Assembly: GCF_001854325.1 (NCBI RefSeq)
Contig: NZ_CP017755.1
Span: 1,922,001 to 1,986,000, forward strand
Origin: Cupriavidus malaysiensis
Lineage (GTDB): Bacteria; Pseudomonadota; Gammaproteobacteria; Burkholderiales; Burkholderiaceae
DNA: 64,000 bases
Reading direction: 5' to 3'
Shown: positions 1 to 64,000 of the stretch, piece after piece
How the letters are laid out: every line of letters begins with the position of its first letter
Position numbering within the stretch: position 1 is the first letter of the stretch
The notes under the pieces: model-generated
What the model saw: only the letters and a program-made list of their open reading frames with translations
Told to the model about the DNA's origin: nothing
Database searches by the model: none
Position numbers and translations under genes: made by a program

Positions 1-9
1 TGCCGAGCT

Positions 10-168
10 TCATCGCGGCACCTCCTCGAAGGCTTGCGCGCCGGGCGGCAACGCCGCGGCGCCACAGTGACGGCAGCGCCGGTCCGACAGGGCCAGCACG
101 GCCGCGGCACGCCAGGCGCGCAGATAGGGCAAGGCGGCCAGCCCGAAAGGAATCAGATGGAATGACAT
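10..168 (-). CDS. Small CxxC protein, unknown function
   Basis: A 52-residue ORF whose ATG at 168-166 follows a strong ribosome binding site (GGGAGG, 6 nt upstream). Its N-terminal half is hydrophobic and its C-terminal half has a CRHC (CxxC) pair. The stop codon overlaps an ATG at 13-11 (ATGA), which would start another minus-strand gene running off the left edge, so this is probably the first gene of a leftward operon. I do not recognise the family. The longer in-frame ORF reaching 261 lacks a better start. Confidence 0.45.
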   Translation of the reverse strand: MSFHLIPFGLAALPYLRAWRAAAVLALSDRRCRHCGAAALPPGAQAFEEVPR

Positions 169-551
169 GAAGCCTCCCTCATGCCTTGCCGGCATTCCGG
201 CAGCAGGCAGGCGAGACGACTCCGCCGCGCGGCGCGCGGATGACGGACGAGCGCCGTCCATCGCGCGATCAGCCGATCAGCGGAAGTCGAAGCAATGGAT
301 GTGGGAGGGAGGCGTGCGGAGAACCCGCGCGCATGCCACTACCCGCCGTATCGGCCAGGCAGTGGCGAGGAATCGCCTTGACTGACTAGCCGCTCAGGAA
401 TCGGCCGGCGGCCGACTAGAACAACTGTCCATGGGAATCACCCGTAGTGAAGACGGAGCGAAGCATACCAAAGAGGCAAATCGGCGCGCAATGCCAATTT
501 CTCGGCATTTGACATGGAAATTTCCACCCCACCGGCGGCGCGTTCATCGCG
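169..551. other. Non-coding gap, no supported gene
   Basis: About 380 bases between the small CxxC protein and the 3' end of the XRE-cupin gene. The ORFs here are short, overlap each other and lack ribosome binding sites. It presumably holds the promoter of the leftward small gene, but no clear -10/-35 pair was found. Confidence 0.4.
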
Positions 552-1352
552 TCAGGTCCGCCTGCGTGGCACTGCCGGCGCACGCGCGCGGCGCCGCTCC
601 CCGGCTGGCGCCGTCTCCACCGCCGTTTCCACCGCTGGCTTAGTCGCCGGCTTCGCCGCCTCGCGCCCGGCCAGCTTGGCGCTGCGCTTCGCCTGCGCGC
701 TCGCAGCCGTCGCCCCGGCCTGCGCCGAACGCATCTGCGCGCTCTCGCTGGTGGTGACACCGATGGTGCGCGCCAGTTGGCGGCTGACGCTGATATAGGC
801 GTGCCCGAGGCGCGCATCGAAGTAAAGCGAATCGCCCCGCGCGAGCCGTACGAACTCGCCATTGGTGAAATGCACCTCGACCTCGCCGCTGAGCACGTAG
901 ATGAACTCTTCGCCCGGGTGGCTGGCGTAGGCTTCGGGGCCGGTGATGCGGCGCGCGTGCACCGTCGCCACGGTGGGGCTCATCTGCTTGCCCGCCGCCT
1001 CGGTGCCGAGGAACTCATAGGTGATCGACTGGCCCGTGTAGACCACGCCCTGGTTGGCGCGCGTGACGATCGGCCCCTGGAACGGCGCCGCGGTCTCGCC
1101 GGCGCCGGCGAACATTTCCCCCATGTCCATCTGCAGCGCCTTGCCCAGGGCCGCAAAGTTCTCGTAGCCCAGCGCAAGCTGGCCACGCTCAGCGCGCGAG
1201 ATGGTGGTGATGGAGACGCCGGACAGCTCCGACAGGTGGGCCAGGGTCCAGCCGAAGTCCTTGCGTGCGCGGCGCAGGCGCTCGCCGAAAGTCTCCCGGT
1301 CAAGGGTGCGCGATGCATTGGCGCCGCGCGGCGGCACGTCTTTCTCTTTCAA
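552..1352 (-). CDS. XRE-cupin transcriptional regulator
   Basis: A DNA-binding regulator of about 266 residues. Residues ~22-77 form a lambda-repressor-type helix-turn-helix (GVSITTISRAERGQ core). Residues ~130-200 form a cupin barrel (HPGEEFIYVLSG and GDSLYFDARLGH motifs), as in regulators sensing small organic ligands. The C-terminal ~60 residues are a basic Ala/Arg-rich tail, probably disordered. I chose a TTG start at 1352 because AGAGG lies 7 nt upstream; no in-frame ATG lies nearby, and the longer ORF would run into the promoter repeats. The gene is divergent from the DadA-like flavoprotein and the repeat array at 1417-1512 lies between them. Control of the downstream catabolic genes is inferred from position. 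Confidence 0.88.
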   Translation of the reverse strand: MKEKDVPPRGANASRTLDRETFGERLRRARKDFGWTLAHLSELSGVSITTISRAERGQLALGYENFAALGKALQMDMGEMFAGAGETAAPFQGPIVTRANQGVVYTGQSITYEFLGTEAAGKQMSPTVATVHARRITGPEAYASHPGEEFIYVLSGEVEVHFTNGEFVRLARGDSLYFDARLGHAYISVSRQLARTIGVTTSESAQMRSAQAGATAASAQAKRSAKLAGREAAKPATKPAVETAVETAPAGERRRARAPAVPRRRT

Positions 1353-1416
1353 GCCAGGTCCTCTATCGATGGCACGGCGCCGTCCCGGCGGACGGCGTGA
1401 GGGCAGATTATCCCAG

Positions 1417-2728
<1,312 letters not shown>

Positions 2729-2790
2729 CGCCGCGGCGCGCGGATGGCAAGACGGACAACCAAGACAACAACGACATCCAGGAGACAACC

Positions 2791-4239
2791 ATGCGCGTGT
2801 TCAGCGCTTCCCTCGCCACCGAGACCAACACCTTCGCGCCCATGCCCACCGGGCTGGCGTCCTTCCGCGACCGCGGCTACTTCCCGGCGGGCAAGCATCC
2901 CGACCAGATGACTTTCTTCTCCGGCCCGCTGTGGGCCGCGCGCCTGCGCGGCAAGGAACGCGGCTGGACCCTGCTGGAAGGCATGGTGGCCGGGGCCCAG
3001 CCCAGCGGCACCACCACGCGCCAGGCTTACGAGTCCCTGCGCGAGGAACTGCTGGCCGACCTGCGCGCGGCGCTGCCGGTCGACATGGTGCTGCTCGGGC
3101 TGCACGGCGCCATGGTCGCCGATGGCTACGATGACTGCGAGGGAGACCTGCTGCGCCGGGTTCGCGAGATCGTCGGGCCCGAGGTGGTGGTCGGCGCCGA
3201 ACTGGACCCGCACAGCCACCTGACGCCGGCCATGACCGCGCACGCGGACCTGCTGATCGCCTTCAAGGAATATCCGCACACCGACGTGCTGGAGCGTGCG
3301 CTGGAACTGGTCGACCTGTGCGCGGCCAGGGCCGAGGGACGCATCCGCCCGGTGGCCGCGGTGGTCGACTGCGAGATGATCGTCACCATGCACACTTCGC
3401 GCGAGCCGGCGCGCGGCTTCGTCGACCGCATCCAGGCGCTGGAAGGCCGCGATGGCGTGCTGTCGATCTCCATCGCGCACGGCTTCGCCTGGGGCGACGT
3501 GCCCGAGATGGGCACCAAGGTGCTGGTCTACACCGACGGCGACCCCGCCGCCGCCCAGGCGCTCGCGCGCCGGCTGGCCGACGAGCTGATCGGCCTGCGC
3601 GAGGCGCTCGACGTACCCTACCCCGACATCGATGCCGCGCTCGACCAGGCGCTGGCCTGCGACGGCGGCCCCGTGGTGCTGGCCGACGGCGCCGACAACC
3701 CCGGCGGCGGCGCGGCCGGCGACTCCACCTTCATCCTGCGCCGCCTGCTCGAACGCGGCATCGGCAACGCCGCCATCGGCCCGCTGTGGGACCCGGTGGC
3801 GGTGCGCATCGCCTTCGAAGCCGGCGTGGGGGCACGGCTGCCGCTGCGCATCGGCGGCAAGATCGGCCCGCTGTCCGGCCAGCCCCTCGACCTCGACTGC
3901 ACGGTCAAGGCGCTCCATCCCGACATGGTGATGACGGGCCTGGCCAACGCGCCGATGCCGCTCGGCGACTGCGCGCTGGTGGAAGCCGGCGGCATCGACA
4001 TCGTGCTGATCACGCTGCGCAACCAGGCCATGGGCACCGACCTGTTCACGCAGCTGGGCTGCGACCTGTCGGCGCGCAAGCTCATCGTCGTCAAGTCCTC
4101 GCAGCACTTCTATGCCGCCTTCTCGAAGGTGGCACGCCATGTCATCTATGTGGGCGCGCCGGGCGCGGTCACGCTGGACCTGCGCACCCTGCCGTACCGG
4201 CATATCCGGCGGCCGAAGTGGCCGCTCGACGCCGCCTGA
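2791..4239 (+). CDS. M81 family metallopeptidase (MlrC-like)
   Basis: A 482-residue protein with the MlrC/DUF1485 layout. The N-terminal domain begins with FSASLATETNTFAP; the GLHGAMV and ELDPHSH motifs follow, where the DxH residues are expected to bind zinc. An MlrC C-terminal domain contains DGADNPGGGAAGDST. MlrC is known from microcystin breakdown, where it cleaves the linear products. Related proteins occur widely in peptide-utilisation operons. GGAG lies just upstream of the ATG. It sits 62 nt after the flavoprotein gene and before a peptide transporter, which suggests intracellular cleavage of an unusual peptide. Confidence 0.85.
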   Translation: MRVFSASLATETNTFAPMPTGLASFRDRGYFPAGKHPDQMTFFSGPLWAARLRGKERGWTLLEGMVAGAQPSGTTTRQAYESLREELLADLRAALPVDMVLLGLHGAMVADGYDDCEGDLLRRVREIVGPEVVVGAELDPHSHLTPAMTAHADLLIAFKEYPHTDVLERALELVDLCAARAEGRIRPVAAVVDCEMIVTMHTSREPARGFVDRIQALEGRDGVLSISIAHGFAWGDVPEMGTKVLVYTDGDPAAAQALARRLADELIGLREALDVPYPDIDAALDQALACDGGPVVLADGADNPGGGAAGDSTFILRRLLERGIGNAAIGPLWDPVAVRIAFEAGVGARLPLRIGGKIGPLSGQPLDLDCTVKALHPDMVMTGLANAPMPLGDCALVEAGGIDIVLITLRNQAMGTDLFTQLGCDLSARKLIVVKSSQHFYAAFSKVARHVIYVGAPGAVTLDLRTLPYRHIRRPKWPLDAA

Positions 4240-4372
4240 GCGCCGCCTCAGCGCCACCTGACGCCACCTGAGCCCGGCCAGGGCTGCCTCGCAGATAACA
4301 GGACACCAGGCCTCCGCCTCCTGGCACATCCAGGAACACCAGAGAAGCCGGCCAACACAACGGAGACACACC

Positions 4373-5971
4373 ATGTTCCACCGCCCGCTCACCGCGCCCG
4401 CCGCGATCGTCCTCAGCGCGCTGCTCTGCACCGGCGCGGCCCTGCCGCCGCAGGCCCACGCCCAGGCTGCCGCCAAGACCCTGAAGGTCGTGCCGCACGC
4501 CGACCTGAAGATCCTCGATCCGACCTTCACCACGGCCTACATCACGCGCAATTTCGGCTACATGGTCTACGACACGCTGTTCGCCCAGGACGCGAACGGC
4601 AAGCCGCAGCCGCAGATGGTCGACACCTTCAACAGCAGCAAGGACGGCAGGCAGTGGACCTTCACGCTTCGCCCCAACCTGAAGTTCTCCGACGGCCAGC
4701 CGGTCACGGCGGCCGACGCCGTGGCCTCGCTGCAGCGCTGGGGCGCGCGCGACAGCCTCGGCCGCGCCATGGGCGAGGCCGGGGCCACCTGGAAGGCGGT
4801 CGACGCGCGCACCTTCACGCTGACCCTGCAGCAGCCCTTCGGCATGGTGCTCGACGCGCTGGCCAAGCCCTCGGGCTTCCCGCCGGTGATCCTACCGGAA
4901 CGCCTGGCCAAGCTGCCGGCCACCGCGCCGCTGACCGAGGTGGTCGGCTCCGGCCCCTACCTGTTCAAGCGCGATGAGTGGGTGCCCGGCAACAAGGCGG
5001 TGTTCGTGCGCAACCCGAACTACGTGGGCCGCCGCGAGGCACCGAGCGGGCTGGCCGGCAACAAGGCCGGCCACTTCGACCGCGTCGAATGGCTCTACCT
5101 GCCCGACGCGAACAGCGCCATCGCCGCGCTCAAGCGGGGCGAGGTCGACCTGATCGAGCAACTGCCGCCCGACTACATCACCCCCCTGCGTGCCGATCCC
5201 GCCATCAAGATCGGCGCCGGCGGCACCTACCAGGGCATGCTGGTGATGAACCAGCTCCATCCGCCCTTCAACAACCCCAAGGTGCGCCAGGCGGTGCTGC
5301 AGGCGGTCAGCCAGGAACGCTTCACCGCGGCCATGGGCTTCCCGCTGGACATGCGCATGAACTACTGCGCCACCTTCTTCATCTGCGGCAGCCCGAACGA
5401 CACCTCGGCCGGCGCCGATCCCTTCCGCAAGGCCGACGTGGCCAAGGCCAAGCAGATGCTGGCGGGTGCCGGCTACAAGGGCGAGAAGGTGGTGCTGCTG
5501 GTGCCCACCGACGTCACCGCCCTCAATGCCGAGGCGCTGATGGCGGCGCAGACCCTGCGCAGCATCGGCGTCAACGTCGACATGCAGAACATGGACTGGG
5601 CCTCGATCGGCGCGCGCCGCGCCAAGCGCGACGCGCCCGAGGCCGGCGGCTGGAACATGTACGTCACCGTGGCCGGCGAGTTCGACGCCAACTCGCCCAT
5701 CACCAATGCCTACCTGAGCGCGGCCTGCGGCAGCAGCCTGCCCGGCTGGCCCTGCGACAAGCCGCTCGACGAACTGCGCAGCGCCTGGGTGCGCGAGACG
5801 GCGCCGGCCAAGCGCCGCGAGCTGCTCGACGCCTTCCAGAAGCGCGCCTACGAGGCCGTGCCCTATGTGAACGCCGGCCAGTATTCGGCGGCCTTCGCCG
5901 CCCGCGCCAACCTCAAGGGCCTGGACAAGCTGTGGGGCGGCGTGCCCACGGTCTGGGCCCTCGACCGCTGA
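4373..5971 (+). CDS. Oligopeptide ABC transporter substrate-binding protein
   Basis: A 532-residue periplasmic protein of solute-binding family 5 (DppA/OppA type). It begins with a cleavable signal peptide ending near AHAQA. The fold signature is LRPNLKFSDGQPVTAADA, followed by GSGPYLFKRDEW. GGAG lies 11 nt before the ATG. It precedes the two permeases and two ATPases in the usual Dpp order. The ligand cannot be read from sequence; the neighbours favour a peptide or N-acyl amino acid. Confidence 0.92.
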   Translation: MFHRPLTAPAAIVLSALLCTGAALPPQAHAQAAAKTLKVVPHADLKILDPTFTTAYITRNFGYMVYDTLFAQDANGKPQPQMVDTFNSSKDGRQWTFTLRPNLKFSDGQPVTAADAVASLQRWGARDSLGRAMGEAGATWKAVDARTFTLTLQQPFGMVLDALAKPSGFPPVILPERLAKLPATAPLTEVVGSGPYLFKRDEWVPGNKAVFVRNPNYVGRREAPSGLAGNKAGHFDRVEWLYLPDANSAIAALKRGEVDLIEQLPPDYITPLRADPAIKIGAGGTYQGMLVMNQLHPPFNNPKVRQAVLQAVSQERFTAAMGFPLDMRMNYCATFFICGSPNDTSAGADPFRKADVAKAKQMLAGAGYKGEKVVLLVPTDVTALNAEALMAAQTLRSIGVNVDMQNMDWASIGARRAKRDAPEAGGWNMYVTVAGEFDANSPITNAYLSAACGSSLPGWPCDKPLDELRSAWVRETAPAKRRELLDAFQKRAYEAVPYVNAGQYSAAFAARANLKGLDKLWGGVPTVWALDR

Positions 5972-5983
5972 GCCGGGGCCGCC

Positions 5984-6919
5984 ATGGGCTTCCTGCTCCG
6001 CCGCCTGCTGGCCACGCTGCCGGTGATGGCCGTGGTGGCCGTCGTGGTCTTCCTGCTGATCCACCTGTCGCCGGGCGATCCGGCGGCGCTGATCGCCGGG
6101 GACCTCGCCACTGCCGACGACATCGCCCGCCTGCGCGGCGCGCTCGGCCTCGACCAGCCGCTCTGGCGGCAGTTCCTGCTGTGGGCCGGGCGCCTGGCCG
6201 GCGGCGACCTCGGCACTTCGATCTTCACCCACGTGCCGGTCACCACCCTGCTGGCCCAGCGGCTCGAGCCGACCGTGTCGATCGCCGCGCTGACCATGCT
6301 GCTGACGCTGCTGGTGGCGGTGCCGCTCGGCACGCTGGCGGCCTACCGCGCCGGCAGCTGGGTCGACCGCCTGGTGATGCTGTTCGCCGTGCTGGCCTTC
6401 TCGCTGCCGGTGTTCCTGGTCGGCTACCTGCTGGTCTATGCCTTCGCCATCCGCCTGCCCTGGTTCCCGGTGCAAGGCTACGTGCCGCTGGCCGAAGGCG
6501 CCGGCGCCTGGCTGCGCAGCCTGGTGCTGCCCTGCATCAACCTGGCGCTGGTCTACATCGCGCTGGTGACGCGCATGACGCGCGCCACCGTGCTCGAGGT
6601 GCTGCACGAGGACTACATCCGCACCGCGCGCGCCAAGGGCCTGGGCGTGCTGCCGGTGCTGGGCCACGCGCTGCGCAACGCCGCGGTGCCGATCGCCACC
6701 ACGGTGGGCATCGGCATCGCGCTGCTGATCGGCGGCGTGGTGGTCACCGAGACCGTGTTCGCCATTCCGGGCATCGGCCGCCTGGTGGTGGACTCCGTGC
6801 AGCGCCACGACTACCCGGTGATCCAGAGCGTGCTGCTGTTGTCCGCCGGCGTCTACGTGCTGATCAACCTCCTGATCGACCTCAGCTACCGGCTGTTCGA
6901 TCCGCGCATCCGCTACTGA
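5984..6919 (+). CDS. Oligopeptide ABC transporter permease (DppB type)
   Basis: A 311-residue inner-membrane permease. The N-terminal membrane helix leads to the HLSPGDPA motif typical of DppB/OppB. Five further hydrophobic segments follow, with the cytoplasmic EAA loop around EDYIRTARAKGLGVLPVLGHALRN interrupted by variable residues. It begins 12 nt after the binding protein stop and belongs to the same operon. Confidence 0.93.
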   Translation: MGFLLRRLLATLPVMAVVAVVVFLLIHLSPGDPAALIAGDLATADDIARLRGALGLDQPLWRQFLLWAGRLAGGDLGTSIFTHVPVTTLLAQRLEPTVSIAALTMLLTLLVAVPLGTLAAYRAGSWVDRLVMLFAVLAFSLPVFLVGYLLVYAFAIRLPWFPVQGYVPLAEGAGAWLRSLVLPCINLALVYIALVTRMTRATVLEVLHEDYIRTARAKGLGVLPVLGHALRNAAVPIATTVGIGIALLIGGVVVTETVFAIPGIGRLVVDSVQRHDYPVIQSVLLLSAGVYVLINLLIDLSYRLFDPRIRY

Positions 6920-6933
6920 GCCGGAGCCCGACC

Positions 6934-7890
6934 ATGACCCCATCCCTGCCCGCCGCGCCGGTGGACGGCGCGACGGACGCCGCCCTGAACGGCGCCCCGA
7001 ACGGCGCCCCGAACGGCGCCCATCACGGCGCCGACCTGCCCGATGACACCCCGTTCCAGCTGCCCCGCTGGTACTGGGTGCGCAAGCACCCGACCCTGCT
7101 GATCGGCGCGCTGCTGCTGCTTGCCGTGGCCGCGCTCGCGCTGGCCGCGCCCTGGCTCGCGCCCTTCGACCCGCAGGACATCGATCCCCTGGCGCGCATG
7201 CAGCCCCCATCCGCCGTGCACTGGTTCGGCACCGACGCGCTCGGCCGCGATGTCTTCAGCCGCGCCGTCTGGGGCGGCCGCGTCTCGCTGACGGTGGCCC
7301 TCGCGGTGGGCCTGCTGGCCACCGTGCTCGGCGTGGCGCTCGGCCTCACCGCCGGCTTCGTGCGCTGGACCGATGCCTTCCTGATGCGCGTGATGGACGG
7401 CCTGATGGCCATCCCCGGCGTGCTGCTGGCGATCGCCCTGATGGCGCTGACCCAGGCCAGCCTGGGCGCCGTCATCGTCGCCATCACGGTGCCCGAGGTG
7501 CCGCGCGTGGTGCGGCTGGTGCGTTCGCTGGCGCTGACGCTGCGCGAGCAGCTCTACGTCGAGGCCGCGCACGCGCTCGGCACGCGCCTGCCGGTGATCC
7601 TGCTGCGCCATGTGCTGCCCAATATGGTGGCGCCCCTGGTGGTGCAGGCCACCTTCATCGCCGCCGCCGCGGTGCTGACCGAGGCGGCCCTGTCCTTCCT
7701 CGGCGTGGGCGTGCCGCCGCAGACGCCGAGCTGGGGCAATATGATGGCCGAAGGCCGCAACTTCGTCGCCGTGGCCTTCCACATCCTGCTCTATCCCGGC
7801 CTGCTGCTCGCCACCACCGTGCTGGCCATCAACCTGCTCGGCGACGGCCTGCGCGACGCCCTCGATCCGCGCCTGGCGCGCCAACTCTGA
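6934..7890 (+). CDS. Oligopeptide ABC transporter permease (DppC type)
   Basis: A 318-residue permease with the DppC/OppC N-terminal domain, the [13 protein letters not shown] motif and a later EAA loop ([12 protein letters not shown]). The extreme N-terminus is an Asn-Gly-Ala-Pro-rich tail encoded by a 12-bp tandem repeat (6988-7023). The tail is cytoplasmic and probably length-variable. Forms the membrane channel with the preceding permease. Confidence 0.92.
6988..7023 (+). repeat. 12-bp tandem repeat inside permease gene
   Basis: Three copies of AACGGCGCCCCG; the third ends in CCAT instead of CCCG. They encode repeated Asn-Gly-Ala-Pro in the cytoplasmic tail. The unit is a multiple of 3, so copy number changes would keep the frame. 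Confidence 0.75.
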
Positions 7891-7912
7891 ACCCTGATCC
7901 CGGGAGCCGAAC

Positions 7913-8937
<1,025 letters not shown>

Positions 8938-8941
<4 letters not shown>

Positions 8942-9933
8942 ACGCCCCCGCCCAGGCCGCCGTCCCCTTGCTGCAGGTCGAAGGCCTGCGCAAGCACTAC
9001 GCCGCGCCGCGCCGCTGGCCGGCCCCGCCGCCCGCGCCGGTACAGGCCGTCGATGGCGTCTCCTTCACGGTGGCGCGCGGCGAGACGCTGTCGCTGGTCG
9101 GCGAATCGGGCTGCGGCAAGACCACCACCGCCAAGTCCGTTCTGCGCCTGGTGGAACCCAGCGCCGGCTCGGTGCGCCTGGACGGCGAAGAACTGCTGGA
9201 GCTGTCGGCCAGCGCCATGCGCCAGCGCCGGCGCGACATGCAGATCATCTTCCAGGACCCCTACGCCTCCTTGAGCCCGCGCCTGACCGCCGGCGAGATC
9301 GTCGCCGAGCCGCTGCGCAATTTCGGCATGCGCTCGCGCGCCGAGCGCGAGGCGCGCGTGCAGTGGCTGTTCGGCAAGGTCGGGCTGCGCCCGGAAGCGG
9401 CCGCGCGCTATCCGCACGAGTTCTCCGGCGGCCAGCGCCAGCGCCTGGGCATCGCGCGCGCGCTGGCGCTGCAGCCCAGGCTGATCGTCTGCGACGAACC
9501 GGTCTCCGCGCTCGACGTGTCGGTGCAGGCCCAGGTGGTCAATCTGCTGATGGACCTGCAGCAGGAATTCGGCATCGCCTACCTGTTCGTCGCCCATGAC
9601 CTGGCCGTGGTACGCCATATCAGCCACCGCGTGGCGGTGATGTACCTGGGCCGCATCGTCGAGCTGGCCGACCGCGACACGCTGTTCGACGCGCCGCGCC
9701 ACCCCTACACCGAGATCCTGCTGTCGGCCGCGCCGGTACCCGACCCGCGCGCGCCGGTGCGCCGCATGGTGCTGCAGGGCGACCCGCCCAGCCCGGCGCG
9801 GCCGCCCTCCGGCTGCCGCTTCCATACGCGCTGCCCGCTGGCGCAGGAGGTCTGCCGCACCCAGGCGCCGGCGCTGACCCCGCGCCCGGGCGCCGGGGCC
9901 GCCGAGCACCTGGTGGCCTGCCATTTCCGCTGA
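8938..9933 (+). CDS. Oligopeptide ABC transporter ATPase (DppF type)
   Basis: A 331-residue ABC ATPase. Walker A is [10 protein letters not shown], the signature is [10 protein letters not shown] and Walker B is [12 protein letters not shown]. The DppF-type C-terminal Cys motif is [14 protein letters not shown]. Pairs with the preceding ATPase as the heterodimeric motor. It is the last transporter gene before the deacylase, 62 nt downstream. Confidence 0.94.
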
Positions 9934-9995
9934 AGGTGGCACCCCGCTGCTGCCTCCCTTTCCGATCCCCTTGCCCTGCCCAGGAGAACCCCACG

Positions 9996-11462
9996 ATGGC
10001 TGAACCGGTTACCACCCACCACGACCTGCTGATCCGCGGCGGCACCGTGATCGACGGCAGCAGGGCACCGCGCTTCGAAGCCGACGTGGCAGTGCGCGAC
10101 GGCCGCATCGCCGCCATCGGCGACCTGTCCGGCCACAGCGCCGCGCGCACGCTCGACGCGCACGGCCGCATCGTCGCGCCCGGCTTCATCGATTCCCATA
10201 CCCACGACGACCAGGCCGTGCTGTCGCAGCCGGCCATGCCGTTCAAGGTCTCGCAGGGTGTCACCACGGTGGTGGCCGGCAACTGCGGCATCAGCGCCGC
10301 GCCGCTGCGCGCCGACATGGACCTGCCGATGCCGCTGGGCCTGATCGACGCCCCGCCCGACGGCCGCTTCGGCACCTTCGCCGCCTACCTCGACGCGCTG
10401 CGCGCGGCGCCCAGCTCGGTCAACGTGGCCGCCATGGTCGGCCATTCCACACTGCGCGCGGTCACCATGGCCTCGCTCGAGCGCCCGGCCGACGCCGGCG
10501 AGATCGCCGCCATGCAGGCCCTGGTGGAAGAGGCCATGCAGGCCGGCGCCATCGGCCTCTCGACCGGCACTTTCTACCCGCCGGCGGCAAAGGCCACCAC
10601 CGAAGAGATCATCGAGGTATGCCGGCCGCTGAGCGCGCGCAAGGCGCTCTATGTCACCCATATGCGCAACGAATCCGACCATGTGATGGAGGCGCTGCAG
10701 GAGACCTTCCGCATCGGCCGCGCGCTCGACGTGCCGGTGGTGGTGTCGCACCACAAGGTGCAGAACACCCCCAACTTCGGCCGCAGCCGCGTCACGCTGC
10801 CCTTTATCCAGGAGACCATGCGGCAACAGTGTGTGTCGCTCGACTGCTATCCCTACACCGCCGGCTCCACCATGATCCGCACCGAGGCGCACATGCTGGA
10901 AGGCCGCGTGCGCATCGCCTCCAGCCAGCCGCACCCCGAGTGCGCCGGCCGCGACCTCGACGAGATCGCGCGCGAATGGGGCGTGTCCAAGCAGGAGGCC
11001 GCGCAGCGCCTGCAGCCCGGCACCGCGATCTACTTCCTGATGGACGAGGGCGATGTGCAGCGCATCCTCGCCTTCGAGGACACCATGATCGGCTCCGACG
11101 GCATTCCCGTGGGCGAGAATCCGCACCCGCGCCTGTGGGGCACCTTCCCGCGCGTGCTCGGCCACTACTGCCGCGACATCGGCCTGTTCCCGCTGGAAAC
11201 CGCGGTGTGGAAGATGACCGGACTCACCGCGCGCAACTTCGGCCTGCACGGGCGCGGCACGCTGGCGGCGGGCAATCATGCCGACCTCGTCATCTTCGAC
11301 GCCGGCACGATACGCGACGCGGCGGACTACGACACGCCCACGCGGCCGGCCGAAGGCATCGATACCGTGATCGTCAACGGCGCCGTCACCTGGCACGCGG
11401 GCCGGCATACGGGCGCGCGCAACGGCCAGGTCATCACGCGGCGCGATCCCGTGGCGGCTTAG
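9996..11462 (+). CDS. N-acyl-D-amino-acid deacylase (amidohydrolase)
   Basis: A 488-residue D-aminoacylase-type amidohydrolase. Evidence: the N-terminal LLIRGGTVIDGSRAPRFEADVAV strand, the metal-binding FIDSHTHDD motif, the conserved GNCGIS loop, the VVVSHHKV histidines and the GSDGIPVG aspartate. Family enzymes hydrolyse N-acyl-D-amino acids to free D-amino acids in the cytoplasm. CAGGAG lies 11 nt upstream of the ATG; the longer ORF from 9936 has no ribosome binding site. Together with the DadA-like oxidase this gives a plausible path from imported N-acyl or peptidic D-residues to keto acids. Confidence 0.88.
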   Translation: MAEPVTTHHDLLIRGGTVIDGSRAPRFEADVAVRDGRIAAIGDLSGHSAARTLDAHGRIVAPGFIDSHTHDDQAVLSQPAMPFKVSQGVTTVVAGNCGISAAPLRADMDLPMPLGLIDAPPDGRFGTFAAYLDALRAAPSSVNVAAMVGHSTLRAVTMASLERPADAGEIAAMQALVEEAMQAGAIGLSTGTFYPPAAKATTEEIIEVCRPLSARKALYVTHMRNESDHVMEALQETFRIGRALDVPVVVSHHKVQNTPNFGRSRVTLPFIQETMRQQCVSLDCYPYTAGSTMIRTEAHMLEGRVRIASSQPHPECAGRDLDEIAREWGVSKQEAAQRLQPGTAIYFLMDEGDVQRILAFEDTMIGSDGIPVGENPHPRLWGTFPRVLGHYCRDIGLFPLETAVWKMTGLTARNFGLHGRGTLAAGNHADLVIFDAGTIRDAADYDTPTRPAEGIDTVIVNGAVTWHAGRHTGARNGQVITRRDPVAA

Positions 11463-11510
11463 CCAGGCGGCGAGCCGACCAGCCGGCCAAGCCGCCGAGC
11501 TGCTGAAACC

Positions 11511-11732
11511 CTAAGGCGCGGGCGCGCCGCCCGGCCGTGCGCCGGCCGCGGCGCGCCAGGCCTCCAGCTGCGCGCGCACCGCCGCCAGGTGTTCGCCTGC
11601 GGCATCGACCGCGTCCTCGAGCTGCTGCGGCGTGCAGTGCAGCTCCGCGCACCAGTAACGCGCCTCCAGGGCATCCATCAGGTTGACCCGGCCCGGGTCC
11701 AGGGGCCGGAAGCCCTGCGGAATGTCGCTCAT
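11511..11732 (-). CDS. DUF3606 domain protein
   Basis: A 73-residue protein matching the DUF3606 pattern: a DPGRVNLMDALEARYW N-terminus, then a CTPQQLEDAV helix that resembles a small helix-turn-helix. No biochemical role is established. It stands alone on the minus strand, downstream of and convergent with the deacylase gene. Confidence 0.75.
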   Translation of the reverse strand: MSDIPQGFRPLDPGRVNLMDALEARYWCAELHCTPQQLEDAVDAAGEHLAAVRAQLEAWRAAAGARPGGAPAP

Positions 11733-11918
11733 GCCTGCCTCCCTATGTCGGCGGGCGCCACCTGTCCCGCCGGCGCGTGCTTGCGGCCGGCATCCGTGCG
11801 ACGCCTTCAGGCACTGTAGACCAAATCCGCCTGCATGCAGCCCGGGCGCACCAGGCCCGGACCATGCTCCGGGGCCGCCTTCCTGCAAGGCGGGCCGCGA
11901 CCGGGCGCCGCCGCGCGC

Positions 11919-12134
11919 TCAGGCGCGCGGCGGGGGAAACACATACCAGCATCCGTCGCCGTGCCGGAAGAAGAACAAGGCGAGGCGGCTGTCGCCATGC
12001 GCGGCCTCCACCCGCACGCAGCCGTACGGATTCACCGGGGAGCGCGCCATACGCGTGATGCGCACCGGCAGGCCGGCCGCCGGCCCCATCCATTTGCCGA
12101 TCAGCCGGCGCAGCGATATCGCATCGGTCCGCAT
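11919..12134 (-). CDS. Small hypothetical protein
   Basis: A 71-residue ORF preceded by an AGAGGA ribosome binding site. It starts with a short basic segment and ends with a beta-rich aromatic stretch (LALFFFRHGDGCWYVFPPPRA). Family not recognised. The base composition and start context look like a real gene, but the reading frame is short in GC-rich DNA. Confidence 0.5.
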   Translation of the reverse strand: MRTDAISLRRLIGKWMGPAAGLPVRITRMARSPVNPYGCVRVEAAHGDSRLALFFFRHGDGCWYVFPPPRA

Positions 12135-12411
12135 GGCATCCTCTTCCTCAGCCTGCGTGGGTGACGTACGGCACGCAGCCGGCGGCGCAACGCGCCGATG
12201 CCCGCCCGGGTCGGGGCCTGGCCGTGGCGAGCCGTCCCCGGCGAGGGCCTGGGATTGCGCGGCCCGCTTTGAGCGCGGCGCCCCAGTGGCTATGCTGATC
12301 GATGGGCGCGCGCTCCCCGGTGCCACCTCGACCCGGGCCTTGCGGCGGCCGTGGCGGCACGCCCGGCATGGCAGGTGCCGGCCGATCGCAGTGATTCCGT
12401 GAACCCGCATC

Positions 12412-13206
12412 GTGAACATCGTGCGTTGCGCATCGCCATTCCCTTGGCAGTCTTCCGCCTGCACGGACGTCGGGCGGGTGCGGCTGCGCAACGAGGACGC
12501 CTGCCTCGACCTGCCCGGGCGCGGCCTGTGGGCCGTGGCCGACGGCATGGGCGGCCACGCGCTCGGCGACTACGCCAGCCAGGCGGTGGTGGCCGCGCTG
12601 GCCGCGCTGCCCGCGCCCGCCACGCTGCGGGACGCGCTGCGCGATGCGCGCGCGGCGCTGCAGCAGGTCAACCAGGCGCTGCTCGACGAGGCCGCGCGCC
12701 GCCGCGTGCCGTGCATCGGCAGTACCGTGGTGGTGCTGCTCGCCTGCGGCCCGCGCCGTGCCTGCCGCTGTGCCTGCCTGTGGGCGGGCGACAGCCGGCT
12801 CTATGTCCTGCGCGACGGCCACCTCTCGCGCATCACGCACGACCACAACCGCGCGGAAGAGCTGCGCGCGCGCAGGCTGATCACCGCCGGGCAGGCCCGG
12901 CACCACCCGGCGCAGAACCTGGTCACGCGTGCACTCGGCGCCGCCGCCACGCTCGAGACGGAAGAACGGGAGATCGAAGCCGACGCCGGCACCGTGTTCC
13001 TGCTGTGCAGCGACGGTCTCAGCAACGAGCTCTGCGACGAAGACATCGCGTCGATCCTGGCGGCCTGCGGCGACGACTGTGCGCAGGCCGCCAGGGCCCT
13101 GGTGCAGGCCGCGCTCGAGCGCGGCGGCAGCGACAATGTCTCTGCGGTCGTGGTACGTGCCGGCGAGGCCGGCCTGCCAGCCGGGCCCTTGCCGGATTCC
13201 GCGTGA
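12412..13206 (+). CDS. PP2C-type serine/threonine phosphatase
   Basis: A 264-residue cytosolic PPM/PP2C phosphatase. The metal-binding motifs appear in order: RNEDACL, VADGMGGHALGD, WAGDSRLYVLRDG, LCSDGLSNEL and SDNVSAVVV. The Asp residues in these motifs coordinate two Mn/Mg ions. It starts with GTG at 12412. There is no serine/threonine kinase, forkhead-domain protein or type VI secretion gene nearby, so its partner is unknown. It is convergent with the cytochrome gene downstream. Confidence 0.9.
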   Translation: MNIVRCASPFPWQSSACTDVGRVRLRNEDACLDLPGRGLWAVADGMGGHALGDYASQAVVAALAALPAPATLRDALRDARAALQQVNQALLDEAARRRVPCIGSTVVVLLACGPRRACRCACLWAGDSRLYVLRDGHLSRITHDHNRAEELRARRLITAGQARHHPAQNLVTRALGAAATLETEEREIEADAGTVFLLCSDGLSNELCDEDIASILAACGDDCAQAARALVQAALERGGSDNVSAVVVRAGEAGLPAGPLPDSA

Positions 13207-13232
13207 CGCGAGGGTTCCGCGGTCCCCGCTCA

Positions 13233-13703
13233 TCACTTGCCCCGCTGCGACTCCACGAAGGCCTGCACCGCCCACAGCACCTCCTGCGGCAGCAGCCCTT
13301 CCCACGGCGGCATGTGCACCACGCCGACCCGCACCTTGCCGTGCAGCACCGAGTCGCGGAAGAAAACGTCGTTGTCGACCATGCAGTCGTGGCGCAGCTT
13401 GGCGTCGCCGATGGCGCGGCAGAAACCGTCGAGCCGGCGCAGGTCGGGCGCGCTGCCGCCGCCGGCGGCATCGGCGCCGTGGCAGCGCGCACACGACTGG
13501 TTGAATACCGTGCGCCCGACCGCTTCGGCCTCGGCGTTGCCGCGATAGGGGTTCTCTGTGCGCCACTCGGTACCGAGCGGCGGCAGCCGCGAGGCGTCGA
13601 CCACCGGCGCATGCGCGACCTCGGCCGCCGCGCAGCCGATGGTCAGCACGAACAGGGCCAGCGCGGCCAGCGCCAGCCAGAGCGTCATCGCGAGCATGCC
13701 CAT
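13233..13703 (-). CDS. c-type cytochrome, PedF/c550-like
   Basis: A 156-residue protein with one N-terminal membrane anchor or signal, a CARCH heme-binding site and a candidate distal Met in the VHMPPWEGLLPQE segment. The layout (LPPLGTEWRTENPYRG before the heme) matches the PedF-like cytochrome at 30512, so the two are paralogues. Such cytochromes accept electrons from periplasmic quinoprotein alcohol dehydrogenases. ATG 13703 is preceded by AGGGGG; the longer ORF to 13751 lacks a site. It lies 53 nt downstream of the pentapeptide-repeat gene. Confidence 0.82.
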   Translation of the reverse strand: MGMLAMTLWLALAALALFVLTIGCAAAEVAHAPVVDASRLPPLGTEWRTENPYRGNAEAEAVGRTVFNQSCARCHGADAAGGGSAPDLRRLDGFCRAIGDAKLRHDCMVDNDVFFRDSVLHGKVRVGVVHMPPWEGLLPQEVLWAVQAFVESQRGK

Positions 13704-13756
13704 GGTCTTCCCCCTGGGTTCCCGGTGCGGATGTTGAAGGATCGATGTCATGGTGC

Positions 13757-14365
13757 CTACCAGTCCGTCGGGCAGCCGCGGCAGCCCTCGAAGGCGCTGT
13801 CGGGAAAGATCGTGTAGCGGATCAGGCTCCCTTCCAGCGTGGCATTGCGCAGGTTAACGGTCACGAATTTGGTTTCCTGCAGGTTGGCGTCGGCCAGCTT
13901 GGCGCCGGCGAACCAGGCGAATTGCGCACGCGCCGCTTCCAGGCTGGCGGCGGTGAGGTCGGCGCCACTGAAATCGGCGCGCATGATGCGGCCGAATTCC
14001 AGGTCGGCGCCGACCAGCCTGGCGTTGCGAAAGGTCGCCGCAGGGGCGTTGACCTTGTTCAGGCGCGCGCCGGTCAGGTCGGCGCCGTCGAGATTGGCGC
14101 CGGCCAGGTTGGTGCCGCGCAGGTCGGCCCGCGCCAGCCGGGCGCCGCGCAGGTCGGCGCCGGCCAGGTTCTGGCCGGACAGGTCGGCATGGCGCAGGTC
14201 GGCGCCGGCGCAGCGGGCATGGGGCCAGATGCCGCAGCCGTTGATGACCAGCGGCGTGATGGTCTTCGGCTGGGCCTGGGCGGCAGGCGCGGCCAGCGCC
14301 ACGGCTGCGCCCAGCATGAACGCCGCATGGCGGGGGAAACGCGCAGGGCGGGCGGGAAGTCGCAT
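13757..14365 (-). CDS. Secreted pentapeptide-repeat protein
   Basis: A 202-residue protein with a signal peptide (AAFMLGAAVALAAPAAQAQ). The repeats start near residue 55 as A(D/N)LXX units such as ADLRH, ADLSG, ADLRG and ANLDG, giving a right-handed quadrilateral beta-helix. The C-terminus contains a CRGC pair. AGGAG precedes the ATG. It lies between the quinoprotein dehydrogenase and the cytochrome on the same strand, so an extracytoplasmic role with that system is plausible but unproven. Confidence 0.82.
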   Translation of the reverse strand: MRLPARPARFPRHAAFMLGAAVALAAPAAQAQPKTITPLVINGCGIWPHARCAGADLRHADLSGQNLAGADLRGARLARADLRGTNLAGANLDGADLTGARLNKVNAPAATFRNARLVGADLEFGRIMRADFSGADLTAASLEAARAQFAWFAGAKLADANLQETKFVTVNLRNATLEGSLIRYTIFPDSAFEGCRGCPTDW

Positions 14366-14447
14366 GGGAAGCTCCTGAAGCGGGCGGAAAGCGGATCCGA
14401 GCGGATCCGAGCAGCGCCACCGCATGACACGCGCGGCGCCGGCGGGC

Positions 14448-14485
14448 GGCCGAGGCGGCGGGACGCTCGCCCCGCCGCCTCGGCC
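14448..14485 (-). terminator. Hairpin after quinoprotein dehydrogenase gene
   Basis: A perfect 15-bp stem (GGCCGAGGCGGCGGG at 14448-14462, complement at 14471-14485) with an 8-nt loop, 8 nt past the stop codon of the quinoprotein gene. There is no T-tract, so it may act as an mRNA 3'-end stabiliser or a factor-assisted terminator. Confidence 0.65.
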
Positions 14486-14493
14486 CCTCCTGC

Positions 14494-16389
14494 TTACAGC
14501 CGTGTCGCCTTGGGCAGCTTGAACACCCACATCGAGCCGCCCTGCGTGACCTGCTTGGTCAGCTCGGCCATATCGCCGCCCCAAAGCGGCACCGCGCCGC
14601 CGTAGCCCGACTGCACGCCGATGTACTGGTCGCCGTCCATTTCCCAGGTGATCGGCACCGAGACCACGCCGGAGCCGGTCTGGAAACTCCACAGCTCCTT
14701 GCCGGTCTTGGCATCGAAGGCCTTCATGAAGCCGTCCGAGGTGCCGGTGAAGACCAGGCCGCCGGCAGTGGTCAGCGTGCCGGCCCACAGCGGGAACTTC
14801 TCCTTGTGCTCCCAGGCGATCTTGCCGGTCTTGGGATCGATGGCGCGCAGGATACCCACGTGGTCGTCGAACAGGCGCTTGATGCGGAAGCCCTGGCCGA
14901 GGTAGGCCGAACCCGGCTTGTAGGTCAGGTGCTCGGTCCAGTAGTCCATCGCCCAGTGGTTGGCGGGGATGTAGAACAGGCCGGTGTCAGGGCTGTAGGA
15001 CATCGGGTGCCAGTTGGTGCCGCCGAGGAAGGGCGGCGAGACGAACACGCTCTCGCCCTTGTCCTCGCCGTCCTTGGGCAGCGGCGGGCGGTTGTTCTTC
15101 TCGATCGGCTTGCCGGTCTTGAGGTCGAAGCCCGAGGCCCAGGTGATGCCGTCGACGAAGGGCCAGGCCCCGATCAGCGAGGTCGGCTTGTTGGGATAGC
15201 CGGCGCCGGTGGCGAGCTTCTCGCGGTCGGTGACGAAGAAGAAGCCGTTGCGGTCGGCGTGCGCCGAGGCCTTGATCTGCTTGCCGGTCTTGGCGTCCTT
15301 GTACTCGAACAGGATCACCGAGTTATTGCCCGAGAAGTCCCAGGCATCGTTGGGCGTGTGCTGGTAGAAACCCTTCAGTTCGCCGGTGCTGGCATCGACG
15401 TAGGCCTGGCCGGAGGTGAACAGGCTGTCCCAGTTGCGCGGGTCGTCGCCCTTGGCGGTGCGCTTCCAGGTGTTCCACGGCGCCGGATTGCCCGCGCCGA
15501 TGACGATGGTGTTGGTATCCACGTCGAAGGAGGCGCTCTGCCAAGGCGCGCCGCCACCGTGGTTCCAGGCCTCGACCTTGCCGGTGGGCGATTCGGGGTC
15601 GGCCGGCCAGGACGGCGCCTTGGGATCGCCGGTGGGCGTGCTGTCCTTGCCGTCGAGGCGGCCCATATGGCCTTCCACCAGCGGGCGCGCCCACACCTCC
15701 TTGCCGGTATCGGGATCGCGCGCGAACAGCCAGCCGACCACGCCGAACTCGTCGCCCGAGGAACCGTGCACCAGCAATACGCGGCCGGTGCGCTTGTCCT
15801 TGACGATGGTGGGCGCGCCGGTCATGGTGTAGCCGACCTTGTGGTCGCCGAACTTCTCCTTCCAAACCACCTTGCCGGTCTTGCGGTCGAGCGCCACCAC
15901 GGCGGCGTCGAGCGTGCCGAAGTAGACCTTGTCGCCGTAGATGGCGGCGCCGCGGTTGACCACGTCGCAGCAGGGACGGATATCGTTGGGCAGGCGGTGC
16001 TCGTAGGCCCACAACTGCTTGCCGGTACGCGCGTCGATGGCATAGAAGCGCGAGTACGAAGCGGTGATGTAGATCACGCCGTCGCGCACCAGCGCCTGGC
16101 CCTCCTGCCCACGCTGCTTCTCGCCGCCGAAGGAGAACGACCAGGCCGGCACCAGCTGGCTCACGGTCTTGGCGTTGACCTGCTTGAGCGGGCTGTAGCG
16201 CTGCGCCTTCACGCCCAGGCCATAGGTCAGCACGTCGCCGGGGGTCTTGTCGTCGTTGAGGATGTCTTCCCAGGTCACGTCGCCGGCGGCGGCTTCGGCG
16301 GCGCCGACCATGGCGCCGAAGGACAGCGCGGCGGCCGTCAGCACGACCAGGCTCTTGAGCGCGGGCAGCGCGGATTGTTGTGGCTTCAT
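14494..16389 (-). CDS. exaA: PQQ-dependent alcohol dehydrogenase, ExaA type
   Basis: A 631-residue periplasmic quinoprotein with a signal peptide ending near AEAAA and eight tryptophan-docking (DAxTGK.LW) propeller repeats. The adjacent cysteines of the PQQ ring site are Cys140-Cys141 (RPCC). The catalytic aspartate Asp351 lies in AWDFSG. The residue two positions later is Ser353, not the Asp of lanthanide-dependent enzymes, so this is predicted to be a calcium enzyme. It oxidises primary alcohols to aldehydes and passes electrons to cytochrome c. ATG 16389 (GGGAG 11 nt upstream) is preferred over ATG 16410. No fused cytochrome domain is present. A consensus sigma-54 promoter lies upstream. 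Confidence 0.93.
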
Positions 16390-16512
16390 CGTTGCAATGT
16401 CTCCCTTCATTATTGGTTGGTTCGAACCGTTGGCTGCGCCGCGGCTGGTGACCTGATCACCCGCTCACCAACTGGCGGCACCGGCGCGACGCGTAGGCCG
16501 CGCCACCTACCT

Positions 16513-16527
16513 GCAATCGCTGTGCCA
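16513..16527 (-). promoter_or_regulatory. Sigma-54 promoter of quinoprotein dehydrogenase
   Basis: On the minus strand the sequence reads TGGCAC-AGCGA-TTGC, an exact match to the -24/-12 consensus with the correct 5-nt gap. It lies about 125 nt before the start codon of the quinoprotein gene. Confidence 0.85.
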
Positions 16528-16647
16528 GTGCCGTGCCGACCGCCCGGCACGGTTGCCACCCCCGCCGCAAGCGCACCGCCGCGCGCCATTGTTCAAATCC
16601 GCAACAGCGCGCACGGCGCAACGGTCCGCCATGCAACAGGCCCCGGC

Positions 16648-16683
16648 GGCACGGTACAACGTGCCTTGCCGCGGCACCGTGCC
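16648..16683. promoter_or_regulatory. Candidate activator-binding dyads
   Basis: Two dyads sit between the divergent sigma-54 promoters: GGCACG-N6-CGTGCC at 16648-16665 and GGCAC-N-GTGCC at 16673-16683. They are about 120 bp from each -24 element, a usual distance for an enhancer-binding protein such as the AcoR-type activator at 28067. The assignment is inferred. Confidence 0.4.
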
Positions 16684-16800
16684 AGGCGCCGCAGCGACAC
16701 GCCGGAGGGCACGCCAGGGGCACGCCAGGCGCCTCGCGCCGGCCCGCAGGCACGCCGTTTCTCCGCACAAACCCTGAGACGCGCAGCAGCATCGCCACAC

Positions 16801-16815
16801 TGGCACGGCACTTGC
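16801..16815 (+). promoter_or_regulatory. Sigma-54 promoter of aldehyde dehydrogenase operon
   Basis: TGGCAC-GGCAC-TTGC matches the -24/-12 consensus exactly, about 105 nt before the aldehyde dehydrogenase start codon. It is divergent from the equally good promoter at 16513-16527. Confidence 0.88.
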
Positions 16816-16920
16816 CCTGCTGTATCGCGGAGCCGGCGGCACGCACCCGCCTGCCGGCGATCCGAACCTTCAGGCCCCTCAGGTCATTCGGGCCGAATCC
16901 GGCCAATCCAGGAGACAAAG

Positions 16921-18441
<1,521 letters not shown>

Positions 18442-18460
18442 GCGGAACCGGCACCGGCAA

Positions 18461-18495
18461 GGGCGGCGCGCGCCCGCCCGTCGCGCGCGCCGCCC
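18461..18495 (+). other. Intercistronic GC-rich hairpin
   Basis: A 12-bp stem (GGGCGGCGCGCG at 18461-18472 with its complement at 18484-18495) between the aldehyde dehydrogenase and DUF779 genes. No T-tract follows. It probably affects mRNA stability or relative expression. Confidence 0.5.
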
Positions 18496-18545
18496 GCAGG
18501 CTCCGCAACCCGGGTGCCGCCTCCTCCGGCACCCGCTTTCGCCAG

Positions 18546-18579
18546 GCCGCCGCGCCCCCGCGGCGGCGGCCGGCTTTTT
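18546..18579 (+). terminator. Hairpin plus T5, possible attenuator
   Basis: A 9-bp stem (GCCGCCGCG at 18546-18554, CGCGGCGGC at 18559-18567) is followed by TTTTT at 18575-18579. It ends 11 nt before the DUF779 start codon, so it could terminate part of the aldehyde dehydrogenase transcripts. The gap between stem and T-tract is longer than in a strong intrinsic terminator. Confidence 0.45.
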
Positions 18580-18590
18580 CTCTCGCGCCC

Positions 18591-18995
18591 ATGACCGACA
18601 CCACCCTGCCCGCCCGCGTCACCGCCACCGATGCCGCGCTGGCGCTGATCGCCCGCCTCGTGCGCGACCACGGTCCCGTGCTCTTCCACCAGTCCGGCGG
18701 CTGCTGCGACGGCAGCGCGCCGATGTGCTTTCCGCGCGGCGAGTTCCTCGTCGGCGGCAGCGACGTCAAGCTCGGCGAGATCGGCGGCGCGCCGTTCTAC
18801 ATGAGCGAGTCGCAGTTCGAATACTGGCAGCACACCCAGCTCATCATCGACGTGGTGCCCGGCAATGGCGGCATGTTCTCGATGGAGCGCGCCACCGGGC
18901 TGCGCTTCCTGACCCGCTCGCGGCTGTTCAGCGACGCGGAAGCCGATCGGCTGGCCGCCCATCCGCCGCAGCGCGCCACCGTGGACTTCCCATGA
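18591..18995 (+). CDS. DUF779 family protein
   Basis: A 134-residue protein of the DUF779 family. It has a conserved Cys-rich loop (HQSGGCCDGSAPMC, residues ~33-46) and a YWQHTQLIIDVVPG strand. The family commonly lies next to acetaldehyde dehydrogenase genes, but its function is not established. The cysteines suggest metal or thiol chemistry. Its stop overlaps the next ATG (ATGA). Confidence 0.85.
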   Translation: MTDTTLPARVTATDAALALIARLVRDHGPVLFHQSGGCCDGSAPMCFPRGEFLVGGSDVKLGEIGGAPFYMSESQFEYWQHTQLIIDVVPGNGGMFSMERATGLRFLTRSRLFSDAEADRLAAHPPQRATVDFP

Positions 18996-20083
18996 GCACG
19001 CCGCAAACCTTCCAGGTCCGCCACGGCTGCGATGCCATCCACTCCCGGCTGCCGGGGCGGCCCCGCCCCTGGACGTCCGCGCCGGCCCTGCTGGCGGCGC
19101 TCATGGCCACGCTGCTGGCCGCGCTGCTGGCCGCGCTCCTGCCGGGCACGGCGCGGGCCGCGCCGGCGCAGGACCGCCAGGCCTTCCCCGTGCGCCCGCT
19201 CACGCTGATCGTGCCGTGGCCCGCCGGCGGCGCCACCGACCTCTCGATGCGCATCCTGGCCGAGCGCGCCGGGCGCGAGCTCGGTCAGCCCATCGTGGTC
19301 GAGAACCGGCCCGGCGCCGGCGGCACCCTGGTGGGCGGCCTGCTGGCGGCGGCCGCACCGGACGGCTACACCCTCGGCCAGCTGCCGCCCACGGTATACC
19401 GGCTGCCGCACCAGCAGCGCACCGCCTGGCAGCCGCTGCGCGACCTGCAGCCGGTGCTGATGATCTCCGGCTACACCTTCGGCGTGGTGGTCCCCGCCGA
19501 CAGCCCGTTCCGCAGCTTCGACGACCTGCTGGCCTGGGCCGCCGCGCACCCCGGGCAGCTCACGGCCGGCTCCACCGGCATCGGCACCACCGCCCACCTG
19601 GCCATGGAAGACGTGCTGGGCCGGCGCGGCATCGACTACGTGCACGTGCCCTACCGCGGCACCGCCGACCAGATGCTGGCGGTAGCCAACGGCTCGCTGA
19701 TGGCCGGCGTCAACTCGACCGGCTTCGCGCCCTTCGTGGAGAGCGGCAAGATGCGCCTGCTGGCCATCTTCAGCGACAAGCGCTCGCCGCGCTGGCCGCA
19801 GGTGCCCACCGTGGCCGAACTCGGCTTCCCCGGCGCGGTCCACACCGCGCCCTACGGCATCGCCGTTCCGCGCGGCACCGATGCGCGCATCGTGCGGCGC
19901 CTGCACGACGCCTTCCGGCTCGCCATGCAGGACCCCGCCCACCTGGCCGAACTGGCCAAGTACGACCAGTCGCTGTCCTACCTCGATACCGAGCACTACG
20001 AGGCCTATACGCGCGACCTGTGGCAGCAGGAAAAGCGCTTCGCCGAACGGCTGGGCATGGCCGCCAGGGAGGGTTCGCGATGA
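18992..20083 (+). CDS. Bug-type periplasmic receptor (TctC-like)
   Basis: A 363-residue periplasmic binding protein with a long N-terminal segment and signal sequence. The Bug fold signatures are FPVRPLTLIVPWPAGGATDLSMR and NRPGAGGTLVGG, followed by a VPYRGTADQMLAV loop. These receptors usually bind small carboxylates. No TctA/TctB partner is nearby. Overlapping codons on both sides tie it firmly into the aldehyde dehydrogenase operon, an unusual place for such a receptor. Many quinoprotein loci carry a different type of dehydrogenase-associated binding protein, so this may be a functional substitute (inference). Confidence 0.88.
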   Translation: MSTPQTFQVRHGCDAIHSRLPGRPRPWTSAPALLAALMATLLAALLAALLPGTARAAPAQDRQAFPVRPLTLIVPWPAGGATDLSMRILAERAGRELGQPIVVENRPGAGGTLVGGLLAAAAPDGYTLGQLPPTVYRLPHQQRTAWQPLRDLQPVLMISGYTFGVVVPADSPFRSFDDLLAWAAAHPGQLTAGSTGIGTTAHLAMEDVLGRRGIDYVHVPYRGTADQMLAVANGSLMAGVNSTGFAPFVESGKMRLLAIFSDKRSPRWPQVPTVAELGFPGAVHTAPYGIAVPRGTDARIVRRLHDAFRLAMQDPAHLAELAKYDQSLSYLDTEHYEAYTRDLWQQEKRFAERLGMAAREGSR

Positions 20084-20868
20084 ACACGCGCCGCACCCTG
20101 CTGCGGGCCGGCCTGTGCCTGCCCCTGGCCGTCCCGGCCGCCATGCTGGCCACCCCCGCCCGCGCACAGGGCAGCGACCCGCTCGGCTCGCCGCAATGGC
20201 CCGCGGTCTGGCGCGACGTGCTGGGCGGCGGCCGGGTGGTATTCGATCCGCGCGTCAAGGTCAGCGGCCCCGCCTTCGCCGAAGACGCCATGCACGTGCC
20301 GATCGCCTTCGATGCCGGCGAGCTCGGCGCGGTGCGGCGCATCGTGGTGGCGGTCGACCGCAACCCGATCCGCAAGGTGCTGGAGTTCGAGCCGGGCCCG
20401 CTGCGCGCGGCGCTCACCTTCCGCTTCAAGCAGGAGCAGGCTTCGCCGGTACGGGTGGCGGTCCAGGACGGGGATGGCGTCTGGCACGTCGGCGGCATCC
20501 TGGTCAACGCGGCCGGCGGCGGCTGCACGGTGCCCGGCGACACGCGCCGCGACGGCTCCTGGGAGGCCACGCTGAACCGCGTCGAGGCGCGCGTGTTCCC
20601 CGGCCGCACGCCCGGCACGGCGCGGCTGCGCCTGCGCGTGATGCACCCGATGGACACCGGCCTGGTGGCCGGCATCCCCGCTTTCCACATCGAGCAGCTC
20701 GCCATCACCGAGCCCGGCGCCGCGGCGCCGGCCCTGCTGCGGCTGTACGAGCCGGTCAGCGAGAACCCGGTGTTCTCCTTCGACCTGCCCGCCTGGCCGC
20801 GCAGCGGCACCCGCGTCAGCGGGCAGGACAACAACGGCAACCGCATTGCCGCACGGATCGTGCCATGA
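20080..20868 (+). CDS. Quinoprotein-associated SoxYZ-like carrier
   Basis: A 262-residue exported protein. A signal peptide with an N-terminal NTRRTLLRAG (Tat-like) segment is followed by an N-terminal SoxY-like domain and a C-terminal SoxZ-like domain (RVMHPMDTGL). In thiosulphate oxidation the SoxY cysteine carries the sulphur substrate. Here the equivalent is probably Cys149 (AAGGGCT), internal because the SoxZ part is fused behind. Fused SoxYZ-like proteins are a recognised companion of PQQ dehydrogenase loci, with no known chemistry. No other sox genes are present. Confidence 0.85.
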   Translation: MNTRRTLLRAGLCLPLAVPAAMLATPARAQGSDPLGSPQWPAVWRDVLGGGRVVFDPRVKVSGPAFAEDAMHVPIAFDAGELGAVRRIVVAVDRNPIRKVLEFEPGPLRAALTFRFKQEQASPVRVAVQDGDGVWHVGGILVNAAGGGCTVPGDTRRDGSWEATLNRVEARVFPGRTPGTARLRLRVMHPMDTGLVAGIPAFHIEQLAITEPGAAAPALLRLYEPVSENPVFSFDLPAWPRSGTRVSGQDNNGNRIAARIVP

Positions 20869-21842
20869 GCCGACCCCAGCGCCTTCTCCTCGCCCTGGCG
20901 GCCAGCGCCTGCGCCGCGCTGGCCGCCACCGGCGCGCCGGCCCAGAGTGCCCAGGGCACCCCGAGCGACTACCGGCTCGCGCCGCAGCGCATCGCCCCCG
21001 ATACCTGGCTGATCGCCGGCGAGAACGCCGACTTCGCACCGGCCAACGGCTGCAACATCATCAACACCGCCTTCATCGACACCGGCGACGGCGTGGTGGT
21101 GGTCAACACCGGCCCCTCGCTGCGCTACGGCCAGCAGCAGCGCCGCGCCATCGCCGCCGCCACCGCCGCGCCGGTGCGGCAGGTGCTCAACCTCAACCTG
21201 CATCCCGACCACTTCTTCGGCAACCAGGCCTGGAGCGACGCGCCGACGCAGGCGCTGCCCGGCACCATTGCCGGCGCGGCGCGCGAAGGCGAAGCCTACG
21301 CCGACAACCTCTACCGCCTGTGTGGCGCCTGGCTGGCGGGCACCACGCCGGCCCCGGCCGGGCTGCCCGCCCAGCCCGGCCGTTTCCGCCTCGGCACGCA
21401 CGAACTGGAGTTGCTGCGCTTCGACGGCCATACCGGCGACGACCTGGTCCTGGTCGACCACAGCGCCGGCGTGATCTTCGCCGGTGGCCTGGTCTTCCAC
21501 CAGCGCGCGCCGACCACGCCCCATGCCGACCTGCCGCGCTGGCTGGCCAGCCTGGACCGCCTGGAGGCCCTGCAGCGGCGCAGCGGCGCGCGCGTGCTGG
21601 TGCCCAGCCATGGCCCGCTCGACGCCGACGGCGGCGCGGAGGCCATCGGCCAGACCCGGGCCTACCTGCGCTGGCTCGACACGCGCATGCGCGAGGCAGC
21701 CGCTGCCGGCACCGACCTCGCCGAGCTGATCGCCCAGCCGGTGCCCGCGCCCTTCGCCGGCTGGGCCGCCATGCCGCAGGAATACGTGCGCAACCTGACC
21801 CACCTCTACCCGGCCTACGAGCGCGCGGCCCTGGCCGACTGA
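20865..21842 (+). CDS. Quinoprotein relay zinc metallohydrolase, first copy
   Basis: A 325-residue exported metallo-beta-lactamase-fold protein related to SoxH, with a signal peptide ending near APAQ. The usual HxHxDH motif reads NLHPDH (Asn111 to His116), so the first zinc ligand is Asn here. Later ligands look present (DGHTGDD, PSHGPLD). It follows the SoxYZ-like gene with overlapping codons, and the pair is a known marker set of quinoprotein systems. Its substrate is unknown; a thiol- or carrier-linked intermediate on the SoxYZ-like protein is an inference. Confidence 0.85.
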   Translation: MSRPQRLLLALAASACAALAATGAPAQSAQGTPSDYRLAPQRIAPDTWLIAGENADFAPANGCNIINTAFIDTGDGVVVVNTGPSLRYGQQQRRAIAAATAAPVRQVLNLNLHPDHFFGNQAWSDAPTQALPGTIAGAAREGEAYADNLYRLCGAWLAGTTPAPAGLPAQPGRFRLGTHELELLRFDGHTGDDLVLVDHSAGVIFAGGLVFHQRAPTTPHADLPRWLASLDRLEALQRRSGARVLVPSHGPLDADGGAEAIGQTRAYLRWLDTRMREAAAAGTDLAELIAQPVPAPFAGWAAMPQEYVRNLTHLYPAYERAALAD

Positions 21843-21888
21843 GCCGTCCGCCCGCACCGCTTTCCCTCAAAACACAAAGGAGACCTCC

Positions 21889-22299
21889 ATGCCCCCGAAC
21901 CCCTACCCCGCAGCGCTGCCGGCTGCCCGTGTGGCTGCCCGTGTGGCTGCCCGTGTGGCCCATCGGCCAGCCCCGCTGCCCGCCCTCGGCACCGCCTTCG
22001 GCCTGGCGCTCGCGCTGGCGCTGGCCCCCGCCGCCTCGCACGCTGCGCCCGACATGCAGGCGCTGGCGGAGAAAAGCGGCTGCTTCTCCTGCCACGGCAT
22101 GCAGAACAAGGTGATCGGTCCGGGCTTCGCCGAGGTCGCCGCCAAGTACAAGGGCGACGGCGAGGCCGCCGCACGGCTGGCGCGCAAGATCCAGGAAGGC
22201 GGCAAGGGCAATTGGGGCCGCATCCCGATGCCGCCGCATCCCGGCCTGAAAGAGGCCGAAGCGCGCCAGCTTGCCGACTGGGTGCTGGGCGCGGGCTGA
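21889..22299 (+). CDS. Cytochrome c551-type monoheme cytochrome
   Basis: A 136-residue protein with a long signal sequence and a small class I cytochrome domain: heme site CFSCH and a distal Met in IPMPPHPGL. It is the last gene of the aldehyde dehydrogenase operon. The likely role is electron acceptor of the quinoprotein alcohol dehydrogenase. The N-terminal region contains a VAAR repeat encoded by tandem 12-bp units near 21929-21960, so the exact start is uncertain. Confidence 0.87.
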   Translation: MPPNPYPAALPAARVAARVAARVAHRPAPLPALGTAFGLALALALAPAASHAAPDMQALAEKSGCFSCHGMQNKVIGPGFAEVAAKYKGDGEAAARLARKIQEGGKGNWGRIPMPPHPGLKEAEARQLADWVLGAG

Positions 22300-22393
22300 C
22301 GCACGCTTTCCCGGCCCTGCCCTGCGGTGGCGCTGAAGCCCGGCGCCGCCGCGCCGTCCAGGCCATAGCGACGGGGCTGCCCCCCCTGGAGGC

Positions 22394-22425
22394 GCACCTA
22401 CGCACCTACGCACCTACGCACCTGC
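22394..22425. repeat. 8-bp tandem repeat, four units
   Basis: Three copies of GCACCTAC followed by GCACCTGC, in the convergent gap between the cytochrome and pqqE. It is a probable slippage site with no evident function. Confidence 0.7.
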
Positions 22426-22523
22426 CGAATGCTTGCCGCAGGACTTGTCGACCGGCTCGCCGTGCGGCCCGCGGGCGAGCCGCAAGGGGCCGCGGCACCG
22501 CGGCGCCCGCAGGTCCGCGCCGG

Positions 22524-23774
22524 CTAGCCCCGGCTCAGGCGCAGTGAGTTGGCGTCGGTGCGGAACACCAGCGGCGCGGTGGACGCCGCTGCGGCACCGT
22601 CCCGCGGCGCCAGGGCCGCCGCCAGCCTCCCGTGCGCCACGCCGCGCGTGGCCGCCACGCCCGGACCGGTTGCCATCGACGCCGCGCCTTGCGCCACCGC
22701 CTCGCGCACGCGTCCGTGCTCGGGCGAGCGCTCGCAGGCCGGGTCGGTGGCCGCCGGGTCGCCGGTCAGCAGGAACGCCTGGCAGCGGCAGCCGCCGGCA
22801 TCGTCCTCGCGGCCGTCGCAGCTGCGGCACGGCTCGGGCATCCAGCCGGTGCCGCGGAAGCGCTGGAAGGCTTCGCTCTCCTGCCAGATCCAGCGCAGGC
22901 CGTGCTCGCGCACATTGGGCAGCGCCGGCCCGGGCAGCATGCGCGCCGCGTGGCAGGGCAGCGCGGTGCCGTCCGGCGCCACGCCGAGGAAGGTCGTGCC
23001 CCAGCCGTTCATGCACTTCTTCGGCTTGCCCTCGAAGTAGTCCGGCACCACGAACAGGATGCGGCAGCGCTGCCCCACCTGGGCCCGGTAGCGCTCCACC
23101 ACCGCCTCCGCCTCGCGCAGCTGCCGGGCATCGGGCATCAGCGCCTGGCGGTTGTGCCAGGCCCAGCCGTAATACTGCGTGTTGGCCAGTTCCAGGTATT
23201 CCGCCCCCATCTGCAAGGCCATCTCGATGATGGTGCCCACGTGCGGCAGGTTGTAGCGGTGCAGCACGCAGTTGAGCACCATCGGGTAGCCATGCGCCTT
23301 GATGCTGCGGGCCACGCGGCGCTTGAGCTCGAAGGTGCGGGTGCTGGAGAGGAAGTCGTTCAGTTCGCGGGTCGAATCCTGGAAGGAGAGCTGGATATGG
23401 TCGAGCCCGGCCTCGCGCAGCGCGGCCAGGCGTGCGTCGGTGAGGCCGATGCCTGAGGTGATCAGGTTGGTATAGAAGCCGAGCCCGTGCGCGTGCGCCA
23501 CCAGGGTTTCCAGATCCTTGCGCAGCAGCGGCTCGCCGCCGGACAGGCCGAGCTGCACCGCGCCCAGCGCGCGCGCCTGCGTCAGCACGTCCAGCCACTG
23601 CGCGGTATCGAGCTCGGCCTCGTGGCGGGCGTAGTCGAGCGGATTGGAGCAGAAGGCGCAGTGCAGCGGGCAACGGTAGGTCAGCTCGGCCAGCAGCCAC
23701 AGCGGCGGCCCCGGCCGCGCCGCCGCGGCGTCCGCGGGCACCGCCTCAGACCAGCCAGCCGCGTTCGATTGCAT
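22524..23774 (-). CDS. pqqE: PQQ biosynthesis radical SAM enzyme PqqE
   Basis: A 416-residue radical SAM-SPASM enzyme. It forms the carbon-carbon crosslink between Glu and Tyr of the PqqA peptide. The SAM cluster motif is Cys35-Cys39-Cys42 (CPLHCAFC). SPASM cysteines lie in KKCMNGWG, LPCHAAR and CRSCDGREDDAGGC. ATG 23774 is chosen so that the protein begins near the conserved core; it overlaps pqqD by about 29 nt. The C-terminus extends some 40 residues past the usual end, an Ala-rich tail. Confidence 0.94.
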   Translation of the reverse strand: MQSNAAGWSEAVPADAAAARPGPPLWLLAELTYRCPLHCAFCSNPLDYARHEAELDTAQWLDVLTQARALGAVQLGLSGGEPLLRKDLETLVAHAHGLGFYTNLITSGIGLTDARLAALREAGLDHIQLSFQDSTRELNDFLSSTRTFELKRRVARSIKAHGYPMVLNCVLHRYNLPHVGTIIEMALQMGAEYLELANTQYYGWAWHNRQALMPDARQLREAEAVVERYRAQVGQRCRILFVVPDYFEGKPKKCMNGWGTTFLGVAPDGTALPCHAARMLPGPALPNVREHGLRWIWQESEAFQRFRGTGWMPEPCRSCDGREDDAGGCRCQAFLLTGDPAATDPACERSPEHGRVREAVAQGAASMATGPGVAATRGVAHGRLAAALAPRDGAAAASTAPLVFRTDANSLRLSRG

Positions 23775-24045
23775 GACTGACAAAGGCGTGGACCTCGGGG
23801 GCGATGCCATCGACGCCGAAGGCGGCCTGCAGGTCGTCGATCAGCATGTCGAGCGTGCGCGTGCCGTCGCAGTGGCGCAGGATGGCGGCGGCGCTGTCGT
23901 TCAGCGTCACCATGCCTTCCGGATAGAGCAGCACCCAGGCCTGCTGGGCGGGCTCCCACTGCAGGCGGAAGGTGCCGTGCAGGCTGGGCCTGCGCGCCGC
24001 GGCGGCAGGCGCCGGCGCGGTCTCGGTGGTCGGGGCGGCGCTCAT
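23746..24045 (-). CDS. pqqD: PqqA-binding chaperone PqqD
   Basis: A 99-residue RiPP recognition protein that presents PqqA to PqqE. The winged-helix core ([30 protein letters not shown]) is preceded by about 25 Ala/Pro-rich residues not needed for the fold. The start overlaps the pqqC stop (ATGA). Confidence 0.92.
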
Positions 24046-24734
24046 GGATAGGCCTTTTCGATGGCGTCCAGCATCGACCACAGCACGTCGAGCTTGAACT
24101 GCAGGATCTCCAGCGCGCGCAATTGCAGCGCCGGCGTGCGGAAATGGGACAGCGTCACGCGCAGCCCATGGTCGACGTCGCGCTGGGCGAGCGGGATGCG
24201 CGAACGGAAATAGGCCAGCCCCTCGCGCTCGATCCACGGATAGTGTTCGGGCCAGCCCGACAGCCGCTGCTGGTGGATCTCCGGCGCGAACATCTCGGTC
24301 AGCGAGGAACAGACCCCCTCCTGCCAGGGCGCGCTACGCGCAAAGTTCACATAGGCGTCGACGGCGAAGCGCACGCCCGGCAGCACCAGGCGCTGCGACC
24401 ACAGCTGCTCGCGCGACAGCCCCACCGCCTCGCCCAGGCGTGTCCACGCCTCGATGCCGCCCGGCGTTTCCGGGGTGCCATCGTGGTCGAGGATGCGCAC
24501 CACCCACTCGCGCCGCGTCTCGCGCTCCGGGCAGTTGGCGAGGATGGCCGCATCCTTCTGCGGGATGCGGACCTGGTAGTAGAAGCGGTTGGCCACCCAG
24601 CCGCGGATCTGCTCCGGCGTGCAGGCGCCGGCCGCCATGCGCTGGTGGAAAGGATGGTGGATGTGGTAGCCCGACTGGCGGGCGCGCAGCCGGGCCTCGA
24701 ATTCCGCCGGGCTCCAGGGTTCGCTGTGGCTCAT
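24042..24734 (-). CDS. pqqC: PQQ synthase PqqC
   Basis: A 230-residue cofactorless oxidase performing the last ring closure and eight-electron oxidation in PQQ formation. The conserved HHPFHQRM and [17 protein letters not shown] segments and the active-site region [14 protein letters not shown] are present. Length is normal. The start overlaps the pqqB stop codon (ATGA). Confidence 0.95.
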
Positions 24735-25648
24735 AGCGCGATCTCCATGCCGTCCCAGGCCACCTCGATGCCGTGCGCGGCCAGGCGGCGGCGCTGCGGC
24801 GAGTCTTCGTCGAGGATGGGATTGGTGTTGTTGATGTGGATCAGGATCTTGCGGACGCGCGGCACGGCATCCAGCACTTCGATCATGCCGCCCGGGCCGG
24901 ATTGGGCCAGGTGGCCCATGTCGCGCGCGCGCTTGGCCGACAGCCCCAGTTTCGGCATCTCGTCGTCCTGCCAGAAGGTGCCGTCCACCAGCACCACGTC
25001 GGCCGCCTGCAGCTCGGCCATCACGTGCGGCTCGATCGCGCCCAGCCCCGGGGCGTAGAACAGGCGCGCGCCGCTGCGCGTGTCGACCACGCGCAGGCCG
25101 ATGTTGTCCCCGTGCTGGGGGGCCTCGCGGTTGGGCGAGTACGGCGGCGCCTTGCTGTCGAGCGGCACCGGCGTCAAGGCCAGCGACGGCAGCGCGGCCA
25201 GGCGCAGCGCGCTGCCGTCGAGCGGCAGCGGGTGGGCCTCCAGGCCGCAGTAGTGGGACAGGATGCGCCGCAGCGGGAAAGCCCGGTCGAGATCCGCCAG
25301 CACCGGCGCGGTGGCGTAGAGCGGCAACGGCCGGCCATGCTCGCGCAGCATCAGCAGGCCGGTGACGTGGTCGATCTGGGCGTCCATCAGCAGCACCGCG
25401 GCGATGCCGCTGTCGCGCTGGCTGCGTGCCGGCTGCAGTGCCGGCGTGGCGCGGACCTGCGCCAGGATGTCGGGCGAGGCATTGACCAGCAGCCAGTCGC
25501 TGCCGTTCTCGCTCAAGGCGATCGAGGATTGTGTGCGCGGCGTCGCGCGCACGGTGCCGCGCCGCACGCCGGCGCAGTTCGGGCAGTTGCAGTTCCATTG
25601 GGGAAAGCCGCCGCCCGCGGCGGATCCCAGTACCCGCAGTGTCACCAT
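24731..25648 (-). CDS. pqqB: PqqB metallohydrolase-fold protein
   Basis: A 305-residue metallo-beta-lactamase-fold protein. The N-terminus [22 protein letters not shown] holds the structural zinc cysteines. The metal-site motif is [13 protein letters not shown]. The family is required for full PQQ production and is considered an iron-dependent hydroxylase acting on the crosslinked Glu-Tyr. It lies about 120 nt downstream of pqqA. Confidence 0.95.
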
Positions 25649-25771
25649 GTTCTTGTCGGGCGCGGTGCGCCTGTCTCCCTTGTCTGTGCGGCCCCGCCGG
25701 TTCGCGGGAAGCCGGCACGGCAGGCTGCGCGGCCGGGCCCGCCGCGCGGGCGGGCCCGGCCGGCTACGGCG

Positions 25772-25846
25772 TCAGCGGTTCGCGATGTACATCGTGATCT
25801 CGAAGCCCAGGCGCAGTTCGGTGTAGGCGGGGGTATTCCAGGTCAT
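25772..25846 (-). CDS. pqqA: PQQ precursor peptide PqqA
   Basis: A 24-residue precursor peptide. The two residues that become PQQ, Glu16 and Tyr20, sit in the conserved GFEITMY segment with the expected three-residue spacing. A perfect AGGAGG ribosome binding site lies 5 nt before the ATG, fitting the need for more peptide than enzyme. It is the first gene of pqqABCDE. The gap to pqqB probably uncouples its high expression, but I see no clear terminator there. Confidence 0.95.
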
Positions 25847-25991
25847 GTCTCCTCCTTGATTCGGATGTCGGATTGGCTTGGTCCGGATGGCTCGTTGCTA
25901 CGGTGCGCCCGGCTGGCACGGATCGTGTTCGCCTGGCCTGCGCGGGCGTCCATCCGGGCCGCCGCGCATGAACCCTGACGAGGCAAATTCC

Positions 25992-26963
25992 ATGCCCAAC
26001 ACGCCATCGCCCCCGTCCGGCGAGGTCTTCTGGCTGCGCACACCCGACGCGCACCGCCTGCACGTGCGCCTGCTCGGCCCGCCCGGCGGCACGCCCTGGC
26101 TGGTCCTGCACGGCGGGCCGGGCAGCGGCTGCGCGCCGTCGATGGCGGACTGGTTCGACCTGGCCCGCCACCGCGTGGTGCTGCCGGACCAGCGCGGCGC
26201 GGGCCGCTCGCGCCCGGCCGGCTCGCTCCGGCGCAACACCACCGGCGCGCTGCTGGACGACCTGGAGCGGCTGCGGCGCGCCCTCGGCATCGAGCGCTGG
26301 CACGTGGCGGCCGGCTCCTGGGGCGCCGCGCTGGCCCTGGCCTACGCCGCCCGCCACGCGCCGCATGTGGCCGGGCTGGTCCTGCGCGGCAGCTTCCTGA
26401 CCGGGCGCGACGACATCCTGCGGCTGTTCAGCGCGCGGGCGCGCGGCGCCTCGATGCTGGCGCCGCGCGCCCATGCTGCGGCGCACACACGGCTGGGCGC
26501 GGCACAGGCGCAGCTGCTTGCGACAGTGCAACTGTTGCAAAACGGAACACCTGTCCAGCAACGGGACACCGCGTGGCGCTGGCGCCGCGTCGAATCCGGC
26601 CTGCTGACGGGACGGCCGGCGCGGCGCTCGGACGGTGCGGACCGTGCCGGCGCGCGCTCGCTCGCGGCCAGGCGCGCCGAACGCGCGCTGTGCCGCAAGT
26701 ACCGCATCCAGGCCCGCTACCTGCCGCGCCGCTGCGGCCTGGGCAAGGCCGCGCTGCTGCGCGCGGCGGCGGCGGTCGGCGCGCAGGGCATCCCGGTCAC
26801 GCTGCTGCACGGCACGCGCGACCGCGTCTGCCCGCCGCGCAATGCCGAGCGGCTGCGCCGCGCCATCCCGCAGGCCGAGCTGTGGCGGATCGCGGGCGGA
26901 CACCTGGCGCAGGGCGCGATGGCCGAGGCGCTGGGCCGGGCCATCCGGCGGCAGTCGGCATGA
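25992..26963 (+). CDS. S33 alpha/beta hydrolase (proline iminopeptidase-like)
   Basis: A 323-residue alpha/beta hydrolase. The oxyanion motif HGGPGSG matches proline iminopeptidases. The nucleophile Ser lies in AAGSWGAA, the acid in HGTRDRVCPP and the His in IAGGHLAQ. ATG 25992 has GAGG about 9 nt upstream; ATG 25968 is also possible. It diverges from pqqA and overlaps the next gene (ATGA). Because PQQ loci need a protease to trim the PqqA product and no PqqF/G is present here, this peptidase is a candidate for that step, though only by position. Confidence 0.83.
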   Translation: MPNTPSPPSGEVFWLRTPDAHRLHVRLLGPPGGTPWLVLHGGPGSGCAPSMADWFDLARHRVVLPDQRGAGRSRPAGSLRRNTTGALLDDLERLRRALGIERWHVAAGSWGAALALAYAARHAPHVAGLVLRGSFLTGRDDILRLFSARARGASMLAPRAHAAAHTRLGAAQAQLLATVQLLQNGTPVQQRDTAWRWRRVESGLLTGRPARRSDGADRAGARSLAARRAERALCRKYRIQARYLPRRCGLGKAALLRAAAAVGAQGIPVTLLHGTRDRVCPPRNAERLRRAIPQAELWRIAGGHLAQGAMAEALGRAIRRQSA

Positions 26964-28009
26964 CGAGGCCGGCACTCCCACGCCGGCGCTGGCTGGCGCA
27001 AACCCCGGCGCTGGTCCTCGGCGCATGGCTGCCGCCGGCCGCTACCGCGCAGGCCGCACGGCCCGCACGCCACGCCGGAAGCGGGTCCGGCCTGCCCGCA
27101 CCGGCCTCCGTCGCCGCGGCGGCCATGCCGCCGCTCGCGCTGCGGCCGTTCGGCCCGGGTACCTGGGTGGCCGAGGCCGTCAATGCCGAGCCCGCGCGCG
27201 CCAATGCCGGCGCGGTGGTCCCCTCGCTGGTGGTGCTGGCCGGCGACGGCGTGCTGGTGGTCGATCCCGGCCCGCACCTGCGGTGGGGCCGGCGCCTGCT
27301 GGCGGCGATCCGCCGGCTGACGCCGCTGCCGGTGCGCTGGGTGGTCAATACCCACGCCCATCCGGAGCATGTGCTCGGCAACGCGGCTTTTGCCGCGCTG
27401 CGGCCGCGCCCCGTCTTCGTCGCCTCGCCGCAGACCGCCGCCCTGATGCGCGCGCGCTGCGCGGCCTGCCTGGACCATCTGCGCGCCCTGCTTGGCGCCG
27501 GCACGCTGGCCGGCACAGGCATCGTGCTGCCGGCGCCCGCGCTGCGCGATGGGACGCGCTTCGCCACCGGCGCGATCGATTGGCGCGTGCGCGTCTTCGC
27601 CGACGCGCACAGCCCGAGCGATACCGTGCTGTACGCGCCGGCCAGCGGCCTGCTGTGCGCCGGCGGCCTGGCCACACGCCAGCGCGTGCCGGACCTGCGC
27701 GAGGGCAGCCTGGCCGGCTGGCAGGCGGCGCTGCGCGAGCTGCTGGGGTGGGAGGTGCGCCGTGTTGCCGGCGCCGGGGTGGGCACGCCGGCGCAGACGC
27801 TGGCGCCCACGCTGGCCTATCTCGATGCCCTGGAAGCGGATATCGCGCGTGCCTGGCGCAGCGGCGGCGATGCTGCCGACGCCGCCCGCGCCGTGCCGGG
27901 AGACGGCTTCCGCCACTGGCGCGGCGTCTCGCCGCGCCACGCGCTCAATGTGCAGCGCGCCTGGCTGGAACTGGAAGACCGCTACCTGCGCGAGGCGCCG
28001 CCGGGCTGA
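26960..28009 (+). CDS. Quinoprotein relay zinc metallohydrolase, second copy
   Basis: A 349-residue exported metallo-beta-lactamase-fold protein with an N-terminal RRRWL (Tat-like) signal. The zinc motif reads HAHPEH (His132 to His137), so unlike the copy at 20865 it keeps the first His but has Glu in place of the usual Asp. A further DAHSPSDTV histidine is present. The protein belongs to the SoxH-related family found beside PQQ genes. The overlap with the preceding peptidase gene suggests co-expression. Confidence 0.85.
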   Translation: MTRPALPRRRWLAQTPALVLGAWLPPAATAQAARPARHAGSGSGLPAPASVAAAAMPPLALRPFGPGTWVAEAVNAEPARANAGAVVPSLVVLAGDGVLVVDPGPHLRWGRRLLAAIRRLTPLPVRWVVNTHAHPEHVLGNAAFAALRPRPVFVASPQTAALMRARCAACLDHLRALLGAGTLAGTGIVLPAPALRDGTRFATGAIDWRVRVFADAHSPSDTVLYAPASGLLCAGGLATRQRVPDLREGSLAGWQAALRELLGWEVRRVAGAGVGTPAQTLAPTLAYLDALEADIARAWRSGGDAADAARAVPGDGFRHWRGVSPRHALNVQRAWLELEDRYLREAPPG

Positions 28010-28066
28010 GGGTGCCGGCGCAGGACGCGCTCACGCCGAGCAGAGCTCGGGCCGGCTAGCGGAGGC

Positions 28067-30193
28067 TCAGGCGTCCGGCCCGCCGCCGCTGCCGGGGTCG
28101 GTGCCCGGATCGGCACCCCCCGGCTGCAGCAAGCGTGCCGCCTCGCCGATCTTGCGGTAGACGGTGTTGCGCGAAATGCCGAGGGCCTTGGCGGCGGCCG
28201 AGATATTGCCGCCATGCGCGCGCACCGCGGCCACCGTGGCCAGCGCCTCGACTTCGGCCAGCCGGGTCGGCGTGGCGGCAGGCGCGGCAGGCGCGGCGGA
28301 CGTGGCGGCCGCCGACGGCAAGCCGAAAGCGGGCGCGGCCGGCTGAGCGGCCAGGCCCCCCGGCCCGGCGGCCACGGCCTGCCCGGCGCGCGCCTGGCGC
28401 TCCTGCCAGTCTTCCAGGAAGTCGTCCGGCAGGTGCGACTCGTCGATCTCGTCCTCGCCCGCCGCCATCAGCCGTGCCGTGTTCAGCAGGTTGCCGAGCT
28501 GGCGGATATTGCCCGGCCAGTGGTAGCTGCCGAACATCCGCATCACCCCCTCGCCCAGGCGTTCCGGGCAGGCCGGCGTGCGGTCCTGCGCCAGCAGCCG
28601 GGTGGCGATGGCGGCCAGGTCGGTGCGGTCGCGCAGCGCCGGCAGGCGCACCACCAGGCCGTTGAGCCGGTAGTACAGGTCCTCGCGGAAACGCCCCGCC
28701 GCCACCTCCTCGCGCAGGTTGCGGTTGGTGGCGCACACCAGGCAGAAGCTCACCTGGATCACCTTGCTGCTGCCCAGCGGCGTCACCGCGCGCTCCTGCA
28801 ACGCGCGCAGCAGGCGTGCCTGCAGATGCAGCGGCATATCGCCGATCTCGTCCAGGAACAGCGTGCCGCCGTTGGCCAGCAGCATCTTGCCCACCCCGCC
28901 CTTCTTGCGCGCCCCGGTGAAGGCGCCTTCCTCGTAGCCGAACAGCTCGGACTCGATCAGCGTCTCCGGGATCGAGGCGCAGTTGACCGCCACGAAGGGG
29001 CCTTGCCGGTTCGGGCTGTCGGCATGGATGGCACGTGCCAGCAGTTCCTTGCCGGTGCCGGTCTCGCCCAGGATCATCACCGGCACCTCGCGCCCGATGA
29101 CCTTGCGCAGCTTGCCGATCACCGCGTGCATCTGCGCGTCGCCGGTGTCCAGGCCGGCCAGGCCCTCGGCCGCCTGCGGCACCGCAGGCGCCAGCCGGCG
29201 CGGCATGGCCGGCGGCACTTCGCTCACCGCGGTCGCCACGCCGGCCGCCGCGGGATCGGTCGCGAGGCGCGCCCCCGACACCGCCTCGGAGCGCTTGTAC
29301 TGCACCCGCGCCCACACCTTGACCCCGCTCGGCAGGCGCAGCGCCAGCGCGCCGCCGTGGGCCGCGCGCAGCGCGTCGAACAGTTCCGACATGGCCACGC
29401 CGAACAGCGAGGGGAAGGTGTGCACCTGCAGCGCCCCCAGCGACAGGCCGAGCTGGAACTGGCCGCTGCGGTTGGCCGAAAGGAAGCGGCCGCCCGGCGT
29501 GAACGCCGCCAGCCCCTCGACGATGGTGCCGAGGAACTCCTGGCGCGAGTGGAAATGCACGCACACCATGTCCTGGAAGGCGTTGCCGAACAGCTGGTTC
29601 TCGATCATCTGCGCCGACATCCGCACCAGCGCCATGGTGTGCTTGTGGAAGCCGCGATGGTCACCGGAGACGTCCAGCGCGCCGGCGGTGCGGCCGTAGG
29701 GATCGACGATGGGCGCGCAGGAGCAGGTCAGGAACTGGTTGGCCTGCAGGAAGTGGTCGCCGGCATGGACCAGGGTCGGCCGCCCTTCGGCCAGCGCCGT
29801 GCCGATGGCGTTGGTGCCCTTGCTTTCCTCCGACCACACCGCGCCGGCGCGCAGCGCCACCTTGTCGGCCTTCTGCAGGAAATCGTCGTCGCCCAGCGAA
29901 TGCAGGATCAGCCCCGAGGCGTCGGTCAGCATCACCATGCTGTGGGTGTTGACGATCTGGTCGTAGAGCGTCTCCATCACCGGCAGCGCGTGGGTATACA
30001 GCGACTGGCTGTGGGCGATACCGTCGCGCAGTTCGCCGGCAGCCGCCTGGCCGTAGTCGGGCGCCTCGTAGCGCCGCAGCCCATAGGCCTCGGAGCGCTG
30101 GTGCGCCTGCGCGATGGTCTCCGTGGGCGTGCCGTCCCAATCCGGGACGGTGCCACCGCCGGCCGCCTGGCCGGCCGGGTGGGCAGTCATCAT
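28067..30193 (-). CDS. AcoR-type sigma-54 activator of alcohol oxidation
   Basis: A 708-residue enhancer-binding protein. An N-terminal GAF sensor (~70-220) is followed by the AAA+ domain (~340-565), with Walker A GETGTGKE, the sigma-54-contacting loop GAFTGA and [14 protein letters not shown]-terminal Fis-type helix-turn-helix ends the protein ([20 protein letters not shown]). GGAG precedes ATG 30193. It is divergent from the PedF-like cytochrome. The likely targets are the sigma-54 promoters at 16513, 16801 and 30416, given its place in the quinoprotein locus. The inducer is not readable from sequence. Confidence 0.9.
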
Positions 30194-30280
30194 GGCATGG
30201 TCTCCTTCTCCTGTTCGGTTCGCCCGCGGTCTGTGCGCGCGGGTCGCCGGCGGCGCGCCTGGGGCGCCTTGCCGCCGCTT

Positions 30281-30303
30281 GTACCCCACTTGTTCCGGGG
30301 TAC
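30281..30303. promoter_or_regulatory. Perfect dyad in divergent promoter region
   Basis: GTACCCC at 30281-30287 and GGGGTAC at 30297-30303 form a 7-bp perfect inverted repeat with a 9-nt spacer. It lies between the AcoR-type gene and the cytochrome, 112 nt upstream of the candidate -24 element. It may be the activator's binding site or an autoregulatory operator. Confidence 0.45.
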
Positions 30304-30415
30304 TGTTGCATGGTGAAGCAAGAGGCTTGCCAGCGTGTTCCATTTCGGGGCACGCCGGCCGTGCCCGCCTGTCACGATGCGGTGCAATATCCTACCGCGC
30401 CGGGCCCTCCGACCC

Positions 30416-30430
30416 TGGTATGCCATTTGC
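30416..30430 (+). promoter_or_regulatory. Candidate sigma-54 promoter of cytochrome c550
   Basis: TGGTAT-GCCAT-TTGC has the right spacing, the invariant GG and GC and a perfect -12 TTGC. The -24 element differs at two positions from TGGCAC. It lies 82 nt before the cytochrome ATG. Confidence 0.5.
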
Positions 30431-30511
30431 AGATAGGTCCGCCAACACCGCGCGAGCGGCGAGTACCTATCGAAAACAAGACAGAAACCAACCAAAACGG
30501 AGGTGACACCC

Positions 30512-31000
30512 ATGGCCCGACCGCATCGATTCCGCCCCTGGCTGCGCGCGCTGGCGCTGGCCGGCGCCGCAGCCGCGCTGCCCGCCCTCGTGCAGGCCCA
30601 CGGCGACGTGGTCCCGCAGGCCGTCGATATCGGCACGCTGCCGCAGCTCGGCGCGGAATGGAAGCCGGACAATCCCTATCGCAGCGGCGCCGCCCACAAG
30701 GAAGCCTTGCATATCGGCAGCTCGGCCTACAACCAGAACTGTGCGCGCTGCCACGGGCTGGAAGCGGTCTCGGGCGGCATCGCGCCGGACCTGCGCGCAC
30801 TCGACACCGACTGCACCTCGCTGTCCGATCCGGCCAAGAAGCAAGCCTGCCGCAGCGAGATCGACCAGTACTTCTCCACCACGGTACGCCAGGGCCGCAC
30901 CCGCGACGGCCGCGTCTACATGCCCCCCTTCGAAGGCACGCTGTCGCAGGAGGCGGTGTGGGCGATCCGCACCTATATCGAGTCGCGCGGCGCGCCCTGA
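30512..31000 (+). CDS. pedF: Cytochrome c550, PedF-like
   Basis: A 162-residue periplasmic cytochrome with a signal peptide ending at VQAHG. The heme site is CARCHG and the candidate distal Met lies in VYMPPFEGTLSQEA. The ENPYR/DNPYR-type block before the heme is shared with the paralogue at 13233. PedF-type cytochromes take electrons from quinoprotein ethanol dehydrogenases. A strong GGAGGT lies 7 nt before ATG 30512. Confidence 0.88.
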   Translation: MARPHRFRPWLRALALAGAAAALPALVQAHGDVVPQAVDIGTLPQLGAEWKPDNPYRSGAAHKEALHIGSSAYNQNCARCHGLEAVSGGIAPDLRALDTDCTSLSDPAKKQACRSEIDQYFSTTVRQGRTRDGRVYMPPFEGTLSQEAVWAIRTYIESRGAP

Positions 31001-31049
31001 GCGCCGACCGGCGGGCGCGGCGGCGCCCATCGACTATCATAGGGCCCCC

Positions 31050-31079
31050 GCGGCCGCGCCTCACCGGTGGCGCGGCCGC
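31050..31079 (+). terminator. GC-rich hairpin after cytochrome c550
   Basis: A perfect 11-bp stem (GCGGCCGCGCC at 31050-31060, complement at 31069-31079) with an 8-nt loop, 50 nt past the cytochrome stop. There is no T-tract. It separates the quinoprotein locus from the thioesterase. Confidence 0.55.
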
Positions 31080-31104
31080 TTCCGTCTTACCCGTATCCAT
31101 CCCA

Positions 31105-31545
31105 ATGGCCCGCCTGCAGCTCGACTTTCCCGCAGAGCAGTTCTGCTACGACACCCACCTGACGGTGCGCGTCACCGACATCAATTCCGCCAACCACCTG
31201 GCCAACGACTCGATGATCTCCATGATCTCCGAGGCACGTGCCCGCTTCCTGCATGATTTCGGCATCGGCGAGATCCAGGGGGAAGGCGTCGGCATCATCG
31301 TCACCGACCTCGCCACCACCTACCGCAACGAGGCCCATGCGCGCGACCAGTTGCGCTTCGAGGTGGGCGTGATGGACTTCAACAAGTACGGCGGTGACAT
31401 CATCTTCCGCATCACCCGCCCGCGCGACGGCGCGCTGATCGCCATGGCCAAGTCGGGCTTCGTCTTCTTCAACTACATGCAGAAGCAGGTGGTGCCGATG
31501 CCCGAGGCCTTCCCCGGGCGCTTTCCGCGCGTCAACTGGGTCTGA
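31105..31545 (+). CDS. Hotdog-fold acyl-CoA thioesterase
   Basis: A 146-residue single hotdog-domain protein similar to YbgC/FadM-type thioesterases. It carries VRVTDINSANHLANDSMISMISEARARFL, in which Asn/His replace the usual Asp-x-x-Gly-His pattern. A later YRNEAHARDQLRFEV strand completes the fold. The substrate is unknown. It stands alone. Confidence 0.8.
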   Translation: MARLQLDFPAEQFCYDTHLTVRVTDINSANHLANDSMISMISEARARFLHDFGIGEIQGEGVGIIVTDLATTYRNEAHARDQLRFEVGVMDFNKYGGDIIFRITRPRDGALIAMAKSGFVFFNYMQKQVVPMPEAFPGRFPRVNWV

Positions 31546-31757
31546 GGCCCCGGCCGCGCGGGCGCGGCTCCGGCACGCCGGCTTGACGCACATCAAGCCA
31601 CCGCGCGGAAGCGGTCCGCCGCACGCGCTGGCGCGACCGGCAGCGGCCGACCCCGGCGGTACACTATCGTTTCCTCCCCGCAGTGATCTGCCGCCGCGCC
31701 TGCCCTGCCTGCCGGAGCGGCCCATGCGCCAGCGCCGGGGAAGCCGATGGAGAAACG

Positions 31758-33476
31758 ATGCCTTGCCCCGCTGTCCTGCCCGCCACCCTGCCTGCAGTCC
31801 TGCCCGCCACCCGCCACGCGCGTCACCCCGTGCCGCCCCGGGCACCGCGCCGCGCCTTCGCCCGGCGTGTGCTCGGCGCCTGCCTGCTGGCCTGTGCCAC
31901 GGCCTGGGCCATGCCGCCGGCGTTTGCCAGTGCCAGCGACAGCGCAGGCAGTGAGGCCGGCGCCACACCGTGGTTCACGCAGGGAAGGCCGAGCGATGCC
32001 GCCCTGCAGGCGGTGGATGCCCTGGCCGGCGCCGCCGCCGACGGGCTGGATGCGAGCGACTACGATGCCGAGGGCCTGCGCCGCGCCGTGCGCGAGGCGC
32101 GCGATGGGGCGCCGCTGGCGGCGGATGCCGCCGGCGCGCTGGACGCTTCGCTGACGCGCGCCATGCAGCGCTACCTGTCCGACCTGCACGACGGCCGCGT
32201 CGATCCGCGCCAGGTGCACGCCAATTTCCCCCATGCCGCCGGCGACACCTTCGATCCCGCGGTATCCCTGCGCGAAGCGCTGGCACACCAGCGCCTGCCC
32301 GAAGCCTTGCATGCGGCCGCGCCAGCCTTCCCGCTCTACCCGGCCCTGCGCCGGGCCCTGGCGCACTACCGCACGCTCGCCGGCGATCCCGCCTTCGCGG
32401 CGCCGCTGCCGGCGCTGCCTGGCGGCAAGCTGGCGCCAGGCCAGGCCTATGCCGGCAGCGCCGCGCTGGCACGGCGGCTGGAAGCGCTGGGCGACCTGCC
32501 CGCCGGCACGCGCGTGCCCGCGCGTTACGAAGGCGCGCTCGTCAACGGCGTCAAGGCCTTCCAGGCGCGCCACGGCCTCGACGCCGACGGCGTGCTCGGC
32601 GGCGGCACCCTGGCCCAGCTCAACACGCCCATGGCCACGCGCGTGCGCCAGATCGAGCTGACCATGGAGCGCCTGCGCTGGACCCCGCTGCTCGACGCGC
32701 CGCGCATGATCGTGGTCAACGTGCCCGAGTTCGTGCTGCGTGCCTACGAGGTCCACGACGGCCAGGTGCAGGTCAAGGTACAGATGAAGGTGATCGTGGG
32801 CAAGGCACTCGACACGCGCACGCCGCTGTTCAAGGAGGACATGCGCTACATCGAGTTCAGCCCGTACTGGAACGTGCCGCGCTCGATCGCCCGCGCCGAG
32901 ACCATCCCGCGCATCCGCCGCGACCCTGCCTACTTCCAGCGCCAGGGCTTCGAGTTCGTCGGCGGCGACGGCCGCGCCGTCACCACCTTGTCCGACGCCA
33001 ATCTCGACGCCGTGCTGAACGGCCAGATGCGCATCCGCCAGCGGCCGGGCCCGCAGAACGCGCTGGGCGACATCAAGTTCGTGTTCCCTAACAACGACAA
33101 TATCTACCTGCACCACACGCCCACCGTGCAACTGTTCCAGCGCGGCCGGCGCGACCTCAGCCACGGCTGCATCCGCGTCGAGGAACCGGTGGCGCTGGCG
33201 CGCTTCGTGCTGCAGGACATGGCCGGCTGGGACGAGGCCCGCATCCGCCAGGCCATGACCAAGGGCCAGTCGAACACGCTGCGGCTGCAGCAGCCGCTGC
33301 CGGTGGTGCTGGCCTACGGCACCGCCATCGTGCAGGAGGACGGCCGCGTGATGTTCCTGCCCGACATCTACGGCCTCGACCGCCTGCTCGACCAGGCCCT
33401 GCGCCAACATTCGACGCGGCGCATGGCGGCCGGCAAGCTCGCGCCGAGGCAGCGCAGCCTGGCAGTGCGCAACTGA
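31758..33476 (+). CDS. L,D-transpeptidase, YcbB/LdtD type
   Basis: A 572-residue cell-envelope enzyme that forms 3-3 crosslinks between diaminopimelate residues in peptidoglycan. A signal sequence with a long n-region is followed by a substrate-entry scaffold domain. A peptidoglycan-binding helix bundle comes next (VNGVKAFQARHGLDADGVLG). The YkuD catalytic domain has its Cys near residue 471 in SHGCIRVE. GGAG lies 7 nt before the ATG. The DUF882 gene follows 73 nt downstream, the same neighbour arrangement as ycbB-ycbK in enterics. Confidence 0.91.
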   Translation: MPCPAVLPATLPAVLPATRHARHPVPPRAPRRAFARRVLGACLLACATAWAMPPAFASASDSAGSEAGATPWFTQGRPSDAALQAVDALAGAAADGLDASDYDAEGLRRAVREARDGAPLAADAAGALDASLTRAMQRYLSDLHDGRVDPRQVHANFPHAAGDTFDPAVSLREALAHQRLPEALHAAAPAFPLYPALRRALAHYRTLAGDPAFAAPLPALPGGKLAPGQAYAGSAALARRLEALGDLPAGTRVPARYEGALVNGVKAFQARHGLDADGVLGGGTLAQLNTPMATRVRQIELTMERLRWTPLLDAPRMIVVNVPEFVLRAYEVHDGQVQVKVQMKVIVGKALDTRTPLFKEDMRYIEFSPYWNVPRSIARAETIPRIRRDPAYFQRQGFEFVGGDGRAVTTLSDANLDAVLNGQMRIRQRPGPQNALGDIKFVFPNNDNIYLHHTPTVQLFQRGRRDLSHGCIRVEEPVALARFVLQDMAGWDEARIRQAMTKGQSNTLRLQQPLPVVLAYGTAIVQEDGRVMFLPDIYGLDRLLDQALRQHSTRRMAAGKLAPRQRSLAVRN

Positions 33477-33549
33477 CCGTACACTACAGACAGCGCGCTA
33501 CCGAGCCGGCCCCGCACGCCGGCACATGACCCCCACAGGAGTCCCGCCC

Positions 33550-34116
33550 ATGTCCGACCCCGTCCACCCCCGCCGCCGCTTCCTGCACCGCGCCGGCGCC
33601 GCCGCGCTCGCCACCGGCCTGCTGCCGCTGGCCCCGCAGCCGGCGCTGGCCGCGCTCGCGGCCCTGCCCGGCGCCCACGCGCTGTCCTTCGACAACCTGC
33701 ACACCGGCGAGCGCCTCTCCACCGTCTTCGCCATCGGCGACACCTTCGTGCCGCAGGCGCTGCAATCGCTCAACCACCTGCTGCGCGACCACTACTCCGG
33801 CCAGGTCGGCAATATGGACCCGCAACTGTTCGGCCTGCTGTTCCGCCTGCGCCAGGCACTCGGCACCGACGAACCCTTCCAGGTCATCTCCGGCTTCCGC
33901 AGCCCGGCCACCAATGCCCGCCTGCGCCACACCGGCGGTGGCGGCGTGGCCAGGCGCAGCCTGCACATGGACGGCCAGGCCATCGACATCCGCCTGGCCG
34001 GCGTGCCGCTGGCCGAGCTGCGCGACGCCGCGCTGTCGCTGCAGGGCGGCGGCGTCGGGTTCTATGAGAAGGAGCAGTTCGTCCACGTGGACACGGGACG
34101 CGTGCGGGCCTGGTAA
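33550..34116 (+). CDS. DUF882 (YcbK-like) exported protein
   Basis: A 188-residue protein with a Tat signal (RRRFLHRAG) and a DUF882/peptidase M15-like domain. Zinc-ligand candidates lie in SLHMDGQAIDIRL and HVDTG. It is probably a murein endopeptidase or binding protein working with the adjacent L,D-transpeptidase. Confidence 0.87.
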   Translation: MSDPVHPRRRFLHRAGAAALATGLLPLAPQPALAALAALPGAHALSFDNLHTGERLSTVFAIGDTFVPQALQSLNHLLRDHYSGQVGNMDPQLFGLLFRLRQALGTDEPFQVISGFRSPATNARLRHTGGGGVARRSLHMDGQAIDIRLAGVPLAELRDAALSLQGGGVGFYEKEQFVHVDTGRVRAW

Positions 34117-34482
34117 GCTGCCGGCCGCCCTTGCCACCTCCCGGCCTCCTGGCCGGCGGACCTTCTGGTCGCCGGGTTGGTCGCCGGGTTCCCCGGGCGC
34201 AGGCCCTCGGCCGCGCCGCCATTGCCGAAAACGGATGACCAGCGTGGTGCGGCACGCCCCATGCCAAGGCAGCGGCACGCGCCGCACATCCACCGTACGC
34301 GCACCGGACGTGCACCGGCCGCCTGATCCGCCACCCCGCGCCGCACACCTGCCGCGCCCGCGCTGAAACGGCGCCGGCAGCGCTCCGTACAAGTCCCGGT
34401 CCCCGCCTTGCCGATTCCGGCTCACGCCGGCAGCGCGCCCCTCCCTAGACTGGCTCCCATCCCGCCTCGACAGGAGCCCGCC
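34117..34482. other. Non-coding gap before amine dehydrogenase operon
   Basis: About 365 bases without a supported gene. It should contain the promoter of the amine dehydrogenase operon, but I found neither a sigma-54 match nor a convincing -35/-10 pair. It has a duplicated TGGTCGCCGGGT near 34165-34190. Confidence 0.4.
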
Positions 34483-35724
34483 GTGAAGCACCCCAGCCGG
34501 GCGCCAGGCCGCACGAACCGCATGCCATGGCGCACCACCCGCCCCCGCCGCCGGACCACCGCCTCGGTCCTGTCCGGCGCCGCTTTCGCCACCCTCGCGG
34601 CACTCGCCGCCGTCTGCGGCGTCCCCGCCGCGTGCGCCGAGGACCTGCCGCCGGAGACGCTCACCGTCGCGCAGCTGCCGCCGGCCGATGCCGACCGCCT
34701 CTATATCTCCGACGTGGCCTTCCGCCACATGGTGGACGGGCGCCTGCACGTGGTCGACGGCAAGCGCATGAAGTACCTCGGCCTGGTACCGACCGGCTTC
34801 GGCGGCCAGGCCGTGCTGTCGCCGGACAAGCGCACCCTCTACGTGGTCGCCACCTACTACCCGCGCCTGTCGCGCGGCGAGCGCGCCGACGTGGTCAGCC
34901 TCTACGACGCCGACACCCTGGCCTACCACAGCGAGATCGTGATCCCGCCGCGCCACGCGCAGTCGCTGCCCTACCGCGGCATCATCGCGGTCTCGGCGGA
35001 CGGACGCTTCCTCTACGTGCAGAACGCCACGCCCGCCACCTCGGTCAGCATCGTCGACCTGCAGGCCGGCAAGCTGGCCGCCGAAGTGCCGACCCCCGGC
35101 TGCTGGGGCATCTTCGCCACGCCGGCCTCCAGCCAGCGCTTGCGCACCTTGTGCAGCGACGGCGCCATGCTCACCATCGAGCATGACGCGCAAGGCCAGC
35201 CGGCCGGCCAGAAGCGCAGCGCGCGGCTGTTCGACCCGCAGCAGGACCCGGTCTTCCTGCATGCGGAAGCCATCGGCGACGCGCTCTACTTCGTCTCCTT
35301 CCACGGCAATGTCTATCGCGCCGACCTGTCCGGCGAAACGCCCGCCTTCGACCCGCCCTGGTCCCTGCTCGGCAGCGCCGATGCCAGGCGCGGCTGGCGC
35401 CCGGGCGGCTACCAGCTGTTCGCCGTGCACGCCGCCACCCGGCGGCTCTTCGTCGGCATGCATCCGCGCGGCCGGGAAGGCTCGCACAAGTCGCCGGCCG
35501 ACGAGATCTGGACCGTCGACCTGGCCAGCCACAAGCGCCTGGCGCGCGCCCCGGGCCAGCACGCGCTGGCGCTGACCGTCACCCAGGAAGCGCGCCCGAC
35601 CCTGTACGCCCTCGACGCCACCACCTCCGGCGTGGTCGCGCTCGACCCGGCGCAGGGGCTCAAGCCGGTCGCGCGGCTGGACGGCGTAGCCGAGAACCCC
35701 CTGCGCGTGGAGGCCCACCAATGA
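34483..35724 (+). CDS. aauB: TTQ amine dehydrogenase heavy chain
   Basis: A 413-residue periplasmic protein, the large subunit of an amine dehydrogenase of the methylamine/aromatic amine type. The signal sequence is followed by a seven-bladed beta-propeller: LYISDVAFRHMVDGRLHVVDG, then LSPDKRTLYVVATYY, then SADGRFLYVQNATPATSVSIVDL. GTG 34483 is chosen because CAGGAG lies 7 nt upstream. The gene order heavy-E-D-light without mauF, mauC or mauG matches the aromatic amine dehydrogenase (aau) clusters more than methylamine (mau) clusters. The actual amine is not determined. Confidence 0.85.
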   Translation: MKHPSRAPGRTNRMPWRTTRPRRRTTASVLSGAAFATLAALAAVCGVPAACAEDLPPETLTVAQLPPADADRLYISDVAFRHMVDGRLHVVDGKRMKYLGLVPTGFGGQAVLSPDKRTLYVVATYYPRLSRGERADVVSLYDADTLAYHSEIVIPPRHAQSLPYRGIIAVSADGRFLYVQNATPATSVSIVDLQAGKLAAEVPTPGCWGIFATPASSQRLRTLCSDGAMLTIEHDAQGQPAGQKRSARLFDPQQDPVFLHAEAIGDALYFVSFHGNVYRADLSGETPAFDPPWSLLGSADARRGWRPGGYQLFAVHAATRRLFVGMHPRGREGSHKSPADEIWTVDLASHKRLARAPGQHALALTVTQEARPTLYALDATTSGVVALDPAQGLKPVARLDGVAENPLRVEAHQ

Positions 35725-36314
35725 ATGCCGCCGCCCTGCTGGCCGACCCCATCGTCGCCGCCGCCTGCCACGCCGCCGCAGCCCTGGTGCTGGGCCTGTC
35801 GGTGGCGCCCAAGCTGCGCGACCTGGCCCGCTTCCAGGCTGCCTTCGCCGCCTATGGCCTGCTGCCGCCGGCCTGGACGCGCACCGGCGCGCTGGCCTTT
35901 GTCGCGGCCGAGGGCGCCGCCGCGCTCGGCCTGGTGCTGCTGCCGCAGAGCCCGGGCCCGGCCCTGGCCGGGCTGGCGGTGGCCGGCCTCGCCACTGCCG
36001 CGGTCGCCGTCAACCTGGCGCGCGGCCGGCGCGAACTGCGCTGCGGCTGCGGGGCGGCCGCCGACAGCATGCCGATCTCCGGCGCGCTGCTGGCGCGCAA
36101 CGCGGGCCTGCTGGCCGTGCTCGCGGTGGCGGCGGCCTCCACCAGCAGCAGCCTGGCCGGCGCGGCCGGCATCAGCGACGTGGCCGGCACCGGCATGGCG
36201 CGCGCGCTCGGCACGCTCGACTGGGCTGCCGCCGCCTTCTGCGCGCTGGCCTTGCTGCTGCTGTGGCTGGCTGCCACCCAGTTACTGGTCAATGCCGGGC
36301 GCGCGCGCGGCTGA
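35721..36314 (+). CDS. aauE: MauE/AauE-like membrane protein
   Basis: A 197-residue membrane protein with about five hydrophobic segments and a CGCG motif (RELRCGCGAA). MauE homologues are needed for maturation of the disulphide-rich light chain, probably with MauD. The start overlaps the heavy-chain stop (ATGA). Confidence 0.84.
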   Translation: MNAAALLADPIVAAACHAAAALVLGLSVAPKLRDLARFQAAFAAYGLLPPAWTRTGALAFVAAEGAAALGLVLLPQSPGPALAGLAVAGLATAAVAVNLARGRRELRCGCGAAADSMPISGALLARNAGLLAVLAVAAASTSSSLAGAAGISDVAGTGMARALGTLDWAAAAFCALALLLLWLAATQLLVNAGRARG

Positions 36315-36382
36315 CGCCGCCGCGACGCCGGACCTCCCCGCTTCCTTCCACTTCAAGCATCACGCATCAAGCCGAGTTCACC

Positions 36383-36970
36383 ATGACCGCTCTCGTTATC
36401 GCCAATATCGTCTTGTGGATCGCCGTGCTGGCGCTGCTGTTCGGCCTCTACGCGCTCGCGCGCCAGGTCGGCATCCTCTATGAACGGGTCGCGCCGATGG
36501 GCGCGCTGATGATCGACGCCGGCCCGCGCGTGGGCCAGCCGCTGACACGCTTCGACCTGCAGGACGTGCGCGGCGATGCCGTCGCCGTGGGCGGCGCGCA
36601 GCCCGCCAGCACGCTGCTGTTCTTCCTCTCGCCCACCTGCCCGATCTGCAAGAAGCTGCTGCCGGTGCTGAAGTCGATCGCCGCCAGCGAGCGCGCCTGG
36701 CTGCGCATCGTGCTCGCCTCCGACGGCGAGCAGCCCGAGCACCTGGCCTTCCTGCGCCAGGCCGGGCTGGCCGAGTTCCCCTACGTGCTGTCCAAGGAAC
36801 TGGGCATGCACCTGCAGATCGGCAAGCTGCCCTACGCCGTGCTGCTCGACAGCGCCGGCACGCTGCGCGCCAAGGGGCTGGTCAACTCGCGCGAGCAGCT
36901 CGAAAGCCTGTTCACCGCCATGGACCTGAACGTGGCCTCGGTGCAGCAGTTCCTCGAAACCCACGCCTGA
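36383..36970 (+). CDS. aauD: MauD/AauD-like thioredoxin-fold protein
   Basis: A 195-residue membrane-anchored thioredoxin-like protein. An N-terminal transmembrane helix (~5-25) is followed by a periplasmic domain with the redox pair CPIC in LSPTCPICKK. MauD homologues assist formation of the six light-chain disulphides. It lies 68 nt after the MauE-like gene, 19 nt before the light chain. Confidence 0.88.
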   Translation: MTALVIANIVLWIAVLALLFGLYALARQVGILYERVAPMGALMIDAGPRVGQPLTRFDLQDVRGDAVAVGGAQPASTLLFFLSPTCPICKKLLPVLKSIAASERAWLRIVLASDGEQPEHLAFLRQAGLAEFPYVLSKELGMHLQIGKLPYAVLLDSAGTLRAKGLVNSREQLESLFTAMDLNVASVQQFLETHA

Positions 36971-36989
36971 CGGCACGGAGACATTTGTG

Positions 36990-37505
36990 ATGTGGTTCGA
37001 CCGATGGATCGAGCGCCAGGCCCGCCGCACGGCCCAGCGCACCAGCCGGCGCAGCGCGCTGGCCACGCTGGGCAAGGCCATGGTGGGCGGGCTGGCGCTG
37101 CCCGTGCTGCCCTTCGACCGCAGCGCCCACGCCGCCGCCGCGCATGGCGCGCGCCCCGGCAAGGGCGTGGACGAGACCTCCTGCGACTACTGGAAATACT
37201 GCGCCGTCGACGGCTTCCTGTGCGCCTGCTGCGGCGGCAGCTCCACCAGTTGCCCGCCGGGCACCGAGCCCTCGCGCGTGTCCTGGGTCGGCACCTGCCG
37301 CAACCCGGCCGACGGCAAGGACTACATGGTCAGCTACAACGACTGCTGCGGCAAGACGACCTGCGGCCGCTGCGAGTGCAACACCAACGAGCGCGAGCGC
37401 CCGGGCTACAAGCTCGGCGTGCACAACGACGTCAACTGGTGCATGAGCAACAGCAGCACGATGTTCCATTGCACCACCTCCATCATCCTCGGAGTACAGG
37501 AATGA
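36990..37505 (+). CDS. aauA: TTQ amine dehydrogenase light chain
   Basis: A 171-residue catalytic subunit. An N-terminal segment with a Tat-like RTSRRSALATLG signal leads to the mature Cys-rich domain. The two tryptophans that crosslink into tryptophan tryptophylquinone are Trp99 (SWVGTC) and Trp150 (VNWCMSN). The closely packed cysteines of CDYWKYC, FLCACCGG, CCGKTTCGRCECN and FHCTTS match the six-disulphide light chain. It oxidatively deaminates a primary amine in the periplasm. ATG 36990 is preferred; a GTG at 36987 is also possible. The stop overlaps the cytochrome start. Confidence 0.93.
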   Translation: MWFDRWIERQARRTAQRTSRRSALATLGKAMVGGLALPVLPFDRSAHAAAAHGARPGKGVDETSCDYWKYCAVDGFLCACCGGSSTSCPPGTEPSRVSWVGTCRNPADGKDYMVSYNDCCGKTTCGRCECNTNERERPGYKLGVHNDVNWCMSNSSTMFHCTTSIILGVQE

Positions 37506-37999
37506 CGCGCTTCACCCGGCTCGGCGCCCTCACCGGCGCTGTCCTTCCCACTCTCCTCCCCGCGCTGCTGGCCGCGCTCGCCGCCAGTCCCCTCGCCGCC
37601 ACCGCCGCCACCGCCGCCCCCGACGGCAAGGCCCTGTTCACCGCCAACTGCGCTGCCTGCCATAACGCGGACGCCTCCGGCATCGCCGGCGTGGCCCCGC
37701 CGCTGGCCGGCGCGCTGCGCGAGCGGCTGGCCACGCCCGCCGGCCAGGCCTACCTGGCCAATGTGGTAGTGCATGGCCTGGCCGGCCCGATCGAATCGCA
37801 GGGGCAGTCCTATAACGGCATCATGCCGTCGTTCGCCACGCTGCCGGACGACGACCTGGCGGCGGTGCTGGCCTGGCTCGGCACGCAGAACGGAGAGGCC
37901 GCGCCCAGCGTCGGGGCCGAGCTGCTGGCCAAGGCGCGCGCCGAGCGCAAGACGCCCGGCGCGGTGCGCAAGCTGCGCGATGGCGCCACGGCACGCTGA
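37502..37999 (+). CDS. Monoheme c-type cytochrome, amine dehydrogenase operon
   Basis: A 165-residue exported cytochrome with heme site CAACHN and candidate distal Met in GIMPSFATLPDDDL. Co-translation with the light chain makes it a likely electron acceptor of the TTQ enzyme or a redox partner in cofactor formation. The aau clusters carry a comparable small cytochrome gene directly after the light chain. Confidence 0.87.
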   Translation: MTRFTRLGALTGAVLPTLLPALLAALAASPLAATAATAAPDGKALFTANCAACHNADASGIAGVAPPLAGALRERLATPAGQAYLANVVVHGLAGPIESQGQSYNGIMPSFATLPDDDLAAVLAWLGTQNGEAAPSVGAELLAKARAERKTPGAVRKLRDGATAR

Positions 38000-38000
38000 C

Positions 38001-38438
38001 ATGGCGAGCGCCGCGCCGCGCCGCGCACGGGCCCGCGCCGCGCTGCTGGCCGCCGCCGCGTACGGCCTGCTGGCCGGCCCCGCGCACGCCCAGCAGCGGC
38101 TGCCGCGCGCCCAGGCCAACTACCTGCTGCACTGCTCCGGCTGCCACCTGCCCGACGGTGCCGGCAAGCCCGCCGCCGGTATCCCCGACATGCGCGCCAC
38201 GCTGCCCCGGCTGCTCGCCTCGGCCGCCGGGCGGGCCTTCGTGATCCAGGTGCCAGGCACCTCGGGCTCCGACCTCAGCGATGCCGAGATCGCCGAACTG
38301 TTCAACTGGATGGTGCCGGCGTTCGGGCCCGGCGTGGCCTCGCCCGGCTTCACCCGGCAGGAGGTCGCCCGCTACCGCCACGATCCGCTCGACGACGTGA
38401 TGGCGCGGCGCGCGTCCATCCTGCCGGCGCCCCGCTGA
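38001..38438 (+). CDS. Second monoheme cytochrome, amine dehydrogenase operon
   Basis: A 145-residue exported protein with a signal peptide ending at AHAQ and a CSGCH heme site. The C-terminal half has a WMVPAFGPG Met candidate. It starts 1 nt after the previous stop. It is not related in length to the ~40-kDa diheme MauG. Confidence 0.84.
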   Translation: MASAAPRRARARAALLAAAAYGLLAGPAHAQQRLPRAQANYLLHCSGCHLPDGAGKPAAGIPDMRATLPRLLASAAGRAFVIQVPGTSGSDLSDAEIAELFNWMVPAFGPGVASPGFTRQEVARYRHDPLDDVMARRASILPAPR

Positions 38439-38524
38439 AAGGCGCGGCCATTCCAGCCGGACTTCCACGCCGCCCCTGCCGACCGATTCATCACCGCCCC
38501 CAACCCCTTCCCGGATACCGCCCA

Positions 38525-40219
38525 ATGACCACCCCCGCCGCCTCGCCCCGGGCAGTTGCCTCGGATACCCCGGATGCCTCGGATACCCTGGGCACCGCCA
38601 CCGCCCCGGCACCGCCGCAACCCACCCGGCGCCAATGGCTGGGCCGCCTCGCCGGTGCCGCGCTCGGCACGGCGGCCGCCGGCGCCACGGCCGCCGTGCC
38701 CGGCGCCGATGACCACGCAGCCCCGGCGCCCCGCGCCGGCGCCACCCCCGACCCCATCGTGCTGATGCCCGCCTGGCAGCTCTCGCGCGAGATCGCCGCG
38801 CGCCGCGTCTCCTGCCGCGAAGTGATGGCCGCCTACCTGACCCATATCGACCGCGTCAATCCCGTCGCCAACGCCATCGTCGCCCGCCGCGACAGCGAGC
38901 TGCTGCTGCGCGAAGCGGCTGCCGCCGATGCCGCCCTTGCATCCAGCCAGCGCGCCGGCCAGCGCCCCGGCTGGATGCACGGCATGCCGCAGGCCCCCAA
39001 GGACCTGGCGCTGACGCGCGGCATCCGTACCACCTTCGGCTCGCCGATCTTCCGCGACAACGTGCCGACCCAGGACGCCATCATCGTCGAGCGCGCGCGC
39101 CGCGCCGGCGCCATCCTGCTCGGCAAGACCAACACCCCCGAGTTCGGGCTCGGCTCGCAGACCTTCAACCCGGTCTACGGCGCCACCCGCAACCCCTACG
39201 ACCCGGCCCGCTGCGCCGGCGGCAGCAGCGGCGGCGCGGCCGCCGCGCTGGCCCTGCGCCTGCTGCCGGTGGCCGACGGCAGCGACTTCGGCGGCTCGCT
39301 GCGCAACCCCGCCGGCTTCTGCAATGTGTACGGCATGCGCCCGTCGATGGGCCGCGTGCCCTACGGACCGACACCCGAAGTCTTCCTGCAGCAGCTCGGC
39401 TACGAAGGCCCGATGGGCCGCACCGTGGCCGACGTCGCCCTGCTGCTCGCCACCCAGGCCGGACCCGACCCGCGCACACCGCTGGCGCTCGAGCGCGACC
39501 CCGCGCTGGCCGCGCTGACCCCCGACAACGTGCAGGCAGCGCTGGCCGCCGACCTCAAGGGCAAGCGCGTGGCCTGGCTGGGCGACTGGAACGGCTACCT
39601 GCCGATGGAAGACGGCATCCTGCCGCTGTGCGAACAGGCGCTGCAGGCCTTCCCCGCCTTCGGCGTGGCGGTCGAAGGCATCGCACCGCCCTTCGCGCCG
39701 GAACGGCTGTGGAAGGCCTGGCTCACGCACCGCCACTTCCTGGTCGGCAACGGCATGCTGCCGTTCTACCGCGACCCCGCCAAGCGCGCGCTGCTCAAGG
39801 CCGACGCCATCTGGGAAATCGAAGGCGCGCTGCAGCTGAGCGGCAACGACGTGTACCACGCCAGCGTGGAGCGCAGCGCCTGGCTGGACACCCTCGACCG
39901 GCTCTTCACCCGCTTCGACTACATCGCCGTGCCCACCGCGCAGGTCTTCCCCTTCGATGTCAACCAGCCGTGGCCCAAGTCCATCGCCGGCCGGCCGATG
40001 GACACCTACCACCGCTGGATGGAAGTCGTGTTTCCGTGGACCCTGTCCGGCTGCCCCACCATCAGCGTGCCGGTCGGCTTCGGCAGCAACGGCCTGCCGA
40101 TGGGCATGCAGCTGATCGGGCGGCCGCGCGGCGACCTCAGCGTGCTGCGGCTGGCGCGCGCCTATGAGCAGGAACGGGACTGGGTGGGACGGCATCTGCC
40201 GCGGGCGATGCTGGGGTAG
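38525..40219 (+). CDS. Tat-exported amidase-signature hydrolase
   Basis: A 564-residue amidase. Residues ~34-60 form a Tat signal (TRRQWLGRLAG). The Ser-Ser-Lys triad is Lys159 (APKDLA), a Ser in GGSSGG at 234-235 and Ser258 (DFGGSLRNP). Export to the periplasm is unusual for this mostly cytosolic family. Its position after a periplasmic amine dehydrogenase suggests that it releases amines from amides outside the cytoplasm for that enzyme (inference). Gap to the cytochrome is 86 nt. Confidence 0.87.
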   Translation: MTTPAASPRAVASDTPDASDTLGTATAPAPPQPTRRQWLGRLAGAALGTAAAGATAAVPGADDHAAPAPRAGATPDPIVLMPAWQLSREIAARRVSCREVMAAYLTHIDRVNPVANAIVARRDSELLLREAAAADAALASSQRAGQRPGWMHGMPQAPKDLALTRGIRTTFGSPIFRDNVPTQDAIIVERARRAGAILLGKTNTPEFGLGSQTFNPVYGATRNPYDPARCAGGSSGGAAAALALRLLPVADGSDFGGSLRNPAGFCNVYGMRPSMGRVPYGPTPEVFLQQLGYEGPMGRTVADVALLLATQAGPDPRTPLALERDPALAALTPDNVQAALAADLKGKRVAWLGDWNGYLPMEDGILPLCEQALQAFPAFGVAVEGIAPPFAPERLWKAWLTHRHFLVGNGMLPFYRDPAKRALLKADAIWEIEGALQLSGNDVYHASVERSAWLDTLDRLFTRFDYIAVPTAQVFPFDVNQPWPKSIAGRPMDTYHRWMEVVFPWTLSGCPTISVPVGFGSNGLPMGMQLIGRPRGDLSVLRLARAYEQERDWVGRHLPRAMLG

Positions 40220-40332
40220 CGAGCAAGGTCGCGCGGGATGGCTTGGTGGAGTAACGGCCTGATGTGGATACGGCGAGGGCAGCCATCGCCAGCGCGACCC
40301 AGCTCGCTTGATGCTAGCGCCGACCCTCTCCC

Positions 40333-41322
40333 TCAACGCGGCCGCGCCAGCGTCTGCGACGGCAACTCGCCGAAGAACTCTCGATACTGCGCCGCAAAGC
40401 GCGGCAGGTGATGAAAGCCGTAGCGCGCCGCCACCGCTCCCACGGAATCCGCGGTGCCGGCGCGCAGCGCCAGCCGCGCGCCGTTCATGCGCACCGCGCG
40501 CACGAAGTCCAGCGGCGCCAGTCCGGTCACCTCATTGAAGCTGTACTGCAGCGTGCGGCGCGATACCCCCAGCCGCTCGCACAGCGCCAGCACACTCCAG
40601 CCGGCTTCGGGCGCGGCGCGCACCATGTCGTAGGCGTCGGCCACCAGCCGTCGCCTGACCGTGGGCGTGGGCAGCGACTCATGCGTGCGGTCACCGTCGG
40701 CAGTCAGTGCCGTGGCGGCCGCCAACAGCAAGGCATCGCGCATCGCGCTCTCGACGAAGCGGTGACGGAACACCTCGGTTTCCAGCGCCGCAGTGCCCAG
40801 CACCGACAGCAGCGCCGCGCGCAGTTCCGCCGCCACGCCCGGACGCAATTGCCGCACCGGCGGCAATTGCGCCACCGTCACCGGTGCGCCGCCGGCCAGC
40901 GCGAGCGCGTGCTGCAGCGCCGGCAGCGGCAGGGTCAGCCCGAGCAGATCGAGTTCGCGCGGGGTGCGCATGGCCAGGGCCTTGCCGTTGCCGGCGGTCA
41001 GCAGCCCCGCGCCACGCATCGCATAGCCGTGGAACCAGCCGCCATCGCACTGTGCATGCGGCAGCGCCAGCGACAGGTAGCCGCGCATCGCCTCGCCCTC
41101 TTCGAGCAAGGCCTGCGAGGTCTGTTCGCGGAACACATGGACATCGCCGAAGGCAGCCTGCTGCACCTCGGCGCGGAAGGGGCCCGGCGTGAGCTGCTGG
41201 TAGCGCTGCTGCCAGCCGTCGAGTTCGGCCGCGGCGGCCTGCACGTCGTCCGCGACGAAGCGGCGCAGGCCGCGCGCGGCCCGTGACGGCGGGGGCGCCG
41301 AAGGGGGCGGGGTGGGCTTCAT
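40333..41322 (-). CDS. AraC-family regulator (FeaR/EutR-like)
   Basis: A 329-residue regulator with an AraC-binding-like N-terminal domain and a C-terminal double helix-turn-helix (LCERLGVSRRTLQYSFNEVTGLAPLDFVRAVRMNGAR, then VGAVAARYGFHHLPRFAAQYREFFGELPS, both with variable residues). The layout resembles FeaR/EutR, which activate amine catabolism. It is convergent with the amine dehydrogenase-amidase operon, so control of that operon is plausible. ATG 41322 is preceded by a weak AGGCAG. Confidence 0.85.
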   Translation of the reverse strand: MKPTPPPSAPPPSRAARGLRRFVADDVQAAAAELDGWQQRYQQLTPGPFRAEVQQAAFGDVHVFREQTSQALLEEGEAMRGYLSLALPHAQCDGGWFHGYAMRGAGLLTAGNGKALAMRTPRELDLLGLTLPLPALQHALALAGGAPVTVAQLPPVRQLRPGVAAELRAALLSVLGTAALETEVFRHRFVESAMRDALLLAAATALTADGDRTHESLPTPTVRRRLVADAYDMVRAAPEAGWSVLALCERLGVSRRTLQYSFNEVTGLAPLDFVRAVRMNGARLALRAGTADSVGAVAARYGFHHLPRFAAQYREFFGELPSQTLARPR

Positions 41323-41724
41323 GGAAATGTCTGCCTGGGGTATCGGCCCTATGCTGTAGCCTGTTCCGGCGCCCGTCACGCATCGGTTCCGGCCGGCGTG
41401 CGGGCACTACCGGGCCAGTGTAGCGAAACGGCTCCGCCACGCAAGCGGGGCAATCCCATGCCGTCGCGCCGACGACGCAAGCGCCCGCCGCGGCCACCGA
41501 TGTGGTGCCCAGTGCGGCACCCGCCCCTTCCGCCGGCCCCGCGCCGTCTGCTATAGTCGCCCCTGCATCCAGAGTTGGTACCCGACGGTATCAACGCCAA
41601 CCTGCCTCTCCCGGGCAAGGTGGTTGCCTCAAGGCGATGCGGCCGATGGTCGGCAACGAAGCGGGAAGCGGCATGGCGCGCACCGGTTCGAGTGATCCTT
41701 CCAGTGATCCAATTGCGAGCAGCT
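41323..41724. other. Divergent intergenic region
   Basis: About 400 bases between the AraC-type gene and the next rightward ORF. Long ORFs cross it but without start signals. Presumably it holds both promoters; no distinctive motif was found. Confidence 0.35.
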
Positions 41725-42093
41725 ATGCAGCAGACACAATCCTCCTCCCCCTGTCCCATTGCGGACACCTCGAGCTCCACCCCCGGCAAGACCGCCTGCA
41801 CCACCGGCACGGAATTTCCGCCAGCGGGCGACCAGTTGGTCCACATCCTGCACATCACTTCGGTACCCGACCACAGGGTCGTCGATGACGTCTCCGGCCG
41901 CATGACGGCCTGCGGCGGCACCGTCGACGGCTGGCGCGTGGTGCGCAGCGGCCCGCTGCTGGCCCAGGAGGTACGCCTGCGCGGCGTCAGCCAGGCCTGT
42001 GCGCGCGCCGTGCGCGAGGAGCTGCTGGCGCTCGACGAGGTGCTGCGGATCCGGCTGGAGCACCTGTACCTGCGGCGCGGCCGGCCGGCCTGA
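41725..42093 (+). CDS. Hypothetical protein
   Basis: A 122-residue ORF. The first ~45 residues are Ser/Thr/Pro/Cys-rich, followed by a compact domain of strands and one amphipathic helix (VSQACARAVREELLALDEVLRIRLEHLYLRR). Family not recognised. The start at ATG 41725 is uncertain because no good ribosome binding site is present. Confidence 0.5.
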   Translation: MQQTQSSSPCPIADTSSSTPGKTACTTGTEFPPAGDQLVHILHITSVPDHRVVDDVSGRMTACGGTVDGWRVVRSGPLLAQEVRLRGVSQACARAVREELLALDEVLRIRLEHLYLRRGRPA

Positions 42094-43497
<1,404 letters not shown>

Positions 43498-43529
43498 CAG
43501 CGTTCCGGCCGCCGCCGCCGGAGAGATCA

Positions 43530-44081
43530 ATGTTCCCTGTCGCACATCTGATCGGGCCAGGAGGGGCCGGCAAGAGCACCATCGGCGCGGTCCTGGCACG
43601 CCGGCTGAACTGGCGCTTTGTCGATCTGGACCAATGCTTCTTGTCATGGCACGGCCATATCGGCGACCTGATAGATCGCCACGGCTACGCCGGATACGCA
43701 AGACGCAATATCCAGCTGTACGCCGACCTCAGGCATCGCGTGGCCGAGCCCATGGTCTGCGCGCTCTCGTCCGGGTTCATGACGTATCCGTCGGACATTG
43801 CGCCAGCCTATCCATCCATCCGCAGCAGCATCGAGTCCGATGCACGCACCGCGCTCTTGCTGCCCGCCCTCGACCTGGAGCCATGCACCAGCCTGATCGT
43901 CGCGCGGCAATTGTCCCGAACCTATCTCAAGGCAAGCGCGGAAAGCGAGGCCAGGAAAATCCGCGATCGGTTCCCGCGCTTGATGGCACTGAACTGCGCG
44001 CGCTTTGTCAGCGAGGGACCTGTCGATGCGATCGCGGCCTCGATTGAACGGTTTATCCGGGATTCGTTGGCACGGGCTTGA
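43530..44081 (+). CDS. Shikimate-kinase-like P-loop protein
   Basis: A 183-residue P-loop kinase fold. Walker A is GPGGAGKST, followed by RRLNWRFVDLDQ as in shikimate kinases. The middle of the protein does not show clear shikimate-binding Arg/Gly motifs, so the substrate is open. ATG 43530 (GGAG 8 nt upstream) is preferred; ATG 43494 overlaps the ddl stop and would add 12 residues. Confidence 0.75.
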   Translation: MFPVAHLIGPGGAGKSTIGAVLARRLNWRFVDLDQCFLSWHGHIGDLIDRHGYAGYARRNIQLYADLRHRVAEPMVCALSSGFMTYPSDIAPAYPSIRSSIESDARTALLLPALDLEPCTSLIVARQLSRTYLKASAESEARKIRDRFPRLMALNCARFVSEGPVDAIAASIERFIRDSLARA

Positions 44082-44339
44082 GCCGCGTAGCCCGGACCGG
44101 CGCGCGGCAAATTCGCGTACTCGGCGACCAAGGGCAATCGGCCTTCTTCGATAGCAGTCGTCTTACATCGACGATCATCAACAATGCATGCTGCAGAGAA
44201 GCCGAAAGATTGATAGGCTGCTTGCGGCCAGGAGCTGGCACTCGACATGAGGGCCCGTTTGGGGTTCACATGGATAGCGCTGGAGAATCCATCAGGAGGT
44301 GCGCCGCATGACTTCGTGCTAGGCGGCCCGCCTTTCCCC

Positions 44340-44756
44340 TTACTGCGGAATCGCATACCGCTCGATCGTCACCCCGCCGGCGGCATCTTCAATCACCTCA
44401 AGCGCCTGATTGATCAGGTCTGGCAACGTCGCCAGCTCTTGCAGAGCAAGGCCGAACAAATCGAGTTGGCGCGCTGGTGTCATGGGCAGGTTGGACACAA
44501 GGCACACAAGGCCGGCATGTATCGGCTCTTTCGTATGCAGCCCACCCAGTGGCCCGCCAAGCGGCCCGCGAAAATCCACGGCGTTATGGGTCACCAACGT
44601 GAAGTCCTCCGCAAGCGCGTGCCGGATAAGCCGATAGTCCGGGGTACCCGACCAGCCACGGTCACGCACACAGGTGGACTCGGGATAGCCGGCATCGCGC
44701 GCGAGCCGGACCAGGCCCGGCCAGAGGCATTCGTCGATCAGGAACTTGTACGTCAC
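44340..44756 (-). CDS. DUF5615 PIN-like toxin
   Basis: A 138-residue PIN-like protein. The DUF5615 signatures are FLIDECLWPGLVRLA at the N-terminus and FTLVTHNAVDF in the middle. The acidic residues in these segments would form the RNase site. The GTG start overlaps the DUF433 stop (GTGA), a typical coupling of antitoxin and toxin. A GGPLGG repeat lies in the loop after the second motif. Confidence 0.85.
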   Translation of the reverse strand: MTYKFLIDECLWPGLVRLARDAGYPESTCVRDRGWSGTPDYRLIRHALAEDFTLVTHNAVDFRGPLGGPLGGLHTKEPIHAGLVCLVSNLPMTPARQLDLFGLALQELATLPDLINQALEVIEDAAGGVTIERYAIPQ

Positions 44757-45427
44757 GCCCGCTCCGGCGCGGGCCTCACCACTTTGCGGGAAACGATGAC
44801 CTGCGCCGACTCGGCCTCCGGCAGGCGGCGCGGTCGACCGGGTCGCGGATGGGCCTTGACGTAGACCTTCGCGTCTTCCAGCAAGGGTGCCGTCAGGAAC
44901 GGGTAGGCTTGCTGCAGTTCCGCGAACGGAACCCCATCGTCTGAGGCCGCGACGACGTTGGCTACAGGCACGCGGGTGCCGGCAAAGCACGGGGTGCCGC
45001 CGAGCACATCCCGATCCTCGACTATGTATTCCTCGGCTTGCTGCAGTTGCGTGGCGCGTTGAACGACCGATTCCACGAACTTTCCCAGGCCAATGATGCA
45101 AAAGTCCGTCTTCAACGACCAATCGAAGTCCGCATGCAGCGCACGACTGCTGAGGATGAGGAAGTTGTCAAAGTCCGCGCGCTGTGCCAGCCGTGACGTG
45201 ATGTGCTCGATCACGTGCCGGCGCATGGTGCGCGTCAGTTCGTCGCTCGTTTGGAAATAGAACTGGGCCAGTGGCGCAGTCAACGGGGCGAAACGTCGGC
45301 CGTGCTCGCGCCACACCAAGGTGGGCGGCAGCACTTCTTCATCCACGAGGCGATTGATCTCCTTGTCCGTGACGCCGGCCAGGAAGGCGACATGGGCGGC
45401 CGATACTGCATTGCCCGCTGTGAGCAT
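44753..45427 (-). CDS. DUF433 antitoxin with N-terminal HTH extension
   Basis: A 224-residue antitoxin. The C-terminal ~75 residues are a DUF433 domain (VLGGTPCFAGTRVPVANVVAAS), the partner of DUF5615 toxins. The N-terminal ~40 residues look like a MerR-type helix-turn-helix (AAHVAFLAGVTDKEINRLVDE). GGAGG lies just before the ATG. The operator-like dyad at 45458 suggests autoregulation. Confidence 0.83.
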   Translation of the reverse strand: MLTAGNAVSAAHVAFLAGVTDKEINRLVDEEVLPPTLVWREHGRRFAPLTAPLAQFYFQTSDELTRTMRRHVIEHITSRLAQRADFDNFLILSSRALHADFDWSLKTDFCIIGLGKFVESVVQRATQLQQAEEYIVEDRDVLGGTPCFAGTRVPVANVVAASDDGVPFAELQQAYPFLTAPLLEDAKVYVKAHPRPGRPRRLPEAESAQVIVSRKVVRPAPERA

Positions 45428-45457
45428 GATAGACCTCCAATCCTTTCCGGAATGCAG

Positions 45458-45485
45458 AAATCTTTCCGGTTAAAAGGAAAGATTT
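45458..45485. promoter_or_regulatory. Dyad operator of toxin-antitoxin operon
   Basis: AAATCTTTCC at 45458-45467 and GGAAAGATTT at 45476-45485 form a perfect 10-bp inverted repeat with an 8-nt centre. A further TTTCCGG half-site lies at 45444-45450. It is 31 bp upstream of the DUF433 start, where an autoregulating antitoxin would bind. Confidence 0.7.
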
Positions 45486-45741
45486 TAGTCGATTCAGGCC
45501 AACAGCGCGACAGGCGCTTGCTCTGTTTCACGGCGAGTCTGGAATTCTTGCCCCTTTCCGGCGCGAACTGAGCACAGGATCGCGCTGGCAGACTTTGATT
45601 CCCGACCGACCGGCGTGACGGCATCCAAGGATGTGGACAGCCCGGTCACAAAGCCTCGGACCGAAGCAGTTCCTCCGTCCTTGCGCGCCTCGCCGGCATA
45701 CGGGAACAGACTTCCCCAGGGATCCCCTTTCCCATCCACCT

Positions 45742-46092
45742 TCAAGCCCACAGTCCTCCGCGCGTCGCCATCAATGCCTGCGCCAGCCTCCGCAGATTCT
45801 TCCAGATCTCCGACGGCCTGCGCTGCCGCCTGGGTGCCACCTCCGCCACCATCTTGGTAACGAGCTGGAATGGCGCCTCATCCAGCACCTGAGCCAGATA
45901 CGCCCGGAACGCGGCGGGCCACTTTGAGACGTTCGACAGGCCGATGCACATCGGCCACAATCCGACGACATCGGTAAACACATGGGGATGAACCTTGGTG
46001 CTGCACCCGGATGAAATCCGTATCGAATCTAGTCGACTTTCGATTAAACCCTTCTCTGCAAGTGATGCTGACGCTACATTTCCGTGCATCAC
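45742..46092 (-). CDS. Doubtful ORF, possible gene remnant
   Basis: A 116-residue ORF with plausible protein-like content (FRAYLAQVLDEAPFQLVTKMV) and no recognised family. It overlaps the start of the GNAT gene in antisense. A second ORF (45494-45751) continues in another frame across its end, which could mean a frameshifted relic. Confidence 0.25.
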   Translation of the reverse strand: MMHGNVASASLAEKGLIESRLDSIRISSGCSTKVHPHVFTDVVGLWPMCIGLSNVSKWPAAFRAYLAQVLDEAPFQLVTKMVAEVAPRRQRRPSEIWKNLRRLAQALMATRGGLWA

Positions 46093-46537
46093 GCTTTCAC
46101 TGACTCGTTTGATGTCATGGGAGCCGCCTCCTGACAGAGAGAGCTTTGATCTCGTCTGGCAAGCGTGGTTACCGGCGATAGCCGAAGGAACGGATTTTGT
46201 ATTTGCAGTCCGTCAACGAGATAGCGGGGGATTTCTTGGATTGGCGGGACTCCATCACGTTAAGAGCCCTAGTGCGGAGTTGGGCATTTGGATTCGAGAG
46301 GATCGCCACCGCGAAGGCATTGGCCGTGAAGCGGTTAGTCTTGTGGCAACGTGGGCAAGCCGCGAACTGGGCATCGATCGCTTCACCTATCCTGTTGCTG
46401 AAGAAAACTACCCCAGTCGACGCATTGCCGAATCTCTCGGCGGTGTCGTAGCGGAACGCAGGCTGATACCGAAATACAAGTACGTCATCTATCAAATACC
46501 GAGCCAATTGAAACTCGATGACCGGCGAAAGCCATAG
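45998..46537 (+). CDS. GNAT family N-acetyltransferase (RimJ/RimL-like)
   Basis: A 179-residue acetyltransferase with N-terminal RLSIKPFSASDAD, the acetyl-CoA-binding block ELGIWIREDRHREGIGREA and C-terminal VAEENYPSRRIAESLGG. The substrate is unknown. GTG 45998 is used; TTG 45995 is also possible. Codon use is less GC-rich than the main operons, consistent with accessory DNA. Confidence 0.83.
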   Translation: MLHPDEIRIESSRLSIKPFSASDADATFPCITLSLTRLMSWEPPPDRESFDLVWQAWLPAIAEGTDFVFAVRQRDSGGFLGLAGLHHVKSPSAELGIWIREDRHREGIGREAVSLVATWASRELGIDRFTYPVAEENYPSRRIAESLGGVVAERRLIPKYKYVIYQIPSQLKLDDRRKP

Positions 46538-46624
46538 CATCGCTGCCATCCGGCAGCGGCACAGAGACGGAATCGAAGGACATGCAAGGCAGAAGTGCCG
46601 CTTCTGACGGCAAAGCTGCATCTT

Positions 46625-46700
46625 TGACCGACCGCTTTGGAGAATTTCGATGGACCGCTTTGGGTCGGGAGCCGTCAAAGGCCGTCGCCGATCGTCGAGA
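46625..46700 (+). repeat. Degenerate interspersed repeat, copy A
   Basis: Contains GACCGACCGCTTT followed about 30 nt later by GGGTCGGGAGCCG. The same blocks recur at 48375-48430, on the other side of the AraC-LysE pair, in the same orientation. Confidence 0.45.
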
Positions 46701-46827
46701 GAAGTCGCTGGAGGCGGAGATCGGCCAGAGGCGGCCGGCCGACTTCCCGGGCCAATCTGGGCACCGTGCTCGACCGAGGATGCGTTACAGTACCCAATGC
46801 CAAGCGTGGACATAGCCGCGAATCCAG

Positions 46828-47664
46828 ATGAACAGTGTGCCCCTTACGGTCAAAGAGACAATAGCCCCGACGTTCTGGCGCGATGAAACGCTGCCGTTTA
46901 TCGAGGCTCGTTCAATACAGGGCGGTCGCCAGGTTTGCTATGCAAAGCACGCGCATGACACGTTCTCAATCGGTGCGATCACGGGCGGCCGCAGTACGTA
47001 TCTCAACGGGAGAGTCCAGGAGCACGTGGGTGCCGGCGCAGTGGTGGTCATCAACCCGGAAGATGTCCACGCCTGCAATCCGATCGACAATCAGCCATGG
47101 TCGTATCGCATGTTCTATGTGAACGTTTCTTGGCTGATGGACCTTCAGCATGAACTCGGTTTCAGTCACAACTGCGGCTTTCGTGCGTTTTCGACCACCA
47201 TGACGACTCGGCCTGACCTGTATGCTGGGTTGAATCGCCTATATGCCGTATGCACCGACGAGCACGCAGACCATCTGAAAAAGCATAGTGCGGCGCTCAC
47301 CTTCTTTTCGGAAGTGCAGCAAGCGCTGAGCCCGGCCCCTGCATTGACTGGGAGCCCGAATCGAAAGCTCGTCCGCGCGGCGGAATACATACGAGAAAAC
47401 TGCACGCGCTCGCTGAAGCTGGCGGAGATCTGTGCAGCAGCAGATCTCTCTGCGTCCTATCTGATCCGCTCTTTTAAGGATCGCTACGGCATGACGCCTC
47501 ACGCGTACCTTATCAATTGCCGTATCGAATACAGCCGGTCAGAGCTCAGGCGGGGGCGAGCCATCGCCGATGTCGCCATTGAAGCGGGATTCTCCGATCA
47601 GGCCCACCTGCAACGGACTTTCCGGCAATTTGTGGCGGCCACGCCTCGCCAGTATCGTGGTTGA
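46828..47664 (+). CDS. AraC-family regulator paired with LysE
   Basis: A 278-residue regulator. An N-terminal cupin-type sensor (HAHDTFSIGAITGG) is followed by an AraC domain at ~180-278 (LKLAEICAAADLSASYLIRSFKDRYG and IADVAIEAGFSDQAHLQRTFRQF). The convergent neighbour is a LysE exporter, a common AraC-LysE pair, so it probably controls export of an amino acid or related compound. Confidence 0.88.
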   Translation: MNSVPLTVKETIAPTFWRDETLPFIEARSIQGGRQVCYAKHAHDTFSIGAITGGRSTYLNGRVQEHVGAGAVVVINPEDVHACNPIDNQPWSYRMFYVNVSWLMDLQHELGFSHNCGFRAFSTTMTTRPDLYAGLNRLYAVCTDEHADHLKKHSAALTFFSEVQQALSPAPALTGSPNRKLVRAAEYIRENCTRSLKLAEICAAADLSASYLIRSFKDRYGMTPHAYLINCRIEYSRSELRRGRAIADVAIEAGFSDQAHLQRTFRQFVAATPRQYRG

Positions 47665-47691
47665 GCCCCAGGGCGTGGCCGAGCCAGCCGC

Positions 47692-48279
47692 CTATGCCTG
47701 AAGCAGGTAGACGGCGCTGCCCGCAAGCAACAGCGCCATCAGGCGATTGAATAGCCGGACCCGCTTGGGATCGCTCAAGTATTGACGCAAAAATGATCCT
47801 GCATATGCCCAGCAGGCAATCGATCCATAGCAGATCACGAAATAGACTACCGTGAACTGCCAGACCAACATGCGGTCGCCGTTTGCTGCGTATGCCCCCA
47901 TGCCCGCAAGGGATGCTAGCCATGCTTTCGGATTCAGCCACTGCATCGCTGCTCCGGAGAGCAACGACGGACCTTTTGTTGCCTCCTCCGCTCCGAGTCG
48001 CCCGTCATCGACGGCGAGCTTGTAGGCCATGTAAAACAGAAACGTTACCCCGGCCCACTGAATTGACTTCGTCAGATACGGCCAATGACTCTGGATTTCG
48101 TGTAATCCCAACCCGGTCAGCAAGAGCAACAACGTAAAACCAATGGTCGCTCCCGTAACATGCCGCATGCTGGCGCGTAGTCCATGCTGAGCGCCTGTAC
48201 TCAACGCAACGATGTTGACGGGCCCGGGAGAAATCGATGCAGCCAGGGCAAAGGCGCTCATGGAAAGAAGATGGCTCAT
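47692..48279 (-). CDS. LysE/RhtB family exporter
   Basis: A 195-residue inner-membrane exporter with about six transmembrane segments and the N-terminal signature ASISPGPVNIVAL. It exports amino acids or derivatives by proton antiport. Convergent with the AraC-type gene. Confidence 0.88.
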   Translation of the reverse strand: MSHLLSMSAFALAASISPGPVNIVALSTGAQHGLRASMRHVTGATIGFTLLLLLTGLGLHEIQSHWPYLTKSIQWAGVTFLFYMAYKLAVDDGRLGAEEATKGPSLLSGAAMQWLNPKAWLASLAGMGAYAANGDRMLVWQFTVVYFVICYGSIACWAYAGSFLRQYLSDPKRVRLFNRLMALLLAGSAVYLLQA

Positions 48280-48374
48280 CTATTGCCTTCGATACGCTCG
48301 TTGAGAAATCACAGAGCCCGAAGGTATAGCGGGATGGGACCGCACGTATTGAAGAAAATTACCCTTTGCTTTCC

Positions 48375-48435
48375 GTAGACCGACCGCTTTTTGCAACTGT
48401 GGCAGTCCATTTCGGGTCGGTAGCCGCCATCCGGC
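48375..48435 (+). repeat. Degenerate interspersed repeat, copy B
   Basis: Contains AGACCGACCGCTTT and, about 30 nt later, GGGTCGGTAGCCG. It is an imperfect match to the copy at 46625-46700. The two copies bracket the AraC-LysE pair. Confidence 0.45.
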
Positions 48436-49184
48436 ATCGAGAGTGCCGCTGGTAGCTGGCCGAAACCTTGCACGACTCGCGCCAACTGAAGATTCGTTCC
48501 AGATCTCGGCCGCCCGGGACTCAGGTCGCTTCGACCGTGACCTCACGCAATGGCACCTTGAGCGACCGGCCATCTTCCAATCGAATAATGGCCTCAGGCG
48601 CTGCCTTCCTGCTGCCCGGCGCGATCATCCAGCACCCTTGGACGGGGTCCCTACCCCGACTCACTAGCGCGAGCCGGCACTGCGGGCCTCTTTGCTTGCA
48701 TTCAGGCGTCCGCATGTCCGCATGCCTTGGGCAAGCCGCACCTCCTCTGCGCCGTACCTTGTGACCAAGATGATCTCGGTGTCATCGTCGGTGATATCAC
48801 TCAGCATCGAGGGCGGGCTTCGGCTGCCGCTTCCGCTGCCGCCGGCATGCCGGCGGGCCAGGCGAGATGGCGTGGCGCCGGGGAGCGCGGGAAGGCGCGG
48901 AGGTGGCCTATCCTTTCTGACAGGAATACCAATGATAATGGTCCGTATTAGTAACAAAAGCCGGAAACTTTTACCATGAAGACGACCGCGTGGCGGTGCC
49001 GCGCGCGCTTCGCGTGCTGCAATGCGGTGTGATTGCCAGCGCGGGATATGCTAAAAAGGCGGGCCGTGCGCGATGCGCGGGCGAGTACGACGGGACTCTC
49101 GCGTCCGGCACGGCCGGTATGGACTGGCGGATGCGGACGCCGACGCCCCGGGCAACAGGAGTTATGCATGTCGAGGAAGCGGAA
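48436..49184. other. Gap without supported gene
   Basis: About 750 bases before the second AcoR-type gene. Two overlapping minus-strand ORFs (48521-48715 and 48664-48957) have some protein-like content (IIRLEDGRSLKVPL; MLSDITDDDTEIILVTRYGAEEVRL) but are in different frames and have no ribosome binding sites. They may be a decayed gene. Confidence 0.35.
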
Positions 49185-51209
49185 ATGACCCAGTCCTATG
49201 CACTGCAACACGCGCGGCGCGTCTCATCCGTGGTCGACCAGGCGTCATTCAACGAGGCTGCAGCGCAGGCGCGCCTGTTCCGCTCCTGGACCCGCTCGCT
49301 CAATACCTTCCGGCTGGACCCGGGCAATACGTCCGGCCCGCGCGTCATCAGCGCTGCGGAGCTGAAGGACAGGCGCAGCAGTGCCGAGGCCCTGCTGCGC
49401 TTCTCGAACCCGGTGGTGGAGCGGTTGCACGGCATTGTCGGCAAAGCGGGCTATTGCGTCCTGGTGGCCGACGCCGATGGCGCCCTGATCGATTTCCGTG
49501 GCCAGGAAGACCGCCGCAGGGAATACCGGCAGCATGGGCTGTATCACGGCCGCTATTTCACCGAGGACTCCGAAGGAACCAGCGGGGTGGCCTGCGTCCT
49601 GGCCGACAAGGAACCCATTACCGTCCACACCGAGGATCACTTCAGGGCCGCATTCACCTGCCTGACCTGTACCGCCGCGCCCATTATTTCGCCATCCGGC
49701 GAATTGACCGGCGTACTGGACGTATCGGCCGTGCGAAACAGCGAGAATCGCGACTCGCAGGAATTGATCTACGCCTGGGTATGCCAGGCGGCGGAGATGA
49801 TCGAGAACGCCTGCCTGCTGCACGATACCAGCCATCTGTGGACGCTGTACCTGCACCGCAGCCAGGACTACCTGAGCCTGCACCCCGAATTGCTGATTGC
49901 ATTCGACGATGCCGGAAACATCGTAGCGATGAACCGGCAGACAAAGAGCATGCTGAGCGCGCTATACACCGCGATACCGGCGAACGTCCAGCATCTGTTC
50001 GACCTGAATGCCGGACAGGTCATCGACCTGAACAATGGCATGGAGATGTTCCCGTTGCGGCTGACCCGCGGCGCAGGACGCTTCTTTGCAAGCCTGCGCC
50101 CGCCCCGCCAGGCCCTGCGCACGATTTCGCTGTCGCCGGAACACCCGGCCGCCGGGCACGCTCCCCGTGCTCTTGCCAGCGATCATCTGGTCATCGGCGA
50201 CCCGCAATTCTCGTCGCATCTCGCCCGCGCGCTCAAGATCGTCGACCGGCGCATTCCCATGCTGCTGCAAGGCGAGACGGGAACAGGCAAGGAGGCGTTC
50301 GCGCTCGCCGTCCATCGCGGTTCGCTGCGTGCGTCGCAGGCATTTGTCGCCGTGAACTGCGCGGCGATCCCGGATACGCTGATCGAAAGCGAGCTGTTCG
50401 GTTACGCGGAAGGGGCATTCACCGGCGCCAAGCGCAAGGGGCTCAAAGGGAAGATACTCCAGGCGCACGGCGGCACCTTGTTCCTCGATGAGATCGGCGA
50501 CATGGCTTTGCCGCTGCAGACCAGGCTGCTTCGCGTCCTGGCGGAGAGCGAGCTGGTACCGCTGGGCTCCGAGCAATCGGTGCGGGTCGACATCAACCTG
50601 ATCTGCGCGACCCACAGGGACCTTGCGCGCATGGTCTCCGACGGTACCTTCCGGGAAGATCTCTACTATCGCCTGACCGGCGCGGTGTTCCGGCTGCCTC
50701 CCCTGCGCGATCGCTCCGACCTCGACGAGCTCGTCGATTTCTTCCTCGCGGAAGAAACCGAAGCGCACGGCAGCCGCCCGGCGCTGTCCGCCGAAGCGCT
50801 GGCATGCATCCGCCGCTATCGCTGGCCCGGCAACGTACGGCAGCTGCGCATGGCGTTGCGGTACGCATGCGCGCTGGCTGCGGCCCCCGGCGTCATTGCC
50901 GCCGAACATCTTCCCGATTATCTGCGCTGCGCCGCGGATGGCGCCATGGCGGCACCGCAGCCGGTTAGCCCGCCAGTCGCGCCACAGGCGTTCGACAGTG
51001 CCGGCCTGCGCCCCGGCGAGCATCTCGAACGGGAGCACATCGTGCAGATGCTCGCCTGCCATCACTGGCGCGTCAAGGAAACCGCCAAGGCCCTGGGCAT
51101 GAGCCGCGCCACCATCTACCGCAAGATGGCCCGATACAAGATCGTCTATCCGGGTTCGGCATCCTTGCCGGGGTCCGCGCCCTCGTCTCAGGCGGACGAG
51201 GCGGACTGA
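49185..51209 (+). CDS. AcoR-type sigma-54 activator, butanediol/acetoin locus
   Basis: A 674-residue enhancer-binding protein. A GAF-type sensor region (~70-210) precedes the AAA+ domain (~320-550), with Walker [17 protein letters not shown] and [12 protein letters not shown] Fis-type helix-turn-helix ends it (VKETAKALGMSRATIYRKMARY). ATG 49185 has GAGGAAG upstream; ATG 49164 is in frame with a very close AGGAG. It precedes the butanediol dehydrogenase, whose candidate sigma-54 promoter at 51410 is its likely target. Confidence 0.88.
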   Translation: MTQSYALQHARRVSSVVDQASFNEAAAQARLFRSWTRSLNTFRLDPGNTSGPRVISAAELKDRRSSAEALLRFSNPVVERLHGIVGKAGYCVLVADADGALIDFRGQEDRRREYRQHGLYHGRYFTEDSEGTSGVACVLADKEPITVHTEDHFRAAFTCLTCTAAPIISPSGELTGVLDVSAVRNSENRDSQELIYAWVCQAAEMIENACLLHDTSHLWTLYLHRSQDYLSLHPELLIAFDDAGNIVAMNRQTKSMLSALYTAIPANVQHLFDLNAGQVIDLNNGMEMFPLRLTRGAGRFFASLRPPRQALRTISLSPEHPAAGHAPRALASDHLVIGDPQFSSHLARALKIVDRRIPMLLQGETGTGKEAFALAVHRGSLRASQAFVAVNCAAIPDTLIESELFGYAEGAFTGAKRKGLKGKILQAHGGTLFLDEIGDMALPLQTRLLRVLAESELVPLGSEQSVRVDINLICATHRDLARMVSDGTFREDLYYRLTGAVFRLPPLRDRSDLDELVDFFLAEETEAHGSRPALSAEALACIRRYRWPGNVRQLRMALRYACALAAAPGVIAAEHLPDYLRCAADGAMAAPQPVSPPVAPQAFDSAGLRPGEHLEREHIVQMLACHHWRVKETAKALGMSRATIYRKMARYKIVYPGSASLPGSAPSSQADEAD

Positions 51210-51291
51210 GGCACGGTGTCTCACCGGACCGAGCCAAGCCGTCTCATGCCGGCGGCCCGCAGCTCGCCGGGCCGTCGCCGGCATCTTGCTG

Positions 51292-51304
51292 TATCGCAAC
51301 GATA
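51292..51304. promoter_or_regulatory. Candidate upstream activator site
   Basis: TATCG-CAA-CGATA, a perfect 5-bp dyad about 106 bp upstream of the candidate -24 element at 51410. AT-richer than its surroundings. The assignment to an AcoR-type activator is inferred from spacing only. Confidence 0.35.
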
Positions 51305-51409
51305 AACGCGCGCGGCCAGCGGTTCACCACGCCGGCGCCTGACGCAGCGCCACACTGCACCGCAGCATACCCAGCGTCTGCGTCGCCCGCCCTCGTGCGC
51401 TGTGCTCAC

Positions 51410-51424
51410 TGGCATGGTTCATGC
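51410..51424 (+). promoter_or_regulatory. Candidate sigma-54 promoter of butanediol dehydrogenase
   Basis: TGGCAT-GGTTC-ATGC has the correct spacing and conserved GG and GC, with one mismatch in each half of the consensus. It is about 98 nt before the GTG start. Confidence 0.5.
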
Positions 51425-51521
51425 GATTTCCCTGCTGCACGAAGGCCATGCCAGGCATGAACCAGCGCCCCCCGCATGGCCTGCGTCGTCCCCCCCCCAC
51501 AATTACGATGGAGACACAACC

Positions 51522-52637
51522 GTGAGCAACGAAGATTCGGTGCATCAGTCCAGCATGAAGGCCGCCGTATGGCGGGGCCGCCACGATGTGCGCGTCGAGG
51601 AAGTGCGCGTTCCGGACAAGCCCGCCGAGGGATGGGTAAAGATCCGCGTGCATTGGTGCGGCATCTGCGGGTCGGACTTGCATGAGTATGTCGCGGGGCC
51701 GGTCTTTATCCCGGTCGATCATCCCCACCCGCTCACCGGCCTGAAGGGGCAATGCATACTCGGTCACGAGTTCAGCGGCGAAATCGCTGAGCTGGGTGCA
51801 GGCGTCACCGGTTTCCAGGTCGGCGAACGCGTCACCGCGGACGCCTGCCAGCATTGCGGGAAATGCTATTACTGCACCCATGGCCTGTACAACATCTGCG
51901 AGAACCTCGCGTTCACCGGCCTGATGAACAATGGCGCATTCGCGGAATACGTCAACGTGCCGGCGGAGCTGCTCTACAAGCTGCCGGAGAACTTCCCGAC
52001 CGAGGCAGGCGCGTTGATCGAGCCGCTGGCGGTAGGGCTTCATGCCGTGAAGAAAGCCGGCAACATCGTCGGCCAGACGGTGGTGGTGGTCGGCGCCGGC
52101 ACCATCGGCCTGTGCACGATCATGTGCGCGAAGGCGGCCGGCGCAGGACGCATCATCGCGCTCGAAATGTCGTCGGCGCGCAAGAAGAAGGCGCTCGAAG
52201 TCGGTGCCAACGTCGTCATCGATCCCAAGGAGTGCGATGCGATCGCGGAGGTCAAGGCGCTGACCGGCGGCTATGGCGCGGACGTGTCCTTCGAGTGCAT
52301 CGGCAACAAGGCCACGGCGAAGCTTGCCATCGACGTGATCCGCAAAGCCGGCAAATGCGTGATGGTGGGGATTTTCGAAGAACCCAGCGCGTTCAATTTC
52401 TTCGAGATCGTATCGACGGAGAAGGAAATCATCGGATCGCTCGCCTATAACGGCGAATTCGCCGACGTGATCCGCTTTATCGCCGATGGCCGCATCGACG
52501 TGCAGCCGCTCATCACAGGGCGGATCTCCCTCGCCGACATTGTGTCGCACGGCTTCGAAGAGCTCGTCAACAACAAGGACGGCAACGTCAAGATCATCGT
52601 CCAGCCGATTGCCAGCCGGTCGGCTTTGACAGCCTGA
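51522..52637 (+). CDS. 2,3-butanediol dehydrogenase (zinc ADH family)
   Basis: A 371-residue medium-chain dehydrogenase interconverting 2,3-butanediol and acetoin with NAD. Catalytic zinc ligands lie in WCGICGSDLHE and GHEFSGE; the structural zinc cysteines are in ACQHCGKCYYCTHGLYNIC. The nucleotide fold is VVGAGTIG. The HPHPLTGLKG segment is typical of butanediol dehydrogenases. GTG 51522 has GGAG upstream; ATG 51555 would drop 11 residues. It supplies acetoin to the E1/E2 genes downstream. Confidence 0.92.
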   Translation: MSNEDSVHQSSMKAAVWRGRHDVRVEEVRVPDKPAEGWVKIRVHWCGICGSDLHEYVAGPVFIPVDHPHPLTGLKGQCILGHEFSGEIAELGAGVTGFQVGERVTADACQHCGKCYYCTHGLYNICENLAFTGLMNNGAFAEYVNVPAELLYKLPENFPTEAGALIEPLAVGLHAVKKAGNIVGQTVVVVGAGTIGLCTIMCAKAAGAGRIIALEMSSARKKKALEVGANVVIDPKECDAIAEVKALTGGYGADVSFECIGNKATAKLAIDVIRKAGKCVMVGIFEEPSAFNFFEIVSTEKEIIGSLAYNGEFADVIRFIADGRIDVQPLITGRISLADIVSHGFEELVNNKDGNVKIIVQPIASRSALTA

Positions 52638-52655
52638 CGCCCTCTCGCTCCGACG

Positions 52656-52677
52656 GGCCGCGTTGACCGACGCGGCC
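52656..52677 (+). terminator. Hairpin after butanediol dehydrogenase
   Basis: GGCCGCGT at 52656-52663 and ACGCGGCC at 52670-52677 with a 6-nt loop, 18 nt after the stop. No T-tract. Confidence 0.5.
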
Positions 52678-52783
52678 GCCCCCTCCCCATCCCACCGGTA
52701 TGCGAGCCTGCGCGATGCACCATCGGGCATCGGGCATCGGGCAGCGCGCGCGCCTCGCGTGCCGGGCTTTCATCGTACTGGAC

Positions 52784-53941
52784 ATGCCGGTCATGGAACC
52801 CCTCAGCCCCAATATCGAAGCTCAAGACACACCAGCGCTCGCGCCTGCCGGATTCGCGCTGCGGCCATTGGCATTCTCCGTGGCCGTATTCCTGATCGTG
52901 CACGGCGTCAGCCTTGGCGTATGGCGCCTGTTCGCGGACCCCAGGCAGGCCGTCTGGCAGTATGCTCCCCAGCCGTTCGGCATGTACCTCTTCTGGGGCA
53001 TCCTGGTGCTCGTTTTCATCGGTTTCAACTTCGGCATGGCCGGATTCTCGGCGTTGAGGCAGCCCCTCCGGGGCTGCCTCGCCACCATCGTGACGCTGGC
53101 GCTGTCCTTCGCCCTCCCCGCCGTACTCGTCTACGGCTACGGCGAACTCGATCCGGCATTCGGCGCCATCAACGGCGCCGGCTATGGCGCGGCCGGCCTG
53201 ATCGTGCTGATCGGCTTCTACGGCTTCGGCATACTGGCGACGGGCATGGCCGGATGGCCGTGGTCCGGCAGCGGCCTGAGCCCCGCGGCCAGCGGCCTTG
53301 CGCAACTCGCCGCCGGCGCCTGCCTCACCGGCCTGGGCTATTTCCTGCTGATCTACCCCGGCATATCGACCGCCACCACGCCGCATGCGATCCTGCTGCC
53401 GCTGCCGGTAGCGATCGGCTGGTTCTATTCGGTCATTGTGGCGTGGCTGGCGACGTTCCTGATCTTCGACAACTGGCCGTGGAGCCGGCTGAGCCGTAAA
53501 AGCCATATGGCACTTGCCGCGCTGGGCGGCAACATCCTGCTGGGCACGGCGCTCTATGCCGTGCATCTGGCCTTGCTCAGATGGGTGCTCATCCCGCCCG
53601 GCGCCGTCGAGAAGATCGGCGCGATGCTCCCAAGCTGGCCTGCGCAGCTGGGCGTATGGATCGCCTTCTGGCTGATCTTCTGGGCCAACGTCGCCGGCAA
53701 CTGGCCCAACCGGTTCGGCGCCGGCACCAACCGGGCGATACGCGCCGCATCGTGCTGGGGACTTGGGCTGATCTCCTTCCTCGCCTATACGCGATGGTTC
53801 GCCGGCGCGGTGCTCCATGAAGCGGAGATCGTCCCCGGCTTTGGCGGCGATCCGCTTACCTGGGTCGATCTACTCAACTACGTCATGCTGATCTACGCGG
53901 TCTATTTCGAGTTCTACGGGCTCTCGAAAAAGACGGGCTGA
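52784..53941 (+). CDS. Polytopic membrane protein, unknown function
   Basis: A protein of about 385 residues with roughly ten hydrophobic segments of membrane-spanning length and a Trp-rich periplasmic/cytoplasmic loop set (FDNWPWSRLSRKSH, ANVAGNWPNRFG). I do not recognise the family and see no ATPase, sugar-transport or ion-channel motif. ATG 52784 or 52793 could be the start. Its place between butanediol dehydrogenase and the E1 alpha gene suggests a transport or sensing role for butanediol or acetoin. Confidence 0.72.
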   Translation: MPVMEPLSPNIEAQDTPALAPAGFALRPLAFSVAVFLIVHGVSLGVWRLFADPRQAVWQYAPQPFGMYLFWGILVLVFIGFNFGMAGFSALRQPLRGCLATIVTLALSFALPAVLVYGYGELDPAFGAINGAGYGAAGLIVLIGFYGFGILATGMAGWPWSGSGLSPAASGLAQLAAGACLTGLGYFLLIYPGISTATTPHAILLPLPVAIGWFYSVIVAWLATFLIFDNWPWSRLSRKSHMALAALGGNILLGTALYAVHLALLRWVLIPPGAVEKIGAMLPSWPAQLGVWIAFWLIFWANVAGNWPNRFGAGTNRAIRAASCWGLGLISFLAYTRWFAGAVLHEAEIVPGFGGDPLTWVDLLNYVMLIYAVYFEFYGLSKKTG

Positions 53942-54004
53942 AGCGCCCTCCACCGGCCTCATCGGCGCCCGGCGTCGCCTTGCCCTGCCCCGGCGGCGGC
54001 AGCC

Positions 54005-54068
54005 GCTTGCGGCGACAGATGTCCCGCCCGATGCGACATCTGTCTCGCCGCAAGGCGCGACAGATGTC
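54005..54068. promoter_or_regulatory. Three palindromic upstream activator sites
   Basis: GACAGATGTC occurs at 54014-54023, its inverse GACATCTGTC at 54035-54044 and GACAGATGTC again at 54059-54068. The first two sit in longer inverted arms starting CTTGCGGCG and ending CGCCGCAAG. They lie about 100-155 bp upstream of the -24 element, the usual place for sigma-54 enhancers. An AcoR-type protein is the likely ligand. Confidence 0.78.
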
Positions 54069-54169
54069 TGCCGCGGGCCCGCCGGCAGACCTGCCTTTTC
54101 CTCCCGCATCCCGCCTCCGGCAAGGCCTGGCGGGATGCGCCGCGCCGCGCGCCGCGCATCCGGCCGCGC

Positions 54170-54184
54170 TGGCACCACTCTTGC
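54170..54184 (+). promoter_or_regulatory. Sigma-54 promoter of acetoin dehydrogenase operon
   Basis: TGGCAC-CACTC-TTGC, an exact -24/-12 match 60 nt before the E1 alpha start codon. Confidence 0.9.
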
Positions 54185-54244
54185 GATCAAGGCTTGTCCG
54201 GCACCGCAGCCGGCCGCTGAAACGAAAGCAAGAGGAGACCCCGA

Positions 54245-55255
54245 ATGGAACCCACCCCAAGCCATCTTCTGTGGATGTACGAGAAGATGATCGAGATCCG
54301 GCAATACGAAGAGACCATGGCCAAGGTCTACCTGGAAGGCAAGCTGCCGCCGAGGATCCAGAAAGGCCTGGCCTTCGATATCGGCGCCGGCCCGGTGCCG
54401 GGAGAGATGCATCTCTCGGCCGGGCAAGAGCCGGTGGCCGTGGGCGTATGCGCGCACTTGCGCCCGGAAGATACCGTGGTCGGCGCGCACCGCTCGCACC
54501 ACTTCGCCATTGCCAAAGGCGTGCCGCTCGATGCCATGACCGCCGAGATGTTCGGCAAGGCCACCGGGCTCGGACGCGGCAAGGGCGGCCACATGCACCT
54601 GTTCCATCCCGAGACCAAGTTTTCCTGCAGCGGCATCGTCGGCGCGAGCTCCCCGCAGGCTTGTGGCGCCGCGCTGGCGGCGCGCAAGCTGGGCAAGGAC
54701 TGGGTGGCCGTGTCCTTCTTTGGCGAAGGCGCGGCCAACCAGGGCTCGTTCCATGAGTCGCTCAATCTGGCCGCGCTGTGGAAGCTGCCGGTGGTGTTCG
54801 TCTGCGAGGACAACAAGTACGGCATCTCGGTGGAGAAATCCGCCTCCACCTCGGTGCCTTCCAACGACGTGCGCGCCGCCGGCTATGGCATGCCTGGCGT
54901 GCTGGTGGAGCGCAACGACGCCGTCGCGGTGTACCGCGCCGCCGGCGAGGCCGTGGCACGGGCGCGCCGCGGCGAAGGCCCCACCCTGATCGAAGTCAAG
55001 ACCGACCGCTATCTCGGCCACTTCCAGGGCGACCCGGAAACTTACCGCCCGCGCGACGAAGCCAAGACCCTGCGCAGCGCCGACCCGATCCACGCCCTGG
55101 GCACTTCGCTGCGCGCCAGCGGCCTGCTCGACGACGCCGCCGAAGCCGCCTTGCGCCAGAGCGTCTCGGACCGCATCGAGGCCGCCTATGCGTTCGGCCG
55201 CAACAGCCCCTACCCCGCGCCCGCAGAAGCGCTGCAACACGTCTTCGTCCAGTAA
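54245..55255 (+). CDS. acoA: Acetoin dehydrogenase E1 alpha (TPP-dependent)
   Basis: A 336-residue E1 alpha subunit. The thiamine diphosphate motif is GEGAANQGSFHESLN; GRGKGGHMHLF precedes it and a phosphorylation-loop-like YLGHFQGDPE follows. With E1 beta it cleaves acetoin to acetaldehyde and an acetyl group passed to lipoamide. Near residues 30-50 it has an extra segment (LPPRIQKGLAFDIGAGPVPG) of about 17 residues compared with the AcoA layout I know. GAGGAG precedes the ATG. Confidence 0.9.
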   Translation: MEPTPSHLLWMYEKMIEIRQYEETMAKVYLEGKLPPRIQKGLAFDIGAGPVPGEMHLSAGQEPVAVGVCAHLRPEDTVVGAHRSHHFAIAKGVPLDAMTAEMFGKATGLGRGKGGHMHLFHPETKFSCSGIVGASSPQACGAALAARKLGKDWVAVSFFGEGAANQGSFHESLNLAALWKLPVVFVCEDNKYGISVEKSASTSVPSNDVRAAGYGMPGVLVERNDAVAVYRAAGEAVARARRGEGPTLIEVKTDRYLGHFQGDPETYRPRDEAKTLRSADPIHALGTSLRASGLLDDAAEAALRQSVSDRIEAAYAFGRNSPYPAPAEALQHVFVQ

Positions 55256-55285
55256 GACCCGCACCCGCATAAACAGGAGACCAGC

Positions 55286-56359
55286 ATGCAAACCGCACAG
55301 AGCGCGTCCCATGGCACGCGCACGCTCACCATGGCCCAGGCCATCGCCGAAGCCATCGGCCAGGAAATGGAGCGCGACTCGCGCGTCTTCGTGATGGGCG
55401 AGGACATCGGCAAGTACGGCGGCATCTTCAGCGCCACCACCGGCCTGCTGGACCGCTTCGGGCCGGATCGCATCATGGATACGCCGATCTCGGAGACCGC
55501 CTTCATGGGCGCGGCCATCGGCGCCGCCGCGGAAGGATTGCGCCCGATCGCGGAACTGATGTTCGTGGATTTCTTCGGCGTGTGCTTCGACCAGATCTAC
55601 AACCACCTCGCCAAGAACACCTATATGTCCGGCGGGCGCGTGGGCCTGCCGGCGGTGGTGATGACCGGCATCGGCGGCGGCTACAACGATGCCGCCCAGC
55701 ATTCGCAATGCCTGTATGCCAGCTTTGCCCACATGCCCGGCATGAAGGTGGTGGTACCGTCCAACGCGTACGACGCCAAGGGCCTGATGACTCAGGCCAT
55801 CCGCGACGACAATCCGGTCGTGTTCTGCTACCACAAGGGCATCATGGGCCTGTCGTGGATGTCCTACTTCGAAGGCAGTACCAATGCCGTGCCGGAGCAA
55901 GCCTACACCATTCCCTTCGGGCAGGCACGGGTGGCCCGCAGCGGCCGCGACGTGACCATCGTCACGCTCTCGCAGATGGTGCAGAAATCGCTGCTGGCGG
56001 CCGAGCAGCTGGCGGCCGAAGGCATCGATGCGGAGGTGATCGACCTGCGCACCATCGTCCCGCTCGACCGCGAGACGGTGCTGCGCTCGGTGGCCAAGAC
56101 CGGCCGCCTGCTGGTGGCCGACGAAGATTACCTGAGCTTCGGCCTGTCCGGCGAGATTGCCGCCGTCGTGGCGGAAAACCTCGACAGCGTGGCGCTGCGC
56201 GCGCCGGTGCGGCGCCTGGCGGTGCCAGACGTGCCCATCCCCTTCTCGCGCCCGCTCGAGCAATTCGTGATTCCTCAGGTCGACACCATAGCCGCGCAGG
56301 TCCGCGCCCTGGTGCAGGACCGCCCCCTTTCCTATCAACTGAAGCGAGAAGCAGCATGA
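55286..56359 (+). CDS. acoB: Acetoin dehydrogenase E1 beta
   Basis: A 357-residue E1 beta subunit with the signatures MGEDIGKYGGIF, DTPISETAFMGAAIGAA and VIDLRTIVPLDRETVLRSV. It supplies part of the TPP site and binds E2. It begins 30 nt after the E1 alpha stop with CAGGAG upstream. The end overlaps the lipoyl protein gene (ATGA). Confidence 0.92.
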   Translation: MQTAQSASHGTRTLTMAQAIAEAIGQEMERDSRVFVMGEDIGKYGGIFSATTGLLDRFGPDRIMDTPISETAFMGAAIGAAAEGLRPIAELMFVDFFGVCFDQIYNHLAKNTYMSGGRVGLPAVVMTGIGGGYNDAAQHSQCLYASFAHMPGMKVVVPSNAYDAKGLMTQAIRDDNPVVFCYHKGIMGLSWMSYFEGSTNAVPEQAYTIPFGQARVARSGRDVTIVTLSQMVQKSLLAAEQLAAEGIDAEVIDLRTIVPLDRETVLRSVAKTGRLLVADEDYLSFGLSGEIAAVVAENLDSVALRAPVRRLAVPDVPIPFSRPLEQFVIPQVDTIAAQVRALVQDRPLSYQLKREAA

Positions 56360-56607
56360 CCGACGTAACGATGGCCGACACCGTCTGGCAGGACGTGGAA
56401 GACGGCACCGAAGCCCTGTTGCAGGAATGGCTGGTCAAGCCCGGCGATGCGGTCAGCGCGGGCCAGCCGCTGGGCGTGGCCGAGCTGGTCAAGACTACCC
56501 ATGAAATCGTCGCGCCCGTGGACGGCATCGTCGCCGCGCTGGCAGTGGCGGCGCAGGACACGTTCGGACGCGGCGCCGTGCTCGCCCGGCTGGAGCCGAG
56601 ATCATGA
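56356..56607 (+). CDS. Free-standing lipoyl-domain protein
   Basis: An 83-residue single lipoyl/biotinyl domain. The expected lipoylation site is Lys46 in VAELVKTTHE, with the flanking IVAPVDGIV hairpin. In usual acetoin dehydrogenases this domain is the N-terminus of E2 (AcoC). Here it is a separate protein, translated with overlap from E1 beta and into the E2 catalytic gene. Confidence 0.88.
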   Translation: MTDVTMADTVWQDVEDGTEALLQEWLVKPGDAVSAGQPLGVAELVKTTHEIVAPVDGIVAALAVAAQDTFGRGAVLARLEPRS

Positions 56608-57341
56608 GCCACAGTCTCGCTTCCGTGCTGAGCGGGCCGGGCGCCGCGGCAACGGCCGACGCCGGCGACCGCCTCATGCTGCCCCTGACAGGCATGCGTG
56701 GCGCCATCGCCCGCAATATGAGCGCCGGCTGGGCCGTGCCGCGGGTGGCGCATTCGGTCGAGGTGGACGTGACCCTGCTGGAACTGGCGCGCCACACCAT
56801 GCAGAAAAACGTGGGGCCCGAGTGCAAGATCACCCTGACGGCCTTCGTGCTGCGCGCCGTGGCGCTGACCCTGCGTCAGCATCCGCGCCTGAACGCGCGT
56901 GTGCTGGAGAAGGAGATCGAGCTGATGCCGAACATCAACCTCGGCCTCGCGGTCAGCCTCGACGAGGGCCTGATGGTGCCGGTGCTGCGCGACGTGGATA
57001 CCAGGACGGTGGCGGAAATCGCGGCGGAGAGCCGCGCCCTGGCCGCCGGCGCGCGCGCCGGCACGCTGCCGGCCGGCGCCTACCAGCGCGGCACCTTCAC
57101 CGTGACCAACCTGGGCATGACCGGCATCGACAGCTTCACGCCCATCCTCAATGTGCCGCAGGCCGCCATCCTCGGCGTGACGCGCGTGGCCAAGCGGGCC
57201 GTGGTCAAGGACGACTGGATCGCGGTGGCGCCGATGATGGGCCTGCACCTCGTGTTCGACCACCGCGCGGTGGACGGCTATCCGGCCGCGCGCTTCCTGA
57301 CCGACCTCAAGACGCGGCTGGAAACCGTGGAAGGCCTGTGA
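56604..57341 (+). CDS. acoC: E2 acyltransferase catalytic domain only
   Basis: A 245-residue 2-oxo-acid dehydrogenase acyltransferase domain. The catalytic motif is His220-Asp224-Gly225 (DHRAVDG), with TFTVTNLGMTGIDSFTPILN upstream. It transfers acetyl from lipoamide to CoA. It lacks both the N-terminal lipoyl domain and a recognisable E1/E3-binding domain, so it must use the separate lipoyl protein. AcoC is normally well over 350 residues. Confidence 0.88.
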   Translation: MSHSLASVLSGPGAAATADAGDRLMLPLTGMRGAIARNMSAGWAVPRVAHSVEVDVTLLELARHTMQKNVGPECKITLTAFVLRAVALTLRQHPRLNARVLEKEIELMPNINLGLAVSLDEGLMVPVLRDVDTRTVAEIAAESRALAAGARAGTLPAGAYQRGTFTVTNLGMTGIDSFTPILNVPQAAILGVTRVAKRAVVKDDWIAVAPMMGLHLVFDHRAVDGYPAARFLTDLKTRLETVEGL

Positions 57342-58111
57342 TGCTCGCCCCCGCCTTCCTCGCCAGCGGCGCAGGCTGCACCGAAGAACAAGCCTGGAAC
57401 CGGGCCCGCCTGGCGGAGCCGGTGCTGCGCCCGGCCGTGCGCCTGTGGACCTATGCCGCGCCGGGCATCGTGCTGGGCTGCGCGCAGTCATCCATGCGCG
57501 AGCGCCTGACCGGCTGCGCCACCCCGGTCGCGCAGCGGGACTCGGGCGGCGGCGCCGTGCTGACCGGTCCTTGGATGCTGTCGGCTTCGATCGTGCTGCC
57601 CGCCGGCCACGCGCTGGTCGGCACCGGTACGGTGTCGAGCTACCGCTGGCTGGGCGTGCTGCACGCCGGGCTGCTGCGCGATCTCGGCATTGCAGCCTAC
57701 GCGGTGCCGCCGGAGGAAGTGCGGCTGGCCCCGCCGGCGGATACGCTGAAGTGGGCGTGCTTCGGTGGGCTCTCGCCCTGGGAGGTAGTGGTGGGCCAGC
57801 GCAAGATCGTCGGCCTGGCGCAGGTGCGCCGGCGTACCGGCGTGCTGCTCACCTCCGGCACGCTGATCGCAGCGCCCGATTGGCCGCTGCTATGCGCCGC
57901 GCTCGGCGGCGATCCCGCCGATGCCGACCGCCTGCGCGCCTGCACCACGTCCTGCGCCGAACAACTCGGCACGCCGTTGATGGCCACGGTGCTGGCCGAG
58001 CGGCTGCACCACATGCTGATCGACGTGCTCGGCGAGCCCGGCCACGGCCGCCCCAGGGCACGCCCGGCGCCGGCCTTCGGCCCGCCGCACGCCGTGCCCA
58101 GCCCGTGCTGA
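57341..58111 (+). CDS. Lipoate-protein ligase family protein
   Basis: A 256-residue member of the LplA/LipB/BirA fold. The lipoyl-AMP site motif is RDSGGGAV (Arg66-Val73), and the conserved Lys155 lies in GQRKIVGLAQVRR. Start and previous stop overlap by one base (TGATG). Its place beside a free lipoyl protein suggests a dedicated lipoylation enzyme for that carrier. Confidence 0.85.
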   Translation: MLAPAFLASGAGCTEEQAWNRARLAEPVLRPAVRLWTYAAPGIVLGCAQSSMRERLTGCATPVAQRDSGGGAVLTGPWMLSASIVLPAGHALVGTGTVSSYRWLGVLHAGLLRDLGIAAYAVPPEEVRLAPPADTLKWACFGGLSPWEVVVGQRKIVGLAQVRRRTGVLLTSGTLIAAPDWPLLCAALGGDPADADRLRACTTSCAEQLGTPLMATVLAERLHHMLIDVLGEPGHGRPRARPAPAFGPPHAVPSPC

Positions 58112-58233
58112 ATGGCTCCGCCCCACAAGCCGCGACAAAGCGGCGGGAGGTGGCCGCCGGCAACAAGCAATGAGCGGGACAAGGAGCGGACAACGTCCGC
58201 GCCGCGGTCCCACAACGAATGGAGACAAAACAG

Positions 58234-58818
58234 ATGAAATCCCCGCAACCTGCCGGCCCCGGCACCGGCACCACCATGCGTACCCTGCGCAAGCAGCCCA
58301 CCGTCTCGCGCCGGGGCTTCCTGCGCGGCGGCGGCCTTGCCGCGATCGGCGTGACAGTCACGCCGGCGGCGCTGGCCCAGCCGCCGCGCGAAGCCATGAC
58401 GGCGCCGTTCCGCGCGCTTGGCCCGGCCACCGCGCGCACGCTGGTAGCCATGTCGCGCGACATCTTCCCCCACGACAAGCTGTCCGACCGCTACTACGTC
58501 GATGCCATCGCCCCGCTGGAGAAATCCGCCGCCGGCGACAAGGCCACGCGCGCCCTGCTGCAGCAGGGCGTCGCCGCGCTGGATGCGTCGGCACGCGAAC
58601 GCTTCGGCCGTCCCTACGGCGAACTCGCCAGGGAAGGCGACCGCGTCGCGCTGCTGCAAGCCATCGAGACCACGCCCTTCTTCCAGAAGGTGCGCGGCGA
58701 ACTGGTCACCGGCCTCTACAACAACAAAGCAGTGTGGCCCCTGCTGGGCTACGAGGGTTCATCCTGGGAGAAAGGCGGCTACCTGCACCGCGGCTTCGAC
58801 GATATCGACTGGCTCTGA
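58234..58818 (+). CDS. Tat-exported gluconate dehydrogenase subunit 3-like protein
   Basis: A 194-residue protein with a Tat signal (SRRGFLRGGG) and a domain like the small subunit of membrane-bound gluconate/GMC dehydrogenases (SRDIFPHDKLSDRYYVDAI). This subunit carries the flavoprotein partner across the Tat system. GGAG precedes ATG 58234; ATG 58219 is also in frame. The flavoprotein gene follows 80 nt downstream. Confidence 0.83.
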   Translation: MKSPQPAGPGTGTTMRTLRKQPTVSRRGFLRGGGLAAIGVTVTPAALAQPPREAMTAPFRALGPATARTLVAMSRDIFPHDKLSDRYYVDAIAPLEKSAAGDKATRALLQQGVAALDASARERFGRPYGELAREGDRVALLQAIETTPFFQKVRGELVTGLYNNKAVWPLLGYEGSSWEKGGYLHRGFDDIDWL

Positions 58819-58898
58819 GCCGCCGGCACCGGCATTCCCCCCGACAAGAAGCCGCCCGGGCTGCGGCAAGCCCCCCGGAGCGGCGCATGGAGACAAGC

Positions 58899-60473
58899 AT
58901 GGCAACGAAGTTCGACCTCAAAGACGACAGCGTGGTCGTCATCATCGGTTCCGGCGCGGGCGGCGGCACGCTCGCCAACGAACTGGCCCAGCGCGGCATA
59001 CGCAGCGTGATCCTCGAAGCCGGCAAGCACTTTACGCAGGCCGATTTCGAGAACGACGAGTGGGAGATGTTCAACAAGATCTCGTGGCTGGACAAGCGCA
59101 TCTCGGCCGGCGGCTGGCATCACACCAAGACCTACCCCAACCTGCCGGCCTGGATCGTCAAGGGCGTGGGCGGCTCCACGGTGCACTGGTCCGGCGTGGC
59201 GCTGCGCTTCATGCCGCACGACTTCCACAACCGCAGCACCTATGGTGCGGTGAAGGACGCCAACCTGATCGACTGGCCCATCACCTACGACGAACTCGCG
59301 CCGTTCTACGATCGCGCCGAGAAGAAGATGGGCGTGACCACCACCGCCGCCTCCGGCCTGCCGGCGCTGCCGGAAAACAACCACTACAAGGTGCTGGCGG
59401 CCGGCGCGCACAAGATCGGCTACAAGGAGATCGTGCGGCCGATGGCGGTCAACTCGCAACCCTATGACGGCCGCCCGGGCTGCATGCAGATCGGCTTCTG
59501 CATGCAGGGATGCAAGATCGGCGCCAAATGGTCCACCCTCTACACCGAGGTGCCGCGTGCCGTGGCCACCGGCAAGGCGGAATTGCGGCCGCAATCCATG
59601 GTGCTGCAGATCGAGCACGACGCCGCCGGCAAGGTCACCGGCGTGCTCTATGCCGACGAGCACGGCCGGCGCCAGTTCCAGCGCGCGCGCGTCGTCTGCG
59701 TGGCCGGCAACTCGATCGAATCGCCGCGTCTGCTGCTGAACTCGGCCAGCAGCAAGTTCCCGCAGGGGCTGGCCAATTCTTCCGGCCAGGTTGGCCGCAA
59801 CTACCTGAACCACACCACCGCGGCAGCCGTGGCGATCCATCGCAAGCCGGTCTATATGTACCGCGGCACCGCGCTGGCGGCGGTGGTCTCGGACGAAGCC
59901 CGGCTCGACACGAAGCGGGGCTTCTTCGGCGGCTATCACCTGGAAGGACTGGCGCTGGGCCTGCCCTTCACCGCCGCCTTCATGAAGCCGGGCGGCTGGG
60001 GCCGCGAAGTCTCCTCGGCACTGGAAATGTACGACCACATGAGCTGTGTCTGGGTCTGCGGCGAAGACCTGGCGCAGGAGCGCAACAGCATCACCCTGCA
60101 CGCCACCGAGAAGGACCAGTACGGCCTGCCGGTGCCGATCGTGAGCAAGACCGACCACCCCAACGATGCCGCCGTGCGCGCCCATGGGCTGGCCCAGTTC
60201 CGCAAGATGTCGGAGGCGGTCGGCGCCACCCGCGTGATCGACATGCCCCCCTACCCCGCCAGCCACAATATGGGCACCAACCGCATGAGCGCCAAGGCCA
60301 GCGACGGCGTGGTCAACCGCTGGGGCCAGAGCCACGACATCCCTAACCTGTTCGTCTCCGACGGCAGCCAGTTCGCTTCCAGTTCGGCGTCCAACCCCAC
60401 CCTGACCATCGTGGCGCTGGCGATCCGCCAGGCCGAGTACATCGCCGGCGCGCTGCAACGGCGCGAACTCTGA
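58899..60473 (+). CDS. GMC-family FAD oxidoreductase
   Basis: A 524-residue flavoprotein. FAD-binding motif GSGAGGGTLANELA; KGVGGSTVHWSG; C-terminal catalytic region SHNMGTNRMS and SSASNPTLTIVALAIRQAE. It has no signal of its own and probably leaves by the Tat signal of the preceding small subunit. No cytochrome c subunit follows, unlike three-subunit gluconate or sorbitol dehydrogenases. The context suggests oxidation of a diol or hydroxyketone in the periplasm. Both ATG 58887 and 58899 have GGAG sites. Confidence 0.87.
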   Translation: MATKFDLKDDSVVVIIGSGAGGGTLANELAQRGIRSVILEAGKHFTQADFENDEWEMFNKISWLDKRISAGGWHHTKTYPNLPAWIVKGVGGSTVHWSGVALRFMPHDFHNRSTYGAVKDANLIDWPITYDELAPFYDRAEKKMGVTTTAASGLPALPENNHYKVLAAGAHKIGYKEIVRPMAVNSQPYDGRPGCMQIGFCMQGCKIGAKWSTLYTEVPRAVATGKAELRPQSMVLQIEHDAAGKVTGVLYADEHGRRQFQRARVVCVAGNSIESPRLLLNSASSKFPQGLANSSGQVGRNYLNHTTAAAVAIHRKPVYMYRGTALAAVVSDEARLDTKRGFFGGYHLEGLALGLPFTAAFMKPGGWGREVSSALEMYDHMSCVWVCGEDLAQERNSITLHATEKDQYGLPVPIVSKTDHPNDAAVRAHGLAQFRKMSEAVGATRVIDMPPYPASHNMGTNRMSAKASDGVVNRWGQSHDIPNLFVSDGSQFASSSASNPTLTIVALAIRQAEYIAGALQRREL

Positions 60474-60485
60474 GCCGCGCCGGGT

Positions 60486-60514
60486 GGCCGCCCGCCGCAT
60501 TGCGGCAGGCGGCC
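60486..60514 (+). terminator. Hairpin after GMC oxidoreductase
   Basis: A 13-position stem with one mismatch (GGCCGCCCGCCGC at 60486-60498 against 60502-60514) and a 3-nt loop, 13 nt past the stop. No T-tract. Confidence 0.6.
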
Positions 60515-60595
60515 AAATCGATTAGCGTAGAGCCAGCGCTGGGCCGGGCATCCGATCGCCGCCAGCCCCCACATGAACCGCCCAAGGAGACAACC

Positions 60596-62560
60596 GTGCT
60601 GCAACAAGCACACCGGGCACATATCGAGCGCCTGCTCGCCTTTGCGCAGCAGCCCGGCGCGGCCGAGGGCACGATAGAGCGTTCCTGGCTGCGCTGCTTC
60701 AACGACTATGGCCTCGACCCGAGCCGGCCGGTGCCTGCGTATATCGTGGAGGCGCAGCGCCTGCGCGAACACAAGGACCAGATCGAGGATTTTCTCGGCG
60801 TGGCGCGTACCGGCATGGAGCAGCTCTACAAGCGCGTCTCCGCCCTCGACTGCGTGCTGCTGCTGACCGACGCCCATGGCGTGACCGTGGACTTCATCGG
60901 CAACGACCACCGGGACCACGAACTCAAGCGCGCCGGGCTCTACCTCGGCGCGGACTGGAGCGAGCCGCGCGCCGGCACCTGCGCGGTGGGCACCTGCATT
61001 GTCGAGCAGGCGCCGGTGACCTGCCACCAGACCGACCACTTCGACGTGTCCCATATCACGCTCACGTGCAACAGCGCGCCGCTGTTCGATCCCACCGGCG
61101 GCTTCCTGGGCGTGCTCGACGTCTCCGCGCTGAGCGCTCCGGCGCCGCGCGAAGGACAGCACCTGGCGCTGCAGATGACCACCATGTATGCGCAGATGAT
61201 CGAGGACGCCAACTTCCTGCGCTACTTCCGCGACCAATGGATCCTGCGGCTGGGCTCGACCTGGTCGCTGGTGGACGTGGACAGCGAGATCATGGTCGCC
61301 TTCGACGCCGACGGCGTCATCCGGGGCATCAACAGCGGAGGCCGGCGCAGGCTGCGGCTGGCCGACGCCGCCGAAGGACACGGCGGCAAGCCCCTGGATC
61401 TGCGCGGCCACCTGCTCACCGAAGTCTTCCGCGAAGACATGAGCGAGCTCTGGCGCATCGCCCACGCCGGCATGTCGTCCGAGCGCACCGCGGTGCGCAC
61501 CCATGACCACGGCTTGTACTACGCCACCGCCATCGCGCCGCGCGGCGCGCCGGGCCGGCCCTCGGCGCCCGGGGCCCAGCCGGCGCTGCCGAGCGCGGAG
61601 GCAAGCGCCGCGCTGGACGCGCTCGGAGCGGGCGACCCGCAGATGCAGCGGCTGATCCTGCAGGCCAAGCGGCTTGCCAACAAGCCGCTCAATATCCTGG
61701 TGCATGGCGAAACCGGCACCGGCAAGGAAGTCCTGGCCAAGGCGCTGCACGCTGCCAGCGAGCGCCGCGGCAAATCCTTCGTCGCGGTCAACTGCGCCGC
61801 CATTCCCGAATCGCTGATAGAGAGCGAGTTGTTCGGCTATTCGCCGGGCACCTTCACCGGTGCGCGCAGCAAAGGCATGCGCGGCCTGATTGCGCAATCC
61901 GACGGCGGCACGCTGTTCCTCGACGAAATCGGCGACATGCCGCTGCACCTGCAAAGCCGGCTGCTGCGCGTGCTGTCCGAACGCGAAGTGATGCCGCTGG
62001 GCGCGGAGAAACCCATCCCGGTAGACCTGCGCGTGATCGCCGCCTCGCACCGCGACCTGCGCCAGCTGATCGCCGAACAATGCTTCCGCGAAGACCTCTA
62101 CTATCGCCTGTGCGGCGCCACCTTGCACCTGCCGGCCCTGCGCGAGCGGCGCGACAAGGACTACCTGATCGCACGCATCGCCGCAGAAGAGGGCCGGCAG
62201 CTGGACATGCGGGCCGAACTGGCGCCCGCCACGCTGGCCCTGCTCCGCGCCTACACCTGGCAGGGCAATGTGCGGCAATTGCGCAATGTGCTGCGCTTCG
62301 CGCTGGCCATGAGCGACAACGGCTTCATCGACACCGACGCACTACCGCCCGAGATCCTTGAGGGCACGCAGGAAAACCCGGCAGAAGCCGCGCCGGCGGC
62401 CACGCGGCCGCTTCCCGGCAACGAACGCGAGGTCCTGCTGGCGGCATTGCGGCGGAACAAATGGCGCATTACGCAGGTTGCGGTTCAGCTGGGGATCGCG
62501 CGGGCGACGGTCTATCGGCAGATGGAGCGATATGGGATAGTTGCGCCCAATCAGCAGTGA
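60596..62560 (+). CDS. acoR: AcoR-type sigma-54 activator, acetoin operon
   Basis: A 654-residue enhancer-binding protein. The N-terminal sensor holds a GAF domain (~55-215); the AAA+ domain (~345-575) has Walker [15 protein letters not shown] and [12 protein letters not shown]. The sigma-54 loop reads GTFTGA, not GAFTGA. The C-terminal helix-turn-helix is KWRITQVAVQLGIARATVYRQMERYG. GTG 60596 has AAGGAGA upstream. Location at the end of the aco genes suggests that it binds the palindromes at 54014-54068. Confidence 0.89.
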   Translation: MLQQAHRAHIERLLAFAQQPGAAEGTIERSWLRCFNDYGLDPSRPVPAYIVEAQRLREHKDQIEDFLGVARTGMEQLYKRVSALDCVLLLTDAHGVTVDFIGNDHRDHELKRAGLYLGADWSEPRAGTCAVGTCIVEQAPVTCHQTDHFDVSHITLTCNSAPLFDPTGGFLGVLDVSALSAPAPREGQHLALQMTTMYAQMIEDANFLRYFRDQWILRLGSTWSLVDVDSEIMVAFDADGVIRGINSGGRRRLRLADAAEGHGGKPLDLRGHLLTEVFREDMSELWRIAHAGMSSERTAVRTHDHGLYYATAIAPRGAPGRPSAPGAQPALPSAEASAALDALGAGDPQMQRLILQAKRLANKPLNILVHGETGTGKEVLAKALHAASERRGKSFVAVNCAAIPESLIESELFGYSPGTFTGARSKGMRGLIAQSDGGTLFLDEIGDMPLHLQSRLLRVLSEREVMPLGAEKPIPVDLRVIAASHRDLRQLIAEQCFREDLYYRLCGATLHLPALRERRDKDYLIARIAAEEGRQLDMRAELAPATLALLRAYTWQGNVRQLRNVLRFALAMSDNGFIDTDALPPEILEGTQENPAEAAPAATRPLPGNEREVLLAALRRNKWRITQVAVQLGIARATVYRQMERYGIVAPNQQ

Positions 62561-62787
62561 TATATTTTCAAGCTATTTTTATTTATTTTTTTGTTTCATT
62601 TTTAAATTATTATGGACCTGATTTATGGCCGCAGGGACCTGACCAGCCGCTGAAGTACTCGCCGCGCAAGCGGTGAGGCCTCTCCCGCAAGGCTTGCGAG
62701 TCCACTATGTTTCACAATCCGGAAGCTGAGCGTCACAGCATCGACTTTTTCCGCATTTTTCGCCCATTTCCGGACTCATTACCGCGA
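62561..62787. other. AT-rich junction, no gene
   Basis: Begins with a markedly AT-rich stretch (62561-62620) just after the AcoR stop, unlike anything to the left. It marks the change to mobile-element-derived sequence. No supported ORF. Confidence 0.5.
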
Positions 62788-63002
62788 TCACTGGAACTGC
62801 GGACGGATTTCTCCCAGCGAGCGCATGCGCACGAGGTTGTAGGCGGCCATGCTCAGCACAAACATCTGATCGGCTTTCTTCAGGCCGCGCACCATCACCT
62901 GACGCATGCGCCCCACGGTCTTGATCCAGCCAAAGCCCTGTTCGATCAGCTTGCGCTTTTGTTGCGAGACCGCATGCCCGGCGCTGCAAGCACTGTCAGA
63001 TT
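62788..63002 (-). pseudogene. IS5-family transposase, C-terminal remnant
   Basis: Reading leftwards from about 63000, the frame encodes SAGHAVSQQKRKLIEQ, FGWIKTVGRMRQVMVRGL and AAYNLVRMRSLGEIRPQFQ before a stop at 62790-62788. This is the conserved C-terminal end of IS5-group DDE transposases. An in-frame stop lies just upstream of the first residue listed, so only about 70 codons remain. No terminal inverted repeats were identified. Confidence 0.8.
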
Positions 63003-63461
63003 AGGACTAGTCTTTCACACGTCAATGTCCGTTTTCGATCCGCAAACGACGAGCCGACTGCGGAGCTTGAGCAGCTTAAGCCCTTCCTCCAGATTGCTGC
63101 GCAGACGCCCGAACGTCCATCGCTAACAGCGTCCCTTCGTTGGACCGTGCCATCTGGCGCCCCGAGGATCAAGCCCGACGCTTCTATAGATCAGCAGTTA
63201 TCCGACCCGATGCTGGAGCCGGAGCAGGGCCTTGGCCGCCTCGGCAGACGACGCGCCCCACGCTCTCGACGTCCGTGCTGGCGAGCCGATATCCCACATT
63301 CCAGTGTCAAGAGCCGGTCAGGAAGGGAGCCAATCGTGCCGGCCTGCTCAGTCGCGAGACTGAGCAGGCCATACTCTGACAGCGTTTCCAGAGTTCGACG
63401 TCCCTGGACATCTCCGCCCTCCCTATCCACTCGGACCACGGCGCTATTCATAACATTCAAT
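63003..63461. other. Right-end sequence without supported gene
   Basis: Several short ORFs on both strands, none with a ribosome binding site or recognisable domain. Probably debris of mobile elements. Confidence 0.35.
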
Positions 63462-63635
63462 TCATTGTCCCCACCTTAGAGTGCCCCCGACGCCCGGGGG
63501 ATAAAGAAATGCTTCGCCCCAATATAGAGTGACAGCCGCAACGTCAACCAACCCGTTGCTTATTCCGTCAGGGTATAGGGTCCCACACCTATACCCTTTT
63601 TTTGCGCTCAATTGATAATAAAAATGATAATTCAT
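63462..63635 (-). CDS. Possible 57-residue protein
   Basis: An ORF with a good AGGAG site before ATG 63635 and a Tyr/Gly-rich product of unknown family. It is doubtful because a rightward intrinsic terminator (63571-63603) lies inside it. A dyad (ATGATA-N5-TATCAT, 63624-63640) covers its start codon. Confidence 0.3.
   Translation of the reverse strand: MNYHFYYQLSAKKGYRCGTLYPDGISNGLVDVAAVTLYWGEAFLYPPGVGGTLRWGQ
63571..63603 (+). terminator. Canonical intrinsic terminator
   Basis: A perfect 9-bp stem (GGGTATAGG at 63571-63579, CCTATACCC at 63588-63596), 8-nt loop and seven Ts. No rightward gene lies immediately upstream, so it is probably left over from a lost gene. Confidence 0.8.
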
Positions 63636-64000
63636 ATCATTCTCCTTCCCATCCATCCTGATTGACCTTTCACGGCGCCGGCTCAATTGCCATAGGCATG
63701 GCATCGGGCCAGCAGACACAGCACCGGACGGATGGGCGCACCGCATCGCTTCCGGCTGGGCGAAGGCAGCAGAACATGCCACCTGTTCTCGCGCAATACG
63801 CTTCGGTTGCCTCTAGTCCAAAAAGACTACTTGAGCTTTTGACCCCATTACCTACGCTAAAGCCCGCCATGCGCTCGCCACGACAGACGGCCTGCGCAGA
63901 AGAGCAAATCAATGCCACTAAAACAAGACTGGGGTCATCGATATGACGGAATACATGCCCGGATCGCCTGGATGCGATAGTCGGCGCCATCTCTAAAGCC

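Follow-up and report, generated by a model that had tools for sequence, protein, structure and literature searches.

A swinging lipoyl arm and a giant E2 core are the textbook reasons for substrate channelling in dehydrogenase complexes of the E1-E2-E3 type. A canonical acetoin system of this kind, AcoABC, is encoded in the genome of the soil bacterium Cupriavidus malaysiensis itself (locus L118, G000:C2, about 191-199 kb). Its E1alpha and E1beta subunits are 41% and 50% identical to those of the operon described here, and the two systems also have in common a lipoyl domain, similar regulators and a lipoate-ligase-fold gene downstream. In contrast, its AcoC joins a lipoyl domain and an alpha/beta hydrolase in one protein (NF011457) and is accompanied by AcoX, whereas in the window (the whole stretch of 64,000 nucleotides that was analysed) the acyltransferase is of the CAT type and the lipoyl protein is free. 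Another likeness is with the H protein of glycine cleavage, which is also small, free and lipoyl-bearing and moves between enzymes. The VK-type lysine context of the window carrier, ELVKTTHE, presumably resembles the H-protein motif. However, the window carrier would take an acyl group from ThDP-bound E1 to E2.

Two further systems share parts of this arrangement. In actinobacteria, as far as the available text of the sources describes it, E2 is trimeric and the acyltransferase of OdhA, which lacks its own lipoyl domain, is served by lipoyl groups in trans (PMC10415282, PMC7568260), as would be the case in the window. In that system it is another E2 that bears the lipoyl domain, whereas the window carrier is free. 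The sHdr system combines the free lipoyl protein LbpA with a gene-linked specific ligase, sLpl, alongside housekeeping lipoylation, which is similar to the window. It serves sulfur oxidation, with an ATP-dependent ligase that has an LplB domain and with a LipS1/S2 synthase (accessible parts of PMC6067878, PMC10332631), whereas the window-type enzyme consists of one domain, in which a Cys is invariant, and LipA is found in some loci. Searches of an open-licence library gave no description of a split system like that of C. malaysiensis.

The operon begins with E1alpha and E1beta, followed by an 83-aa lipoyl protein, an acyltransferase of 245 aa, a lipoate-ligase-fold protein of 256 aa and a GMC/Tat-subunit pair that resembles fructose dehydrogenase. 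The operon and its neighbours are as follows.

48990..51209, plus strand: second sigma-54-dependent activator, upstream of the operon (sigma-54 activator matches, those shown all under curated cut-offs)
51402..52637, plus strand: zinc alcohol dehydrogenase adjoining the operon, probably a 2,3-butanediol dehydrogenase (best solved relative 6ie0, (R,R)-butanediol dehydrogenase, 280 bits)
54170..54184, plus strand: sigma-54 promoter TGGCAC-N5-TTGC (exact match; 60 bases to the E1alpha start codon)
54245..55255, plus strand: E1 alpha subunit, ThDP-dependent dehydrogenase, 336 aa (PF00676, 260 bits; order kept in relatives)
55286..56359, plus strand: E1 beta subunit, 357 aa (PF02779/PF02780; NF006667, 343 bits, cut-off 321)
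56356..56607, plus strand: stand-alone lipoyl carrier of 83 aa, with Lys46 of ELVKTTHE as acceptor (PF00364, Biotin_lipoyl, 44.6 bits, cut-off 22.1)
56604..57341, plus strand: free-standing E2 acyltransferase catalytic domain, 245 aa, DHRAVDG, short C-terminus (PF00198, 2-oxoacid_dh, 235.5 bits, cut-off 23)
57341..58111, plus strand: single-domain protein of 256 aa with the lipoate-ligase/octanoyltransferase fold; Cys140 and Lys155 invariant (LplA-B_cat, 45.4 bits, cut-off 27)
58219..58818, plus strand: Gluconate_2-dh3-type small subunit with a twin-arginine signal (PF13618, 25.5 bits; motif SRRGFL read from the sequence, which we take to be the Tat motif)
58899..60473, plus strand: GMC flavoprotein dehydrogenase, 524 aa (PF00732/PF05199)
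60500..62560, plus strand: sigma-54-dependent activator that probably regulates the operon (46% identity with the regulator adjoining the genome's own acoXABC)

The range given in the earlier note for the carrier, the acyltransferase and the ligase-like protein agrees with these genes. From E1beta on, each of the three junctions has overlapping start and stop codons (ATGA, ATGA, TGATG). A sigma-54 site with 0-1 mismatch, at most 250 bases upstream of E1alpha, was present in all 42 E2-bearing loci that could be tested (5 of the 47 could not) and in 8 of the 14 E2-less loci, compared with 4 of 1120 shuffled upstream sequences. A relative of the activator (at least 55% identity) lies downstream of the GMC gene in 32 of the 47 E2-bearing loci.

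The separation of the E2 parts, claimed in the earlier note from this one stretch, was confirmed. Our comparison set contained 80 related loci, 47 of which carry this E2; 43 of these have both the lipoyl-protein and the E2 gene, and in all 43 a stop codon separates the two, which are never fused. Hence, the split is not a sequencing accident. Gene order is conserved among the relatives, with the E2 in the same place in 43 loci, and the system extends over several betaproteobacterial families. The window E2 has a CAT-type acyltransferase domain and a DHRxxDG motif, as in conventional multidomain E2s, but unlike these it has no lipoyl domain in the same polypeptide. All 120 listed homologues (of 1545 found) stand alone and have the DHRxxD catalytic motif; they are 212-247 aa long, although lengths up to about 429 aa were eligible. 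PF00198 was the only Pfam family listed for the window E2, and no E3-binding (PSBD) family was listed for either the lipoyl protein or the E2, in a scan set to E <= 10 in which the program drops most matches above about 0.1. The suspected loss of the E1/E3-binding domain is thus in line with the scan of both proteins.

The lipoyl protein is a bare domain without a linker. Its Lys46 was invariant in 21 of 21 aligned sequences (that of the window plus 20 selected among the 57 loci that have a lipoyl-protein gene), and its match to the glycine cleavage H protein family PF01597 (21.2 bits) fell under the cut-off of 22.2. The absence of a dihydrolipoyl dehydrogenase gene was confirmed for the window, which contains none of the genome's 5 Pyr_redox_dim matches; three of these adjoin E2 genes of other complexes. 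Among relatives the absence is not complete, as 2 of the 47 E2-bearing loci have their own E3 gene nearby. The earlier inference of a lipoyl protein acting in trans is supported, as are the split E2, the undetected binding domain and the missing E3 gene.

The earlier doubt over a large core is strengthened by the C-termini of the split E2s. The C-terminal helix is described, in the available part of PMC8421416, as the knob that joins E2 trimers. We compared the split E2s with 33 full-length E2s from this and related genomes, and scored an end as hydrophobic when at least 3 of its last four residues were L, I, V, M or F. None of the 120 listed split E2s passed, versus 28 of the 33 full-length E2s. 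The test is not absolute, since 5 of the 33 full-length E2s failed this hydrophobicity part, and 31 of the 120 split E2s equal those five (2 of 4). The tail after DHRxxDx was 19-21 residues in 119 of the 120 listed split E2s (one ends at the motif) and 22-24 residues in all 33 full-length E2s, a small difference of 1-5 residues. Longer tails occurred in 2 of the 47 loci, L101 (22) and L115 (24), both without a hydrophobic end. The window E2 probably lacks a core-forming end. Trimerisation of actinobacterial E2 follows a three-residue Phe-containing insertion, according to the sections available of the sources above; we rejected such an insertion for the split E2s, because their tails fall short of those of full-length E2s rather than exceeding them.

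From gene content, gene separation, conservation, promoter, motifs and predicted folds, we infer the substrate, oligomeric state, diffusion, transferase chemistry and E3 sharing of the following scheme, which we consider on balance probable: a dehydrogenase for alpha-hydroxyketones, probably of the acetoin type, in which no multienzyme core tethers the parts. Upstream of the E1 step, the ketone may come from an alcohol through the Tat-exported GMC dehydrogenase pair. E1 with ThDP would cleave the substrate and acylate the lipoyl group that the free 9-kDa carrier bears on Lys46, and this carrier would diffuse, like the H protein, to the stand-alone E2. The latter, most likely a trimer, would make acyl-CoA, and the carrier would be reoxidised by a dihydrolipoyl dehydrogenase assumed to be shared with the housekeeping complexes. 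The carrier would be loaded by the modifying enzyme that is transcribed with it and is most likely a Cys/Lys octanoyl- or amido-transferase acting with lipoyl synthase.

A free E2 trimer with a diffusing carrier is our best reading, but new non-covalent contacts might still hold the parts together in a conventional complex, for instance if the lipoyl protein or the N-terminus of E2 binds E1. The tight gene overlap and fixed order suggest co-production, the E2 retains an N-terminal extension of about 20 residues (modelled with low confidence), and the five failing full-length E2s make the C-terminal tests compatible with a core. Nevertheless, we regard such a complex as improbable, given that no E1/E3-binding family was detected in either protein, that the end of E2 is short and less hydrophobic, and that the carrier has no linker. 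The structure model of E2 (pLDDT 79) says nothing on oligomers. Alternatively, the split might reflect decay, with the acyltransferase and carrier as dispensable remnants and a housekeeping E2 serving the operon. In favour of decay, no E2 was matched in the fetched stretch of 14 of the 80 loci, where the genes for E1, the carrier and the ligase-like protein are present. It seems very unlikely, however, in view of the catalytic motif kept in every listed E2 homologue, the conserved position of E2 and the invariant carrier Lys. If the preferred reading of a free trimer and a diffusing carrier holds, a textbook giant complex may here operate as loose parts, and a natural E2 without arm or binding domain, and probably without a core-forming end, would let the value of tethering be measured.

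Acetoin is a plausible substrate, judged from gene context: the butanediol-dehydrogenase-like neighbour, the sigma-54 promoter and the aco-like regulator. Yet another alpha-hydroxyketone, or a 2-oxoacid, derived from periplasmic GMC/PQQ alcohol dehydrogenases is a substantial possibility, if a less than even one, with acoXABC handling acetoin. That canonical locus is already in the genome, and its AcoC matches NF011457 with 488 bits (cut-off 307), versus 32.9 bits for the window lipoyl protein and no listed match for the window E2. Moreover, the GMC pair is conserved and the best solved relatives of the GMC protein are the fructose dehydrogenase large subunit and FAD glucose dehydrogenase, while PQQ alcohol dehydrogenase-like matches occur in 23 of the 80 loci (some at only about 30% identity). 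The likeness of the regulator to that of acoXABC speaks against another substrate, as does the zinc alcohol dehydrogenase, although the latter is only loosely linked to the operon, with a relative in 2 of the 47 E2-bearing loci.

The earlier note called the last gene of the overlapping series lipoate-ligase-like. The fold stands, but a Cys-type acyl transferase looks likelier than an ATP-dependent ligase. Cys140 and Lys155 were invariant in 81 of 81 sequences, the sole invariant Cys lying 15 residues before the Lys; C185, 30 residues after it, was found in 74 of 81. LipM and LipL of Bacillus belong to the same fold family, and we take their single invariant Cys to precede the conserved Lys likewise (Cys150 of LipM and Cys147 of LipL, presumably catalytic). 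The LipL model NF053589 gave no match with the window protein. A LipB octanoyltransferase was rejected, since it needs a Cys 34 residues after the Lys, as in the genome's own LipB (residues of our own choosing) and in the pair Cys169/Lys135 given in the available text of PMC9307952; the catalytic Cys of LipM is placed on another loop than that of LipB in the part of PMC7253636 available. We also rejected a standard LplA ligase: the motif RxxGGGAVLxGPW (GGGAVLTGPW in the window) has no HD, the Pfam scan gave no LplA accessory domain, and the LplAB/LplA profiles of NCBIfam scored 26.5 and 23.6 bits, the best of these against a cut-off of 550.

The motifs suggest that the protein is probably a Cys/Lys octanoyl- or amido-transferase. 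An ATP-dependent ligase that salvages free lipoate for the carrier, like the specific ligases of sulfur oxidisers, would fit the fold, the weak profile matches and the sHdr precedent, in which a free lipoyl protein is accompanied by its specific ligase (PMC6067878, in the part available). We nonetheless think it unlikely, considering the missing accessory domain, the replaced HD of the LplA motif RRxTGGG...HD (as excerpted from PMC3904984), the invariant Cys140 and the co-location of lipA, the lipoyl synthase gene, in 8 of the 47 E2-bearing loci. The linked transferase would add a lipoate-assembly route to the Proteobacteria, which the available text of PMC10332631 describes as containing only LipB among octanoyltransferases, never LipM. 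A wider interpretation, which we offer tentatively and put a little short of an even chance, is that tethering has been abandoned in favour of free E1, carrier, trimeric E2 and an own Cys-type octanoyl/amido transferase (in some species with an own lipoyl synthase), that a sister branch without the acyltransferase retains E1, carrier and loading enzyme as the minimal unit, and that this enzyme represents a third type of octanoyl/lipoyl transferase within a phylum for which LipB alone is reported.

The description of the enzyme as dedicated to its carrier fits this operon but not the whole family, because of the 18 genomes with only the ligase-like gene in the locus fetched, 16 lack any dedicated lipoyl protein. 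The genomes of the 8 lipA-bearing loci each have two lipA matches over the cut-off (one partial in one genome), and a further genome, G332, has two lipA genes although none lies in its fetched locus.

By its predicted enzymes, the system in the window is of the 2-oxoacid/acetoin dehydrogenase kind. The genome measures 7.95 Mb on three contigs, and at each junction from E1beta through LPL the start codon overlaps the preceding stop.

Features of the operon in the window
54170-54184, sigma-54 promoter, exact match
54245-55255, same strand as the rest of the operon, E1alpha
55286-56359, same strand, E1beta
56356-56607, same strand, LIP, 83-aa lipoyl protein
56604-57341, same strand, E2, 245-aa acyltransferase
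57341-58111, same strand, LPL, 256-aa lipoate-ligase-fold protein
58219-58818, same strand, Gluconate_2-dh3 subunit with Tat signal
58899-60473, same strand, GMC dehydrogenase
60500-62560, same strand, sigma-54 activator

The earlier note had proposed that E2 is split into separate carrier and catalytic genes and lacks the E1/E3-binding domain. Both proposals are borne out. LIP and E2 are separate frames in the window, and none of the 43 loci holding both genes has them fused. A conventional E2 is defined in part by a lipoyl domain in cis and a binding domain; both are missing here, and a third hallmark, the core-forming end, is probably absent as well. In a large protein search, the 120 E2 homologues listed of 1545 were all 212-247 aa, none of them full length.

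An LPL alignment run against genome contigs hit 194 stretches; 129 were confirmed and 80 loci returned, and the gene content of these loci was scored by tblastn with the window proteins. The order E1alpha-E1beta-LIP-E2-LPL-small subunit-GMC was found in 42 of the 80 loci, and E1alpha-E1beta-LIP-E2-LPL in one. Four held E2-LPL-small subunit-GMC, the contig breaking off inside E2 or a short way ahead of it; 14 had E1alpha-E1beta-LIP-LPL without E2, and 19 had LPL alone. Within the family LPL has a scattered distribution, with matches in 12 of 299 genomes, three of them only at E ~7e-4. The closest named relative in the scan was Cupriavidus basilensis, at 97% across LPL.

A bare pattern search found 11 sigma-54-type sites at ≤1 mismatch in the window versus 7.0 expected, so the weight of the promoter rests on its conserved position in relatives. 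In the 250 bases ahead of E1alpha, a site with at most one mismatch occurred in all 42 testable E2-bearing loci (of 47) and in 8/14 E2-less loci, versus 4/1120 shuffled controls.

Acetoin would be a likely substrate, judging from the neighbouring zinc dehydrogenase, closest to (R,R)-butanediol dehydrogenase, and the regulator, 46% identical to that beside acoXABC. Fructose and FAD-glucose dehydrogenases are the nearest relatives of the GMC protein, and PQQ alcohol dehydrogenase-like matches occurred in 23/80 loci, some at only ~30% identity. The window has a weak reading of this kind at 14515-16224 (minus strand; 32% to the gene linked in relatives), and two sites close by, at 16513 and 16801, match the sigma-54 promoter exactly. 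Between the butanediol-dehydrogenase-like gene and E1alpha lies a 413-aa membrane-like protein (52700-53941), with no Pfam match at E 0.001 and no tblastn match in the 80 loci. The same genome also holds a canonical system:

L118 (G000:C2:190000-204000), 3784-9066, acoXABC followed by a second ligase-fold gene

Its AcoC combines lipoyl and alpha/beta hydrolase domains (NF011457, 488 bits). The ligase-fold gene differs from LPL, has a Cys 16 residues before the Lys, and has the LipL model as sole NCBIfam match (19.5 bits versus a cut-off of 400).

LPL consists of one catalytic domain with the lipoate ligase/octanoyltransferase fold. By profile, the solved protein nearest to it is BH3822, presumably a LipL. 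Cys140 is the sole invariant Cys in 81 sequences (80 loci plus the window), 15 residues before invariant Lys155. In the genome's own LipB, the Cys lies 34 residues after the Lys (residues chosen by us by motif), a spacing equal to that of Cys169/Lys135 of E. coli LipB (PMC9307952); the LipM Cys sits on a different loop from that of LipB, according to PMC7253636. Proteobacteria are reported in PMC10332631 to have LipB only and never LipM.

Alternatively, LPL might be an ATP-dependent lipoate ligase. Its weak profile scores toward LplAB ligases count against octanoyl transfer, as do the LPL-only loci (19 in 18 genomes): a LIP-like protein exceeded 100 bits in only 2/18, and the best match in the remaining 16 was 45 bits. 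A second match of at least 97 bits in 16/18 is probably LipB (own LipB: 114 bits). Homologues in such loci (L070, L079, L081, L086, L104 and others) show 46-52% identity without the operon; most of these genomes carry a LipB-like gene and lack a dedicated lipoyl protein. The lipoyl synthase gene linked to some loci favours transfer of octanoyl to the carrier, with sulfur inserted there afterwards. This gene lies within 8/47 E2-bearing loci, in six immediately following GMC on its strand; one was confirmed (TIGR00510, 414 bits versus a 310 cut-off). Each of the eight genomes has two lipA matches above cut-off (the second partial in genome G330), one being the linked gene by contig coordinates. 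Among three further genomes, two had one lipA above cut-off and G332 had two.

The E2-less loci are L074, L078, L080, L087, L088, L089, L093, L095, L096, L103, L106, L108, L111 and L112, absence meaning absence from the fetched stretch. The LIP-to-LPL gap of -18 to 92 bases (aligned reading frames) leaves no room for E2. Their genomes do have other E2s; by a rough test, 11/14 lack an open frame <300 aa that holds an E2 domain. In an E1beta tree of 51 rows (nine loci dropped), the 13 E2-less rows all grouped with 10 E2-bearing ones in a single supported clade. L074 has a free alpha/beta hydrolase upstream, and L096 adjoins genes we read as acoXABC with lipoyl-hydrolase AcoC.

Lys46 of LIP is invariant in the window and 20 relatives, chosen by us from 57 loci with the gene. 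Its context is nearer the H-protein type than ETDKA, the lysine context typical of E2 lipoyl domains, and LIP falls just below the H-protein family cut-off. Housekeeping E3 genes adjoin three other complexes of the genome, putatively PDH, OGDH and BCKDH by our domain assignment. An E3 gene near 2/47 E2-bearing relatives (L066, L083) supports reoxidation of LIP by an ordinary E3.

We consider it somewhat more probable than not that this is an untethered acetoin-type dehydrogenase with free E1, diffusing LIP, stand-alone E2 and shared E3. The fuller proposal, in which tethering was wholly abandoned, a dedicated Cys-type octanoyl/amido transferase serves the carrier and the sister branch lost the acyltransferase, is tentative and somewhat short of even. 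That the split parts still form a conventional complex through new non-covalent contacts seems unlikely, given the missing E2 features; the E2 C-terminal control made it slightly more credible, and both untethered readings slightly less, from starting estimates of improbable, fairly probable and just under even, respectively. Actinobacteria offer a precedent for lipoyl service in trans, and sulfur oxidisers for a free carrier that comes with a modifying enzyme of its own. What looks new is that both occur in one system that transfers acyl groups, together with the E2-less sister branch; among the papers listed by our searches of an open-licence library, none describes such a system.

In L066 (4447-17463), E1, lipoyl protein, E2, ligase-like gene, lipoyl synthase and stand-alone E3 all lie close together. 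No ligase-like gene adjoins a second type of split system in L150 (5591-8544, minus strand; E2 identity 38%), which comprises a free E2 (251 aa), a free lipoyl protein (80 aa, TDKVN), E1alpha, E1beta and an SDR.
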